Of a DNA stretch of 64,000 nucleotides, positions 1 to 64,000 are shown piece after piece. The notes under the pieces were generated by a model. It had not been told where the DNA came from. It did no database searches and worked only from the letters and a program-made list of their open reading frames with translations. The stretch's first letter is position 1. Each line of letters begins with the position of its first letter. The position numbers and the translations under genes were made by a program. Origin of the DNA: Kappaphycus alvarezii (lineage: Eukaryota > Rhodophyta > Florideophyceae > Gigartinales > Solieriaceae); NCBI GenBank assembly GCA_002205965.3, contig NADL03000125.1, forward strand, positions 62,001 through 126,000, written 5' to 3'.

Positions 1-379
1 ACTTCGCGTAAAACAAATGAGGGAAATTAGTTTTAAAATATAGGCGGCTGGACGGGAGTTCAATGTACTGGACCCGGCGACGAGGAAATGAGAGAACTTT
101 GGAAGCTCGGAAGGGCCGAAGGAGGGACCTGCGAAGATTTGTTGAAGGAGGGGTATGGTGTGCTCCTAGGCGGCGACTTAGTTTAGTTGAGGGAGGCAAT
201 TGTTGAGGGTTGGGATGTAACCAGCGAAGATGTAGGCGGAGTTGACAAAGGAGACGCGGATATGACGGATGAGTGGGGAAGTCATGGGTGAAGTCGAGGT
301 TTTCGAGGGAGAGATTGACGAATATAGAGAGGTAGTTTATGCAGATATTGGAAATGATGGAGAGGGTATCTAAGAAGAA
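1..379. other. No gene recognised
   Basis: Purine-rich on the plus strand with no convincing coding frame. It may be the continuation of the decayed minus-strand coding sequence that follows. Confidence 0.3.
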
Positions 380-2157
380 CTAGCCTTGAAGAAAGCTGGA
401 TTCCGAGCAAGACTGGGAGCTAATGTACTTGTCCCCGGTGGTGAGATCGGAGAAAGGGAGTTGTTTTACATCATTAACAAAGCCGGGTAAAGAGATCTTC
501 CGACCTGAGCCGATCGACGGCCGCGATATATATGAGTCTGGAGACGCCGAGATGGAAGTTGTGGATGGATTTGAAGGAGAAGATGTTGTAAGGGGAGGGG
601 AGTGAAGTAATGTTGAGGAAGGGTAAGTCTCGAAGCGTGAGGAGTACTTTGCAAATGAGAGTAGCTTAAGGACACGGAGGGCGTGTTCCCTCCTGGTACG
701 TGCGACTCTGGGCTGTCGTAAAATGAAGGCTTGTTCCAAGTCACAGAGGAGAGCAGGGTGGTTTTTTCGTATGGTCAGGGTCTGCTGCTGTGTGCCAGGA
801 TGATGTGTGGGAGAATCAAGGTGGAGATCGAAGCGTCTGACTGTGAATTTGTGACAGGGGTCCTGGGGGCGGGTTCCATGGAGGATTGTGTAGGATTTCC
901 TTTGCCTCTGATATGTCAGCGCAGTAGCTGGAAATTACGAGGTAGCATTTTTGGAGGACGACATGAGAGTCACAGAAGTGAAAGCCGTGGAGACCGGAGG
1001 TGACAATAGGCTGGAGGATGTTGCAGATTGAGAGCTGAGTAAGTTCCGTCTTCGTTTTGCTGGTGATGCATGGGGGAAGTTTGAGGGTTTTGATCGTTAT
1101 CTGCTATGGTTAAAGTAGGTTGGAAGGAAGTTGGGATGCAGCCGATTAGGGTGAGGTTGCTGGAGATACATTTGGGATGAGAAGGGTCGGAAAAGTTGAG
1201 GAGGTGGAGGTGGAGTGGATACGATGTGATGGGAGAGCTTTTGAGGTAATTGGATTTCTTTTAGGAGTATAGCTGGACGAAGCTGATGAAAGAGTCAATT
1301 CTTGTGGTAAGAAGCCTGTGCCAGAAGATATATTGTTTGGAGGTCTGCATGATTGTGGCTTGATGGCAGGGACTGCTTGTTTTCCGAGGACGGTTGCCAT
1401 TAGGTAAGCGAAAGCGGTGGAATAATGAGGCCTTTTGCTGAGAGAAGAGGTTGAAGATGGTTCTGTTGAAGTAAGCGAGGGCCAGCCATTGATTGAGAAC
1501 ATTTGTTGCGTTATTCTGGAAGAGGGTTGCGGAGAAGTGATTCTCGGATTCAATGATGGAGCGGAGCTAAAAGCCGGTGAAGCTGAATTGTTGCCTGAAG
1601 AGTTTCTTATAGAGTTCAAGGCACTGTCATGGGGAGGAAGAGGAACTATAGAAGGAGAACATGGAAAAGGTGGGGTGAATGAGCAGGAAGATGAGCTCGT
1701 CTGCTTTGTGGAGGCCAATAAAAGAGGCGATAGATGAAATGCAGAGGACAAACTGTTCGAAATGGGGAGGTTGGGGGGAGCGGAGGTGGACATGAAGAGG
1801 CTGGAGCTATTGAAGATGTTGAAATAATCTTCGGTTCGTAGGGAAAGGAAGAACCTTTCTTTCTGATAGCAGTCCTTGTCGGCGAGGTGTATGATATTGG
1901 AGGGTTTGTTGGAGGAGCTGAGAAGGGTAAGTTCTGAGGTGTAGTTTTGGAGCTCGGTGTGTGTAGGGAATTGAGTGAGTCCGCTGCCGGGGGAGATGAG
2001 GCGTTTCTTGGGGGTGAGAAGATGATATAATGTCTACGGTTCCTCTAGATGGCGGGTATGGTGCTTGGCAAAAAATAACAGCAGAGTAAGCAACAGTGGG
2101 GAGGCTGAATTGGAGATAAAGGTGCGTCGCTTGGTGTGTTTGTGTGAGGGGTACCAA
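380..2157 (-). pseudogene. Decayed minus-strand coding region, family unknown
   Basis: I do not recognise this gene. Read on the minus strand it gives several protein-like stretches that change frame every few hundred bases. One stretch near 470-600 reads LPSPYNIFSF followed by KSIHNFHLGVSRLI; another near 1780-2030 contains LLTPKKRLISPGSG and DKDCYQKERFFLSL. An H-N-x-x-L-G-hydrophobic block reminds me of some large eukaryotic DNA transposases, but this is only a resemblance. The continuous 215-residue frame at 1146-1793 is very Ser/Pro-rich and is probably partly out of frame. Multiple frameshifts and stops argue for a dead gene; an alternative is a gene with small introns. Confidence 0.3.
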
Positions 2158-2756
2158 ATATGGCGCACGGGGAAGGGATAGGCTGGGAATGGAATTGGGT
2201 GCACGGGATACCGACGTGTTGGGCCAGTGTGGACTTGTTATCAGGTATAGGTGGGCAGTACGTGTTGATGTAAAACCAGACCTTTACTATGGGTAGCCGG
2301 CAAATACCATATATTTCACCATCTATTCTATCTAAGTGGTTTATAATCTTCTATTTCACCAACATGAAACTACGGAAATTGGGGTTGTGTCCCATTCTTC
2401 TTTGTGCAGGAAATAGAGTCTGGGAAGCTACGTGCAAGCTTCCCGTCCAAGAAAACTATCAATTCTGAGTGTATGGAGTTCTTTAGTGATGTGTCAGTTT
2501 CCAACTTGATTAATTTTACCGCGTTTCATCCTTTTTTGACCACTAAACTAACATTCCCAGAACGCCGAAGAGACCTCCAAGTCGAATAAAAACAGTAAAG
2601 TAAGGTTCAATAGACGAAATAGTACTCGAGAATGAGAACCAGGTAGCGAAGACCGCAAATTAGACGTCTTTAGCAGTTTTACCCGCCTTGCTCTAGATAG
2701 AGGTAGTCTAGGGGTCGGCAGCTAAAGAATGAAAATTTTTGAAGAAATTTTATGGA
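2158..2756. other. No gene recognised
   Basis: No frame here matches anything I can name. It lies directly upstream of Ty3/gypsy debris on the same strand and may be degraded gag, but I cannot show it. Confidence 0.25.
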
Positions 2757-3897
2757 AATGCGGTGAGAGCTTTGCTGGACACTAGTTCACTCCCAAACAT
2801 TTTGGCAGTAGATTTGGGCGAAGGCCTTCATAAGCGAGCTCTGATTGCGACAAGGCAAATCACAGTGGCCGTCTTAGGGTAGACTGGGATTCTTAATGAG
2901 TCAAGAAATGTGCCTTTAGTACTTCAATAGCTGTCATTTCCACTCCTGTATTTTGCTCTGGAGTTCTCTCTTTCTAAATTTTTGATTGTAGCACCCTCAG
3001 TGGAGTTTCTCGAAACGGATATCAATCTGCGTGAAAGAGGTCATTGCCAGTGCACTTACAATGATAGATGAAGGTGCGAGACAACTCAGTGGATGTGTTT
3101 CAATCGAGTCCCAAAGAAAAAAATGTCAAGCAGCAGAAAAAGAAACGGTACTATAATTTTTTGATGTTGAAATTATTGACGAAGACGTTCAGATGTAATC
3201 GATGGCACCGTTAAGGATTAAAATATGTCTTTTAAAAATACATATTCATCAGGATCAGAGAACATTGATTAAACTATTGGTATAGGGCATGGTAATTTTC
3301 AAATGGAATTAAAAGAAGGTGAAACTGAAGATAATTTCAACCAATGTGTTCAAATCATTTTTCATCCTTATTTTGACAAACTGGATGCTGGTGAGCGAAT
3401 ATTTGCCTCAGATAAATGGTAGATCGGCAACAACTATCGAAACTATAACACTTTCAATGCGCAATATTTCATTTTCAGTAAGGATTGGGAAATTTTCGTA
3501 CCCGTAATTTTTCGGATATACAAGGAAAGTTAGGATCAAAGGGTTTCTGTTTAGCTGTTCACCGGAAATTTATGATTAAAAAAAACCCTAACGGAGGTCT
3601 CATGTACTACCCCGTGATATCAAGTGAGGAGGGAGCTTGTATTCAGATGCTAGACTCTTCGCGCTGGCACGGATGCGAACGAAGGGAGTGCCTCTCGAAG
3701 CTCGTAAGAAACAAAGGGAGCAAGATCTCGTATTTGATACCCTAATAACATCACAAATACCACCAAGGGCAGTAAAATATGCAACACCTAAGTTTTTGGG
3801 CCTGTATGTGGTCGTGGAGTCAAAATATTCGTTGTGTAAATTGATATGTTCTAACAAGAGAAAAACGCATCTGTCCATCCATATGCACGACGCTTGA
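2757..3897 (+). mobile_element. Decayed Ty3/gypsy fragment: protease and integrase C-terminus
   Basis: From 2757 the plus strand reads NAVRALLDTSSLPNILAVDL and later TRQITVA. This parallels the protease of the better preserved element at 53 kb (ALFDSGAVPNLISETLV, TTRKITVA), with the catalytic D-S-G changed to D-T-S. Around 3660-3850 another frame reads LARMRTKGVPLEARKKQ, then KYATPKFLGLYVVVESKY, the usual C-terminal tail of gypsy integrases (a GPY/F-like block). The RT, RNase H and integrase core between them are missing or unreadable, so this is an internally deleted, very old copy without visible LTRs. Confidence 0.55.
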
Positions 3898-4359
3898 AGT
3901 AATTTCATTCCCTCTCTTGATGTCTTCAGAAGCACAACAGGTGGAAATAGAAATATTCAACAATGAGTTCAGTGTTTTATTTGCAGGATGTACCGCCGAC
4001 CTCGTCATGAAGCACGTGATTTCACAATTTTTTTGCGGTTATAGTGTTTAAGTCGTATTTTTTTCGGATTATTATGTTTCTTGACCTAACCTTGTGTGAT
4101 AGTTCAATCATTCGATAAATGATGATTGACTTCGAGTGAGTATGTATAGTTGAATCCAAGAATGTTGAAATGGTACCTGAAAGAAAGTACTGCATCCTCT
4201 TGTCGTACAGCGTCATCAATTTAATAATTTGTGTCCATTTCAGGATATGTGAATCAATAAAATTCAATCAAGTAATTAGTCCTACGCTACCTGAGATACG
4301 TAAAATAGAGACAATGGGACCTTATTCGATCATTTACCGTAGGTAGGACTGCTACCATG
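3898..4359. other. AT-rich spacer
   Basis: AT-rich with no recognisable coding frame. It separates the gypsy debris from the LINE relic. Confidence 0.4.
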
Positions 4360-5180
4360 TGATTGATTGGCGCCAGATCTCCAGGACGAAAACGTCCAAT
4401 TTAAGAAAAATGAGCGATCTCTCCGTACCGGACTTCAAAATCGTCATCAACACCGCGTACAACACAGGATAAACCATGATACATTTACAGAGAATAGCTC
4501 TCCCACCGGCACGCAAATAAAGCATACTCAACTACATTTGCATCGCGCCATGCGGAAAAGTGGGGGGTATTGACAGGAAATATATCGAGATGCTGAAGAA
4601 AGAGCCCGTGCTCAATGCTGCTCATCTCTACACGTTGTAGACGAAAATCTGCCATCCTCACCATTACCCCCACAACTGACCTACAGACATCCTGATCCCG
4701 ATCCAAAACAACGGGGGAAAATATACTCCAGCGAATTACAGCACACTTCTCTTTTTATATGAATGCAGGAAAGTCATCGAGTTCCTTCCTATCGGACCCT
4801 GAAACCTTCCATTCAATGTAGTTTGGCTTCCAAAGAAGAATAGGCCCCCTCAATTTTTCACTCCCTCATCTCCATGGAAGCAGCAATAAGACAAACTGAC
4901 CGCTGGCTCGCCACTGATCCTACAGGATTGCGGGCACTTCGTCCACTCCTACGACCCTTAATCAACGAAATACAACTCTGGGCACCCACCAGACGCATGC
5001 ACCGGGCACAAAAAACGAGCGCAGTGATCACTCTGGACCCTGCTCATCCACATATACCACTCACAATAAAATCGAATATAATCAATTATTCTGACAAGGT
5101 ACCTTTCCATGGGATCAAAATCAACCACTAGGTACTCATCCCGATGCGACTATGAACAGGGAACATAGTACTAAACAGAG
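4360..5180 (+). pseudogene. LINE-A: decayed non-LTR RT, 5' piece
   Basis: Base-level similarity to the LINE at 45.7-48.0 kb (opposite strand) runs through this segment. Near 4690-4790 it matches the LIPVHKRED...NPANYRPL region, near 4828-4900 it reads FQRRIGPL, and near 4990-5110 it matches the block after the catalytic motif (WAPTRRMHRAQK against the intact WASARQMTWAPNK). The RT palm between FQRRIGPL and that block, including the catalytic Asp pair, is deleted. Several stops and frameshifts are present. The element is cut by an LTR at about 5181 and resumes at 6512. Confidence 0.65.
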
Positions 5181-6511
5181 TGTTTTTATAAAAACGGTCC
5201 TTTCTGTAGGAAAGCGGTCTTCTCCAAAAACTTTTGTCTTCTTCATCCCTGACCACAGCTTTTCCAAAACAACTCTCGCCACCTATTTCATTTTTAAGAA
5301 CAAAATTCTCTACGAGTCCACATTCACTGTACAATTCAATTTTACGCGTTTTCTCTGAGTATTGTGGCACTCTATTTTCAAAAAGTAAAATTTTCCGGCT
5401 CGTTGTCCGCTTTTTCCTCGGAGTCAAGTTCCTATATTCTATCAAGCAGTTTTTTTCTGCTTTGATAGTATGCAAATCAAAGCTGCGGAATTACTTCACA
5501 CTTTTTATTTCCTCCAATGTCGTGAAAGTTTTCAAAGACATTGCTATAATTAAAGTTCGATATCAAAGTAGTTGAAGCAAAAACCCCGCCATCCACAATA
5601 TCATGGGCTCACGCCACTTTTCCGTCAACATGACCAACCTCCGCCCGTCCCTCACTATCGCCAAGTCATCCAGAGCCCGCTGCCCCCTCAACGCCCTGGC
5701 CTTGATGGCCAATGGATCAACTGACTTTGATCACTATTGTAGCAGAATGGACCGATAACGCGTTCTGAGCGGGTACGACGGCACTTATTCGAGGAGGCAG
5801 AGGAGGAAGAGGACGTAAAGGAAGAGGATGTAGAAACGGAAGAGGCTGAAGATGAAGTAGAAGGATCGGAAGGTGAGTAGGACTAAGTGGACCCGTAGGA
5901 GCAACTAGTTTACAATAGAAAGGGGGCTGCTGTTGAGGACGGAAGAGAGATGGAGTAATAATTAATTTATGACTCCTCCTGCGCAAATTAAGAGTAGTTT
6001 GAAGGAATTCATTGGAAATATGGATATATCGGAGGAATTTCTTAACACTAGTCTGGAGGACAAATATTTTAACGAGAAAAGTAGATATTTATTCTAATAA
6101 TATCCACTTTTAGTCTTTCTCGTTCACACAATTCAATTTGATGAATTTTTTGGTACTTAGCATTTTTGTTTCTGACTTTTGGTTTAGCCGAAAAGTCTGT
6201 ATCAGCTGATTAAGCTGGTACCTGTTGTGGATTTCAAACAAGTTTGCAGACAACTTTAAGTCAGATCCCAAATAGTTAGGAAGCTGAGCGTCAGCTTAAG
6301 AACCAAGAAAAATTTTTATTACGCTGGCCACAGAGCAAAGCATTAGACATTGCCCTTTCTATAAACTTTTTTAGCCCTCTCAACTTTAGTCCTTACCCAC
6401 CTTTATCTGCTTGCTCAACTATACCGTGGTAGCACTTTTGTCGATTAGAACAATGATTTCTTGGAGTAATTTGTTCCGATTATTTCTTCTTCCGACTAAT
6501 TATCCCTTCCA
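5181..6511 (+). repeat. Solo LTR-b with U3 ORF relic, inserted in LINE-A
   Basis: The LTR begins TGTTTTTATAAAAACGG and ends near TTATCCCTTCCA. It is collinear with LTR-c (20463-21822) and shares its 3' 350 bp with the gypsy-4 LTR family, including a TATA-like segment, an AGCACTTTTGTCG block and a terminal TATCCCT block. LINE-A coding resumes right after it, which fixes the boundaries to within a few bases. I see no clean target duplication, as expected for an old insertion. Confidence 0.6.
5630..6072 (+). pseudogene. U3 acidic ORF relic in LTR-b
   Basis: Starts with ATG at 5630. The N-terminus reads MTNLRPSLTIAKSSRA and continues to PLNALALMANGSTDFDHYC, matching the LTR-a copy (MTNIRPSVTITKSSRG, PLNDLALIANGPNDYDDYC). 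A stop follows the N-terminal block and the Glu-rich middle is shifted in frame. A C-terminal trace near 6010-6060 reads GNMDISEEFLNTSLEDKY, corresponding to SMDILEELFGSDLENGKY in LTR-f. Clearly dead, but useful for judging which parts of the protein are conserved. Confidence 0.55.
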
Positions 6512-7245
6512 AAAGGCACCCGTTCCCTCCTACCGACAACGCCTCTCACTTCTGCTATGTCTCTTGCTCGCCTGACCATGCCTTTTACGAATCCTTTTGC
6601 AGCACCTACCTATATATAGGTATCATGCTGCGCTACCTTTACTCCTCAACTGCGTCGACCTTTACATGCAGCGGCAATTCTTCGCAACCCATCTCCGCTC
6701 GAGAGAACTTTCAATGTCACCCACTTACCGAACCTGTAAGTAATTTTCGAAATCTCTGATCTCACCAGTCTGCAGCAAAAACAAGCTTCAAAGTTCCTCT
6801 CCAAGCTATGCCAACACCCAGGCAGGCAAATGCAGACAGAAGACGCCAGCAGCCCGTGCATTAACCTACATCACAACTTGCGGATGAAACTCTGTACTCC
6901 ACAAAACTCCCACCACCCCAGCCCGACACGCTCATCCCAACTTTAATTACCCATCTAAAACACTCGCAATAGTCCCTCATGTCGCCCTTAACATCGCTTC
7001 TAACCACGCCACGAACCTGCCATGACACGAATTGGATCTTCCCCATCTTTATTCACATCTGAGATCCTCAGGAGACACCCGTTAAGTCTCGCACTTCGCT
7101 GGGTTTTGAACTCATTTAACATCATCTATTGCCTACTATGAAGCACCAAAAACTACTCTTTGGACCTTGGCACTCTTCCGGAACAGCGAAAAACATCTCT
7201 TACAGTTACGTGACGCCATCAACTCATTATATTCTCTCTGTTCGT
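6512..7245 (+). pseudogene. LINE-A: decayed non-LTR element, 3' piece
   Basis: Continuation of LINE-A after LTR-b. DNA alignment by eye to the C-terminal part of the 46-kb LINE is clear, for example the segment around GCAGCGGCAATTCTTCGC at 6670 and the end of the frame near 7200-7240, where TTACGTGACGCCATCAAC parallels TTACGACATGCCATCAAT. Frames are broken repeatedly. The 3' end falls at about 7245; I see no poly(A) tail. Confidence 0.6.
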
Positions 7246-9196
7246 CCCTACCTTGACTGTTACCACCGCTATTCAAACTAAGTCTTAATTCAGAAGCTTT
7301 GAGCTATACTCCCCTCCATATTCTATTCGGAGCGAAAAGGGCCGATTTTTTAAAAAAAAGTTTATTGCTGTCTTTCATCAGACTCAAGCTACCGTTAAAC
7401 TCTACATTACGAAAATATGACTCAATTTGCCTCTGAAGCTTGTTACTATGGTGTCCCTGGAATTTTTGGCGCCTAGTGCCAATATCATCGCCAACTGAAT
7501 ATAACCGCTTTAAGATATCTTTTGCTGTGTGTAGTCTTCTGAGCTCAATGGATTCATTTGAATGTAGATATCTGACAGCAGTATACAAAGGAGAAAAAAG
7601 AGGTCATGACTCTATTCTATTCATCGCTACGTATTCCTGACTACCGCCTACATTAAGCGAAACCGCCCGAAGAAGTTTTCATCGATGATAGGATCAGAAG
7701 ACGTTTTCGTTTGAGGCCTCTTCCAAAATTCAGTTAAGCGTCATTTTTCGGAATCAATTCCCTGATCAACTCTACCTACCCGTAGTACCCATTGTTCATT
7801 AAAAATTCCCAACATTTAAGAAACTCACCGCAAAGGGGAACAGTATCCGCAATTTCTTTCGTGTATCTTGTTTTATTGATAGCGCCTATTTGGAAGTTAC
7901 TAATCTGCTAAAACATTTATAAGTCAGCCAACGGCCAAAGTTAGTGATTCGAGCAGCTCGGAGCCTGTCTGTTTGGTACCACAGAAACTTAATCTTGGAA
8001 GTCCTATGGCATTTGCTTACAATTAAAACCTTCCCTTTCTGCATATTTCCATTTGACTTATCGCTTGGTGGAAAGTTACATCAAACGCATATCTAGCAGT
8101 AGGTTATTACTTGAATTTGGTACTGTCTTAAAGCATCTGACCAAAACGAAAAAAGGATCCATTGCCATCTACAAATTCTTCAACAATAGTATCATTGGCC
8201 AACTTCATGATTTGTGTCATCAGTTCTCCGAACATTGGGCATTTCAAGCTGAGAATTTTTCCAAGAATCTCCTACTTTTAAAGTTGTGAAAAGAATAAAT
8301 AATATATGCTCTATTCCAAAATTACCCTTTCTATCAGGGTATGCGTTATATCTTTCGTTGATAATTGGCTTCATGCTCCCCTAAATAGTGTTGAAGTGTG
8401 AACAGTCGAAGGTTTTCATATCTTTCATGACTTTGCCATCGTCTGCTTCATAAGAGGTGTAGAAAACTGGGAAAAGGGATGTAACATCTTCGTCAGTGGC
8501 AAAGTCGCTGTCGCTGCCGTCAAATAGGTGTAGCCCTGCTTACAGCTCTGCAGCAGCGTCTGATTGAGTATGCTAGGCATTTCTTCTTGTTGTTGGGCTC
8601 GAACAAGGGCGGATGTTTCAGAAATTGTTGTGTGCTTTGTTGAGAACATTTTAGCTGAGAGACAGCGAAAGAATGTAGAATTCAATTGAGTTATACCGTA
8701 AGTGGTTGGAATAGAGTTTTGTGATCGAAGGTATTCGCAGTGCTTATATTTAAACTAAATTCTGAAAACATTAGCCTTTTTGTAAGTGACTAGGTTATTG
8801 ACAAAGGGAGCAGGTTTACTAAAGATTGCCTTCATTTACAGTTGATTCTATGGTTTGTACAGTATCCCTTTTAGTCCTGCTGTACAAAATCATTTTCGTA
8901 TTCTGAATACTTTTTCTTTTGTATTTGAATTGATCATATGATATGATAAACAGTGTTTAAAGGGCAACTCTTTACCAGGAGTGTACTGTACAGTATTCGC
9001 TCCCCCATAGTATCCATCATATATAATATAGGAGCCTTATGAGTCGAACGCCGCATGTCTGCTGACAGGGCTCGCGGCAACGTTTTTGTCGTCGTTCCAT
9101 GGAAAGCCCATTTTCACCGTAATGTTTTCTCCGCCGCCACCGCACTGCACAGGCTAAGGGGAATATAGCCCTAAGTTTCAGCCGAAGTAAAGTGAC
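7246..9196. other. Gene-poor region with unrecognised minus-strand ORF relics
   Basis: AT-rich. Three minus-strand segments look protein-like: 7304-7588 (94 codons, LHTAKDILKRLYSVGDD), about 8090-8290 (LMTQIMKLANDTIVEEFVDG in a frame different from the longest ORF) and 8425-8685. They could be parts of one decayed gene, since all lie on the same strand. I recognise none of them. The last 200 bases before 9197 share a short motif (about GAGCCTTATGAGTCG) with 15207-15222 beyond gypsy-2. Confidence 0.3.
7304..7588 (-). pseudogene. Unrecognised 94-codon ORF relic
   Basis: Opens with MYTAVRYLHSNESIELRR and contains a charged, helix-like middle (DILKRLYSVGDDIGTRR). There is no signal peptide, membrane segment or domain I can name. 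More protein-like sequence upstream on the same strand (8090-8690) suggests a 3' remnant of a longer gene. It could also be chance. Confidence 0.2.
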
Positions 9197-9651
9197 TGTT
9201 AAGACGCGAAGGGGGTAGGTTGACCGGTCGCGCGCGGTTGAGGGTTCGATAGGGGTGGAGAGCCGGTAAGAGGGAAAAGACGGATGTAAAGGAGGGAAAG
9301 TTGCTGGAACCGGACGAGATGCTCATTTTTTCGGTTGCTAGGGTACCGTACCTCCCCTGTTTCTAGGTAGTCGCCACACGTGGATAATAAATATTCTAAA
9401 ATACCCTACAGTACAGTGCACCACTTGTGGTCTTCAGAAACATCTAGAAGCCACGTGCTTCGCTGGAGGGTGGCAGGGGGGAAACATGAAAGTGCGAGCT
9501 GCGTCCGAGCACATTACTTTTACTTTCACTCCTTTTCCCCCTTATCATTTCCACCCCCGCCTGCACCCATGAACCTAACGACTCGCGCACAATTTCCCCC
9601 ATCATTTGGTACTGTATCGCTAAAACAGCACCACAATGTCCCGCCACAGCA
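9197..9651 (-). repeat. gypsy-2 3' LTR
   Basis: 455 bp, beginning TG and ending CA, aligned end to end with 14642-15101. Shared landmarks include GCGAAGGGGGTAGG near the left end, AATAAATATTCTAAA in the middle, and CACCCCCGCCTG plus TACAGCA-like ends at the right. Divergence is substantial (roughly one base in six by eye). Confidence 0.75.
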
Positions 9652-10258
9652 CCACTCTCTCCCCACGAAGAACTCCAGGGGCGTTCACCTCCGCCAATTT
9701 GGTCGTCATCCATCCTGAGCCCTCCTTTTCCTCGCGTGCCTCACCTCTTTCGGGCTCTCCTGTCTGCTTTTCCTCGGTTTCATTGGTGTCAATTCTCCTA
9801 TCATATCGGTTCGATCTAGGCTGGTTGATGACCCTACGTGGCTAGGGCAAAGCAGACCGCTAACAAATAGACTGGGGGTAAGGCACCCCGGGACTAGCTG
9901 GCGACGCTTGCATCTCCGAGGGCGGGCGGCAGTTCTCCCATCCTCCCCCGACAGGAGGGTGTATTGACGTCTCATGATTCTTCGGTCAAGACTCCTTTTC
10001 CTAAAGGCGAAATAAATTTTAGCGCCCCATGGAATCAGCACTTGCCGTCGAGGCTTTGGGATCTCTGGTAGAAGGGCTTGGACAAAGCCGTTATAGAAGC
10101 TCGAAAGGAACGGAAAAGGGCCCACCGAAGGGAATCGAGGGTATTGAAGAGGCGCGCGAGATGCATGCCTGTACCCTCCAGTGTTGTTTGAGATCCTTCA
10201 AGTTCGAGATCCTTCAAGACTGAGATAGAATAGTATTCATAAAGGTCATTCATTGCAA

Positions 10259-11300
10259 TCATTTCACCCAGTAGCAATATTTTCCTGCCCCCATGGCAGT
10301 GTTTTTCTCATGAATAGGGGGGTATTTGGAGTCAGCCCGCACCCGAGGGATTTTTCTCCAGTTTTTGTAGAGGCTTGGGGAGCAAGTAGTACTTGCAGAA
10401 GCGACGAGCGTGAATAGCCTGTCGTGAGAACCTCCCCTGCGGCGAACGGAGCGAATAGCATAGGTGCTATGCCCGTACGATTTCATAGAGGCCGAAGTTA
10501 TACGATTGAAGCGACGGCCATTTTGGGTCCTGGAAGACCTTACCGTACGCAACCAACACAAGGTCTCCGACCACATAGTGGACGATTTCCGGGGCTTTTT
10601 CTCTGGACTTGTCTCTTTCCAACGACTTCTTCGCATGGAGACTGGACACAGCCGGAATCTCAATCGGACAGTCCCTGGACTCCTGGGGCTTGCGGCGGAT
10701 TAGTACGGTCAGTACCTATCACGCGGGGTTTTACCCCGTACAAAAGCTCAAAGGGAGCTATTCCGCTGGGCCCAAGCCAGCGGTGATTCCCGAACACACA
10801 CTTATGGCGGGATGAAGCCCAATCTTCTCCATCACGAACGATCTTACCAATTCAATACTTCAAGGTGCGAACCACCTTTTCCGCTTTTCCCTTGGACATG
10901 GGGGCGTACGCCATGACTGAGCGCCACCTTACCCCAAGATTGTGCATGAAATGGGCGAGGAAAGCAGCGGTGAAACAGGTTCCATTACCGCTCACGATCT
11001 CCTTAGGGGGCCAAATGGACTTATTATCTCTTCTTCCACAAAACCTTATAACTGCAGGCTCCGTCGCATTTCGTGTAGGCATGGCTATCGGTCATCTGGC
11101 CAGATGCTCGACACAGACCAATATGTAATGGAAGAAGTCTGTGGATCGCTGCAATGGGCCTGTGAAATCAATCGAAAAGGTTGAGAACAGTCCTCCAACC
11201 GACACATACAAAATCGGCACTTACTCTGGGAGATTTTGCATTCGCTGACACGAGTCGCAAAAACGCACGTATTTGTAGACATGTACCACCATTCTCAGCG
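10259..11300 (-). pseudogene. pol: gypsy-2 integrase, decayed
   Basis: Read on the minus strand in shifting frames. A zinc-binding trace (RFCDSCQ) lies near 11270, then VEHLARWPIAMP, then the catalytic-core block VSGNGTCFTAAFLAHFM with KAEKVVRTLK. In gypsy integrases the first of these reads SDN; here the Asp is Gly. Near 10467-10540 the C-terminal tail PKWPSLQSYNFGLYEIVRA matches the post-core domain. At least four frame changes. Not functional. Confidence 0.65.
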
Positions 11301-11301
11301 A

Positions 11302-12984
11302 TCAGAATCGATCCTTTGTAAACTTGAGGGTGATACGCGCATCCCAGTGGCTCACACTTTCATGGAGAAAGCGCAGTATCTTGGCAGACACTGACTTTCC
11401 CGGAATGATCTTTGAGCCACCCTTCGTATAACGGGACAAATTTCCGTTCCAGATCATGAATTTCTTGGCTGCACATCCTGCTTTCAATCTCTCTTTCGGC
11501 GAAGCATAAGAAATACCTTCCATGGAAAGGTACCGGCGGACCAAAGCGAGATGCGGCTCCAGATCAGCGTCGTCCATCACATCCGCGGGACCTACTGAGA
11601 CTAAGAGATCCCCTTCATCCTGGTTAAACCGGACCTTTGCTTCTATCGCTAATCGTGACAGTCCACCTGCGGACTCATTAATCATTCCCGGGCAGTAACG
11701 AATCACATAGTCATATTCTGCCAGGAAATCAAGCCAACGAGATGGCCACAAATATGTGTCCCTGTGCTCAAAGGCTTCCTTTAGCGACCGAAGGTCGGAA
11801 ATGCGCTCGAAAGGGTGGCTCGACAAGAGGTAAACACGTAACTTCCGTAAACCAAAAACGACTGTCAACGCCTCCCTCTCGCAACCCAATTGTTGTTTCT
11901 CTGCCGGGCCTACTGTCCGGCTTGCGTATTGTATGGAACTATTTTTCCCATCCAGCTGTTTTCGCCATAAAACGGCGCCAACTGCCGAGAAAGATGCATC
12001 AGTTTCGACGATGAAAGACTTTTCAAAAATAGCAGAGGATAGACCAGGCGGGGAGGTCAACGCTTCCTTCGAGGTGCGAAAATATTCTTCTTCCGCTTCG
12101 CCCCAAGCGAATCTCGTTTCTAATCGAAGTCACTGCGTGAAATATGGCAGCCTTACTCGCGAAGTCTTAATAAATCTCCTATAGTATCCTGCCGGCCCGA
12201 GGAAACTAGGGACCTCCGTAATGCTGGCGGGACTTGGGATTGCTTCATTTACCTCGACCTTTCCCGAATCCACTCGTACCCCGTGCCCGTCAACTACATG
12301 ACCCAGAAAACCTATCCGTCCTTGTGCGAGATGGCATTTATCCAGCTTGAACTTCAATCCGTATTTTGCGACGTGGATTATTACAGCTGAAAAGTGCTCC
12401 AAGTGCTCTAAGACCACGACGCCGTCCAAGTAGACGCGAGCAAAATCCATACCTGCCCGGACATGGTCCATCATCCGCCGAAACGCTGAGGGGGCGTTCA
12501 TAAGCCTGAACGGCATAACGTTGAATTCATAAGTCCCCAATCGACCCACAAATGTCGTCTTCTCCTTACAGGACTCCTCGAGGACCTGCCAATATCCGCT
12601 GAACAGATCCAAAAAAGTAAACACCGTTGCGCCTTGCAGGGAGTCAAAAATCTCCTCTGTGTTCGGCAAGGGCCAACGATCACCCCTCATCTTTTGTTTA
12701 AGGGTCCAGTAGTCGACGCTGAAGCGGGGCTTCCCGCCCTTCTTAGTAGCAATAACAACCGGAAAAGACCAGGCGGATGATGTGGGCCGAATTATCCTGG
12801 TTTCCAGCATCTTATCAAACTCCTCGCAGATGAGCTGGTTTTGATTAGGCGCTAGACGAGGCCCCCTATGGTAGATGGGCTTGTCTTCAGTGATTTCGAG
12901 CGAATGCCCTGTAGGAACGCTCGAAAGATGAAGGTCGAACAAAGATTCGGCGATCACGTAGTGTGGGGGATTGGGCGCACACAA
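11302..12984 (-). pseudogene. pol: gypsy-2 reverse transcriptase and RNase H
   Basis: The frame at 12130-12984 (284 codons) is a Ty3/gypsy RT: IIRPTSSAWSFPVV, FSVDYWTLKQKMRGD, FTFLDLFSGYWQV, FNVMPFRLMNAPSAF and YLDGVVVLEHL. The last should be Y-x-D-D, so the second catalytic Asp is Gly. After a frameshift, 11302-12060 (252 codons) is RNase H: FIVETDASFSAVGAVLW, QYASRTVGPAEKQ, CEREALTVVFGLRKLRVYLL, then the integrase N-terminal HHCC start near the end (FLHESVSHWDARITLKF). The frames are long for such an old element, but the catalytic loss shows it is inactive. Confidence 0.8.
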
Positions 12985-13480
12985 GGTAATCGATGGATGA
13001 ACTGTTGGTTCATGCTTCCGGTAAACAGGCCGGAGCTTCAGACCAGGGTTTATATAGAAAAAATACTCAACGACGGCAATGGTAAATTGTAGGCAGACGA
13101 TGCTAAAATCAGAGGTGTTCTAGAAGAATGGCCCTAAAGGCATGAAACTAAAAGGGTTTGAAGGTTCACATAGAAACTATCAGGGAGATTGACAGCAGAA
13201 AACATCATATCAAAGTACCATTGGTCCAATTGGCAAGAAGACATAAAGTAATTGTTGATTGGTGAAGTGAGAGGAGTTTCGAGAACCACGCGAGATCGCC
13301 ACAATGGCGTCATGTGATTGGCTCGGCACGGAGTGGTATAGGTCTTGTGTTTTACACCGGTGTCTGGGTACAGTGCACAAGTTGCACTGATGCCTTGGTA
13401 CAGTTTAAATCTTGATAACGGTTACTGGTGAGATACTGTTAGTAATGTGTTAGTCGATTCGGGGGCACAATCGTTACACG
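12985..13480. other. Non-coding stretch inside gypsy-2
   Basis: No gypsy-like coding is visible between the protease side and the RT. TACAGTGCAC and TTGGTACAG motifs occur. It may be an insertion into the element or a fully degraded linker; I see no terminal repeats. Confidence 0.3.
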
Positions 13481-14641
13481 TAGCCCTCAGAAAGAAGCTT
13501 TTTGAACTCCTCCTTGACAAGGGGTAGGTTTTCCAACTTCTTTACGAGTACCCTTGCCGTTTACAGGGTTTTAATATTACTCCTATGCTCTTCCAAATAG
13601 TGCTTAATTGCTAGTACGAGGAGTTTATCTTCGTTTTTCTCGCCCTCCGATTCATCAAATTCTTCGTCTTCGGAGAAAGCGGTTGAGGATGACCAAGTAA
13701 AGTCCTCACTATCATTTCGCTCTGTTTATTTCGCAAAAACTTTAGCAGTTAAAAGGTAGAAATCGAGAATCCATTCGAGTACAGAGACCTTGGACTCGTG
13801 CTTGAGGGTAGCTGTTTTAGTACCATAGTCCAGAGTGGCCATCAAGATTTCCGTCGTTTTGTCGCTAATGAGAAGGTCGAAGGGAATCCTTCGACCATGA
13901 TGAAGTCCGAGCCAACAAGAAAACCTCGGAAGGAAATAGTGGCACTTCGCAAGTTTTCAATCACCTGGAACTCCACACCCTTAGTGACAATGATCGTGCG
14001 GTTGACGACCTCCGGCTCTACCAATAGTTCCGCTGCAAAGTCAGCGGAGATAATATCCGTTGTTGCCTCAGTACCACATAGCGAGTGCGCCTTAGTTCCG
14101 TACAGGCGAAAGTTTCTTCTTTACTTCTTCAAAATCAGCAATAATCGACTTCATCGCCGGACAATCCTTAGAAATGCGATAAATAATATAGGGGAACAGA
14201 TCCGAGTGGACCACTTCGGCTTTACGTAGAAGCCCAGACTAGGCTTTCTTGGTGACCTTAGACTTAGAGAAGCGAGAATTCATTTTCCGAATCGATTCCA
14301 TTGGGCGGTAAGGATCGACCTTAGCGTCCCTTGCACGGCGAATCACTTCGTGCGGCTCATCTTTGTTTCCAAACTTATCTCATATTGCCGCTTTGACAAT
14401 TAAATTGTTCTTTCAATCCGGCGAGAGATAACCGGTATCATCGGTGAACGTCTAGAAGAAAAAGACAAACGCTTCGCCGTCAATGCACGAAAGAAATTCA
14501 AGTGACTTCCCCTTTTCGGGCTTACCGCGCATCGCGACGTGTTCAAAGAAGAAAAAGAATCTTTTCACGTCAGAGTCCCCACAAAATAGGTGGGTCGATT
14601 TGCTCGCAGACGCATCTTCACCTCTTAATAGATGTACTATG
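13481..14641 (-). pseudogene. gag: gypsy-2 gag and protease, decayed
   Basis: Minus-strand reading from the 5' LTR inward gives a gag-like capsid trace (DVKRFFFFFEHVAMRGKP, then FTDDTGYLSPD and DKFGNKDEPHEVIRRARDAK). Around 13840-14090 a protease trace follows: TEATTDIISADFAAELL, where D-T-G-A is expected, then VEFQVIENLRSA and FLVGSDFIMVEGFPSTF. An acidic linker near 13610-13690 (SEDEEFDESEGEKNEDK) leads to the RT. No zinc knuckle was found. Frames break several times. Confidence 0.55.
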
Positions 14642-15101
14642 TGAAGGGAGCGAAGGGGGTAGGAGGGCCTGTCGCGCGAGGGTGAGGGTTCGATAGAGGT
14701 GGAGAGCCGTTAAGAGAGAAGAGGCGGATAAAAAGGAGGGAAGTTTGCTGTAGAGGGAGAAGATGCTCTTTTTTTGGTTGCTAAGGTACCGTACTTCCTA
14801 TGTTTCTAGGTAGTTGCCCCTCGTAGATAATAAATATTCTAAAGTACCCTACAGTACTGTACAGTGCACCACTTCTGGTCCTCAGAAACTTCTAGAAGTC
14901 ACGTTTATGGCTGGAGGGTGGCAGGGGAGGACACGGTGCAGTGCGAGATGCGTCCGGGCACAGTGGTTTTACACTCACATCTCTTCCCCTTGTCCTTGCC
15001 ACCCCCGCCTGTACCCACGAACTTAACGACTGGGGTACCATTTCACATTCATCATCCGGTACTGTACCGCTAATACAGCACCATCATCTCCCGCTACAGC
15101 A
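14642..15101 (-). repeat. gypsy-2 5' LTR
   Basis: 460 bp, TG...CA, partner of 9197-9651. Contains several TACTGTAC-type palindromes. The sequence immediately inside (minus sense) does not show an obvious TGG-starting primer binding site. Confidence 0.7.
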
Positions 15102-15855
15102 GTAACCCATACGTTTCCCCCTTTAGGATAACAAATCATAACAGCCCGAATCTACAAGGGTTTGGGGGGATATGGGCGCCATATATCACATGTGTAGCTC
15201 TTATGAGTTGGACAATTTTGATCCATTAATCTTGACAGTTCAGCTCAGTGACTGACGTCCATTAACTTGGAGCGCACCCTTGTTGGTTCAGGTTGAGTTC
15301 CAAACTGAGTAGGATAACGTACTGTGTGTCACTGATAGAATGGCATTCGCCAAAAGAGAGCAGAAAACAGATAAAAGTACTGTCGCCTTGGGTCTTAATT
15401 GAATTTTTCCTAGTGTCCAATTGACAACTGTGCAATACTGTACTGCACTGTGGGTGGCTACCCATCACTGCGTTGTCCGTAACCTTTTTCTTCGGAAAGA
15501 TTGCATCGATACAGCACGATAACGTAACATGTTACGTACAATTCAAATTCGATAACACTCCGTTCAATACTGTACGTGTACTCATCCACCTGGGGTACAG
15601 TAAGATCTGAAGTACGTATGTACAGTATCAAGCCCTAACCGGGCCCTCTGAGATGCTACTATTCTCGAAATGACAGATGCGTAAAAATGTTATTATTACT
15701 ACTGTCTGGTCAGGGCACCACACCACAAAACCCATTTGAATAAAATAGACAGTACCCACCAAGTAGATCGTTGGTAAAGACATCTCGACGGTGAACCTCG
15801 CCGTCCTCTCAAAATTGGAAGACCAACTCCAGTACCACGGCACCCCGCAACAATC
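15102..15855 (+). promoter_or_regulatory. Upstream region of the haloperoxidase-like gene
   Basis: Gene-free 750 bp between gypsy-2 and the start codon. An AT-rich TATA-like element GAATAAAATAGAC lies about 110 bp before the ATG (15737-15749). Between about 15430 and 15630 there are at least four TACAGTA/TACTGTA palindromes (for example AATACTGTACTGC, GGGTACAGTAAG, ATGTACAGTATC). The same heptamer occurs in the neighbouring gypsy-2 LTRs, so it may be a family sequence rather than a regulatory site. Confidence 0.35.
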
Positions 15856-17361
15856 ATGCGTCGAAACTTTTTCATCCTGTGCCTCCTCCTTTCCCATCTT
15901 TCATTCGCCCAACAGCCTTCCCCCTCCCCAGATCTCGTCTCCATCCTCACCCCCAACTTTCTCACTGGCAACCCGGCCGCGCTAGCCCTCTTCCCTCCCG
16001 ACACTAGAAACCTCGAAACCCCCCTCATCATCCGCCTCACTCTCCTATTCGCCCTCTCCCGCTACGAGATTATCGCCGCCTGCCATCCCACCGCGTTGTC
16101 CTTCTTCGGTGTTAGGGACCCCATCCTCCCCACCCTCTGCACCCCGTTGTCCCGCATCATTATCACCTCCTATATTAACCTCCGCCTTCATCAGCAACAA
16201 TTCCCCACCCTCGCACCCCCGTACTCCACGTTTCTCCTCCAACAAGGACTCACCCCCTTCAACACCTCCACCGATCCCACCACCGAAATCGGCTGGGCCA
16301 ATCGAGTCGCCACGCGTGCCAACAACTACTTCTCCTCCGACGGCTGGAACTCCCAAGGCGACACCCGCACTTTCTTCCGTCGCCCCTACTTTGACCCAAC
16401 CTACCGTCCTCGCAACGCCCCCTTGACCCCACCCAACCAGCTCCCGCGTCCCCTCCGTTGGCAGCCCCTTACCCAACCACTCCCCAACAACCCCGCCGCC
16501 TATTTTTCGCAAATCCACATCGTCCCGCAGATCGCCTCCGTCACTCCGCTCACTCTCAATCCCACCGAGCTCGCTGCCCGCCGCACCCGGTCCCGCTACC
16601 GCTTCCCCAACCTTCGCCGACGCGTCAGCCGCGCCGACACCAATCGCCTCACAACCCTCATCTCGCAATACCTCAACATCTCCCAGCACCTTACCCCCGC
16701 CAAACGCTTCTCCGCCTTCTGGTGGGATGACAAGGCCGCCTCACTCGGTATATTCCGCCCGTTTTTGAGCCGCCAGCTCGGCCTCTCAGAAACACAAGAC
16801 ACCTTCCTTCGCATGGCCGAGCTTGCTGCCTCCTATGACGCTACCCTCCTCGTGTGGCGTGAGAAGCGACGCCACGACACCGTCCGTCCCACCACAATCA
16901 TTCGCCGTCTTCTTGCCGGCACTACAGTCCGGGTTTTTGTCGACCAGGTTGTTGGAGTTGCAAACATTCTCGTGGAGGAGCTGGAGTCTCTAGTTCGCAT
17001 CCAGCCGCACTCTGAGTTTCCTAGCGCCTCCGCTGCCATATGTCGCGCCACGTTTGAAGCTATTGAATTTGGCTACCGCAAGCTGCTCGGTCCCGAAGTT
17101 GTTATTCCCGGCCTAGCTTTCCCCGCTCCGCCTGGTGCGTTTGGTATTGATGTGGGTGAGACTGTGTTCATTAATTTGACCCTCACTCAGGCGATCGAGG
17201 ATTGCGGCCGCTCGCGCTTGTACGGAGGCGTGCACTTTGCTCCCGCCGTTACTTTTGGCGATCGCATTGGGAGGGGGGTGGGTCGTATCGCATATCGACA
17301 TGTGAATGAACTAGTCGAAGGGAGGGTGCCTGAGCACTGCCCGCATTGTGTCGACGTGTAG
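15856..17361 (+). CDS. Secreted vanadium-dependent haloperoxidase-like / PAP2-superfamily protein
   Basis: 501 codons, intronless, C-rich third positions unlike its surroundings. Residues 1-18 form a signal peptide (RRNFFILCLLLSHLSFA), so the product is likely secreted or vacuolar. The three vanadate/phosphate-site motifs occur in order: K-x6-R-P at 337-345 (KRRHDTVRP), P-S-A-S at 389-392 (EFPSASA), and S-R-x5-H at 453-460 (SRLYGGVH). Lys337, Arg344, Ser390, Arg454 and His460 fit the oxyanion ligands. In classical enzymes the second motif is P-S-G-H, whose His is the acid-base residue; here it is Ser392. Known members oxidise halides with H2O2 or act as acid phosphatases, but substrate and halide cannot be read from sequence. 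The start was chosen because it opens directly into the signal peptide. It is the only intact non-transposon gene in the window. Confidence 0.8.
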   Translation: MRRNFFILCLLLSHLSFAQQPSPSPDLVSILTPNFLTGNPAALALFPPDTRNLETPLIIRLTLLFALSRYEIIAACHPTALSFFGVRDPILPTLCTPLSRIIITSYINLRLHQQQFPTLAPPYSTFLLQQGLTPFNTSTDPTTEIGWANRVATRANNYFSSDGWNSQGDTRTFFRRPYFDPTYRPRNAPLTPPNQLPRPLRWQPLTQPLPNNPAAYFSQIHIVPQIASVTPLTLNPTELAARRTRSRYRFPNLRRRVSRADTNRLTTLISQYLNISQHLTPAKRFSAFWWDDKAASLGIFRPFLSRQLGLSETQDTFLRMAELAASYDATLLVWREKRRHDTVRPTTIIRRLLAGTTVRVFVDQVVGVANILVEELESLVRIQPHSEFPSASAAICRATFEAIEFGYRKLLGPEVVIPGLAFPAPPGAFGIDVGETVFINLTLTQAIEDCGRSRLYGGVHFAPAVTFGDRIGRGVGRIAYRHVNELVEGRVPEHCPHCVDV

Positions 17362-18628
17362 GGCTTCCTGTTGAGTAGGAACGTCAGGGACTTCCATTTA
17401 GGCTCTGCAGGGTTTGGAGCTGCACAGCTGCATCCGAGGAATTAGGGTTTTGCCAGTTTTAACCAGTTTTAAAAATCTTCCTCTTTTCGTTTCCTCCAAA
17501 CAACAAAGGTGCTCGGTTTTTTTAATCCTTACTTTCTTACGGCCTCCCTTCCACCTTCTGGTAGATTGGAGTGCCATCCACAGCTTTCGACGCATTGCAC
17601 GGTTTCGCAATTGCTTGACAATGATACGATATCTACGCTCCGGTACAAATTTACTGGATACCAACCCACATATCTACCACAGTAAATTAACTCCCCATTT
17701 ACACTTTCTTACTGACCTCCTCAAATTTTGTTTTCGCTCTTCTCGGCCGGCGCCCACGTTACACTTGGTGCGGGCGCCGGACATAGGTCCGTCGCGTGTC
17801 TTTGCGATGGAACAACCATGACTCAGATCTCCCGCTGGACCGTTGTTGTCTATGGCTATTTCGAGTAGCTTGTCGTCCCGCGCCCCAAGCGCATGTAGGA
17901 CAACCAGGGAAAGGCGTGCAAAAACGGCTCTTTCACTTGAACAGGGGTTGCAAATATCGATGTCTTCTACCCTTTTCAATCTACTGTCTTTGTTACAATC
18001 TTCGAAGGAACGCCTTCCAAGAGTGAAACACCCAAACGTTTCCCCTCGAAGGAACGTGGTCTGCGCAGCCCTGTTAGTCCGTCGCCAGGTCTGTCCAGAG
18101 TTATCTTCGTTGTGGTTGTCGTGGTCTGTCAGCAGTCATGCTTACACTAAAACATTTTTAAGCTGTTTTGATCTTGTGTTTAGATGGTGTAGGGAAAATT
18201 GGGGTGTTTTATTGATTGCCTATGTTCCAAGAGTAAAACTCGTAACCCTCCCACCCAGCACAAACTGAAGTAAAAAATTTTATTTCTTGGATAGACTCTA
18301 ATGTAGCTTCCATCAGTTGTACTTCCTAATGATCAGAGAAATACGATGTGTTTGTTTCCAAAAACCTCAATTCGGCGCTCCTTCTCGACCCATGCTATCC
18401 AACATCAACAACTTCAGTAGAGGAACCACTCTTTCAGGCGGACCCAGCTTTTCAAGCCATGGATGCCCTGCTCTGCAAGGCGTTTCCAGTGGAATTTCCC
18501 TGGCTCCCCTCTCCCTAGTTTCCCTTATCCTTCCTATTCCTCAAAGTACTCTGGCCTAGCAGTCCTGCTGTTGTCTCTCTACGCTTATCGATACCCTATC
18601 TCCCGTTATCATTCGGTTAGGAGCAGCC
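17362..18628. other. Repeat-derived intergenic region
   Basis: No intact gene. Around 17637-17705 a 70-bp segment (with CCACAGTAAATTAACTCCCC) recurs inverted at about 47990-48060, next to the REL-1 element. Around 18005-18040 and 18185-18235 there are pieces related to the REL-2 3' tail repeat (CCAAGAGTGAAACACCCAAA). Minus-strand ORFs at 17398-17664 and 17674-17979 could be degraded N-terminal REL-element coding, but I cannot confirm it. Confidence 0.35.
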
Positions 18629-19943
18629 TGATAAGGGTAAATCGTCGGGGGAAGAGATACTCAGAACCAACAACTCCAAGAAGGAGGTGTTGCAAGCGAC
18701 AAAAGTGCTGCCGTAGTATATTTGAACAAACAAAAAGTATTGGGTAAGGAAGACAGTTAAGAGGGCTTAAAGAAAGTAGGGAAGGGGCACGGTCTACCAC
18801 TGGTCCTCTGTGACCGGCGTAGGAAACATTTTCTTGAGTCTGAAGTTGACTTTCAACTTCTTATTACTTGGGACTTGACTTGAAGTAGTCTGCCAACTTG
18901 CTTGACCTCCACAATAAGAAGCAGTTTACTCAGCTTATACAGACATTTTGGCAAACCTTTAAGTCTCAAACAAACAAACTATGAACCATAAAATGCATCA
19001 AATGGGATCGTGTTAACGAAAAAGACTAATAGCAGATACTATCAGGATAAATATCTAGATTATGTCCTTAATTTCTTACTTCTCTATATCAGAGCCAAAC
19101 ATCTCCCCCAAAATATCCATCCCACCCAGGCAGTCCACAAAAATATCCGAGAACGGCCTAGATTTCTCCATTGCCTCCTGCGAAATATTTAAAGCACTGA
19201 GGACCCTTCCATCCGGTTCCAGAGTCGGGACCACCTGGTCCATATTTTTTGGTCCCTTCCCCACTATTCCTGCACTTTCCATGTCTCCCTCCTCCTCATC
19301 CTCCTCTTCAATTCTCTCTTCATCTTCGTCAGAAGAGTCAGATATCACAATTACTCCCTCAGTCTCCCCTTCGTTCCCCATGGGACCCCCCCACCGTTAT
19401 ACACTAGTGGCTCCCACGGGTCCACCCAGTCCTCCTCTTCTTCCTCCTCTTCCTCTTCTGCTTGCTCGAAGCAGTTATGGCGGACCCAATCCCGAACGCG
19501 TTCCTGGTCCAACCGTCTACAGTAATCATCGTAGTCGTTTGGACCATTTGCAATCAGGGCCAAATCGTTTAGTGGACGACGGCCTCGGGATGACTTGGTG
19601 ATGGTGACGGAAGGGCGGATGTTGGTCATGTTAACGACAAAAAGAAAGGGTGAGCCGATGGGGTAGTTGATGGCGGGGGGTTGCCTCAACGACGTCGATT
19701 TCTAAAATTAAATTCTGCGACGTCTTCGAAAAGTATACAGACCTTGGACGTATACATTAATGTCATCTATTAATGACACCGTATCTTCAAATAAGAAATC
19801 AACCCATGATTTTGCGACACTCATCCAAATCAAAAATATCATGCAAATTGAGAAACTGTAAACATATCTTCCAAATTCCTGTACTGTATCCAAACTTAGT
19901 CCTCTTCTAGATATTTTTTCGTGTGAAAATTTTCCGTGCATCA
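18629..19943 (-). repeat. Solo LTR-a with U3 acidic ORF (1315 bp)
   Basis: In minus sense it starts TGATGCACGG and ends CCTTATCA, with a near-perfect 5-bp duplication (CAGCC at 18624-18628, CAGGC at 19944-19948). Its first ~260 bp (minus sense) align with the U3 start of the gypsy-4 LTR, and its last ~430 bp align with the TATA/R/U5 part of the same LTR. Between them sits the acidic ORF that gypsy-4 lacks. It is therefore the best evidence that the ORF belongs inside U3 of this LTR family. Confidence 0.75.
19076..19629 (-). pseudogene. U3 acidic ORF in LTR-a (one frameshift)
   Basis: ATG at 19629 opens MTNIRPSVTITKSSRG, then PLNDLALIANGPNDYDDYCR, then an uninterrupted run of Glu and EDWVDPWEPLVYN. 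At a run of seven C (about 19386-19392) the frame shifts into GNEGETEGVIVISDSSDEDE, an acidic stretch, GDMESAGIVGKGPKNMDQVV, PTLEPDGRVLSALNISQEAM and the C-terminus GGMDILGEMFGSDIEK. Total about 185 residues if the homopolymer is one base off. Domain family not recognised. The product would be strongly acidic with a short basic/hydrophobic N-terminal block. Confidence 0.6.
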
Positions 19944-20462
19944 CAGGCGTTGTCGTCTTCGGAAGCAGCGCCTATCGGTTTCAGCCCCGAAGGCGTCTAT
20001 GAGCAGGCATTAACTGAGCGCAGCTCAGGTTATTACAAACACAGATGAAGTTACGGGTGTGTATCTATGGGATCCATACTTTACCATGCTAGTGCGGTGT
20101 TGGAAGGATATGAAATAGAGGTGGATGACGGCTCTTTGCTATTGTATGTCATTTATTGTTTAAGAGAGTCCAGTCACCTTCAGAAAATGATCCTGATTTC
20201 CCAACATTAGAATAATAGACCTATTCTTCGTTGGGGAGCCGACCCAGCTAAACATATCGCTATTTTCCGCCGACATTCCTGAGTCTACCGGTCATGGAAT
20301 GTTGGGGCCAGTGATTGGACCTATTTTGCACCTCAATGACACTTCAAATCCCAAAGAATCACAGGTCGTTGGAAAATCGAATTTTATGCAAAAGGAACGC
20401 GATAATCAGCGATAATAAAAAAATGAACAGAACACAGAACCAAAAATACAGCATTTAAACAT
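19944..20462. other. No gene recognised
   Basis: Spacer between LTR-a and LTR-c. No frame longer than about 60 codons and no repeat match seen. Confidence 0.35.
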
Positions 20463-21822
20463 TGTTTTAACTTTATTCGAAAGCCGTTCCTTCCTTTAAA
20501 AAGGCGTTCCCCTTCACAAACTTTTGTCTTCTTCATACCCGACCTCTGGTTTTTCAAAACAAGTATTCCCATTTATGTTTTTAAGAACAAAACACTGAAA
20601 CGACTTTTGCTCTGCGAATACAAATTCTCTGTACAAGTCCATTTTCCATTTTGTATCTGAGCATTTTACTGCGCATTTTTTCAAAAAATCTTTCGAATCG
20701 GGATCGGCTTCGTTCTTCAAATTCAGTTCTGTTATTTTACCAAGCTGAGTTTTTATTATTGCCCTGGTTGAGGCAAGTTAAAAGCTGCAAAATTGCCCCG
20801 AATCTTTTATTTTCCCAGTGCTGTTACACGATTCGGGGACATCGTCATTTTTAAAGCTCTACATCAACGTTGTTGAAACAAAACCCCTTCCATCAACAAT
20901 TTCATCGGTTTACCCCCTTTTGCCCTCAACATGACCAATCTCCGCCCGTATTTAACAACCTCCAAGGCATCCAGAGCCTGCTGCTCTCTCAACTTCGTCG
21001 CCTTGATGGCCAATGGACCAACTGAGTACGATTAATATTATTGAAGAATGGACCGGGAATGCATTCGGGAGTGAGTCCCCGAAGCTGAGGCTGACGTGGA
21101 AAGACCGCAAGGTGCTGAGGACTGGCTGGACCGGAGGGAGCCACTATTGTACAACTATGAGGGAGCTACTTTGGAGGACGGAGGAGAGCGTGAGGTCTTG
21201 ATGGTTTTTTTTACTCTTCAGATTGAAATGACTCGGAGTTTGAAGGTCTTGAGGAGGGATTGGAGGAGCTTTATATGTTTGAGGAGGGTATATATCATTC
21301 TTGCCGTTCAACGGAATTTGAAGGAACTGCATTGGATTTTTGGGTATATTGGAGGAATTGTATGGCTCTGATCTCGAAAATCAACACTCTGAGGGGTAAA
21401 TCAACATATTTATCTGTAAAGTATTTACTGTTAGTAATTCTCGCTTACACGATTCTATTTAACGTATTTGGTGGTATTCATTATGTTTGATTAGGACTTT
21501 AGGGTCAGCCTAATATATATATATATGTAATTCTATATAAACTGAGTAAACTGCTTCCTCTTACAGAGATGAAGACATCTAAGAGACAAATTCAAGTGGT
21601 TACACAAATAGTCTAGAAGTTGAATGAAAAATTCCGTCCTACAAAATATTTCTTCAACGCTAGCCCCTGACCATAGGTGGCAGACCCTGTCCCTTTTATA
21701 ACAACTTGTCCCTCTTCCTTGTTTATCTCCTATCGTCCCCACCACCATGCTTCGGTAGCACTTTTGTCGCTAACAACGTCTTCGTCTTCGGAAAAGAAAA
21801 AACTTCGCTGTACCGTCCATCA
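20463..21822 (+). repeat. Solo LTR-c with U3 ORF relic
   Basis: Starts TGTTTTAACTTTATTC and ends near CCGTCCATCA; the right end is approximate. It parallels LTR-b throughout (both contain CAAACTTTTGTCTTCTTCAT-like and TTTTTAAGAACAAAA segments upstream of the ORF). The flanks AACAT and AACTT may be a degraded target duplication. The 3' half carries the AGCACTTTTGTCGCT block common to all LTRs of the family. Confidence 0.55.
20931..21410 (+). pseudogene. U3 acidic ORF relic in LTR-c
   Basis: ATG at 20931 reads MTNLRPYLTTSKASRACC then LNFVALMANGPTEYD before a stop. Another frame gives EDWLDRREPLLYN, matching EDWVDPWEPLVYN of LTR-a. The C-terminal trace near 21350-21395 reads ILEELYGSDLEN. The order of the three conserved blocks is kept although the frame is lost. 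Confidence 0.5.
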
Positions 21823-21959
21823 ACTTCGCACACGTCTACGCTAAACAAGCGCCGGTATTTTCTGTATATCGGACATGAATTTCGTATGGATTGTGAAGAT
21901 TATATTTGGATGATTTAGAAATTTACTTGACGCATTTGCGAAATGCTGAAACACTGAAA

Positions 21960-22260
21960 CTATTTACAGTCCCTCGCAGTCGCGTGGTGAATTTCTGCAA
22001 CATTGTCCTCGTCTGGGTGTAATTGTCCGCGTCATCAAATTTTCATAAGAAAATTTGGCAAAATCTTCAAATATTTCGACAATAAAGGGCATCTAGACGA
22101 TAGAAAGATAACAAAATCGGTGAATTTGTTTAATTTGCAAGGAAGATTTGGAAATGGAATCCAGTGCGCGGTCAGTGCTAGTAATTCAGCGGGTACGGGC
22201 CAAATACTTCACGAAAAATCTGCTAAACATTCTATCTTCTTGTAATGTCTACAGGGCCAT
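21960..22260 (+). repeat. Direct repeat, left copy (possible copia LTR remnant)
   Basis: About 300 bp that recur in the same orientation at 30725-31025. Matching landmarks include CGTGGTGAATTT, the GGCATCTAGACGATAGAAAG / GGAATCTGGACAGTAGGAAG segment and ATCCAGTGC(G/T)CGGTCAG. The two copies bracket the copia and gypsy-3 sequence, so they are candidate remnants of the copia LTRs. Confidence 0.4.
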
Positions 22261-22862
22261 TTTACCGATATGAGAACATAGTTTAGACTTAGTTTTCTTA
22301 AGCAAAAATATTCCCTTTTTTGGATTTCTGCTAACCTATAGTTTCAACAGTAGTGAAGGTCGACCAAAACAAATATTGCAGTAGTTTTAGCACTAGTCAG
22401 GGTACGAACTACGTAGTTCCACTTGATAAACTTTGAATTTAGTCCTAATTTTCCACATTTTATCTTGTGGTTGAAATTTTTAGCCGAAGTAGTATAAAGT
22501 TGAAGCCTCTGAGCACCTCTTTACCATAATCATATGTTTTTAGGATGTAATTTTGAGCAAAAGTTTACGCCCTCCGCCAAAAAAGGTTTACTCACTGTAC
22601 ATATTTGTATGATGAAGAGGTTTGTTTCATATGAGGACAAAAGTGTGGCTCGTATGAGGACATTTCTACCGCGGATAGACACTAGCGTCACTTTCTATCC
22701 TCAGCCACATCAGAAAATCCAGACTGAACCCACATTCGTCAGCTTGAATAAAAGGGCAAGTATGTCCTTTTGCGCATTCGCGTCACCGTTGCCAAGGACG
22801 CAAAGGGTGTGTTAGCCACCTTTACGGCCAGAAGGACACCACGCCTACGCTGGAGCACTATC
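22261..22862 (+). other. Leader-like region before copia gag
   Basis: No intact ORF. It lies between the repeat copy and the copia gag and may contain degraded LTR 3' end and leader. Confidence 0.3.
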
Positions 22863-25340
22863 ACAGGCCCAGCAACATTATTGTTGGCACCTTGAGCGAT
22901 CAAGTCCTCCGTGTAGCCAGGTCCTTTATCGGGATGCCGAAGGATATGTTGATCAAATTGGACAGTCGGTACAGCTCAAAGCTCACCGCATCCAAGATTA
23001 CGAAAACTTCTGGTTTGGGCTCACTGCTCTACAGAAGTCTAAATGACAATATGTCATCATATGTGGACGAAAAAGGGGACTCATTTAAAAGCTGAAGGGC
23101 ATGCTAATGACCATTGACGATGCCCTCTTGGTCGGTATTTTGGTTGCTTCGATGAGCGTGGGGTGATTAATACCCGTCACTGCATCTACTAAGACCCTGA
23201 GCGATTCGGATGTGAGCTGGAAAGAGGTGGCTAATCGTTTCATCGACGAAGCCATGTCACTTTTGTCCATATTTATGGACCGCCCACAAGGGCCAGCATC
23301 GCTACCTTCTCATCGTGACAACTTTGAGGAAAGACCAACCATTGGATGAAAAACTGCTTCCTTAACCCGCTCTGGAAAAATACAAGTTGAGTTTCGATGA
23401 GAATGAGTTGTCCAAAATGCTCTGCACAACTACTCATTCGTCCAAGAATGTTCGTCGTCGTGACAAATCCAAAAAGAGCAACCGCGTTAACTGGGGCAAT
23501 CAAAGTCGAAGTGCTGCATTTGGCCGTCATGATAATGCTGATGCTCCTCGCAAGGCTGATAGGATGATTCTTTACAGTGGAACGACAGCTCATGTAACGA
23601 CATACGTTTACCGAATGACGGAAAAGAAACCTCATACTGGGCCCATTACGTTGGCCGATGAGTCCCCAGTATGGTCAAGCTACTGAGATAGTCGCAAGGT
23701 TAAGTTCATTGCCGAGAACGGAACGAGGAAAAATAGTTTGTCTAATACCTTAGTTGTATCTGATGCCGGCCTCAGTCTCCTCTCGGTTCTTGCCTTGACC
23801 AAGAAGGACATTGGCGTATTATTCATGCCCTTTTTGTCCGTATTAAATGATCTAAGAGACGATATTCCATAGTGGGGTACGCTCAACAGGACCAAGATAA
23901 ACTTTATTTTACTCGTGACTACGGACATACGTCTCCGCCGACGGTTTTATACAAAGAGAGGATAATGTAGTTGAGGCCATGACAGCGTCCGAAATTTGAA
24001 CAACTAAGGATCAGCACACAAACGATTCGGACCAAGCAGAACGTGGAACGGAATCTGAAAACACAGTAGAACAATCCCAAGCCAAATATGTACAGACCGA
24101 GACGAACAGTACGGGGTGAGGATGAACTTAAATCGTCTGATATATCTAGTGGACCAAGTAGGACACGGAACTATCAGGAAACTTCTGAAGAGACGTGAAA
24201 ACTCCGTTTTGGTCACGACTTACCAGTACTGACCGTTAGAGGGGAAATCATTAAAGGTCTACTACTTCATGTCTCATGCTCATCGGCGAAATGCAAGATC
24301 CGCCTTAAAGGAATATTTAAGTGTCTTTTCTCATGTTTCGTAGCAGATACGGACAATATCGGAACGATGCACGTCTATATCTAAGGCTAGATTGGGACCC
24401 GGTCCACAAATGTGTCACAAGTACTTCGTGACCACCGTGAAAGAATTTTCCAGGTTCACGGCAGTTCGTCCATTTCGGTCAAAAGCAGATGCCGTGGACG
24501 GGGTACTGCTCGTCATCAAATGATTTAAGAGGCAAACAGACAACTCTGTTCGAAAGCTCTATATCCATGATGGAACGGAATTCCGGAAGGCATTAGACTA
24601 TCTAGTGGAGGAATGGCTAGAAGTCTCAACTACGACGACTCATTTGCCCGAATCAAATAAACTGAATGAGCGGACGCATCAGGCAATTTTTTCATTAGAC
24701 TGGATATTTCTGCAGGGTTACAAGCTACCAGAAAAGTATTGGCCCAATGCAGTCCGTGTTGTCGTAGATTGCCGAAATTTCATCCCTCGCAAGAACCGCG
24801 AATCGGCCTACGAGATCGCTTTGGCCACCTACCGCCGGATATTGGTCATCTTTGTCCATTTAGATATCAAATAGTATGCCATCAACCTGTTCATAAGCTT
24901 GCAACATTCTCCGCTCGGAATTTATCTATACCACCAGGCCGGTGGAGCATGCATAGTCCAAACTAGGGACATTTTCTTCTTGAAAAGCAACTTAAAGCCT
25001 TTGAGGACAAATTCCTGGGAATGGAATTAATTGACAAGAAGACCAATTATGCGGCCAGGCTCGATAACACTAATGATGAAGTGGATATTAAGCCCGCCCA
25101 TTCGGACCATACCAATTTGGTTGTGCCCAATCCGTACATCACTGAAGATTTATAGACATGCACTCCAGCTGAGCCAAGACAGTTTGCAGCGTCCAATGAC
25201 AAACAGGAAGAAAAGGACAGTGGAAGCCATCAAGAAGAGGATGAAGGAACTTTACCTGCGACACACGGCCCATTAAGTCTACGTCCCAGTCAAAACCCAA
25301 ATGTACGCAAGCTAACGAAGATGGAAATTTAGCCTGATTC
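22863..25340 (+). mobile_element. Decayed Ty1/copia element: gag, protease, integrase
   Basis: Plus-strand frames show copia order. Gag: LRVARSFIGMPKDMLIKLDS and SLLYRSLNDNMSSYVDE, then PVTASTKTLSDSDVSWKEVA and NRFIDEAMSLL (22880-23260). Protease: MILYSGTTAHVT with GPITLADESPV (23565-23670; D-S-G is Y-S-G), then LSNTLVVSDAGLSLLSV. Integrase core: YFVTTVKEFSRFTAVRPF, RKLYIHDGTEFRKALDYLVE, KLNERTHQAIFSLDWIF and LPEKYWPNAVRVVVDCRNFI (24420-24790). The protein-level order PR-IN before any RT distinguishes it from gypsy. No RT or RNase H follows; the element is lost at about 25340 where gypsy-3 begins. Confidence 0.75.
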
Positions 25341-25606
25341 AGATGAACAAAAATTATCAGTCTCCTCAATACAAAAGAACGCCCGAAATGAATACCTATC
25401 ATCTCATCCAGCACGGCATGCAAGCACAGCTAGCGCAGTCTTCCCAAAGTTTCATTTACAACATGCTTTCTTGCTCAAAACAAACGTCCCGTCTCGTCAT
25501 TGCTCTTCCATTTCGTCTTCGAACCGACAGCAAATGCCCACCGTAGTTCAGGGGGGGTTATTTTGTTTCCCTTTTCTGGCCCGGTTGCACCTCCAGTTTT
25601 CGGAGG

Positions 25607-26330
25607 CTAGAAGCTACGTCTCTCTTCCCTTAGATTCCATTTCAGCAACTTCAAAATACTCTTGTACCATTCTAAGTTTCCATACATTACCTCAAATGGG
25701 GAGCGCCTGTCGCTGCCATATGTACCCCTGTAACCGTACAAACCCTTTATCGTAGCGTCCTCCGAGGATGCGCCATTTCCCGGCATGATCCTTGTTATGG
25801 GCTTTTTGACTGTTTCCACCATCCTCTCTGCCGTACCGTTAGACATAGGAGAATATGCCAGGACCATTTTGCTCATAATTCCGTTTTTCCTCATAAATTT
25901 GGCAAGAGATGTAGCCGTAAAGCGAAGCGCGTTGCCTGAAATAATTCTCGTAGGCAGAGCTAAAGACTCGATTATTCCCTTCTTAATAAATTCAATGGCT
26001 CCCTCGGCGCTGGCGTCCTTAACCGGCATTGCAGATGGCCAACCTGTCAGGTGCTCAATTCCTATGAGAATTTCTTTGTTCCCACAAGGTTTTTCCTTGA
26101 AAGGGCCGGCGATACCTAGGGTGAATGTATCAAATAGCCAGGTGATAAGAATAGTGAGAGTGGATTTGTATTTTTGGACTGGAGTGAATTTTTGGCAACC
26201 ATCGCAACTTTTCACGAAGTTATAGATGTCTCTGTGAACGTCTGGCCAGGAAAATCATTCCGTGATGAATGTTTTCGTTGTGCTAAGACCCCAGTGGCCT
26301 AATTCATCATAGAAGGTTCTAAAAATCTTG
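25607..26330 (-). pseudogene. pol: gypsy-3 integrase
   Basis: The frame at 25607-26215 (202 codons) starts at the end of the HHCC zinc finger (CDGCQKFTPV) and contains the catalytic core: FKEKPCGNKEILIGIEHLTG, ALPTRIISGNALRFTATSLA, AYSPMSNGTAERMVETVKK. The block IISGN should be I-I-S-D-N, so one catalytic Asp is Gly; the final Glu of AERM is kept. It stops about 140 bp before the 3' LTR, so this copy lacks the C-terminal Pol extension found in gypsy-4. Confidence 0.7.
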
Positions 26331-26537
26331 CTTCTTTTACTTATTAGAGCCATTATCGGGGGACCTGCTTTTGTCAACCGAAAAAGTTTTTCTTCGCATA
26401 CCAAAACTACTTTTGGTTTCCTCTCACCCAGTCCCTGTGTACCCTACCACTTTTCTTGATCTCCAGCCTCGTCAGAAATTGAAAAAGGGATTTTAGTTTG
26501 GCTTCGAGGTCACCCGAACAAGCCGTATTGTCGATGG

Positions 26538-27720
26538 CTACTTCGGCAATACGTTTTTCTGCGTCTGCGACGTGTACGGTCGGACCCTTGGATCTGGAAA
26601 GAGAGTCTGCTGGCTGGTTGACACTTCCCGGTCGGCAAATGATTTCAAATCTGTATTCTGCGAATAAATCGAGCTATCGTGCCAAACGGTTGTGGACGTC
26701 TTTCTTCTTGAGCGCAGTTTGAGGGCCTGATGGTCTGTTATCAACTCAAATTGTTCTGGTGACAGGAGGTAGACTCGGAATTTTTTAGCGCAAACAACTC
26801 CACCAGCGCCTCTTAATCTCATGCTGTGTACCACCTTTCGACCTCATTCATTGTACGACTAGCGAACTGTACTGGGTGTAGCTTTGCCTTTTTCATCTCT
26901 CTGGGACAACACTGCGCCGACTGAGTGCTTTGAATCGACAGATTCGACGACTAATTGTTTTTTGAAGTTCGGATATTTGAGTACGGGTGGTTTGCACAAT
27001 TTCAGTTTTAGCTCGACAAAAGCGTTTTCCATTTATGGGCCCCAGACAAACTTTCCGGCCTTTGAAGTTAATGTGTGTAGAGGGGCGGCTATGTTAGCTA
27101 AATATGGGATAAAAAGTCTGTAGTACGACGCCAAGCCAAGGAAGCTACATATTTCAGTTTCAAAAGTCGGGCTGGGGTCATTTTTTATCCCAGAGGACTT
27201 TTTTGGGCAAAAGTCAATACCACTGTCGTCCACCACATTACCAAGTAATTTGATAGACATTTGTGCGAAGCAGCACTTGCTCAGTTTGATTTTCAAGTGA
27301 TACCGTGATATCCTTTCCATCACTGCCCTAATGTGGTCCAGATGGGACTCTATTGATTCCGAAAATATCACTAAATCGTCTATATACACTCTTAAAAGTG
27401 ATAAAGCCTTGAATACTTCATTTATAATCCTTTGAAATGTCGCCGCTGCATTCATAAGATGAAATGGCATCACTTCGAATCTGAAAGTGCCAAGTTTGCA
27501 GGTTAAATTTTTCATAGCTTTGAAATCTTCAGAGACAGGTATCTGCCAATATACTTTGTACACATCTATAGATGAAAAGAAGCGCTCTCTTTTCAATTCG
27601 TCTAGAATATCTTCCATGTTTGGAAGATATAGTCGATTGGGGATCATTTTTTGGTGAAGAAAGCGACAGTCGATACAAAACCTCGACCTACCGTCCCTTT
27701 TACGAAGGATAAAAACTAGA
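26538..27720 (-). pseudogene. pol: gypsy-3 reverse transcriptase and RNase H
   Basis: 27033-27647 (204 codons) encodes RT from IPNRLYLPNMEDILDELK to the connection domain, with SSIDVYKVYWQIPV, FEVMPFHLMNAAATF and an intact YIDDLVIFSES. Upstream, FILRKRDGRSRFCIDCR sits in another frame. RNase H follows in pieces (VCAKKFRVYLLSPEQFELIT and DHQALK at 26650-26790), with frame changes and a stop. The intact Y-I-D-D indicates the RT decayed later than that of gypsy-2. Confidence 0.7.
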
Positions 27721-28439
27721 AGAGACCAACCTGACTAGGTTGGCTGAATAATGCCGTTTTGTAGCATATTAGCGACGTTTTATTGTATAATTCCTTCTCA
27801 TTTTGGTGGTTGAAGTGTTTTTCTATGTAAACTGGGCGGTATTTCTCAGCTCGAAAATGTGCGTGACAGGTACTTGGGCCGGTCGCAAGTCCCAAGCGTC
27901 CCAGGCGATCACTTCGTTTAAGGTAAGTATTGTAGCAATTTTCTCCGATTCAGGGAGAGAAGGTTGCTTCAGTTTGTTATGAATAGCCTTCAATTTTTCC
28001 GTTTTGCCCATCATCTGTATGATCTAATCATCTAGTTCCATTTTGGAATTTTTGTAGGTACGGCTAGAATATGTTCGACTGCCGCCACAGTGTTTTATCT
28101 GAGATCTTTGTAATGAGGGAGCCATTGTGCGCCATAATACAGCACTTACGGCCTTCTTTTGCTATCATATGGCGTCCTTTGATGTCTCTTGTGCGATCTT
28201 CGCATAAGGCTACGTATTCGTAGATTTGTGCGGGTCAAATCATCCTATTGCAACCCATACGGTAGCTGGGATCTGCATCGCCGTAGGAGAAGCTCAGAAT
28301 TTTCTCTCCGTCCGATTCTGTTAGCTCTTTCTCTATCGTGACTTCTGAGCCATAGCTATCATAATTGGATGTGAAATCTTCGCTATAGGTCCCACTATAT
28401 TTCCGCAAATTCTTTCTCTTGTCGTAAATCAATTACAGC

Positions 28440-30090
28440 CTCACTTGGTTCCCTTCAATTTGGACTTAGACTGTTTGATTCTCCTGGTCGATACAAGCTT
28501 CCAGTTGCTCCATTGTTGGGCACCTTATAATTGTGTCAAAAGGAATTTCTTGCATCTTTAGGAAGTCTAAACTCACTGTCATCTCCGATAAGAATACTGA
28601 AACCTTTTTCGGTAATGCCGAGGCAGTGAAAAGCGGTCTCTTATGAGATAGTTATCCTCCTAGTTGTCGGAAGCATGTCAAGGCCCAGTTCCTCGACAAG
28701 ATTCCCTGAAATAAGATTTGGGACTGCTCCAGAGATAAATAAAGACGGTGAGTCCCTTCCTAGCATCTTAACAGGCGCTGACTTGAAAACGTCTGGCGGT
28801 AGCCTTTGCAGAGATGACAGCAGTCCTCTTCCCCCTTGCCAGTCTTTCCGGGCCTAAGGAACTTCTTCAACTCTTTCCTCGCATTTTCGGCAATGCCTTT
28901 CAGTAACTGTCCAAAAATCATACCGGATGGAGCCGTAGCAAGCTTGGAAAATAGGCCACTTTTTTCAAAGTATCCTATCAAATCCCTAATCATAAACCGC
29001 GCCTTGCACATTTTCCCTGTTTTCTTTGTCTTCGAAGCCAGAGGCACCTCTGGGGCAATTTTTTGCATTCTTTTCGTTGGAAGTAACAAGGCTCTGGCAT
29101 TTATTCTAACGGTCTTGCCCGGTTTTTTCGATAGCACATTCCCCTCAGCGTCCCTTCTGGTAACGCTAACCTGTTCGGATTCCCGCGCGACTGAAACCGT
29201 CTTTGCGTTAACGGGACCCTTCTCTTGTCCGTTTTTTAACAGCTTCAGCTCGGGTCTGGATTCTACCCTTGCTTCCAGTATTCCTCCCTGGCTCCCATTT
29301 TCCGACAAACAGCTAGTCTCATGATGCCCGTACCGGCCGCATTTTCCGCAAAATGTGTTCCGGTGCGGGTTCTCAGGACACCGGTTAGCGAAGTGCCAAG
29401 GCTTGTCGCAACAGGAGCACACGTCTCCCGAATTCGGGTTCGTAGTCTGATTCTTCCTGATGATAAGAGTGAGGTTCTCGAGGTGCGAAGTTATCAAGTC
29501 CAAGCGGTTGTCTCAGTGGTTCTCTATTTTCTCCTCGAGCTTCCTGGCGTTGCTCCGAACAGACTACGACGTCGCTGCACTCGTGGCCGACCTAGAATAA
29601 TTCTTCTTTGTGTCAAAGATAAATTTCTTCGCATAGCTTTCCCCTTGCTTGTAACCCAGCGACTGGAAAGTTTCGGAGTTCCTGACGTATTTCACGATCG
29701 TATGCTTTAAATCGCCGAACACTCGAGGGCCTTTACTAAGAAGGAAAGCCGCCAGGCGTTTGTCGACCGTAGCTCCTTGCGGAGCATCCCGTACTTTGCT
29801 TCGTCGTTGAAACCTGATTTCTCGTAGAGACTGCACACCCTAACCGATGAACCCAAAAAATCCTGGAAATCTAAGCGACCTTCAATAGCCCTACGAATCA
29901 TCTCATCGGGCTCTACCGCCCTTTCGTATTCCTTAACTAGCCATGCACAAACTTTGTTAAAGTCACGGCCATTTTCATTTAAAGACTATCCGGTTAAAAA
30001 GTTTGCCTAGTACTTCACCCACACGTCGCCAGACAAATAGGCGAAAACACTTGAAGCCTTCTACTCGTCGTTCTTACCTCTCATTAAACC
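28440..30090 (-). pseudogene. gag: gypsy-3 gag and protease
   Basis: 28760-29503 (247 codons) carries two zinc knuckles in tandem: CSCCDKPWHFANRCPENPHR, with the following CGKCGRYGHHETSC. This double knuckle is a signature shared with gypsy-4 and gypsy-e. N-terminal capsid pieces lie at 29564-29901 (IRRAIEGRLDFQDFLGSSVR, VCSLYEKSGFNDEAKYGMLR). The protease trace at 28600-28735 reads ISGAVPNLISGNLVEELGLD, with the active-site D-S-G changed to I-S-G. Confidence 0.7.
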
Positions 30091-30322
30091 ATGAACATAC
30101 GTATAGAGAAATTCTTCCACGTCCTCACTCCTACTACCCTTGACCTGGAAGTAAGCAATTGTGGGGTCCATCATTCGAAAGCTATTATAGTTACTGAAAA
30201 AGCCCCCAACCTTACAAACAAACCGCCAAGTACTGTGCTACCAGTGCAACAAGCCTTGACAGAAGTATTAAATTGTATGGTGGCAATGGTGCCACAAGGA
30301 AAGGGAACCACTAACTACCTGA

Positions 30323-30719
30323 GATGAAAGTCGTTGCGAGCGACTAAAGTGCTACGGTAGATCTCTCTGCAAACTCCCTTTACACTCTGTGTTAGTTCGA
30401 CTTAGTTTGGTGAGCGTCTCACTAGGTCTTTCTGCCCCCTAATTACTCCTATCATTTCATGCAAACAGCCACTTATATAGAGTTTTCAACCCTCACAATT
30501 CGTAGCACCTATGCATTACCTATGTGCCATATCGACACCGCTACAGTACGGTGCGAAGCATCCCTCTAAAAATAATTGAAAATAAAATTGTAATTACAGT
30601 GACAACGCATCCATCGCAGCCAGCACAGCATGCCAGCTCTTGCAGCGCGGCATGCAAGCCCAGCCAGCGCAGAGTGCCAGCTTAACCAGCGCTGTCTACC
30701 CAAATTTTCATTTACAACA
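30323..30719 (-). repeat. gypsy-3 5' LTR, h-type
   Basis: Matches solo LTR-h (39521-40134). It has the GTTGCGAGCGAC block, a minus-sense TATA box (CTCTATATAAGTGG at about 30471-30484) and GC-rich GCATGCCAGC repeats in U3, and ends in TTTACAACA. Immediately inside it, minus sense TGGTTCCCTTTCCTTGTGG (about 30294-30312) is a candidate primer binding site. Confidence 0.55.
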
Positions 30720-30724
30720 TGTAC

Positions 30725-31025
30725 AGTCTATTTAATCCACGTGGTGAATTTATACAAAAACGTTCTCCTCTAGGTCTATTTGTCCACGTTCTCAATTATT
30801 CATCAGACAGTTTGGCTAAATCTTCAACTAGTACCACAACTTAGGGAATCTGGACAGTAGGAAGATAGCGTATGTAAGTCTTTTCATTTGTTAAAGTTCC
30901 AAGCTGCATGGAAACTAAAATCCAGTGCTCGGTCAGAGCGAGGAATCCAACACTTTCGGAGAAGGCAGAGACTGTTCGCAATGATCGGAGTTCTATGATT
31001 CAACGTTAGGCAATTTCTAGAAAGT
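30725..31025 (+). repeat. Direct repeat, right copy (possible copia LTR remnant)
   Basis: Partner of 21960-22260; see that entry. It directly abuts the end of the gypsy-3 5' LTR. Confidence 0.4.
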
Positions 31026-31582
31026 AAAGCGCCGTAAGAGCCTGCTGCAACCTTTCAAGCAATGCTTACTATCACCATACAGGTTGACTGAGTATCAGCC
31101 AGCTTATCTGTTAAAGTAAAAGGACCCTGTGTGCTCCCCTTTATCTCTGAAACGGTCAAAAAATAGGCGCTCTGCGAAAGGCTCAAAGTAGAGACTCCGA
31201 AGCTCTGCCTAGGATTAAAGAAGTAGCGTGGTCCGACCCCAGCAGAGCCTTCGTCCAATACGCTAGATCAGTTGTACTCTTCTTTAACGCCACCTGCTTA
31301 CTGACTGAGCTATCAGATGCATTTTCTTCGGTGTATATGCTTAGTTACTCATACTGCAGATCCTGAAACAATGTTTGAATGCATGTTCTAGGACTCCGAA
31401 ATTTCGAACCCCTTGCAGTAAACTAGCCCCAGCTACTCTTCATCCAAAAAAATGCTCGGATGGTCGCACCCCGATGCGCCTTCTATTGCTAAGAAGTTGA
31501 TAAGATCGGTCAGAAGCCACATTCTGAACCAATATTCAAAGGGGGGAAAGCTTTGAGTGTTTTTACTGTTAGCAGATATATG
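31026..31582. other. Gene-free; possible SINE-like segment on the minus strand
   Basis: In minus sense 31295-31325 reads GCATCTGATAGCTCAGTCAG followed by TAAGCAGG, which resembles the 5' end and A box of a tRNA, but no convincing anticodon arm or B box follows at tRNA spacing. A second element (TTGACTGAGTATCAGCCAGC, 31083-31102) recurs near 47961 next to LINE-B. Confidence 0.25.
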
Positions 31583-33010
31583 TGTCGGGGGTGCGCGAAT
31601 CGGAGCGGATTTTTTCGTCGCCGTCATCTATCGATCTTAAATTTACTATACTACCTCTCCTTGTCCAAAATTGCTTGTAGTTATGGTCCTTCCTCGCCCT
31701 TCCTGACCCTTGCTTATCCTTACCGCGGTCCTCTCCAAGTTCGCTTCCATTTTATCTAGATCTCTTTTTATACTGTATCTACCCCTCAAGGGCGATCCAG
31801 AATCAAGTTCTTTCTCCCTTTTCACTTGAATCCTTCTCCAAATCCTTTTTTTGAGAAAAAAGCCTCAAATTCACTACTATAAATTCCCTTGTAGATTTAT
31901 TTTACCTATTCCAAATATATATAATGCTCCCTCTGGAGTCTATATAAACCTTTTTTCCAACTTTCAAACCTTCCCGATCATTATACTCATCACACCTCTC
32001 CCTCTACCCATTCCAAACACCCTCAATTGCCTACAACTCCGCAGAGCCCACCAAAATGGACAACTTTTGCCCCTCCGGAGTCATTTCCAAAGATCGCCAC
32101 CCTCGCCTCCTAAACGCCATTCCCCTACTCCTTTTCGGCCCTACTGACCGGTATGACTATCTACGACGACAAAAGAAGAAGAAGTTGATCTGATTCGTGT
32201 GTCGCTTTTTCGTCGAGGATGAGGCGGAGGAGGTAGGTGAGAGGCAGGAGTGGGAAGTCAAGGAGGGAGCTTGGGAGACTTTCGAAGAGTGGGCAAGCTT
32301 GGAATTGGTCTACGAGAATGAGGTTGACGAGGACATGGACGATGGGGGGGAGGGAGAAATGGCGAGTGCTGGAATGGTAGGGCCGGGGCTGTACAGTATG
32401 TACCAAGTGGTTTTGAAGCTAGAACCGTATGGGGCATCTCTAGTGGTTAAGATATCTCTAAGGAGGAAATAGAGAGTTATGAGCCCGTCGCGGATACTTG
32501 TGGGGACTGTCTGGGCAGCATGGATATTTTGGAGGATTTTTTGGGATCTGATCCAGAGAATGGGAAATAAGGGGACCAGATCGATTTTTCGTTTCTTAAG
32601 TATCTTTTTTTAGAGTATATCATCCACACATACTGTTTTTATACATTTCGTAGTATCTTTTGTAGTTTTTTTCGGACTTTTGGGGTAGCCAAAAGTTGCA
32701 GACTAAACTGCTTCCTCTTGGAGAGGTCAAGCAAGTTGGCAGAAAACTTTAAGTCAAGTCAAGTCCCAAGTAGTAGAAAGTTGAGAGCCAACTTCAGACC
32801 CAAGAAACATTTTTCCTATGCTGGTCGCAGAGGATCAGTGGTAGACCCGGTCCCTGCTATATTTACTTGTAGCCCTCTCAACTTTCTTCCCTATCTGCTC
32901 CTCTTTGTTGGTTCAACTATAACACGGTAGCACTTTTTGTCGCTTTTAACATCTCCTTCTTTGGGTAGTTGGTTCTGAGTATATCCTCTCCCGGTGATTT
33001 ATCCCTATCA
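31583..33010 (+). repeat. Solo LTR-d with U3 acidic ORF, TSD ATATG
   Basis: 1428 bp, TGTCGGGGGTGCGC at the left and TCCCTATCA at the right, flanked by a perfect 5-bp duplication ATATG (31578-31582 and 33011-33015). The internal order is upstream promoter block (GTCTATATAAACC near 31938-31950), acidic ORF, then the TATA/R/U5 block shared with gypsy-4. The perfect duplication shows the whole 1.43-kb unit integrated or remained as a single LTR. Confidence 0.85.
32056..32570 (+). pseudogene. U3 acidic ORF in LTR-d (one stop, one frameshift)
   Basis: ATG at 32056. MDNFCPSGVISKDRHPR leads to LLFGPTDRYDYLRRQKKKKL, then a TGA, then FVCRFFVEDEAEEVGER, ETFEEWASLELVYENEVDED and SAGMVGPGLYSMYQVV. After a frame change near 32450 it reads DISKEEIESYEPVADTCGDC and GSMDILEDFLGSDPENGK followed by TAA at 32568. 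All blocks of the family appear in order, so the ancestral protein was about 170-185 residues. Confidence 0.65.
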
Positions 33011-33794
33011 ATATGCAAAAGTACCGGCAATTTTTTTGTAGCTACATGGCGCGTTGATTTTCACCTCTAACTCCATGTGCTTATTGGCTCGTCTATTAGC
33101 TACTTTTCAGTCACGCACAATACCACACAGGTATGGAAAAGGCGGGTTTCATTTACTATATTTGGTATTTCAGCTTAACCCCGCAGATGGACTACTAAAG
33201 TAATGTAAAATTCATTTTTGTGGAAAGTTAACATGACCGAAAATAAATTCCAGAATATAGATAGCATTCCAGCCTGGACACAAGCATAGTTGGAGGTTAC
33301 TGTCAATTCCGATGTTGCTGGAGATTAAGGCTTTAAATTTCGAGTCCCGTTCCATTGCGCGACTGTACACGGTTCTTTAGAGATCTGTGACGACAAAACA
33401 GCCTCTAGATGCCAACATCGTAAGGTAGAGATGGGAGCAAGGACTTTCTTGTTTCGCCCAGAAAGATCCGCGCGGAATCCGTGATATTTCAGTTGCTTTT
33501 TCACCCTAGCTGCGTTTAGAATGGTCAATAGTTTGAAAATACGGACTCTTGATTGATATCAGAAGGGTGAATTGATGAATGATATCTCGAAATAGTGAGT
33601 GCCACCTGCGGATCCGATAACTCCAATATCCGGCCTTTTTCTATGTTTGTAGCTACAAAGAGGTTCAATTAAAGCTTCCAGTGTCATACCATTGCATACC
33701 AAGGCGAAGTTATTGTTGTACATAGTATTGCGCTGCTGATCACTATGACAGTGAAAAGAATAGATCCCGAAGAATTTTCAGAATCTCAAGAAAT
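33011..33794 (-). pseudogene. REL-element C-terminal fragment and spacer
   Basis: The minus-strand frame 33325-33528 reads ILNAARVKKQLKYHGFRADL then VLAPISTLRCWHLEAVL. This parallels REL-2 (SLNAARNAK...RRYQSFIA, LVPVSISTLGGWHPD). It is a short relic of the endonuclease-like C-terminus. The rest of the interval has nothing recognisable. Confidence 0.45.
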
Positions 33795-35271
33795 TGTTAA
33801 GAGAGAAACTGGGGTATTATCCTTACGTACGCAAATTCACTCCCTTTACGTTTCTCTACTCATTCAATTTCATTTTGTTTCTACGCTTGCTTTATTTTTC
33901 TTTTCCATCACTAATTTTACATTTCTCTGCTCTATTTCCTATTTCTCACTCCTCTTTTTATGAACGATTACCTTCCACTTCGATGTTAATTTCTTATTCT
34001 TCTCCGTTTATTTGATCTTCGCCCCCACCTTAATATCTTTTCCATAACGAATTTAGGCAAATTATTTTCGCCATAAATGACCAATTTAAGGAGTTTTTCA
34101 ATAATTCCTACTACAAGATCAATTTTCGCCAACTATTTTGATTCAGCGTACCTATCAATCTCAATCGTTTGGCCTATTGAAATACGTCGGACACCTCTTA
34201 AAATTCATCTTCGCCCCTACAACAACAAAAGCTTGACAAATCGCACCCAACCCTTCGCAGCCATTATGCAAGGACTCCCTCCTTCCCTTGCCAACAACCG
34301 TCACCAAACCCCGTCACCGTCGCTCCATCACTGTCTCTCCTCTATTTCCTTCTGGTCCAGCCGACGTCGAGGACTAACTCTGTTGCCAAACCAAGAAACG
34401 CTTGACAGAGGTGGTTGCTGGCCGCCTGGTGGAGATCGAAGAGCAGGGATCGATAGGGGGGGACTCTGGGGAGGAAGATGGTAAGGCAGGGTGCTTCGAG
34501 GATTGGGTGGCCCCCGAGCTCGTGTACGAGATGGAACAGGGGGAGTACGAGTCCGAGTCCGATGAAGAGGCCAGGGAGGAAGAAGAGGAAATAGAGGAGT
34601 CCGCGGACGAAGAAGGGGACCTCGAACCTGGTAATATGAGAGCAGAAGGAATGAACTTGGTTTACTAGCTATTGCCAGCCATGTAATCGGTTGCAGAGGA
34701 TTTAGGTGAGCTGTATTCTTGTATTCTTGATGGGAAGGGGCGGACAGTTATGGGCCATCCGAGGGTATTTGTATGGAGTACATGGATACTTATGATGTCT
34801 TAAGGGATGTGCTAGGTTATGATCAAGAGGATGAATATCTTGAGGGGTATATTTATTTATTTCTTTCAAGTACTTTCTAAAAAAATCACTGAAGTCTTGT
34901 CCTAATTTTTCTGGTGCTTCTACGAGTTTTATCGAGATTGTTGTCGGGGTGGAGGGTCTATATATGCTAAGTAAATTGCTTCCACCATGCGACAGAAAGG
35001 AAGTTGGCAGATACTTTCAGGTCCAGTCCCAAATAGTTAGAAAGTTGAGAGCCAACTTCAGACCCAAAGAATTTTTGTTACGACAGTCGCAGAGCATAGG
35101 TGATAGAGCCTGCCCCTTAAGAGTTGGCTACTACAGGAGTCGCTCAACTTTCACGCCCACTCCTCTCCACCACCCGTTAATGTCTACCGTAGCACTTTAG
35201 TCGCTCGCAAAGACTCTTACCTCGGGTACTTGGTGGTTTCATCTTCCGTCGGCGCCATTTTCACCCTATCA
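33795..35271 (+). repeat. LTR-e: 5' LTR of gypsy-e, with U3 acidic ORF
   Basis: Right end CACCCTATCA at 35271 is followed after TT by TGGTACTTCTGTCGAGG, the same position and start as the gypsy-4/5 primer binding site, and then by gag. So this ORF-bearing LTR is a genuine 5' LTR. The left end is inferred from spacing in the other copies (TGTTAAGAGAG at 33795) and is uncertain. TATA (CTATATATGCTAAG) lies at about 34958-34972. Confidence 0.6.
34264..34680 (+). pseudogene. U3 acidic ORF relic in LTR-e
   Basis: N-terminal traces appear in two frames; FPSGPADVED corresponds to the GPTDADD block. From 34390 the readable part is QTKKRLTEVVAGRLVEIEEQ, then CFEDWVAPELVYEMEQGEYE, then a long Glu/Asp run ending NLVY. 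EDWVAPELVYE is the most conserved middle motif of the family (FEEWLAPELVYETQ in LTR-f). The C-terminal block is only traceable (YMDTYDVLRDVLGYDQED). Confidence 0.5.
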
Positions 35272-35372
35272 TTTGGTACTTCTGTCGAGGTTTATTGCAC
35301 CTGTAGCACGATGCCTGGTGATTTGTTTGTAAGTTCGGGATCGTGTCAAGTCACTGTAGTAGTATTGACATG

Positions 35373-36660
35373 ATGGACTCCACCACCGCTTACTTCTAGT
35401 TCAATAGTAGCAGGAGTAAGGACGGTAAAGAGTTCCTTTATACATATGTCAATGTTTTGAGGAGAGGAAAGAGCGACGAGGAGAAGGCTTCAGGTTTTTC
35501 CCCTATTTTCTGGTAACGTGAGGTTGAACTACAGGGAAAATTTTATACCGAAATGTCCTCAAATTAAAATGTCTCGGACTTTTAAAAAGTTTGTGCGTGG
35601 CCAGTCAAGGAATACGCAAGGCCGGTACAGCACTATGAGATGATTCGTAGGGCCATCGAAGCTCGCTTAGATTTACAGGATTTGTCGGGTTCATTGGCTA
35701 GGGTGTTCAGTCTCTACGAGAAATCACGTTTCAAAGACGAAGCAAAGCACGGGATGCTCCGCAAGCAGCGACGGTCGAGAAACGGCTGGCGGACTTACTA
35801 CTTACTGAAGGACCTCACGTATTCTGCGATTTAAAGAATGCGATCGTGGGATACGTCAGGAACTCCGAAACCTTCCAGTCGCTACGTTTCCGATAGGGGG
35901 AAATTTGTGCGAAGAAATTTATCTTTGACCCCGAGAAGAATTATTCTAGGCCGTTCACGAGTGCAACGACGTTGTAGTCTGGAGTCTGGTTGAAGCGACG
36001 TCAGGAAGCTCGAGGAGAAAATGGGGAACCATTCCGACCACCGCTTGGACTTCATAACTTCGCAACTCGAGAAAATCACCCTAATCATTAGGAAGAATCA
36101 GGCTGTGAACCCGAAGTCGGGAGACGTGTGCTCCTATTGCAACAAGCCGGGACACTTCGCTAACCGGTGTCCTGAGAACCCGCACCGGAACACATGTTGC
36201 GGAAAATGCAGTCGGTACGGGCATCACGAGATTAGTTGTTGGTCGAAGGATGGGCTTCAGAAAGAAATACCGGAAGCGAGTGCAGAATCCAGACCCGAGC
36301 TGAAGCTGTTAAAAAATGGACAAAATGGACAAGAGAAAGGACCCGTTAACACGGGGATGCTTTCAGTCGCTCTGGAATCGGAAAAGCTAGTATTACCAAA
36401 CGATACGCTGATGGTAATACACTATCGAAAAAACCAAAGGTAGAGAATGACCCGCTAGAATATATCCCAGAGCTCTTGCTAACTCGAACTAAAGGAATAA
36501 ATATAATGGCCCCAGAGTGCTTCCGGCTACAAAGGTGAAAAAATAGGAAAAATGCGGAAGCCGCGGTCTACAACTAGGACTGTTTTAGGATACTTTGAAA
36601 AATACTACTTACTAGCTTAATTCGCTTCGGCTCCATCCGGTATGAATTTTTGGACGGCTA
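35373..36660 (+). pseudogene. gag: gypsy-e gag relic
   Basis: ATG at 35373 (MDSTTAYF) aligns with gypsy-5 MDLNAARITF. EFLYTYVNVLRRGKSDEEKA follows, then MIRRAIEARLDLQDLSGSLA and FSLYEKSRFKDEAKHGMLRK. The double zinc knuckle is intact in frame at 36125-36245 (CSYCNKPGHFANRCPENPHR, CGKCSRYGHHEISCW). Homology fades by about 36660. No pol is present, so the element is truncated, consistent with later rearrangement next to the REL-2 tails. Confidence 0.65.
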
Positions 36661-37250
36661 TTGAAAGCGAATGCCGAAAATGCGAGTAAAGATTTGGAAA
36701 AGATCCTGAGGTCCGAGAAGGATAATAGGGGGAAAAAGATTGCCGTTACGTCGGCAAACGTTACAACCCGATGTCTGTTCGCAGAAAGAGGGCAAGCGGA
36801 CCCAATTGGTGTCAGATGAAGACGGTAAAAGGTGTTCAAACTTCGAAGGAAGCAATTAAAACGTGATAATGAATTGGAGGCTTTCACCAGGGAGAGGGGA
36901 ATTGCAGCGCTCGAATATATAGCAGCGCTGTACAGGAAAGGTGGGAGTGATTTATTGCCGGTTGTGAGCAGAGAAATAGCAGACTGGGACACTTCCTGGA
37001 CGTGGACATCGGCGGAAAAGGTGAGAAGAGGCGAAAATAATCGATCACAGAGGCACCGTAGACAGCCTCTGCTATATCAGTAGCCAGACGTCAACCAAGA
37101 CCGCCTTTGGAGATCGGGAGGGAACCTTGGTCCCAGACCCGCTCAGAGCAAGAGCCAGGATTCTGAGTGGACACTTCCCGCTGTTTCCTGAAGTATTTAC
37201 ACTACCAGTAGGTCTCAGTATTACAAAAGCAGAGTAAACCAAGAATAGAA
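36661..37250 (+). other. Unrecognised; contains an 83-codon ORF
   Basis: The ORF at 36832-37083 includes ERGIAALEYIAALYRKGGSD and LLPVVSREIADWDTSWTW. It does not match the gypsy elements here and I do not recognise it. It sits between the gypsy-e gag relic and REL-2 tail repeats and could be N-terminal REL coding. Confidence 0.25.
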
Positions 37251-37582
37251 GGGGGAAAAGTTTGGGTGCTTTTACACTTGAAAGATTTATATTCGATCTA
37301 TCCTAAAGTTTTGCAGATGTCCGCAATCGACTCAAGAAGGTTTGCCTACACAGTAATGGGGATAAAACTGCGCCCCCTAAAAGGCCACCTTCCTCATATT
37401 CATTGTGGCGTGCTTGATGGCTGGCCTGAAGGTAGCTTTCTTGGGAAGGGGAAAGGTTTGGGGAATGTTTGGTTGTTTTACTCTTGGAAGATATATCCGA
37501 TCTATCCCACGGTTTTCCAGACAACCGCAATCGTCCCAAAAAGGGTATACCGACACAGTAATAGGGGAAGGAACAATGCTCC
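37251..37582 (-). repeat. Two tandem REL tail repeats
   Basis: Two copies (about 37255-37390 and 37445-37582) of the ~150-bp tail found after REL C-termini: GGTGTTTTACTCTTGGAAGA, a CGATCTATCC block, TTTTCCAGACAACC and ACAGTAATGGGG. The minus-sense orientation agrees with REL-2 ending at 37583. Confidence 0.55.
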
Positions 37583-37983
37583 TTAAAATGCTACCTTCGG
37601 GCCAGCCGTCAAGAAGGCCACATTGGACATGACGGCTGCTGCAGCGTGCCTTTGCATCAAAACCACCCGAACCTTTCCGTACTTCTCCAGTGCCCTCACA
37701 GCCAAGTTCCTTGCCACGTCATTTAGCACTGCACATACATCCGGGTGCCAACCTCCAAGAGTGGAGATTGACACAGGCACGAGCCTACCTCTGGTGGAGG
37801 TCGCGATAAAGGATTGATATCTTCTCTACTTTGCATTTCGTGCCGCATTCAGAGAGGACATCGGATTGAAGGCCCTCAGTCTTCTATTGGAGGGAGCGAG
37901 GTGATTCAGGAAGGTAAAATCAAAAAAGTCGGTCCCTCCACTGCTTCCCATTGCCTGGATGTCTGGTCTCGTGCGGTGGAGAC
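37583..37983 (-). pseudogene. REL-2 element: C-terminal endonuclease-like domain
   Basis: Minus-sense continuation of the RT at 40135-41400 after removal of two solo LTRs. It reads RPDIQAMGSSGGTDFFDFT, a P-D-x13-D pattern as in restriction-like endonucleases of R2/CRE-type elements, then SSLNAARNAK, a stop, RRYQSFIA, and SISTLGGWHPDVCAVLNDVA ... LMQRHAAAAVMSN. One in-frame stop. The same C-terminus occurs at 60775-61208, 44538-44877 and 33325-33528, so this is a repetitive family. The role would be target cleavage for reverse transcription. Confidence 0.6.
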
Positions 37984-38317
37984 TGTTAGGCGCAGATTTT
38001 TTTGCCACCGTCATGTACTGGCCTATAGTCTACTGTACTACCTCTCCTTGTCCAAATTTGCTCATAGTTCCGGTCCTTCCTCGTCCTCCCTGAACCTCGC
38101 TTATCATTACCGCGGTCCTCTCCAAATTTACTTCCATCTTATCTAGTTATTTAATACTCTATCTACCCCTCTGAATCGATCGCGAATCATGTTCTTTTTC
38201 CCTTTTTGCTTACCTCCTCCTCCAAATTCGTTTTTTTGAGGAAAAGGGCGCAAATGCACTACTACAAAAATCCCTTCCAGATTCATTTTACCTGTTTCTA
38301 ATTTATAGAACCTGCCC

Positions 38318-38335
38318 CGGGAGCCTACTTAAACC
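38318..38335 (+). promoter_or_regulatory. Candidate TATA box for the U3 ORF
   Basis: GAGCCTACTTAAACCCC lies about 100 bp before the ORF start. The equivalent in LTR-d is the stronger GTCTATATAAACC. Position and conservation suggest that the U3 ORF has its own transcription start, separate from the downstream LTR promoter. Confidence 0.45.
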
Positions 38336-38422
38336 CCTTCATTCCGAGCTTTAAACGTTCCCGACCATTTTGCTCAGCACTCCTCTCCACCTACACACCA
38401 CGCTCACCCCTTTTCCAGAAAT

Positions 38423-39073
38423 ATGACATCAAATCGCCCCTCTGTCTCTATCTCCAAAAACCGCCCTTCCCGTCCCATCAATGGCCTTCGTCTCGCCGCC
38501 TACGGGCCAATTGATGCCGACGACTACATCCGGCGGCGAACAAAGACGAAAATTATCGAGTTCGTTCGCCGCCTCTTCATAGAAGAAGAAGCGAGGGAGG
38601 TAAGTGAGGATGAGACTGAGAAAGTCGAGGAGGAGAGCGGGGAGTCCTTCGAGGAATGGTTAGCCCCTGAGCTAGTGTACGAGACTCAGGAGAAGGATGG
38701 GGTGGATGAAGAGGAGGATGATGAGGATGAGGACGAGGACGAGGTGGATGAGGGAATAGGGGGAATGAAAAGTGTCGGACTGGTGGGGCCTGGACTGGAG
38801 AGTATGGAACAGGTGGTGCCGACTATTGAACCGGATGGAGATATCTTTTGTAGTCTAGATATCTCCCAGGAGGGAATAGAGGGCTATGAGCCATTCGCAG
38901 ATATTTGCGGGGACTGCTTGGACAGCATGGATATTTTAGAGGAGTTGTTTGGATCTGATTTAGAGAATGGGAAATACGAGGACCTCATAGATTGTTATTT
39001 TCTTAAGTATCTTTTGTTTAGAGTATTTCATCCACAAAAATTGTTTCTGTGCATTTCCTGGTACCTTCTATAG
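38423..39073 (+). CDS. LTR-encoded acidic protein (U3 ORF), open copy in LTR-f
   Basis: 216 codons as found, but the ancestral stop lies at 38975-38977, where TAC replaces the TAA of LTR-d and LTR-g; the original protein was 184 residues. Residues 1-56: a basic/hydrophobic block (NGLRLAAYGPIDADDYIRRR, IIEFVRRLFIEEE). Middle: EESFEEWLAPELVYETQ-like segment and an Asp/Glu tract of about 30 residues. End: VGLVGPGLESMEQVVPTIEP, SLDISQEGIEGYEPFADICG and SMDILEELFGSDLENGK. No known domain. The acidic-plus-hydrophobic C-terminus resembles transcriptional activation domains, so a regulator of LTR transcription is one possibility; this is inference. About 91% identical to the LTR-g copy. Confidence 0.65.
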   Translation: MTSNRPSVSISKNRPSRPINGLRLAAYGPIDADDYIRRRTKTKIIEFVRRLFIEEEAREVSEDETEKVEEESGESFEEWLAPELVYETQEKDGVDEEEDDEDEDEDEVDEGIGGMKSVGLVGPGLESMEQVVPTIEPDGDIFCSLDISQEGIEGYEPFADICGDCLDSMDILEELFGSDLENGKYEDLIDCYFLKYLLFRVFHPQKLFLCISWYLL

Positions 39074-39102
39074 TTTTTTTGGACTTTAGGGGTAGCCAAA
39101 AG

Positions 39103-39113
39103 TCTATATAAGC
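39103..39113 (+). promoter_or_regulatory. Main LTR TATA box (LTR-f)
   Basis: TCTATATAAGC within TAGCCAAAAGTCTATATAAG, conserved in essentially every LTR of the family. In gypsy-4 the same box lies at 55479-55486 (minus). It sits downstream of the U3 ORF, as expected for the promoter of the genomic RNA. Confidence 0.6.
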
Positions 39114-39520
39114 TGAGTAAACTGCTTCCTCATGGAGAGGTCAAGCAAGTTGGCAGACAACTTCAAGCCCAGTCCCAGATAGTTATGAAGTTGAGAGTCA
39201 ACTTCAGACCCAAGAATAATTTATTTTACGCTAGTCACTAAGAATAGGTGGTAGACCCTGCCCATTCCATACTAGCTTGTAGCCTATTCAACTGTCTTCT
39301 CTATCCACTCCTTTCTGTTCATTCAACTATACCACGGTAGCACTTTTGTCGCTTGCAACACCTCCTTTTTGGGGTAATTGGTTCTGAGGATTTCTTTCCC
39401 TGCTGATTTATCCCTAACAGAGACCATGGCGTGGCTCTACAACAGGCTGACGAGCAGCTCTTGCCAGGTCTTTCGCGAAAAGGGTTCCTTGGCAATCGTG
39501 TCGGTTGATCCGTTGGGCTC

Positions 39521-40134
39521 TGATAGGAGTAAATCGTCGGGGGAAGAGATACTTAGAACCAATTACCCCAAGACGGAGGTGTTGCGAGCGACAAAAGTGC
39601 TACCGTGGTATAGTTGAACGAATAAAAAGGATTGTATATGGGAGAGAGTTGAGAGGGCTACAAGAAAGTATAGGAGGGGCAGGTTCTACGACTTATGCTC
39701 TGTGACCAGCGTAGAAAAAATGTTTCTTGGATCTGGAGTTGACTCCCAACTTCCTACTACTCGGAGCTTGACCTGAAGTTGTCTGCCAACTTGAGCTTTA
39801 TGCTTTGAATGTGACTTAACTTGTTGAGCGCCCCGCTCGGGTATGCTGGCTCCCAAGTAGTCCTACCATTTCATGCATACAGCCCCTTATATAGAGCTTT
39901 CAACCCTCACATTCTGTAGCACCTATACAGTACCTATGTGCCAAAACTGCACCGCCACAGTACAGTGCAAAGCATCCCTCTAAAAATAATTAAAAATATA
40001 ATTAGAAGTACAGTGACACCGCAGCCAGCGCAGCATGCCAGCTTAGCCAGCTCAGCATGCCAGCTCAGCCAGCTCGGCATGCAAGCTCATCCAGCACAGC
40101 ATGCTAGATAATATCTAGAATTTTCGTTATATCA
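39521..40134 (-). repeat. Solo LTR-h, interrupting REL-2
   Basis: 614 bp in minus sense, starting TGATATAACG and ending CTCCTATCA, with a 4/5 target duplication (GGCTC 39516-39520, CGCTC 40135-40139). The 3' part matches gypsy-4 R/U5. U3 differs: it has its own TATA (CTCTATATAAGGGGCTG, minus, near 39884-39900) and a GC-rich short-repeat block, and no acidic ORF. Same LTR type as gypsy-3. Confidence 0.7.
40018..40106. repeat. U3 minisatellite (GCATGCCAGC / CAGCCAGCTC units)
   Basis: Four to five imperfect units of about 20-22 bp built from CAGCATGCCAGCTCAGCCAG. A shorter version is in the gypsy-3 5' LTR (30615-30690) and a two-unit remnant at 25405-25440. Unit number varies between copies. 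Confidence 0.65.
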
Positions 40135-41400
40135 CGCTCCATGCAAGCAGTGCATCCGGTGATCGCCATGTACATCGAGTGTGTCCGGGCATTTCCTTCT
40201 CGGGCATGGTGTGCCAGGGTGAAAAAGTGGGACTTGACAGTAGTATTGAAGCCACACCGAGAATTCTCGAGGGTCAATGCTTGTCTGTAGTCCGGGGCAT
40301 GGGGGACAATACACCCATTCCTTGGCTCCCGGGAGGGCCATAGACGCGCGAAACGCCTGCCTCCTCGAATCCCCAAGAGGAATTCGTTCTTGCACTGCTT
40401 CATGGATTGCGTCCGTTAGCGTCTTTTGCGATGTTTTTTGCGAGTAAATTACACTGAACAGGATAATCCTAGACGGCAGGCAAGAGGTCGACCACCTCCG
40501 ATGGGCATCTGCAGCTGCTTCGTATGTTCCTAGCTCCTTAATAGGCGTTGGGAGCAAGGTCTTGCAAAGCTTGCTAGATGATGAGCTAAAAGCCAAGAAC
40601 GCCGAAGCCGCGATGTTCTTCGCGGAGGTGAGTCCGATCCCAAGAGATGGTTTTTTCTTGTCCTTTGGTGTGACCGGCAGCTGGAGTTCTCGGAGTACTT
40701 CCGAATCCAGTGCTCCTCCTGCCAATTTTCGAACACAGTCCTCCATCATCCTGTCGAACTCTTCCGCTCCTTCTCCAGTGCAAGACGGGGGCACTATCCG
40801 CAACAAATAGCCTACTTTGCAAACGCCAAAACAGTCACGCAGTAGCTGGAATGCCACTTGCCTATTCTCAAGGTCAGCAATGGTCTCGAGGAATGGTCTG
40901 AGGGATGAGACATGGTTCGTAAAGGACCGTGTGGTGTATTCCTTAGTACCGACGGGGGTGTTCAGGACGGAAGTACCCTCGCTGTCCTCTTGCTTAATCC
41001 CGTCTGGGTAGAGACTCTGTGCTGACCCTGGAGGGGCTGTAGGCCACCAGACGGTGCACTTCGCCAGCGACAAGTGCAGTCCTCGGCTTTTAGCATCCAC
41101 GGAGCGATGTACTTCGATGGCTTTGACGAGTTGGTCGTGGCGCCCGATAATGTACCCGTCATCGTGGTACCACAGTTGAAGTAACAACTTTGCCAAGTCT
41201 CTGTTCTCCCCTTCCTCTGAACTGAAGAGTTCTTGTATTTTGAGGATAATAGGGTGCAGCACCAGGTCGAAGAGGAGGCCTCCAAGATTGTCTCTCTGCT
41301 GGGTCCCGCAGACGCTTCTTATTGTGTGACTACCTATCCACAGGAATGAGGGCTCGTTTGCATAGCAACATGAGACCCAAGGCTGTAACTCTGGGAATAG
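40135..41400 (-). pseudogene. REL-2 element: reverse transcriptase
   Basis: Open in one frame for about 420 codons (the first ~45 codons of the longest frame, from 41568, are tail repeat). RT motifs: SVCGTQQRDNLGGLLFDLVL (motif B; G-D-P is changed to R-D-N), LWYHDDGYIIG (motif C with the Asp pair intact) and GLHLSLAKCTVWWP. The thumb and linker contain GIGLTSAKNIAASAFLAF. Near the end, CPRRKCPDTLDVHGDHRMHC is a C-C-H-C type zinc motif preceding the endonuclease-like domain. LTR-h cuts it at 40134 and coding resumes at 37983. The 5' half of RT is missing. Confidence 0.7.
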
Positions 41401-41404
41401 CTGT

Positions 41405-41585
41405 CTCACGAAAGGTTTGGGTGTTTTACTCTTGGAAGATACATCCGATCTTTTTGGGAGTGCAGTTCCTTCCCCATTTCTGTGTCTGCATACCTTTTTG
41501 GGTCGATTGTGGTTGTCTGGAAACCTATGAGATAGATCGGATATTTCTTCCAAAAGTAAAACACCCAAACCTTTCCCTCAGAATA
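41405..41585. repeat. Head-to-head REL tail repeats (inverted repeat)
   Basis: GAAAGGTTTGGGTGTTTTAC with CTTGGAAGATACATCCGATC (41410-41450) faces its own inverse (GATAGATCGGATATTTCTTC, AAAACACCCAAACCTTTCCC, 41532-41577). The spacer contains the rest of one tail. It marks the junction where the REL-2 RT is truncated. Confidence 0.6.
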
Positions 41586-41879
41586 GAGGCTCCAATGGAA
41601 GCAAGAATTTTGCAAAACTTAACCCTCACATGACACCAGCAAAGAGATAGCCCTCGGTTATTGGACAGTAAAGGTTGAGAGGTTTAGGTGTTTTTACTCT
41701 TGAAAGGCATGCTGCGCCCGCTGCCACGTCCAACGCGACCTGCCTGCTACCTGGCCTCGAGGCAGCGTTCTGGCAAAATTGAAACGGATTAACTCCGTTT
41801 CTTGGTTCCCGCATGCCGACCACTTGTACAGTACCAATTATCTGATGCGTTTTGGAATATAGGCCAACCTATTTTTCAA

Positions 41880-42010
41880 CTATAAAACACCCCAATTTTC
41901 CCCCCTCTTGGAAGATATGTTCGATCTATCCTAAAGTTTTCCAGACAACCACAATTGACTCAAAGAGGTGTACCGATACAGTAATGGGGTAGGAAGTATG
42001 CTCCCTGAAA
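41880..42010 (-). repeat. REL tail repeat
   Basis: CTCTTGGAAGATATGTTCGA, CTATCCTAAAGTTTTCCAGA and ACAGTAATGGGGTAGGAAG identify a further tail copy, preceded by an inverted trace (AAAACACCCCAATTTTCCC). Confidence 0.55.
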
Positions 42011-42214
42011 GGCCACCTATACAGTAAAGCGTATCTTCTTTTGCGGAAATCCCGCGATATCGTTAACGTTTTCCAAATTTTAGTTTTGTTGCTGCGCGTA
42101 ATCCATCCTGCTCTCGGATTATCCTTATCCTACCTCAACGCCAGCCTCATATCTTCAGCAAATGTTGTAACACTCAATTTTACAGTTTCTAAGTACTTAA
42201 TTAGTACAAGGGGG

Positions 42215-42500
42215 AAATTGTTGGGTTATTAAAATGCATGGAAGATGTGGTCGGTTATATCCACGCCTCTAATGCGTTATGCAGGATAAGTCGTCCCTGA
42301 TGGGTAACACTACATGACCTTCCTTACAGGGCCGGCTCAATGCCAGCGAGCAGGCATGCCGCGTTAGACATTAGTACAAGTCCAATCGAGTAAATACTAA
42401 GATATTTCGTGCGCTGTCCCTCATTGCCCCACTGCAATTGTAATCAGTTCACCTACGGACTGCCGACCACCTCTTCCATGCATTAAAATAAACCAAAAAT
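42215..42500. repeat. Inverted pair of short REL RT fragments
   Basis: Plus-strand 42232-42270 reads ATGCATGGAAGATGTGGTCG then GTTATATCCACG, as in the RT at 56272-56305. Minus-strand 42455-42500 repeats the same word (TTTTAATGCATGGAAGAGG). The two point toward each other with about 190 bp between. Confidence 0.45.
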
Positions 42501-44200
42501 TCCCCCCTACGTACTGTAAGTAAAATCTGAAATGATTTTCAAAGTCTGGACAATACGTAGCTGGGTATGGTGCAATCCCACAGAAAGTATTAAATTTAGT
42601 TCTTTTTGTCCTTTTTGGGGAAAGAATCGCTGTTTCTTGCAAGATGGCTTGAATAAAGATATTCTATTTTACCCTATGCTGAGACTGGTTTCTATTACGA
42701 AGTAGATGCGACTTACATGTAATGAGCTGTTGTCATTTTTGTTCCTGCAAATCAAGAAACTAGCATTTAAGTCAGCCCGTCCTTTGCGAACTAGCCGCAT
42801 TAACATTCTGATAAACTACTTGGCAAATACTGCGAAGAAATCGCCCTAGTATTCTCTTTGAGACTATTTTGAATTTCAATCTAGGTACAAAATCTGTTTC
42901 CTTTCCAATACGTAGACCTAACAATTTTACGTTAATAATTGAAAGCCGTAACTCTTGTCAAGTATTCGTCGTCAATGGATTCAAAAAAGTTGCCTACAAC
43001 TTCTGGAGAGGCTACAACCCCAGTAAACCAGCCAATTCCTTCTTTAAGAGTTTGCGAGGTCCGCCCCGTTCCCCGCAATTATTCTGATGATCCAGAAATC
43101 GACTGCAATATTCTGCTGCCCAGTAATATCGCCTCCAGTGGCCCGGCCGGTGTGAACGGAAATCGTGTTTCGCAAACTTCAGAAAAATATATTTCTATCG
43201 ATTGCGGGGCAACCGGATCTTTTCGTAATCAATCCGCAGGGATTCTCTCGACAAGCTCGACGAACCAGCACCGCTGCTCTAGAAAAAAAGAGATTTACAA
43301 AGATTCAAGTGAAGATAATAAACTTTGAAAAAGATTGCAAAAAGTCTTTGGGCAATACTTAAAAACTTTCGCCCACGGTATACCCCAAGCGATTGCTTGG
43401 ATACCTGTCAATTCGAAATGTGCATAAAATGCGACATGATATTTTGCTTTGAAATGCGTTTTTGGTATTACAGCTTTCTCCATGATTGATGCTTCGAGGA
43501 TTTTACCGCTGCACAAAGGCATTCTCCGACGTATTTCAGTTACCGCTGGGAATCTCTTCTTTTGGTGGCTATTCAGCTGAAATCTTACAGGCAATATTCT
43601 TGCTTCATGAAACAGCATGGACCCATCGCTATTTGCCATCTGATGGTCCTACAGACTGGTTCCAAAGTGTGGCCTACAGTACAGCAATTCAAAAGTTATC
43701 CGCCATATTTTGTATTCGTCAGTACTTAGCTAGTGCTGTATTTTTTGAAAGGTCCAGAATGAACCAGTCCGGATTGAGGTCAATCTGTTTCAATTAAAAA
43801 TGTCGGCAGTATCTAACGCAAAAAGCTCAACAGAATTTGCCCAAATTAAGAACGCTTGAAAAATTCAACTATAATTGTATATTTCATCTTTTCCAGGCAA
43901 TACGTAGTAAAGAGAATGGACATTCTGTTCCCGAACAATGTGTAATTAAGGGGTTTATCTGGGTGCGCTCTCTATGAAGTGCGTCATTTAGCATTCGGCC
44001 TTTAGCGTTCGTCCCATCATGTCCTTCATCAAAATTTCCTGGAGAACCGGAGGGGTTCACATACTGTTACTGATAAGCTCACTTATATCAAATCACCATG
44101 TATGGTAATATCCTGTGTCGGGATGCCCTTTGAGTCGATTTTTGCTGTCTGAAATACTTCCAGATAGAGTCGCATATACCTTCTAAGAAGGTAAAGGTTC
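42501..44200. other. Unrecognised region with two orphan ORFs
   Basis: No transposon match seen. 42939-43328 (plus, 129 codons) is Ser/Pro-rich. 43295-43639 (minus, 114 codons) contains RRRMPLCSGKILEASIMEKA and YHVAFYAHFELTGIQAIAWG, looks protein-like and is unknown to me. A plus-strand frame at 43486-43797 overlaps it and is probably its shadow. Confidence 0.3.
43295..43639 (-). CDS. Hypothetical 114-codon ORF
   Basis: Begins MANSDGSMLFHEARILPVRF. The mid part (VIPKTHFKAKYHVAFYAHFE, LTGIQAIAWGIPWAKVFKYC) has the alternating aromatic and charged composition of a folded protein, and the upstream sequence continues the frame only as far as a stop. No signal peptide or membrane segment. It could be a fragment of a longer decayed gene. 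Function unknown. Confidence 0.25.
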   Translation of the reverse strand: MANSDGSMLFHEARILPVRFQLNSHQKKRFPAVTEIRRRMPLCSGKILEASIMEKAVIPKTHFKAKYHVAFYAHFELTGIQAIAWGIPWAKVFKYCPKTFCNLFQSLLSSLESL

Positions 44201-44410
44201 GGGGGGTTTTGATGCAAAGGCACGCCGCAGCAGCCGTCATGTCCAATGCGGCCTGCTTGATGGCTGGTCTGAAGGTAGCATTTTAGGGAGCGTAGTTCCT
44301 TCCCCATTACTGTGTCGATGTACCCTTTTTGAGTCGATTGTGGTTGTCTGGGAAATCGTAGGATAGATCGGATATAACCTTCCAAAAGTAAAACACCCAA
44401 ACCTTTCCCC
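44201..44410 (+). repeat. REL C-terminal end plus tail, plus strand
   Basis: 44210-44285 contains the end of the REL coding sequence (TTTTGATGCAAAGGCACGCC, GCAGCAGCCGTCATGTCCAA) followed by a full tail to 44410 ending AAAACACCCAAACCTTTCCC. Confidence 0.55.
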
Positions 44411-44537
44411 TTCTAAGAATAAATTACCCAAAACTTTCCCCTTCAAACATGCGGTCAAACTAAAGATCGGTGCCACTCGATGTGATTTCTTAGGCCCAAG
44501 AGGCTGCTGATGGGATATAAAATCAATATAATATCAA

Positions 44538-44877
44538 GTGACTGAAAGGACTTTCATCTTTGAAAGTCAAACTCTCCTGTTAAGGACTTTCAACTCGCTC
44601 ACCTCGCTTAGCGCAGCAAGAACGGCGAAACACAGAAAATACGAGTCCTTCATTGCGTCTTCCGCCAGAAAAAGGCTGGTCCCCCGTCCCCATCTCCACC
44701 CTCGGAGGATGGAACCCGGACGCTAACGCGTTGCTAACCGACGTCGCTTGCAACATTGCTACGAGGGCAAGGGAGACCCAGGCAAAGGTCAAGCAAGTCT
44801 TAACACAACGTCATGCCGCAGCGGCAGCGATGTGCAATGCGGAGTGCTTGTTGGCTGGCCTCCAGCCAGTTTTCTAG
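44538..44877 (+). pseudogene. REL-type C-terminal domain, separate copy
   Basis: 44560-44680 reads LLLRTFNSLTSLSAARTAKH then RKYESFIASSARK. After a one-base frame change, 44653-44877 continues GWSPVPISTLGGWNPDANAL and QVLTQRHAAAAAMCNAECLL to a stop. It differs from the REL-2 copies in about a third of residues, so it represents another subfamily of the same C-terminus. K...KY and LGGWxPD are the invariant words. Confidence 0.55.
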
Positions 44878-45724
44878 CGTTTTGACGGCTTCCCGCCAAT
44901 TCTTTACATTGTAAGCTTTTACCCACATCACGATATCCCTCAGGGATCAGCTGACCTCATTTTTCATGGATTAAAACCATCCCAAATTTCTCCACTTTGA
45001 AAGCGACAGATTCAGGGGAGGTTTGCGATCGGACATAAAATCCGTAGGAAGGAGTTCAGGGACATAGCATCCGGTACTACAGACATACCTCTAATAACAG
45101 AAGGAAATCAAATGCAGCGCTACGTGGAGAGGAGATGAGGTAAGGATAGGAAGTTTCTAAAATGCAAAGGAGAGGTTTCTTCAGAAAGGGAATGATTGGG
45201 AGTTTTACTCTTGGAAGATACATCCGATCTATCCCATAGTTTTCCAGACAACTACAATCGACTCAAAGAGGTATGCCGACACATTTATGGGGGAGGAACT
45301 TCTTTAGTGGAGCTGGATGCCCTACTGCAATGCAAGGGGCCTACTTCCTTTGCACCAAATATTAAAGTTCCACAATAGGAACTGTCCATTCTAGCTAGTT
45401 CACTGAGAACTAATGTAGTGACGAATGTTGCACTACCACGACGAAAGCATCACCTTTAATGATCAATACTCAGGAGACTGCTAGCGCCATACAGCGCAGG
45501 AACTGGGACTACACAGCAGGGGCCTAATCGGTGGTCTGGTCAAGGCGCCGCCGATTAACGGACGTAGCAACGTATTGGACAATCAGGCATACGAATCTAA
45601 CGAGGAGCGAATGTTTCTTGGCGGCAACAGAGGTACCACGCTTGCTGACGAGAAAGTGGGCGACTTGTTGCACAGCTTGATCAAACCCGGGTCCAATGCA
45701 AACATAGACATCAACAACCATGTG
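44878..45724 (-). other. Spacer with one REL tail repeat
   Basis: A tail copy lies at 45200-45305 (TTTTACTCTTGGAAGATACA, ATCCGATCTATCCCATAGTT). The rest has no recognisable gene; a 65-codon minus-strand frame at 45524-45721 lies directly downstream of LINE-B and may be its 3' region. Confidence 0.35.
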
Positions 45725-45907
45725 GTGTAGTGAACATTTATTTAAAACTCCTGACTAATAAAAGCCGACTAGTGGGCTATGTTGTCAGGGTAAACTTGCA
45801 GAGAAATACTGTAATTCATGCAGAGAATCTTGTTCGGATGGACTTTAGTGTGTATCTTAGCCGCCGTTTGGGGCCAGCGACAGGAGAGAGATGCAATGAA
45901 GTGGCCG

Positions 45908-46936
45908 CTAGCGCTGAGTGTATAGTACATTGATGGCATGTCGTAATCGTTCAAGTTGGTTGTCGGTGATGGCGTTGTTCCGGAGGAGTTCCATGGTCCT
46001 GGTAGCAGTTCTGTAGGGCGTTGTCGTAGGTACTGGGTGATGTGGGAACCAGTGTAGGAACCATCGTAAGGCGAGGCGACGTGGGTGCCCCTTGAGGATG
46101 GGGGAGGTGAGAAAGGATGGGTATGTTCCTATTTGTGTTACGGCGGGTGCATGGCGGGGTGAGAAGCGACGTTGACGGCGGGATGGGGGGTTGTTACGCG
46201 TATTCCAAACGGTGGTGTACAGATGGGATGGGTGCGTCTGGGATGCGGAGGTGAGAGTTTTGTGGAGAACCGAGTTGGTACCAGCGGATCTGATATTTTG
46301 TAGAGTGCGGGCCGCCGTTGACTTGTGGTTGCCTGTGCCCGTTTTGGTGGTGGCTTGGAGAGTGGCGAGGAAATTGGAGGCTTGTGTTTGGAGAAGGCTG
46401 GTGAGATCCGGGATTTGGAGGATGGCCTGTAACCGGGACAAGTGGGTGGTGTTGAATGTGCCTCTTGTACGGAGGTAGGATGCGAAGAGCTGCCGCTGGA
46501 TGGAGAGGTCGGTGCGATGGAGGTCTTCGAGGTCGCGCAGCAGGATTGCGCCGTAGAGGTACGTGCTGCGTATGAAGGTGTGGAGGAGGTGGCCAGGACG
46601 GGCAGGGGTCATGTCAGTAATGAGGAGTGTTGAGTGTAACAGGGACCGGGTGCCATGTAGGGTGCGTTGTGCCCTGATGATGGTCGCGTCAGGGTGTATT
46701 CCGTGGGGGTGATTGTCATCCCTAGGTATGTGGCCTTGTCTGCGTGACGAATCGCCGTGGAATGGATTGTGAGTGGTAGCGCTGGGTGGGCCGGGTGCTG
46801 GGAGATTACTATGCACTTGTTGGGTGCCCAGGTCATTTGTCTGGCCGATGCCCAGCGTTGATATTCGTCGAGGAGAGTATGGAGGAGCGAAGGGTCGTGG
46901 GAGTGGAGGAGGACGTCGTCCGCGAATAGTTTGCAT
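45908..46936 (-). CDS. LINE-B post-RT C-terminal region
   Basis: 342-codon frame, of which the authentic part starts at about 46690 (ATIIRAQRTLHGTRSLLHST) and runs to the stop at 45908. It is rich in Arg, Thr and Leu and contains LLHTFIRSTYLYGAILLRDL, LSIQRQLFASYLRTRGTF and RLALRWFLHWFPHHP, a typical C-terminal tail of LINE ORF2. Before 46690 the frame is antiparallel noise relative to the RT frame. A one-base frameshift separates it from the RT. Confidence 0.55.
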   Translation of the reverse strand: MQTIRGRRPPPLPRPFAPPYSPRRISTLGIGQTNDLGTQQVHSNLPAPGPPSATTHNPFHGDSSRRQGHIPRDDNHPHGIHPDATIIRAQRTLHGTRSLLHSTLLITDMTPARPGHLLHTFIRSTYLYGAILLRDLEDLHRTDLSIQRQLFASYLRTRGTFNTTHLSRLQAILQIPDLTSLLQTQASNFLATLQATTKTGTGNHKSTAARTLQNIRSAGTNSVLHKTLTSASQTHPSHLYTTVWNTRNNPPSRRQRRFSPRHAPAVTQIGTYPSFLTSPILKGHPRRLALRWFLHWFPHHPVPTTTPYRTATRTMELLRNNAITDNQLERLRHAINVLYTQR

Positions 46937-47538
46937 GGAGGAGGGAGGGAGAGGGAAGTTGTGATGGCAGTCAGGGCGTGGGGAAGGTCATTAATAAAGA
47001 CATTGAAGAGGAGTGGGGAGAGAGGGGAACCTTGGGTGAGACCGAGGCGGATTTCCGTTGTCGTAGAGGTACAGTCGTCTCTTGTCCGGACCGTGAGGGG
47101 CAGGAGGCATGCCGTTATCATGGCTGTTTCTGTGTGGGGGAGCAGGCGTCCACAGTCGTGTAAGAGCAGATGACGGTTGACCCTGTCGTAGGCTTTGAAC
47201 ATGTCCAGGGCAACGAGCCAGCGATCCTCTTGGGTAATGACTGCTTCCGTGGCTATGGGAGCGTGAAGGGGGCCTATTCTTCTTTGGAAGCCAAATTGCA
47301 TTGGGTGGGGGTCTGTGAGGTCAGCTAGGAAAGAGGCGAGACCTCCTTCAATGGCTTTCCGGCAGTGCGATAAGAGGCAAAGTGGGCGGTAATTCGCTGG
47401 ATTTTGTTGGTCCTCTCGTTTGTGGACCGGGATCAGGGTTCCTGTTGCCCAGGTTCGGGGGTAGTGGAGCGTTTGGCCTATTGTCGTCCACCAGGTGTAT
47501 AGCAGAGTGGCGAAGAGAACGGGCTCTGTCTTCATCAT
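46609..47538 (-). CDS. LINE-B reverse transcriptase
   Basis: 309 codons with the RT series in order: TLIPVHKREDQQNPANYRPL, FGFQRRIGPLHAPIATEAVI, WLVALDMFKAYDRVNRHLLL (motif A), LGLTQGSPLSPLLFNVFIND (motif B) and CKLFADDVLLHSHDPSLLHT (motif C, F-A-D-D intact). WAPNKCIVISQHP follows. All catalytic Asp residues are kept. The upstream frame 47562-47957 (EFKRLQAVARQQVRREKRWF in an alternative frame) belongs to the linker before the RT. Acts in target-primed reverse transcription. Confidence 0.8.
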   Translation of the reverse strand: MMKTEPVLFATLLYTWWTTIGQTLHYPRTWATGTLIPVHKREDQQNPANYRPLCLLSHCRKAIEGGLASFLADLTDPHPMQFGFQRRIGPLHAPIATEAVITQEDRWLVALDMFKAYDRVNRHLLLHDCGRLLPHTETAMITACLLPLTVRTRDDCTSTTTEIRLGLTQGSPLSPLLFNVFINDLPHALTAITTSLSLPPPCKLFADDVLLHSHDPSLLHTLLDEYQRWASARQMTWAPNKCIVISQHPAHPALPLTIHSTAIRHADKATYLGMTITPTEYTLTRPSSGHNAPYMAPGPCYTQHSSLLT

Positions 47539-47960
47539 CTCAATGTGTATGCCATTATTTCCTACTGCTTTTCCCCGTGGCGCGGTGCAGATGTAGTTGA
47601 GGATGTGTTGTTCGAGCGCCGGTGGGGGGTAAAGGTCTGTATTTGGATCGGGGGTTGTTCCTGATTATGGGCGGTGCCCATGTATATAGTGAAGTCCCGT
47701 GGGGAGAGCTGGCGTCCGTTGCGGTTTTGGTCCGTTTTCCTCCTGGCGGTCTGCCGTCTGCCGTCGATCAGTTGCCACTTCCCTGGTATATTGTTCGTTG
47801 GGGAGGTCTGTGAGGCGGAGCAGGGTCCACTTTTGGAACCATCGTTTCTCTCTTCGGACTTGTTGCCGGGCGACGGCCTGGAGTCTTTTGAACTCGAGAT
47901 AATCCACATATATGTGGTGAAGGTCCAGTCCGTAGTATCCGCACTACCACCATTCAATTC

Positions 47961-48063
47961 AAATTGACTGGGTATCAGTCAGCTTATCTGTGTAAATGGG
48001 GGGTTAATTTACTGTGGAAGATATGTGGGTTGGGATCCAGTAAATTTGTACCGGAGCGCAATA
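47961..48063 (+). other. Junction LINE-B / REL-1
   Basis: Holds a segment (GGTTAATTTACTGTGGAAGA) that recurs inverted at 17640-17705 and a short word shared with 31083-31110. Probably REL-1 5' sequence. Confidence 0.35.
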
Positions 48064-48377
48064 AGGGCGTGCAATGCGCACCCTGCACCAGTCGCACATG
48101 GCTGATGTGCGTGACCCGCAAGTCATCGAAAGCCTGCGAAAACTGCACCCAGCACCGCAGTCTCCGGTGAGAGCCATAGAAGCGAGAGACTTGCCGCTCC
48201 CGGCGGACATTTCGGAGGAAACGGTTCTACGCGCGGTCCGACGCCTGAACCCTAACTCCGCACCTGGCCCCGACAGAATGTCACCGCCACTCCTGCACCT
48301 GCTGGCCAACACACGGGTGAGCCCTGAAGCTGGGGTGACGGGTATCTCGGTACTAACAGCTGTTGCGTGGAGACTAG
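48064..48377 (+). pseudogene. REL-1 element: N-terminal part of RT region
   Basis: Plus strand: HMADVRDPQVIESLRKLHPA, then EETVLRAVRRLNPNSAPGPD, the S-A-P-G-P-D signature that precedes the RT in this family of non-LTR elements. The frame is cut after AVAWRL by gypsy-4 and resumes exactly at 55899 (LAHGDLPNETIPLISSATML). Host of three nested insertions. Confidence 0.7.
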
Positions 48378-49092
48378 TGATAGGGATAAATCGGCGGGGG
48401 AAGAGATCCTCAGAACCGATTACCCTGAGAAGGAGGTGTTGCGAGCGACAAAAGTGCTGCCGTGGTATTGTTGAACGAACAAAAGGGAGTGTATATAGAA
48501 GAGAGTTGAGAAAGCTACAAGCAAGTATAAAAGGGGCAGAGTCTACCACGACGCTCTGCGACAGCGTAAGAAAAAGTTTCTTGGGTCTGAAGTTGACTCT
48601 CAACTTCCTACTACTCGGGACTTGGCTTGAAGTTGTCTGCCAACTTGCTTCACCTCCACTAAAGGAAGCAGTTTACTCGGCTTATATAGACTTTTGGCTA
48701 CCCCAAAAGTCTCCAACAAACATACTAATAACCATAAAATGTATTCACGGTAATCGTGTGAACCAGAGAGACTATTAGAAGATATTTCCTCAAGGTAAAT
48801 ATCTAGGTGCCATACCCATGCCAGCCACCATCGGCCAGGGGTGGGAATTGATGTGGCCATTATATAGACCTTTCAGAGCTACTTGTCGTATCACCCACAA
48901 CCTGGAACTGTACTGACATCTACTATGACAGCGTGTCCTAAAATGAAAAAATCACCGACGAATTTGCCACACTCACCCAAATTAAAAATATCTTGCAAAT
49001 TCAAAAACTGTAAAAATATCTTCCCAATTCCGATACTGTATACAATCATGGTCCTCATCTAGATTTTTTCGTGCGCGAATTTGCGCACATCA
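48378..49092 (-). repeat. gypsy-4 3' LTR (715 bp)
   Basis: TGAT...ATCA. Differs from the 5' LTR at about ten positions, most of them single-base insertions or deletions (for example AAGTTTCTT versus AAGTGTTCTT). It lacks the U3 acidic ORF. Confidence 0.9.
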
Positions 49093-49125
49093 CGCCCTCT
49101 CGCTCAAGACGAACGTCCCGACTCG

Positions 49126-50276
49126 TCACTGCTCTTCTTCTGCTTCCGTTAGTGTTCGCTGTCTTATTGATAAAATGTATGGTCTCTCAAACGGGTACGG
49201 ATGCAACTGATTACCAATATGATGCTCTAAAAAGTAGGTTCGCATTACTGGTACCTCACTTTGTAGCATAGCCTCATATATTGGTTTGATCACATCGAGG
49301 TGGGGTTGAATACATTCTTCTTCCGTGACTCTTCCGAATCTTCCAAGAGTGAAAAAATATATGTGATATGCAAACTCTTCTGGAAGATGCCGGAGGAATG
49401 GATGTCGATAAGAAAAGAAGACGCGCATCATCAAGAACGAATCTTCGTAAGATAAGTGCGGTCCATGTAGCGCCCTAAAACATAAACAGATGCTTATCAT
49501 GAAATAAGAAATGACCTGCGCATCGTTCGCATCCTCGGAGATATTGCGCAGCCAAAAAGATAATCTTCTTCTTCCGACTGTATGCTGTGCATGGTTGTGA
49601 AGGAGAGCTAGAGATGAAGTTGTGGTGGACGGTCCCGATGAATGGCCGCGACCAGCTCCTGACGTACTGGGACCTGCACGAGGTCCTCTCGGGGGACGAC
49701 CGGAACCTCTTCTGGGCGGGTTGTTGTCTCCTGAAGGTCCTCCTCTGGTCATCATCACTGCTTCAGGAGGATCCTCGCCGCCTCCAACGTTCCCAATTTG
49801 TGGCGGAGAAACGTAAGGTTCCCATAGAGGATACGGGACCAGCCTGTATTCCATATCCGGGGGTAAGGCGTAACCTCTCAGTCGCACGTCTTGGTTGTTC
49901 TTGAGAAATACGTAAATTGGACGGATAATATTCAGATACGTTTGCGACAAGTCTCCAGCAGCTACCATTCCATATCTTCCTATAGAGTAATGATATATTA
50001 CCTCCACAAACTCTGGACCTGCTTCCGTGAACCTTCCGTTTTGGAATGAAAATAGAACTCTTATTAATAGTCGGAAATCTCTTCAGGTAGCAATGGTCCG
50101 TTCAACGTACGAAAACATAGGCATATATTAATGTAGAAATGGATGATTACGTGGAGTTCGTAGTAGTCCCGCGTAACCGAGATGATCCATTCCCAGGCCC
50201 TTTTTCCTCCCATAGGAATCATTCTATAGTTAAAGATGAGTATGCCCCGTGGTTGCGCATAGTCCTGTGTGAGAAG
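49126..50276 (-). CDS. gypsy-4 Pol C-terminal extension with two related repeats
   Basis: About 383 codons directly continuous with the integrase frame (ORF 50064-50447), then one frameshift near 50075 into the 293-codon frame 49126-50007. Two ~115-residue units share the same plan: unit 1 (about 50162-49809) has FYINICLCFRTLNGPLLPEE, YHYSIGRYGMVAAG, LNIIRPIYVFL and LVPYPLWEPYV; unit 2 (about 49521-49174) has FMISICLCFRALHGPHLSYE, YFFTLGRFGRVTEE, LDVIKPIYEAM and LHPYPFERPYI. A linker of about 95 residues between them is Gly/Pro/Arg/Ser-rich (GGPSGDNNPPRRGSGRPPRG). No family recognised. It occupies the place where env or accessory genes sit in some gypsy elements, but there is no signal peptide or clear membrane anchor. 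Gypsy-3 lacks it. Confidence 0.7.
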
Positions 50277-51391
50277 GAATTCTTCAGGCCTCTGATGGTA
50301 AGGGACCAGACGACGTGCATGGATGGCCCTCCTTGATCTCTTCCCTGAGCTTGAACAGAGCTGATAGTGCGGGTGTCTTTCCTCCGTGACGATGCAAGGG
50401 TTCGAGTACTTGGTTTGGAAGGCCGGCCACTTCACAGCCTGCTGCATTGCTTTTCCATGTACTACAAGTACTTTAGAGCCAACTGAAAAGGTTCTGACTG
50501 CAGGTTCTGCATCCTTATTTCTTGTTGTGTTAGCGCGCGGTGTGATCTCCAGCCTTCGGTGGCCAGTAGTTCAACTTCCCTACTCTCTTCATCGATAATA
50601 TTTGTTTCCATGTCTCTCTGTAACATTCTAGGAGCCCTTCCGTACATTAGCTCGAATGGTGAGCGTCCATTTCTTCCTCTTCTTCGACGGTAGCCGTATA
50701 ACACTTTTGGTAAGGCATCTTCCCACTGGATTTCATTCTCCAACATAGTTTTCGATATTGCTCGTTTGATGGTTCCAACCATCCTCTCCGCTTTCCCGTT
50801 GGACATAGGAGCGTATGCGAGAACGGTCTTCAGCTGAATCCCTTTCTCTTCCAAAAAACGAAGCAGTGAAGTTGCAGTAAAACAAAGGGCGTTATCCGAG
50901 ATGATCCTTTTTGGAAGACCAAACGGTTCAATTATTTCTTTTTCGATGAATCTCAGTACCACCTCAGCATTTGCCTCCTCGACTGCAACTGCTATTGGCC
51001 ATCCAGTAAGATGTTCCACCCCTATAAGGAGATATTTGTTTCCGGAAGAAGTTTCCTTGAACGGGCCCGCGAAGTCAATTGAGAAGGTTTCAAAGAGACC
51101 GGAAACTGGAAAACTTAGAGTTGTCTTATACTTCCGTATTGGAGTGAATTTTTGGCAGTTGTCGCAGCTTTTCACGAAGTTATAGACGTCCTTATGGATA
51201 CCGGGCCACCAGAATCTCTCAGTTACGAATTTTTTGGTTGTTTCGAGATCCCAATGCCCTAGCTCATCATGGAAAGTCCTCAAGATCTTCATTCTTTCTT
51301 TCAAAGGGGCCACTAGTCGGGGACCGGCTTTAGTGTGCCGGAAAGTTTCCCATTCCACAATGTAAAAGCCTTTTGATTCCTGCGTACCCAA
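50277..51391 (-). CDS. pol: gypsy-4 integrase
   Basis: Zinc finger H-H-C-C in FHDELGHWDLETTKKF and YNFVKSCDNCQKF. The catalytic core has SIDFAGPFKETSSGNKYLLI, PKRIISDNALCFTATSLLRF and AYAPMSNGKAERMVGTIKRA: Asp, Asp and Glu are all present. The C-terminal tail in the adjoining frame (50447-50277) reads WPAFQTKYSNPCIVTEE then RRAIHARRLVPYHQRPEEF. A frame change near 51390 separates it from RNase H and another near 50460 separates the core from the tail. Confidence 0.85.
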
Positions 51392-52988
51392 TTTCGGTGT
51401 TCAAGATCAACCTTTCTCATTTCTAGTCCATCGAGGAATTTGATCAGTCCGTGAATATTAGCTTCGTACTCGTTATCGTTCGGCAACTGCAACTCGGCGA
51501 CTCCGACGATGTCCTCCGAAGCTTTTTCATTTGGAATCAGTGCGTCCCTCAAGCGGGATAGGTAATCGGCAGGCTGATTATTGCGTCCGGGTCTATACAC
51601 AATTTCAAACCGATATTCTGCGAAAATGTCGAGCCATCGGGCCAAGCGGTGATGTACATCCTTCTTTTGGAATGCTGTTTTAAGTGCCTGGTGATCAGTT
51701 ATCAAGACAAATTTCTCGAGTGATAAAAGGTATACGCGAAACTTTTTCAGCGCGAAGACGACAGCTAGCGCTTCTTTCTCGCAGACTGAGTATCTCTTTT
51801 CCGCGTCATTCAGAGTTCGGCTTGCGAATTGAACAGGGTGTAGTCTTCCGTTTTCATCTTTTTGGGACAAAACGGCACCCAAAGACCGTTCTGAGGCATC
51901 TGTCTCCACAACGAATGGTCTCTTGAAATCTGGGTACATGAGAACTGGGGGACACATAGCTTATCTTTAAGCTCCTGAAATGCAGTTTCCATTTCCTTGT
52001 TCCAGTAAAATTTTCCGTTCTTCGTAGTGCTGGCATGTAACGGTGCTGCAGTCTTGGCGAAATCTTTGATAAATCTTCTGTAATATGAGGCCAGTCCTAA
52101 GAAGCTTCGGACCTCCGTCTTTGAAGCGGGCCTTGGTGCCAACTTTATTTTTTTCGTTTTCTCTGGATCCACTCTAATTCCCTCTTGGTCGACGATATGA
52201 CCGAGTAATTGGATAGAAGTTTTCGCAAAGAAGCATTTGCTCAACTTAATTTTCAAGCTATACTCCGATATCCTCTCCACAACTGTCTTGACGTGCGAGA
52301 TGTGCTGATCCAATGTTTCTGAGAATATGACGACATCATCGATATAGACTCTTGCGAATGGAAGTCCTTTCAAAACCTCGTTCATCATTCTTTGGAATGT
52401 AGCTGGTGCATTCATGAGACCAAAAGGCATCACTTCGAACCTGAACGTACCGGCTTTGCTGGTAAAGGTTGTTTTTTCCTTACATTTTTCATCCAATGGA
52501 ATCTGCCAATAGCCAGTGTAAAGGTCAATTGAGGTGAAATATCTCCCGTCCTTCAGGTCCTCGAGGATCTCCTCCATGTTCGGAATCGGAAATCGATCGG
52601 GTATCATTCTCTGGTTCAGTTGTCGGTAATCGACGCAAAAACGCAGCTTTCCATCCTTCTTTGGTGCGACCACAACTGGAAACGACCATGGGGATGAAAC
52701 TGGTCGAATAATATCATTTTTCAGCATACTTGTAACATTTTCTGAGATAAATTGGTCATATTTTGGCGGTTGACGTCTAGGCTTGTGGTAAATCGGTTGA
52801 GTGTCGGTAAGTTCGAACGAGTGAGTAACCGGTACACTTGCTTGTCTAAATCTGAAACGCTCCATGCAATTACTTCGGAAGATGTTAACATGTCGGATAT
52901 TTTCAGTGAGGCGGGGCGGGAAGGTGCTGCACTTTTCCTTGGATTTCTGCCATTTGGCGCCCTTTTTCTTCTTGATCCTCAACCTCAA
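51313..52988 (-). CDS. pol: gypsy-4 reverse transcriptase and RNase H
   Basis: The 392-codon frame 51810-52988 holds RT: NDIIRPVSSPWSFPVVVAPK, LRFCVDYRQLNQRMIPDRFP, FTSIDLYTGYWQIPL, FEVMPFGLMNAPATFQRMMN and YIDDVVIFSETLDQH, all intact. After a one-base shift near 51960, RNase H runs in 51313-51957: FVVETDASERSLGAVLSQ, QFASRTLNDAEKRYSVCEKE, ALAVVFALKKFRVYLLSLEK and FEIVYRPGRNNQPADYLSRL. Makes element cDNA and removes the RNA strand. Confidence 0.9.
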
Positions 52989-53206
52989 TATTTTGAAGGA
53001 CCTCTTCCGTCGTGCTCACATCTTCATATATGGAATTCGACGTATTCTTATTTTCTTTGCAAAGGTAATCTTCTTTCATGCTCCGAATTCTGTCCTTTGA
53101 TTCGATATCATCGCAAAAAGAAACACATTCGGGTTTCAAACTTATCCTAGAATCCAGTCGTCATCTGTTTCAAACCCGGAATCATAATCGTCCCATGCCA
53201 TGTTCA

Positions 53207-55086
53207 TTACCCCCGAGGGTACCCTTTTCCACTTCCGAAAGTGTTAGTTGGTTCCGAATCTTCGCTGTCATAGCTAGAAGTGAAATCTTCACTGTCCGTT
53301 TCTTTTAAATCTTCAGGATGCGTGCTTTTGTCGAAATCCAGGGGCATCTTCACGGTTCTGCCGTCAATATTAACTGAAACCATTTGGTTGCCCAAGTCAA
53401 TGCATGTTCCTAGTCTTTCCATTGTGGGGCAGCCAATGATTGCATCGAAAGGGAGATCCGGCATGACAAGAAAGTCTACATCAACTTTAGAGTCCCCAAA
53501 GAACACGGAAACCTTGTCAACAGTGCCCATGCATTTTGAGACGGTTCCATCCGCTACAGTTATTTTTCGAGTCGTTGGAGTAATTTCGAGACCTAGATCT
53601 GTCACCAAAGTTTCTGAAATGAGGTTTGGAACAGCACCCGAATCGAAGAGAGCTTGGGTTTTCATACCCAATACTTTGACTGGTACCAGCTTAAGACGTC
53701 TTGGTGCTGTCGAGGCGATGAAGAAAGTTTCTTACCCTTAGCGGACTTATTAGACCTGATAATTTTTTTGAGTTCTTTTCTCGCATCCTCTGCGTCGCCC
53801 CTCAAAAGTTGACCAAACGTTATCCCAGTTGGGGCCGATGCAAGCTCAGCCACCAAATTGTACCTCTTCACATACTCTAGTACGTCCTTAGAGATACTCT
53901 TAACTTTCTTACTCTTTTTCGTCTTCTTGGCCGGAGTGACTCCCACTCCTGGAACAACTTGATCAGACCTCTTGGTTCGAGGAGGTACAGGTGCTGGGAT
54001 ATGCTCCAGCATTCCATACTCTAGCCTAGGTTTCTTCGATAAAATGTTCCCTTCCCCATCCCTTTTTGTCACATTGACTTGACTAATCTCTTCAGCGATG
54101 GATACGTTACCGGCATCCGTCAACCTTTGATCCCTTCTATTTTGTAAGATTTTCACCTCTGGTCCTGACTCACTCCTTGCTTCCGATAAATTTGCTCTTC
54201 TGTTGTCTTTAGACCAGCAGTTACTTTCATGATGCCCATATCGACCGCACTTTGCACAACGAGTGTTTCTATGTGGATTATCAGGACACCTGTTTGCAAA
54301 GTGTCCAGGCTTGTGACAGTAAGAACAGACTTCTGCGGCCTTAGGGGCCCCAGACTGGTTCTTCTTAATGGTAAGAGTAAGGCTTTCCAACTGCGAGGTT
54401 ATCATGTCAAGTCGATTATCGAATCGGGTTTCCAACCTTTCTTCCAAGTTTTTGACATCGCTCCTGACAGATTCTAATGCCGCTGCACTAGTAGCCGGCC
54501 TTTGATAATTCTTTTCAGGATGTACGATAGACATCGATGTGCGGGTTTCCCTCGGTACCTCACTCAGTGACGTGACTGAAACGTCTCCGAATTTTTGACA
54601 AATTCTACTATGGTACCCTTCAGTTCATCAAAAGTGTGAGGGCCCTTGATGAGGAGGAAATCGGAGAGCCGCTTATCCCCCATAGCCGCCTTACGCAGCA
54701 TTCCGTACTTGGCTTGGGCGTTGAACCCAGCCTTTTCATAAAGATCACACAACATACACCAATGAGCTTAACAAATCGTCGAAGTTGAGCCGGGCCTCTA
54801 TGGGCGGTACGAATCATCTCATCTGGTTCTACCTCCTTAGCATACTCTTTCACAAGCCACTCACATACCTCACCGAAGTTACGCCCATTCCCGTTAAGAG
54901 ACCACCCGTCGATAAACTTGGACTTATATTTGTGCTTTGCGTCACCATGAAGATAGGCGAAGATACTTGCGGCCTTCTCTTCATCGCCCTTCTCTCGCAT
55001 CACAACGTTGACATATGTGTAAAGAAACTCCTCAACGTCTTCAGTCTTGCCCCTGTGAACGTTATACGAGCAGCGTTGAGATCCAT
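53207..55086 (-). CDS. gag: gypsy-4 Gag-protease
   Basis: ATG at 55086 (MDLNAARITF). Capsid: EEFLYTYVNVVMREKGDEEK, ASIFAYLHGDAKHKYKSKF and DLYEKAGFNAQAKYGMLRKA. Nucleocapsid: two zinc knuckles, CSYCHKPGHFANRC and CAKCGRYGHHESNC (near 54320-54230). Protease at 53207-53671: TQALFDSGAVPNLISETLV and LPFDAIIGCPTMERLG. In gypsy-5 the Gag end and protease are one frame (WYQSKIGMKTQALFDSG), so they are made as one polyprotein. Frame changes near 55050, 54800, 54550 and 53670 are each one base. Confidence 0.85.
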
Positions 55087-55156
55087 GATTACAGAAAAGA
55101 AATCCCCCCGAAGTGTTCCTTACTACTGCTCAACTCGAATACCTCGGGTGCAACCC

Positions 55157-55173
55157 CCTCCACAAGAGTACCA
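55157..55173 (-). promoter_or_regulatory. gypsy-4 candidate primer binding site
   Basis: Minus sense TGGTACTCTTGTGGAGG, two bases after the 5' LTR end. The same site follows the LTR of gypsy-5 (61934-61950), and a variant TGGTACTTCTGTCGAGG follows LTR-e. I could not name the matching tRNA. Confidence 0.5.
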
Positions 55174-55175
55174 AA

Positions 55176-55893
55176 TGATAGGGGTAAATCGGCGGGGAAG
55201 AGATCCTCAGAACCAATTACCCTGAGAAGGAGGTGTTGCGAGCGACAAAAGTGCTGCCGTGGTATTGTTGAACGAACAAAAGGGAGTGTATATAGAAGAG
55301 AGTTGAGAAGCTACAAGCAAGTATAAAAGGGGCAGGGTCTACCACCGACGCTCTGCGACAGCGTAAGAAAAAGTGTTCTTGGGTCTGAAGTTGACTCTCA
55401 ACTTCCTACTACTCGGGACTTGGCTTGAAGTTGTCTGCCAACTTGCTTCACCTCCACTAAAGGAAGCAGTTTACTCGGCTTATATAGACTTTTGGCTACC
55501 CCAAAAGTCTCCAACAAACATACTAATAACCATAAAATGTATTCACGGTAATCGTGTGAACCAGAGAGACTATTAGAAGATATTTCCTCAAGGTAAATAT
55601 CTAGGTGCCATACCCATGCCAGCCATCCATCGGCCAGGGGTGGGAATTGATGTGGCCATTATATAGACCTTTCAGAGCTACTTGTCGTATCACCCACAAC
55701 CTGGAACTGTACTGACATCTACTATGACAGCGTGTCCTAAAATGAAAAAAATCAGCCGACGAATTTGCCACACTCACCCAAATTAAAAATATCTTGCAAA
55801 TTCAAAAACTGTAAAAATATCTTCCCAATTCCGATACTGTATACAATCATGGTCCTCATCTAGATTTTTTCGTGCGCGAATTTGCGCACATCA
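55176..55893 (-). repeat. gypsy-4 5' LTR (718 bp)
   Basis: Minus sense TGATGTGCGCAAATTC...CCCCTATCA. Two TATA boxes: an upstream one (GGTCTATATAATGG, 55656-55669) collinear with the promoter of the U3 ORF in LTR-a, and the main one (AGTCTATATAAGCC, 55477-55490). Between them only about 170 bp remain and no ORF. Confidence 0.9.
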
Positions 55894-56880
55894 ACTAGCT
55901 CATGGAGACCTCCCAAATGAGACAATCCCCCTTATCTCCTCTGCGACAATGTTGCCGATCCAACCCCTGCCAGATAAGATCCGGTCCATTGCAATTGGGA
56001 CGGCCTTGCGGCGACTGGTGACGAAAGTGCTCTTACCCCAGGCATTGGAAGACACGAGGGAATACCTCGCTCCACTACAGGTGGCCAACGGAGTGCACTG
56101 TGGACTGGATTCTATCGTACACGAAGCCCGAAGATTGGTCTCCACCCATGGTGAAGATGAGGACTACGCGCTGGTTTCAGTGGATGCACATAATGCGTTC
56201 AACCGCTTTTCGAGACAGAAAAGCGTCGACCTGCTGCCGACCAAAGGGGGGGGGTCTTTGGGTTATTTTAATGCATGGAAGATGTGGTCGGTTATATCCA
56301 CGAGGCTAATACGTTACGCGGGAGTGCCGTCGTTATGCCGTTTTCTGAACATGGTGTATGCCCGTCAAATGCCGTCCCTAATCTTGCCTGAGGCATCGAC
56401 ACAAGACATCCCCAGCCAAGAAGGGATGCAACAAGGGGACCCAGCAAGTATGTTGATGTTCTTCTTTGTCATACACCCACTGGCAAAAGAAATTTCCCGA
56501 TCAGACCCAACTCCAGTTACACAGATGGTATGCGGATGACTGCACCCTGGTAGGCAATCACACTGAGCTCGACAAGGCTGTCGAGATCCTGAGGTCTAAG
56601 GGACCTGATCATGGCCTGTATCTAAACCCGGCGAAGACACGCCTATTCTGGCCCCGCCACCCTGCCACTGAGACACCACTACTGCACCGCTTTCAAAATG
56701 AGAACTTCTCATTTCACGGCATTGACCTCTTCGGTTCCCCGATCGGTTCGCCTGAATTCATGGAGAACTTTCTCAATGAATAAATTGCAGGATGCAAAAA
56801 CACGTTATCACTGATCGATGAGATTGGGGATGCTCGCATCCGGTTCCACATCCATGGGCTTTATGCTTGGGCATGCAAGC
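55894..56880 (+). pseudogene. REL-1 element: reverse transcriptase
   Basis: Resumes after gypsy-4. IRSIAIGTALRRLVTKVLLP, then ALVSVDAHNAFNRFSR (motif A), IPSQEGMQQGDPASMLMFFF (motif B), and after a frame change near 56510 RWYADDCTLVGNHTELDKAV (motif C, A-D-D intact) with DHGLYLNPAKTRLFWP. It then reaches IDEIGDARIRFHIHGLYAWA, where LTR-i interrupts. Same family as REL-2, but with a different motif B, so a distinct subfamily. Confidence 0.75.
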
Positions 56881-57868
56881 TGTTAACAGAAAGTCGGTGC
56901 AAGAGAGATATCCGACGCCTACTATCCAAAAACGGAGGTTTTGCTAGCGACAAAATGTCTATGATAAGGTAGTTGTGGGAACAAAAAGTGTTATAAACGG
57001 GTGAGAAATCTATGGCAAACGAATTTGTCCGGAAGGGGCAGGCTGTGACTTCGCCTTGCGAACGACGGATCTGTTTCCATGGACGTCGCAAGGCAAATGC
57101 AATGGGCTGAAATGGAATAGATCTCAGTGGATCCTTCAACAATCCTAAAGGGACAGGATCTTCCACCTATCTTCGAGGGTTGAGAGCCGTTTATAAATTT
57201 TGGGCCCGAAGATGACTGCCAACTTCGTTACTACTTTAGGATCTCTTTTGAAGTTATGTGTCAAATTGCCTCACCTCTCCATGAGGAAGCATTTTCCTCA
57301 GCTAATATAGACTTTTGGCTACCCCTACAGTCCGAATAGAGTTCGACCGCGAACTCCTCGAGGAAGAGCTCGCGGTCGAACTCTATTATCTTCTTTTTAG
57401 TCTGGCGTCGCAGGTAGTCTCCTGCGTCTGTCGGGCCATATGCAGTGACCACAAGGCCGTTTAAAGGGCGAGAGAGGTGGTTTTGTGTGATGGGAGAAGA
57501 GGGGCGAAGGTTGTTTATTTTCGTTGTAAATGAATTGAGCCGATTGTAGATGAAGGATAGAGGGTGTGAGGGGGAGAGTAGTGTGTGTAGAGCTTGATGG
57601 ATCTCAAAAAAAAGTTGGGTAAAATGGGTTTAAGTACACCTTTGAGACAGATTGGTGGCAGTAGTAAAAAGTTAAAATCGAAATTGCAGCAGCGCATTTG
57701 CGTGAAATTTCTACATAGGGAGTGAATTTGATGGAAAGGTAGATTAAAAAAGGTGTAAAATGCTGATTTAGAGAAGATTTGAGGGAGAAGGTACAGTACT
57801 AAAATATTTAGAGGGATGGTAGACAAATTTGGAAACGGCTGTGAGCAGATTCAGAGGAGGGTGAGTCA
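56881..57868 (-). repeat. Solo LTR-i with truncated U3 ORF
   Basis: Minus sense TGACTCACCC...CTGTTAACA, about 988 bp, inserted in REL-1. I see no clean target duplication. The usual promoter block, the first third of the acidic ORF, then an abrupt jump to the GTAGGGGTAGCCAAAAGTC block upstream of the main TATA. An internal deletion thus removed most of the ORF. Confidence 0.6.
57300..57510 (-). pseudogene. U3 acidic ORF remnant in LTR-i
   Basis: Reads NNLRPSSPITQNHLSRPLNG then VTAYGPTDAGDYLRRQTKKK and IIEFDRELFLEEFAVELYSD before running into LTR sequence. This matches only the N-terminal 60 residues of the LTR-f protein. The acidic middle and C-terminus are gone. Confidence 0.6.
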
Positions 57869-58869
57869 ACTTGTTTGTAAGTTGCCGATCACTTCGAGAA
57901 GGCCATTTCCTGTATTACACAAACTACATCATGTGATGAAGCTAACATCACTGAGTGCAATAAGCGTCCTGGCAATGAGAATTGACCAAGAACAAATAGA
58001 ATGTAAATAGCGGTCAAACAACGTGCCGGTAACAAGTGCGGTCCGTCAGCAAGTGGCTCTTCCGTTGCGCCTTGGAAGCCACGGATTCACACCCGTCGCA
58101 ACGCTGAATCTAGTTTCGCATGCGGCCAGCGTCATCGCCTCCGAACAAGTGACATGCCCCAATTATGTTAGGGTGGCCCTCCACCGTGCACAACGCTATG
58201 CACATGCTGATACCTACCTTCTCAAGTTTGTCCGACGACTCCACCCAAGCTTCTGTGACGGGCATGGTGGTCTCCCAGAAACGCTGACAGCGGCCAATCC
58301 TACAAATAAGCCCGATATTGCAGACAGTGTTTTGTACCGAGCCTGGTGCAAGTCGGCAGCAAAGTTATTCTGGAAATAAGACGAATGGGAGAGGTTTCCA
58401 AGCACTACTCTGCATACGGAAGCTTATATTCGCCGAAGGATCCGTCGCCAGGCATAGAGACGCCTGCTGCAGCCTTTCTCACCGGTCATCCGTCTGCTAT
58501 CAGCCGACCTATAATACAAGTGGTCAGTGATGCTACGCCGCCACCTAGGAGTTCACGTGTTTGAAGAAACTGTGCCGCTGCAATTCGCGGAGTGCAACAG
58601 GCCCATGGACTACCGAGGTGACAGTGCAGCGGATTTTGCAAAAAATGTCTGGGATGTCACCGGCACAATGCCGTAGTGAAGGTATTTGGCCTCCATGTGT
58701 TCAAAGCAGCAAGATTATGCGTCCAATATGAGGTGAAATACTTACTTCCCGGACTGAATGCACGGCCTGCTGGCATTCTAGTGTATCCGAGGTCGGAAAA
58801 GATCAATACCCTGCCGCCCCTTCCGGTGGCGTACGACGTCACAGTAACATCGTCATTCCAAAAGGGGTT
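57869..58869 (+). pseudogene. REL-1 element: post-RT region and start of endonuclease-like domain
   Basis: Plus strand: RQQVALPLRLGSHGFTPVAT then LVSHAASVIASEQVTCPNYV (58050-58160), typical of the thumb/linker after RT in this family; further on RPMDYRGDSAADFAKNVWDV and, at 58730-58860, VKYLLPGLNARPAGILVYPR then AYDVTVTSSFQKG, the first half of the endonuclease-like domain. Frame changes near 58380 and 58680. LTR-g interrupts at 58870 and coding resumes at 60413. Confidence 0.6.
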
Positions 58870-60407
58870 TTTTAGGGATAAATCAGCAGGAGAAGAGAAT
58901 CCTTCACACAATGTACTATGTTTAGACATTAAATATCCAATGCGAAAAAAGAGGGACCTAGTGGACTCTGATAAGGGTAAACCGTCGGGGGAAGAGATCC
59001 TCAGAACTAATTACCCTGAGAAGGAGGTGTTGCAAGCGACAAAAGTGCTACCGTGGTATAGTTGAACGAACAAAAAGGGGTGGAGAGGGAAGACAGCTGA
59101 AAGGGCTACAAGCAAGTATGGAAGGGGCAGGGTCCACCACCTATGCTTAGTGACTAGCATGAATTAAATTCTTCTTGGGTCTGAAGTTGACTCTCAACAT
59201 CCTAGCTATTTGGGGCTGGGCTTGAAGTTTTCTGCCAACTTGCTTGACCTCTCCATGAGGAAGCAGTTTACTCAGCTTATATAGACTTTTGGCTACCCCT
59301 AAAGTCCGAACAAAACTACAGAAGGTACCAGGAAATGCACAGAAACAATTTGTGTGGGTGACATACTCTAAACAATAGATACTTAAGAAACTAACAATCA
59401 ATGAGGTCCTCTTATTTCCCATTCTCTAAATCAGATGCAAAAAACTTCTCTAAAATATCCATGATGTCCAAGCAGTCCCCACAAATATCTGTGAACGGCT
59501 CATAGCCCTCTATTCCCTCCTGGGAGATATCTAGACTACAAAAGATATCTTCATCCGGTTCAATCGTCGGCACCACCTGTTCCATACTCTCCAGTCCAGG
59601 CCCCACCAGTCCGACACTTTCCATTCCCCCTATTCCCTCATCCACCTCGTCCTCGTCCTCATCCTCATCATCCTCCTCTTCATCCACCCCATCCTTCTCC
59701 TGAGTCTCGTACACTAGCTCAGGGGCTAACCATTCCTCGAAGGACTCCCCGCTCCCCTCCTCGACTTTCTCAGTCTCATCTTCACTTACCTCCCTCGCCT
59801 CTTCTTCTATGAAGAGGCGGCGAACGAAATCGATGATTTGCTTCTTTGTTTGCCGCCGGATGTAGTCGTCGGCATCGGTTGGCCCGTAGGCGGCGAGACG
59901 AAGGCCATTGATGGGACGGGATGGGCAGTTTTTAGAGTTAGGGACAGAGGGGCGATTTGATGTCATATTCATGGAAAAGGATTGAGCGGGGTGTGTAGGG
60001 GGAGAGAAGTGCTGAGCAAAATGATCGGGAACGATTAAAACTCGGAATAAAGGGGTTTAAATAGGCTCCCGGGGCAGGTTTTATAGATTAGAAATAGGTA
60101 AAATAAATCTGCAAGGGATTTTTTGCAGTAGTGTATTTGCGCCCTTTTTCTCAGAAAAGCGAATTTGGAGGAGGGGGTAAGCAAAAAGGGAAGAAGAACT
60201 TGATTCGGGATCGATTCAGAGGGGTAGATACAGTATAAAAATATCTAGATAAAATGGAAGTAAATTTGGAGAGGACCGCGGTAATGATAAGCGAGGCTCA
60301 GGGAGGACGAGGAAGGACCGGAACTATAAGCAAATTTGGACAAGGAGATGTAGTACAGTAAACAATAGGCCTGTAGATGACGGCGGCAAAAAAATCTGCA
60401 CCTAACA
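58870..60407 (-). repeat. Solo LTR-g with U3 acidic ORF, TSD GGGTT
   Basis: In minus sense TGTTAGGTGCAGATTTTTTT at 60407, flanked by perfect GGGTT duplications (58865-58869, 60408-60412). Collinear with LTR-f. At its plus-left end it carries about 100 extra bases between two versions of the terminal GGGATAAATC block, so it ends in a partial duplication (58875-58968 then 58969 on). The TATA box is GTCTATATAAGCTG near 59275-59288. Confidence 0.85.
59412..59972 (-). CDS. LTR-encoded acidic protein (U3 ORF), intact copy in LTR-g
   Basis: 186 codons, fully open, start at 59972 or two codons later (59966, the start matching LTR-f), stop TAA after SDLENGK. N-terminal block NGLRLAAYGPTDADDYIRRQ and QIIDFVRRLFIEEEAREVSE; middle SFEEWLAPELVYETQEKDGV and about 25 consecutive Asp/Glu-rich residues; C-terminus GLVGPGLESMEQVVPTIEPD, SLDISQEGIEGYEPFTDICG and DIMDILEKFFASDLENGK. 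It has two close Cys (ICGDC) but no zinc motif. The best surviving copy of the family. Nuclear regulator, RNA-binding decoy or suppressor are all open; only the acidic composition and conservation are seen. Confidence 0.7.
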   Translation of the reverse strand: MNMTSNRPSVPNSKNCPSRPINGLRLAAYGPTDADDYIRRQTKKQIIDFVRRLFIEEEAREVSEDETEKVEEGSGESFEEWLAPELVYETQEKDGVDEEEDDEDEDEDEVDEGIGGMESVGLVGPGLESMEQVVPTIEPDEDIFCSLDISQEGIEGYEPFTDICGDCLDIMDILEKFFASDLENGK

Positions 60408-60412
60408 GGGTT

Positions 60413-60771
60413 CATTTCCATTGGAGCGCGTGAGGCGCGGGCTGTTGCCATTGCAGCGGAAAGACGGAAAAATAGGGAGCTTACCAGCAAAATAGCAGCC
60501 ATCCCCGGCGAAGCCTTCCCAGGACGATCAAAACTGGGATGGAAGTTTGTGCGGCTAGCCTTCGACTCACTTGGATCGCCGTCTGCGACGAAATCGAAGG
60601 TAATGGACGAATACGCGGTCGCTGTCGCAACCCGAAGCGGATGTTCGACGGGAGCAGTGAGGACTCGGCTTTATCAGCAGGTTGGTTATGCGATTTGGTC
60701 CACGTGTGCCGCGTCTGTAATATGTTGCGCCCCACAGCATGCAGAGTTTAGCCACCCTGTTGGAACCTAAT
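60413..60771 (+). pseudogene. REL-1 element: end of endonuclease-like domain
   Basis: Plus strand: GAREARAVAIAAERRKNREL, then GWKFVRLAFDSLGSPS and RLYQQVGYAIWSTCAASVIC to a stop at about 60770. E-R-R-K and the W-x-F-x-x-L-A-F-D-S-L-G segment are the REL counterpart of AARNAK..RRY and ISTLGGW in REL-2. It directly follows the LTR-g duplication, so the host reading frame is restored by excising LTR-g. Confidence 0.6.
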
Positions 60772-60774
60772 TGC

Positions 60775-61217
60775 TTTAGGTTTGTTCCAGTCGTAGAGCC
60801 AAGCCATGGCCTCCACCGCACGAGACCAGACATCCAGGCATTTGGAAGCAACGGGGGGACCGACTTTTTGATGTTACCTTCGGGAACCCCCTCGCTCCCT
60901 CCAACCAGAAAGTGAGGACATTCAACCCGATGTCCTCTCTGAATGCGGCACGAAATGCAAAGTAGAGAAGATATCAATCCTTTATCGCGACCCCCACCAG
61001 AGGTGCGCTCGTGCCTGTGCCAATCTCCACTCTTGGAGGTTGGCACCCGGATTTATGTGCAGTGCTAAATGACGTGGCAAGGAACGTGGCTGTGAGGGCA
61101 CTGGAGACGTACGGAAAGGTTCGGGTGGTTTTGATGCAAAGGCACGCTGCAGCAGCCGTCATGTCCAATGCGGCCTTCTTGACGGCTGGTCCGAAGGTAG
61201 CATTTTAAGGAGCATAG
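60775..61217 (+). pseudogene. REL-2-type C-terminal fragment
   Basis: Closely matches 37583-37983 plus 39425-39460, without the LTR-f insertion. Reads DVTFGNPLAPSNQKVRTFNP, SSLNAARNAK, a stop, RRYQSFIATPTRG, then 61011-61208 open: PVPISTLGGWHPDLCAVLND and VLMQRHAAAAVMSNAAFLTA. The tail begins at 61209 and is cut eight bases later by gypsy-5. The shared stop codon after NAK shows both fragments descend from one already defective copy, or that the stop is an error or recoded. Confidence 0.65.
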
Positions 61218-61931
61218 TGATGTGCGCAAATTCACACACGAAAAAAATCTAGATGAGGACCACGATTGTATAAAGTATCGAAATTGGGAAGATATTTTTA
61301 CAGTTTTTTGAATTTGCAAGATATTTTTAATTTGGGTGAGTGTGGCAAATTCATCGGTTGATTTTTTCATTTTAGGACACGCTGTCATAGTAGATGTCAG
61401 TACAGTTCCAGTTTGTGGGTGATACTACGAGTGACGCTGAATGGTCTATATAATGGCCACATCAATTCCCACCCCTGGCCGATGGGTGGCTGGCATGGGT
61501 ATGGCACCTAGATATTTACCTTGAGGAAATATCTCCTAATAGCCTCTCTGGTTCACACGATTACCGTGAATGCATTTTATGGTTATTAGTATGTTTGTTT
61601 TGAGACTTTGGGTAGCAAAGTCTATATAAGCGAGTTAAACTGCTTCCTTTAGTGGAGTGAGCAAGTTGGCAGACAACTTCAAGCCAAGTCCCGAGTAGTA
61701 CGAGTTGAGAGTCAACTTCAGACCAAAGAAACTTTTTCTTACGCTAGTCGCAGAGCGTCGGTGGTAGACTCTGCCCCTTTTATACTTGCTTGTAGCTTTC
61801 TCAACTCTCTTCTATATACACTCCCTTTTGTTCGTTCAACAATACCACGGTAGCACTTTTGTCGCTCGCAACACCTCCTTCTCAGGGTAATTGGTTCTGA
61901 AGATCTCTTCCCCGCGATTTACCCATAATCA
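61218..61931 (+). repeat. gypsy-5 5' LTR (714 bp)
   Basis: TGATGTGCGC...CATAATCA, without the U3 acidic ORF. Differs from the gypsy-4 LTRs by scattered substitutions and many one-base indels. Confidence 0.9.
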
Positions 61932-62019
61932 TTTGGTACTCTTGTGGAGGGGTTGCACCCGAGGTATTCGAGTTGAGCAGTAGTAAAGGAACACTTCGGG
62001 GGATTTTCTTTTCGGTAAT

Positions 62020-63903
62020 CATGGATCTCAATGCTGCTCGTATAACGTTCAACAGGGGGCAGACTGAAGACGTTGAGAAGTTTCTTTACACTTATGTCAA
62101 CGTTGTGATGTAGAGAAGGGCGATGAAGAGAAGGCCGCAAGTATCTTCGCCTTCTTCATGGTGACGCAAAGCACAAATATAAGTCCAAGTTTATCGACGG
62201 GTGGTCTCTTATCGGGAATGGGCGTAACTTCGGTGAGGTATGTGAGTGGCTTGTGAAAGAGTATGCTAAGGAGGTAGAACCAGATGAGATGATGTACCGC
62301 CATAGAGGCCCGGCTCAACTTCGACGAGTTTAAGCTCATTGGTGTACTTGTGTGATCTTTATGAAAAGGCTGGGTTCAACGCCCAAGCCAAGTACGGAAT
62401 GCTGCGTAAGGCGGCTATGGGGGATAAGCGGCTCTCCGATTTCCTCCTCATCAAGGGCCCTCAAACTTTTGATGAACTGAAGGGTACCATAGTAGAATTT
62501 GTCAAAAATTCGGAGACGTTTCAGTCACTGAGTGAGGTACCGAGGGAAACCCGCACATCGATGTCTATCGTACATCCTGAAAAGATTTAACAAAGGCGGT
62601 TACTAGGGCAGCGGCATTAGAATCTGTCAGGAGCGATGTCAAAAACTTGAAGAAAGGTTGGAAACCCGATTCGATAATCGACTTGACATGATAACCTCGC
62701 AGTTGGAAAGCCTTACTACCATTAAGAAGAACCAGTCTGGGCCCCTAAAGCCGCAGAAGTCTGTTCTTACTGTCACAAGCCTGGACACTTTGCAAACAGG
62801 TGTCCTGATAATCCACATAGAAACACTCTTTGTGCAAAGTGCGGTCGATATGGGCATCATGAAAGTAACTGCTGGTCTAAAGACAACAGAAGAGCAAATT
62901 TATCGGAAGCAAGGAGTGAGTCAGGACCAGAGGTGAAAATCTTACAAAATAGAAGGGATCAAAGGTTGACGGATGCTGGTAACGTATCCATCGCTGAAGA
63001 GATTAGTCAAGTCAATGTGACAAAAAGGGATGGGGAAGGGAACATTTTATCGAAGAAACTAGGCTAGAGTATGGAATGCTGGAGCATATCCCAGCACCTG
63101 TACCTCCGAACCAAGAGGTCTGATCAAGTTGTTCCAGGAGTGGGAGTCACTCCGGCCAAGAAGACGAAAAAGAGTAAGAAAGTTAAGAGTATCTCTAAGG
63201 ACGTACTAGAGTATGTGAAGAGGTACAATTTGGTGGCTGAGCTTGCATCGGCCCAACTGGTATAACGTTTGGTCAACTTTTGAGGGGCGACGCAGAGGAT
63301 GCGAGAAAAGAACTCAAAAAATTATCAGGTCTAATAAGTCCGCTAAGGGTAAGAAACTGTTTCTTCAATCGGCCTCGACAGCACCAAGACGTCTTAAGCT
63401 GGTACCAGTCAAAGATTGGTATGAAAACCCAAGCTCTCTTCGATTCGGGTGCTGTTCCAAACCTCATTTCAGAAACTTTGGTGACAGATCTAGGTCTCGA
63501 AATTACTCCAACGACTCGAAAAATAACTGTAGCGGATGAACCGTCTCAAAATGCATGGGCACTGTTGACAAGTTTCGTGTTCTTTGGGGACTCTAAAGTT
63601 GATGTAGACTTTCTTGTCATGCCGGATCTCCCTTTCGATGCAATCATTGGCTGCCCCACAATGGAAAGACTAGGAACATGCATTGACTTGGGCAACCAAA
63701 TGGTTTCAGTTAATATTGACGGCAGAACCGTGAAGATGCCCCTGGATTTCGACAAAAGCACGCATCCTGAAGATTTAAAAGAAACTGACAGTGAAGAATT
63801 CACTTCTAGCTATGACAGCGAAGATTCGGAACAAACTAACACTTTCGTAAGTGGAAAAGGGTACCCTTGGGGGGGTAATGAACATGGCATGGGACGATTA
63901 TGA
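62020..63903 (+). pseudogene. gag: gypsy-5 Gag-protease (frameshifted)
   Basis: ATG at 62020: MDLNAARITFNRGQTEDVEK then FLYTYVNVVM and a stop, beyond which capsid continues in other frames (LYEKAGFNAQAKYGMLRKAA at 62350-62410). The zinc-knuckle DNA is present but frame-shifted near 62750-62880. 63280-63903 is open from the Gag end through protease: TQALFDSGAVPNLISETLV, LPFDAIIGCPTMERLG. Breaks are single bases and differ from those of gypsy-4, so the two copies complement each other when the frame is inferred. Confidence 0.75.
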
Positions 63904-64000
63904 TTTTGGGTTTGAAACAGATGACGACTGGAATTCTAGGATAAGTTTGAAACCCGAATGTGTTTCTTTTTGCGATGATAGCGAATCAAAGGACAGAATT

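Follow-up and report, generated by a model that had tools for sequence, protein, structure and literature searches.

The long terminal repeats (LTRs) of a Ty3/gypsy-type retrotransposon family in the red alga Kappaphycus alvarezii carry a gene for a strongly acidic protein within U3, upstream of the main TATA box; one complete element has this gene in each of its two LTRs, and many copies of it are open. It looks like a U3 gene of the family and not a passenger, and we put the probability that it is a selected LTR gene at roughly 0.9, on the strength of sequence comparisons within the window (the whole 64-kb stretch of DNA that was analysed) and across the genome. The original prediction, that a gypsy lineage here expresses an accessory or regulatory protein from its LTR, is supported by the position in U3, by the LTR contexts of the genome copies and by the signature of selection; the accessory or regulatory role is what we infer beyond these.

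A tblastn search of the window with the proteins of LTRs F and H found the acidic ORF, at E<=1e-3, in eight LTRs only, each match in sense to its LTR, and the eight LTRs with a sense ORF or relic that had been proposed beforehand were borne out by DNA comparison and by these protein matches. With F as query, E values were 2.8e-45 (D), 7.9e-37 (B), 1.4e-17 (G), 1.0e-15 (E), 1.2e-6 (A) and 2.6e-5 (C), their significance partly raised by the acidic run because the search was run without low-complexity filter or composition adjustment. The ORF is open in F and H. LTR F (37984-39419, +) is a solo LTR within a 5-bp duplication, GAGAC, and its ORF (38423-39073, +; 216 aa) starts about 440 nt into the LTR and extends beyond the stop position of H and of the copies fetched from the genome. 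LTR H (58969-60407, -) contains an ORF of 186 aa (59412-59972, -). The other six are relics with stops or frameshifts: D (31583-33010, +; pieces at 32071-32190, 32194-32436 and 32451-32567; duplication ATATG), B (18629-19943, -; pieces at 19396-19635 and 19082-19366), the divergent type E (33795-35271, +; pieces at 34297-34374, 34378-34665 and 34731-34853), G (56881-57868, -; N-terminal part of the ORF at 57330-57506), A (5181-6511, +; pieces at 5624-5755 and 5785-5874) and C (20463-21822, +; relic at 20925-21032 and C-terminal remnant at 21286-21420). F and H are 92% identical in DNA and F and D 72% across nearly the entire LTR; in nucleotide comparison B aligns to F over the 3' 700 bp, and A, B and C align mutually in their 5' part.

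In all eight LTRs the ORF lies upstream of the main TATA box (39105-39111, + in F), as had been claimed. LTR E is followed by TTTGGTACTTC, the primer site, and by gag, and the duplications ATATG (D), GAGAC (F) and GGGTT/AACCC (H) were likewise seen. The GGGTT duplication of H is reached only at 58870, 99 bp past the usual LTR end at 58969, and this extra tail (58870-58968) ends like a second LTR end, ahead of the target duplication. Judged by eye, A, C and G show no target duplication at their boundaries and B shows one with a mismatch. The claim that the same blocks occur in the same order holds for D, B and E; of the blocks, G, A and C retain only some.

Several features of the surroundings deserve mention in their own right. 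LTR A sits between stretches (window region 4419-7188) that resemble one RT-bearing region, 45973-47708, and looks like an insertion into another element. An inverted repeat of about 410 bp (93%) abuts F at 37573-37981 and K, described below, at 60811-61218. The 15-bp flanks of F (37979-39424) and those of an LTR at the genome locus L021 (7288-8719) are reverse complements with one mismatch; taken by their flanks, the two LTRs occupy the same site of a repeated sequence in opposite orientations. Further diverged gypsy-type regions lie at 10374-12939 (-; RT, RNase H and IN) and 25679-30207 (-; gag to IN). A vanadium-haloperoxidase-like gene (15856-17361, +; DUF6851 and VCPO second domain) gave 60 protein matches, the best at 80%, two from the red alga Agarophyton chilense, the sole eukaryote named in the set, at about 42% and the weakest bacterial; this gene is the strongest pointer to the host group.

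The genome was searched in its own 336-Mb assembly of 884 contigs, in which the window occupies bases 62001-126000 of contig C124. With the F LTR as query, the 40 matches scored of 4845 candidates were F itself and 39 others at 86-93%, H included. A set of 33 LTRs was assembled from the window and 28 fetched loci, with D and L013_1298 at 72-75%; 15 of them span the full query, and of these six have a perfect 5-bp duplication and one more matches at 4 of 5 positions. Four of the 33 continue directly into the primer site TTTGGTACTC, and in 14 a frame of 166 aa or more opens with ATG. With the H protein as query, the best 150 of 9952 candidates were scored and yielded 206 matches. Counted by eye, the full-length or near-full-length matches listed number 94, of which 70 (F and H included) are stop-free and 24 have one or two stops, a share biased upwards by the choice of best-scoring candidates. 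Twenty of the 70 stop-free matches (19 at 76-83%, one at 88%) were fetched with their context. An LTR core (TATA/R/U5) lies downstream in 20/20, at 84-88% identity, and 19/20 have an ATG-to-stop frame of 172-196 aa with the start codon at a matching place; the open frames are partly a selection effect of the sampling, the LTR context is not. The E-type query gave 150 matches scored of 3461 candidates, mostly with stops. Two E-type copies were fetched and the core is downstream in both; L062 is open, with one stretch seemingly out of register, and leads on to a primer site and gag, and L061 is open across most of the ORF. The expectation that genome copies of the ORF would lie inside LTRs agrees with each of the 20 copies fetched with the H protein, all of them stop-free members of the 94 listed, and with the ORF in both LTRs of the complete element on contig C77.

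The gene has 172-196 codons in the 19 fetched copies, and its product begins with a basic part, contains one predicted helix and an extended Asp/Glu run, and closes with an acidic segment that ends in MDILEELFGSDLENGK or close to it. In five copies, the N-terminal 49 residues are basic (pI 10-11) and the remainder strongly acidic, for an overall net charge of -35 to -49. The Asp/Glu run is encoded by a repetitive purine tract whose length varies between copies. F, H, D, B and C all have a recognisable acidic segment at the C-terminus that contains leucine and phenylalanine. The predicted structure has a helix at residues 32-61 (block pLDDT 76-87), the rest being of low confidence (mean pLDDT 55.4). 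A homologue search of 5.8 billion proteins yielded 1260 candidates and none at E<=1, and an alignment-based search scored 8000 candidates and found none at E<=10, both searches needing shared exact 5-residue words. There was no match among viral contigs, a set from which records near the source genome may be left out. Pfam gave none at E<=0.001 and, at E<=1, a single sub-cut-off match, to Cwf15 (E=0.075); solved structures gave one match only, at E=0.24.

F and H differ at 26 of the 555 sites of the ORF and at 82 of the 881 sites in the rest of the LTR (p=0.0013). Among the 28 pairs of window copies, which are not mutually independent, the pN/pS bootstrap interval is below 1 in 24, with estimates of 0.29-0.71 (F-D 0.38, interval 0.29-0.49; F-B 0.43, 0.35-0.54; F-G 0.31, 0.20-0.47; D-B 0.51). 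Many of these pairs are close to saturation at synonymous sites, and the alignment of the acidic stretch is poor. The interval includes 1 in four window pairs (F-H, 0.23-1.13; G-C; E-C; A-C) and also in F-L057, F-L041, L060-L057, L060-L041 and L041-L057, as it mostly does in recent pairs. Three E-type relics compared among themselves gave 0.94, 0.98 and 0.74, with intervals including 1; such near-neutral values are expected for dead copies and are no support for selection. The third codon position is the fastest in 27/28 pairs, in 9/28 at p<0.05 uncorrected, and its excess is strongest in G-H (p=0.0001) and F-G (p=0.0004).

We also compared variants by frequency class in 51 F-type copies, with the acidic run left out. 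Nonsynonymous and synonymous changes (N/S) number 193/55 among singletons, 72/18 among variants in two copies, 17/6 in three to five and 16/19 in six or more, and the three codon positions hold 85/82/81 of the singletons and 7/8/20 of the variants in six or more copies (p=0.011 for the latter). The N/S contrast between singletons and the most widely shared class has an odds ratio of 4.17 in the true frame (p=1.5e-4), at a cut of six picked after the table was seen; the earlier cut, at three or more copies, gives p=0.0025, and a 31-copy version of the test is weaker (p=0.09). The contrast is graded, in that the classes of two and of three to five copies resemble singletons and only the class of six or more is clearly lower.

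These data bear directly on the suggestion that there is no gene at all and that a chance frame has stayed open in a purine-rich tract. The origin of the Asp/Glu run in a repetitive purine tract of variable length would fit such a chance frame, and noncoding pseudo-frames put through the same test lean weakly the same way, with odds ratios of 2.00, 1.18 and 1.93 at the cut of six (p=0.07, 0.69 and 0.08) and one of three at p=0.026 at the cut of three. However, the signal comes from the N- and C-terminal parts with the acidic run excluded, readings of the same sites off frame are flat or opposite (odds ratios 0.38 and 0.64), and deep pairs show the third-position excess. We rejected a chance ORF on these three points, and regard it as hardly credible. 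Neutrality, a dN/dS near 1, was not what deep comparisons gave, either pairwise or in the most widely shared variants, and purifying selection in these comparisons and on widely shared substitutions is well supported. Our reading is that copies decay neutrally after insertion and that the lines still moving have preserved the protein.

Other LTRs of the window, which the original prediction did not mention, share the core with the ORF-bearing ones and have no ORF. LTR J (55176-55893, -) is the 5' LTR, with a U3 that does not contain the ORF, of a full-length element whose internal region (49093-55175, -) encodes gag, PR, RT, RNase H and IN and then ORF3, and whose 3' LTR is I (48378-49092, -). 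This element has TG..CA ends on its two LTRs, a primer site and the target-site duplication CTAGT outside J and I. A second ORF-less copy has LTR K (61218-61931, +) as its 5' LTR and is cut off by the end of the window. The pol order in the J/I element is protease, RT, RNase H, integrase, the same as in elements on contigs C77, C181 and C794; the RT of the elements matches RVT_1 in a Pfam scan, and the gypsy assignment is by pol order. ORF3 of J/I (49129-50570, -), between IN and the 3' LTR, contains a repeated domain, two 56-aa segments of which are 39% identical, and has no Pfam match. It is present in C77 and C794 also, and is separated from the 3' LTR by a purine-rich tract.

LTR B has a 5' end like that of I, J and K, and these three match B both there and in the stretch directly after the ORF; by these matches B links the ORF-bearing with the ORF-less LTRs. 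Taken alone, the match on both sides of the ORF could be read as the trace of an unrelated gene or element that was inserted once in an LTR and has been carried without function. Against such a passenger, LTR types that have diverged widely (A/C, B, D/F/H/G and E) all have the ORF at one position, every one of the 20 fetched contexts is an LTR, the deep comparisons have a synonymous bias, and no homologue was found elsewhere in searches of limited sensitivity. We consider a passenger very improbable and rejected it for its LTR context, its placement in diverged types and the synonymous bias. The ORF was probably lost in the I/J/K line, on parsimony judged by eye, because diverged LTR types carry it.

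The complete element on C77 has the ORF in both LTRs, gag to ORF3 between them and a flanking duplication, TCTAC. Its 5' copy of the ORF is open (199 aa), with the acidic stretch partly out of register, and its 3' copy is frameshifted; the 3' LTR terminates in TGA instead of TCA. The two LTRs differ by 10 substitutions in 1500 aligned positions, and their 5' ends consist of repeated units with ATGGTCCTCCC that are different in the two (C77:7036-7120, L025; C77:14594-14700, L031). Between C77 and J/I the internal region differs by 1+0+7 = 8 substitutions in about 6.06 kb and the core by about 4%, and the U3s have no match at E<=1e-20. Near-identity inside combined with unlike U3s indicates that the U3 module was recently exchanged, and U3 looks like an exchangeable module, for which template switching in reverse transcription may be the route. 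The element at C794:302559-310184 (L014/L030) has a 5' LTR with the ORF and a J-type 3' LTR without it and appears to be recombinant. Another copy on C794 has gag to ORF3 behind a 5' LTR with the ORF, and the stretch fetched showed no 3' LTR. Gap openings exceed substitutions in these comparisons (28 vs 8 between C77 and J, 17 vs 10 between the C77 LTRs). The small gaps between near-identical sequences are probably long-read indel errors, and frameshifts in single copies are therefore to be read cautiously, in either direction.

The ORF is absent from the U3 of I/J, K and the C181 element, and the LTRs of the I/J and C181 elements differ by 3 substitutions in 720 aligned positions. These ORF-less elements look recently inserted, and the gene is therefore dispensable in cis.

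In LTR F, the conserved core (39073-39419, +; R/U5 limits approximate) comprises the main promoter, R and U5. Apart from the main TATA box, a TATA-like box (TACTTAAACC; 38326-38335, +) lies 97 nt upstream of the ORF start and is a putative promoter of the U3 gene. Such an upstream box is found in F, H, D and G (4/8 window LTRs) and in 16/26 fetched F-type copies, and the pattern missed A, B, C, E, the other 10/26 F-type copies, L061, L062 and L013_1298; these are raw counts of pattern matches. The R region (39135-39225 and homologues) contains repeated AAGTTG/CAACTT blocks that form a long hairpin in F, E and J and not in L062; covariation lends this hairpin slight support, and it is a weak lead.

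Retroviral genes that reach into U3 often start internally, as do nef and foamy-virus tas/bet. By analogy, the LTR ORF could be the 3' portion of a longer gene whose start lies in the internal region and whose expression depends solely on splicing of the full-length RNA, and the elements do have an extra ORF between IN and the 3' LTR. Yet the F ORF starts well inside the LTR, the ORF is inside both C77 LTRs, nearly all fetched copies (19/20) have a start codon at a matching place, the purine-rich tract separates ORF3 from the 3' LTR, and more than half of the fetched F-type copies have the upstream box. A longer gene is for these reasons improbable. We favour a U3 gene with its own promoter, represented in F by the box that resembles TATTTAAACC, 97 nt ahead of the start codon, and whose RNA would end in the R region of the same LTR; a single LTR would therefore be a complete expression unit. 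Reverse transcription would copy U3 into both LTRs and LTR-LTR recombination would leave solo LTRs, and the gene would therefore be seeded genome-wide as stand-alone copies. A selected LTR gene expressed in this manner, whatever its role, is in our judgement quite probable.

What the protein does is a more tentative matter. One possibility is a trans-acting nuclear protein that regulates the LTR promoter of the family: its basic part would contact nucleic acid, and its acidic tail, which contains leucine and phenylalanine, would work as an activation domain does. Such a role in trans would account for the recent mobility of ORF-less elements with a near-identical internal region. It is equally conceivable that the selected gene serves particle assembly, the handling of nucleic acid or histones, or escape from silencing, and not LTR activation. 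The long Asp/Glu runs and the mostly low-confidence model are as in disordered proteins, and such acidic disordered features are as compatible with a chaperone-like or histone-binding protein as with an activator; the absence of the gene from some recent elements would also fit a helper supplied by other copies. However, nothing in these data favours an assembly or handling role over one in transcription, and the C-terminal acidic segment of F, H, D, B and C can be read as activation-like. With a trans-acting regulator, the LTR may be a self-contained cassette of promoter, coding U3 and RNA end whose product acts family-wide, and the solo LTRs, as a rule dead scars, may make up a large gene family dispersed over the genome; elements of one internal region would exchange U3 modules, some containing the gene and some lacking it; we offer this as a working model, and with reserve.

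LTRs are generally treated as non-coding, and MMTV-type sag is the standard exception. As a protein gene in sense within U3, sag is the nearest textbook parallel to the acidic ORF, a likeness of location only: MMTV is a mammalian retrovirus and its product a superantigen, whereas the present family is a gypsy-type retrotransposon of a red alga, and Pfam scans found no homology of the acidic protein to the superantigen family. The available text of PMC4667437 calls LTRs ordinarily non-coding and describes sag as lying mostly within U3, with several promoters, one of them inside U3, and most endogenous copies found as solo LTRs. The acidic ORF differs from foamy-virus Tas in lying wholly inside U3 and in that transactivation is here only proposed, and homology to Tas was likewise absent from the Pfam scans. 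Foamy-virus Tas overlaps with U3. In the accessible part of PMC4929722, the accessory regulator Tas/Bel1 is described as binding both the LTR and an internal promoter and activating them. Plant LTR retrotransposons have extra ORFs (Grande gene23, RIRE2, Retand, env-like) that are family-wide accessory genes, the gene23 product being nuclear and the gene having its own promoter; these ORFs are internal, mostly between pol and the 3' LTR, and none inside an LTR is described in the portion of PMC7264820 that was available.

The family resembles Ty3/gypsy elements (Metaviridae) in the order PR-RT-RNaseH-IN, the primer site, the purine tract before the 3' LTR and the 5-bp duplications, and is unlike them in its protein-coding U3. 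A full-text literature search, with subscription journals largely outside its scope and sources available in part, found no coding U3 described in a Ty3/gypsy retrotransposon; wording that suggested an LTR ORF referred, in the text seen of PMC12037069, PMC4016481, PMC1142308 and PMC11117352, to pol ORFs, non-LTR ORFs or long LTRs, and the text seen of PMC11963269 has no phrase on an ORF inside an LTR. We conclude that this is a real LTR gene in an unusual host, very likely under selection, with a coding U3 of a kind that is known and for which we found no described case in the Ty3/gypsy group. If true, a retroelement gene could persist in solo LTRs and remain available well after its element has disappeared, which would matter for annotation, for silencing and for the conflict between host and element in a lineage that has been little studied. 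The elements C77 and J/I, alike inside and different in U3, make the role of the gene directly testable. The coding-U3 layout for which MMTV is the textbook case would, if true, also have arisen outside the vertebrate retroviruses.
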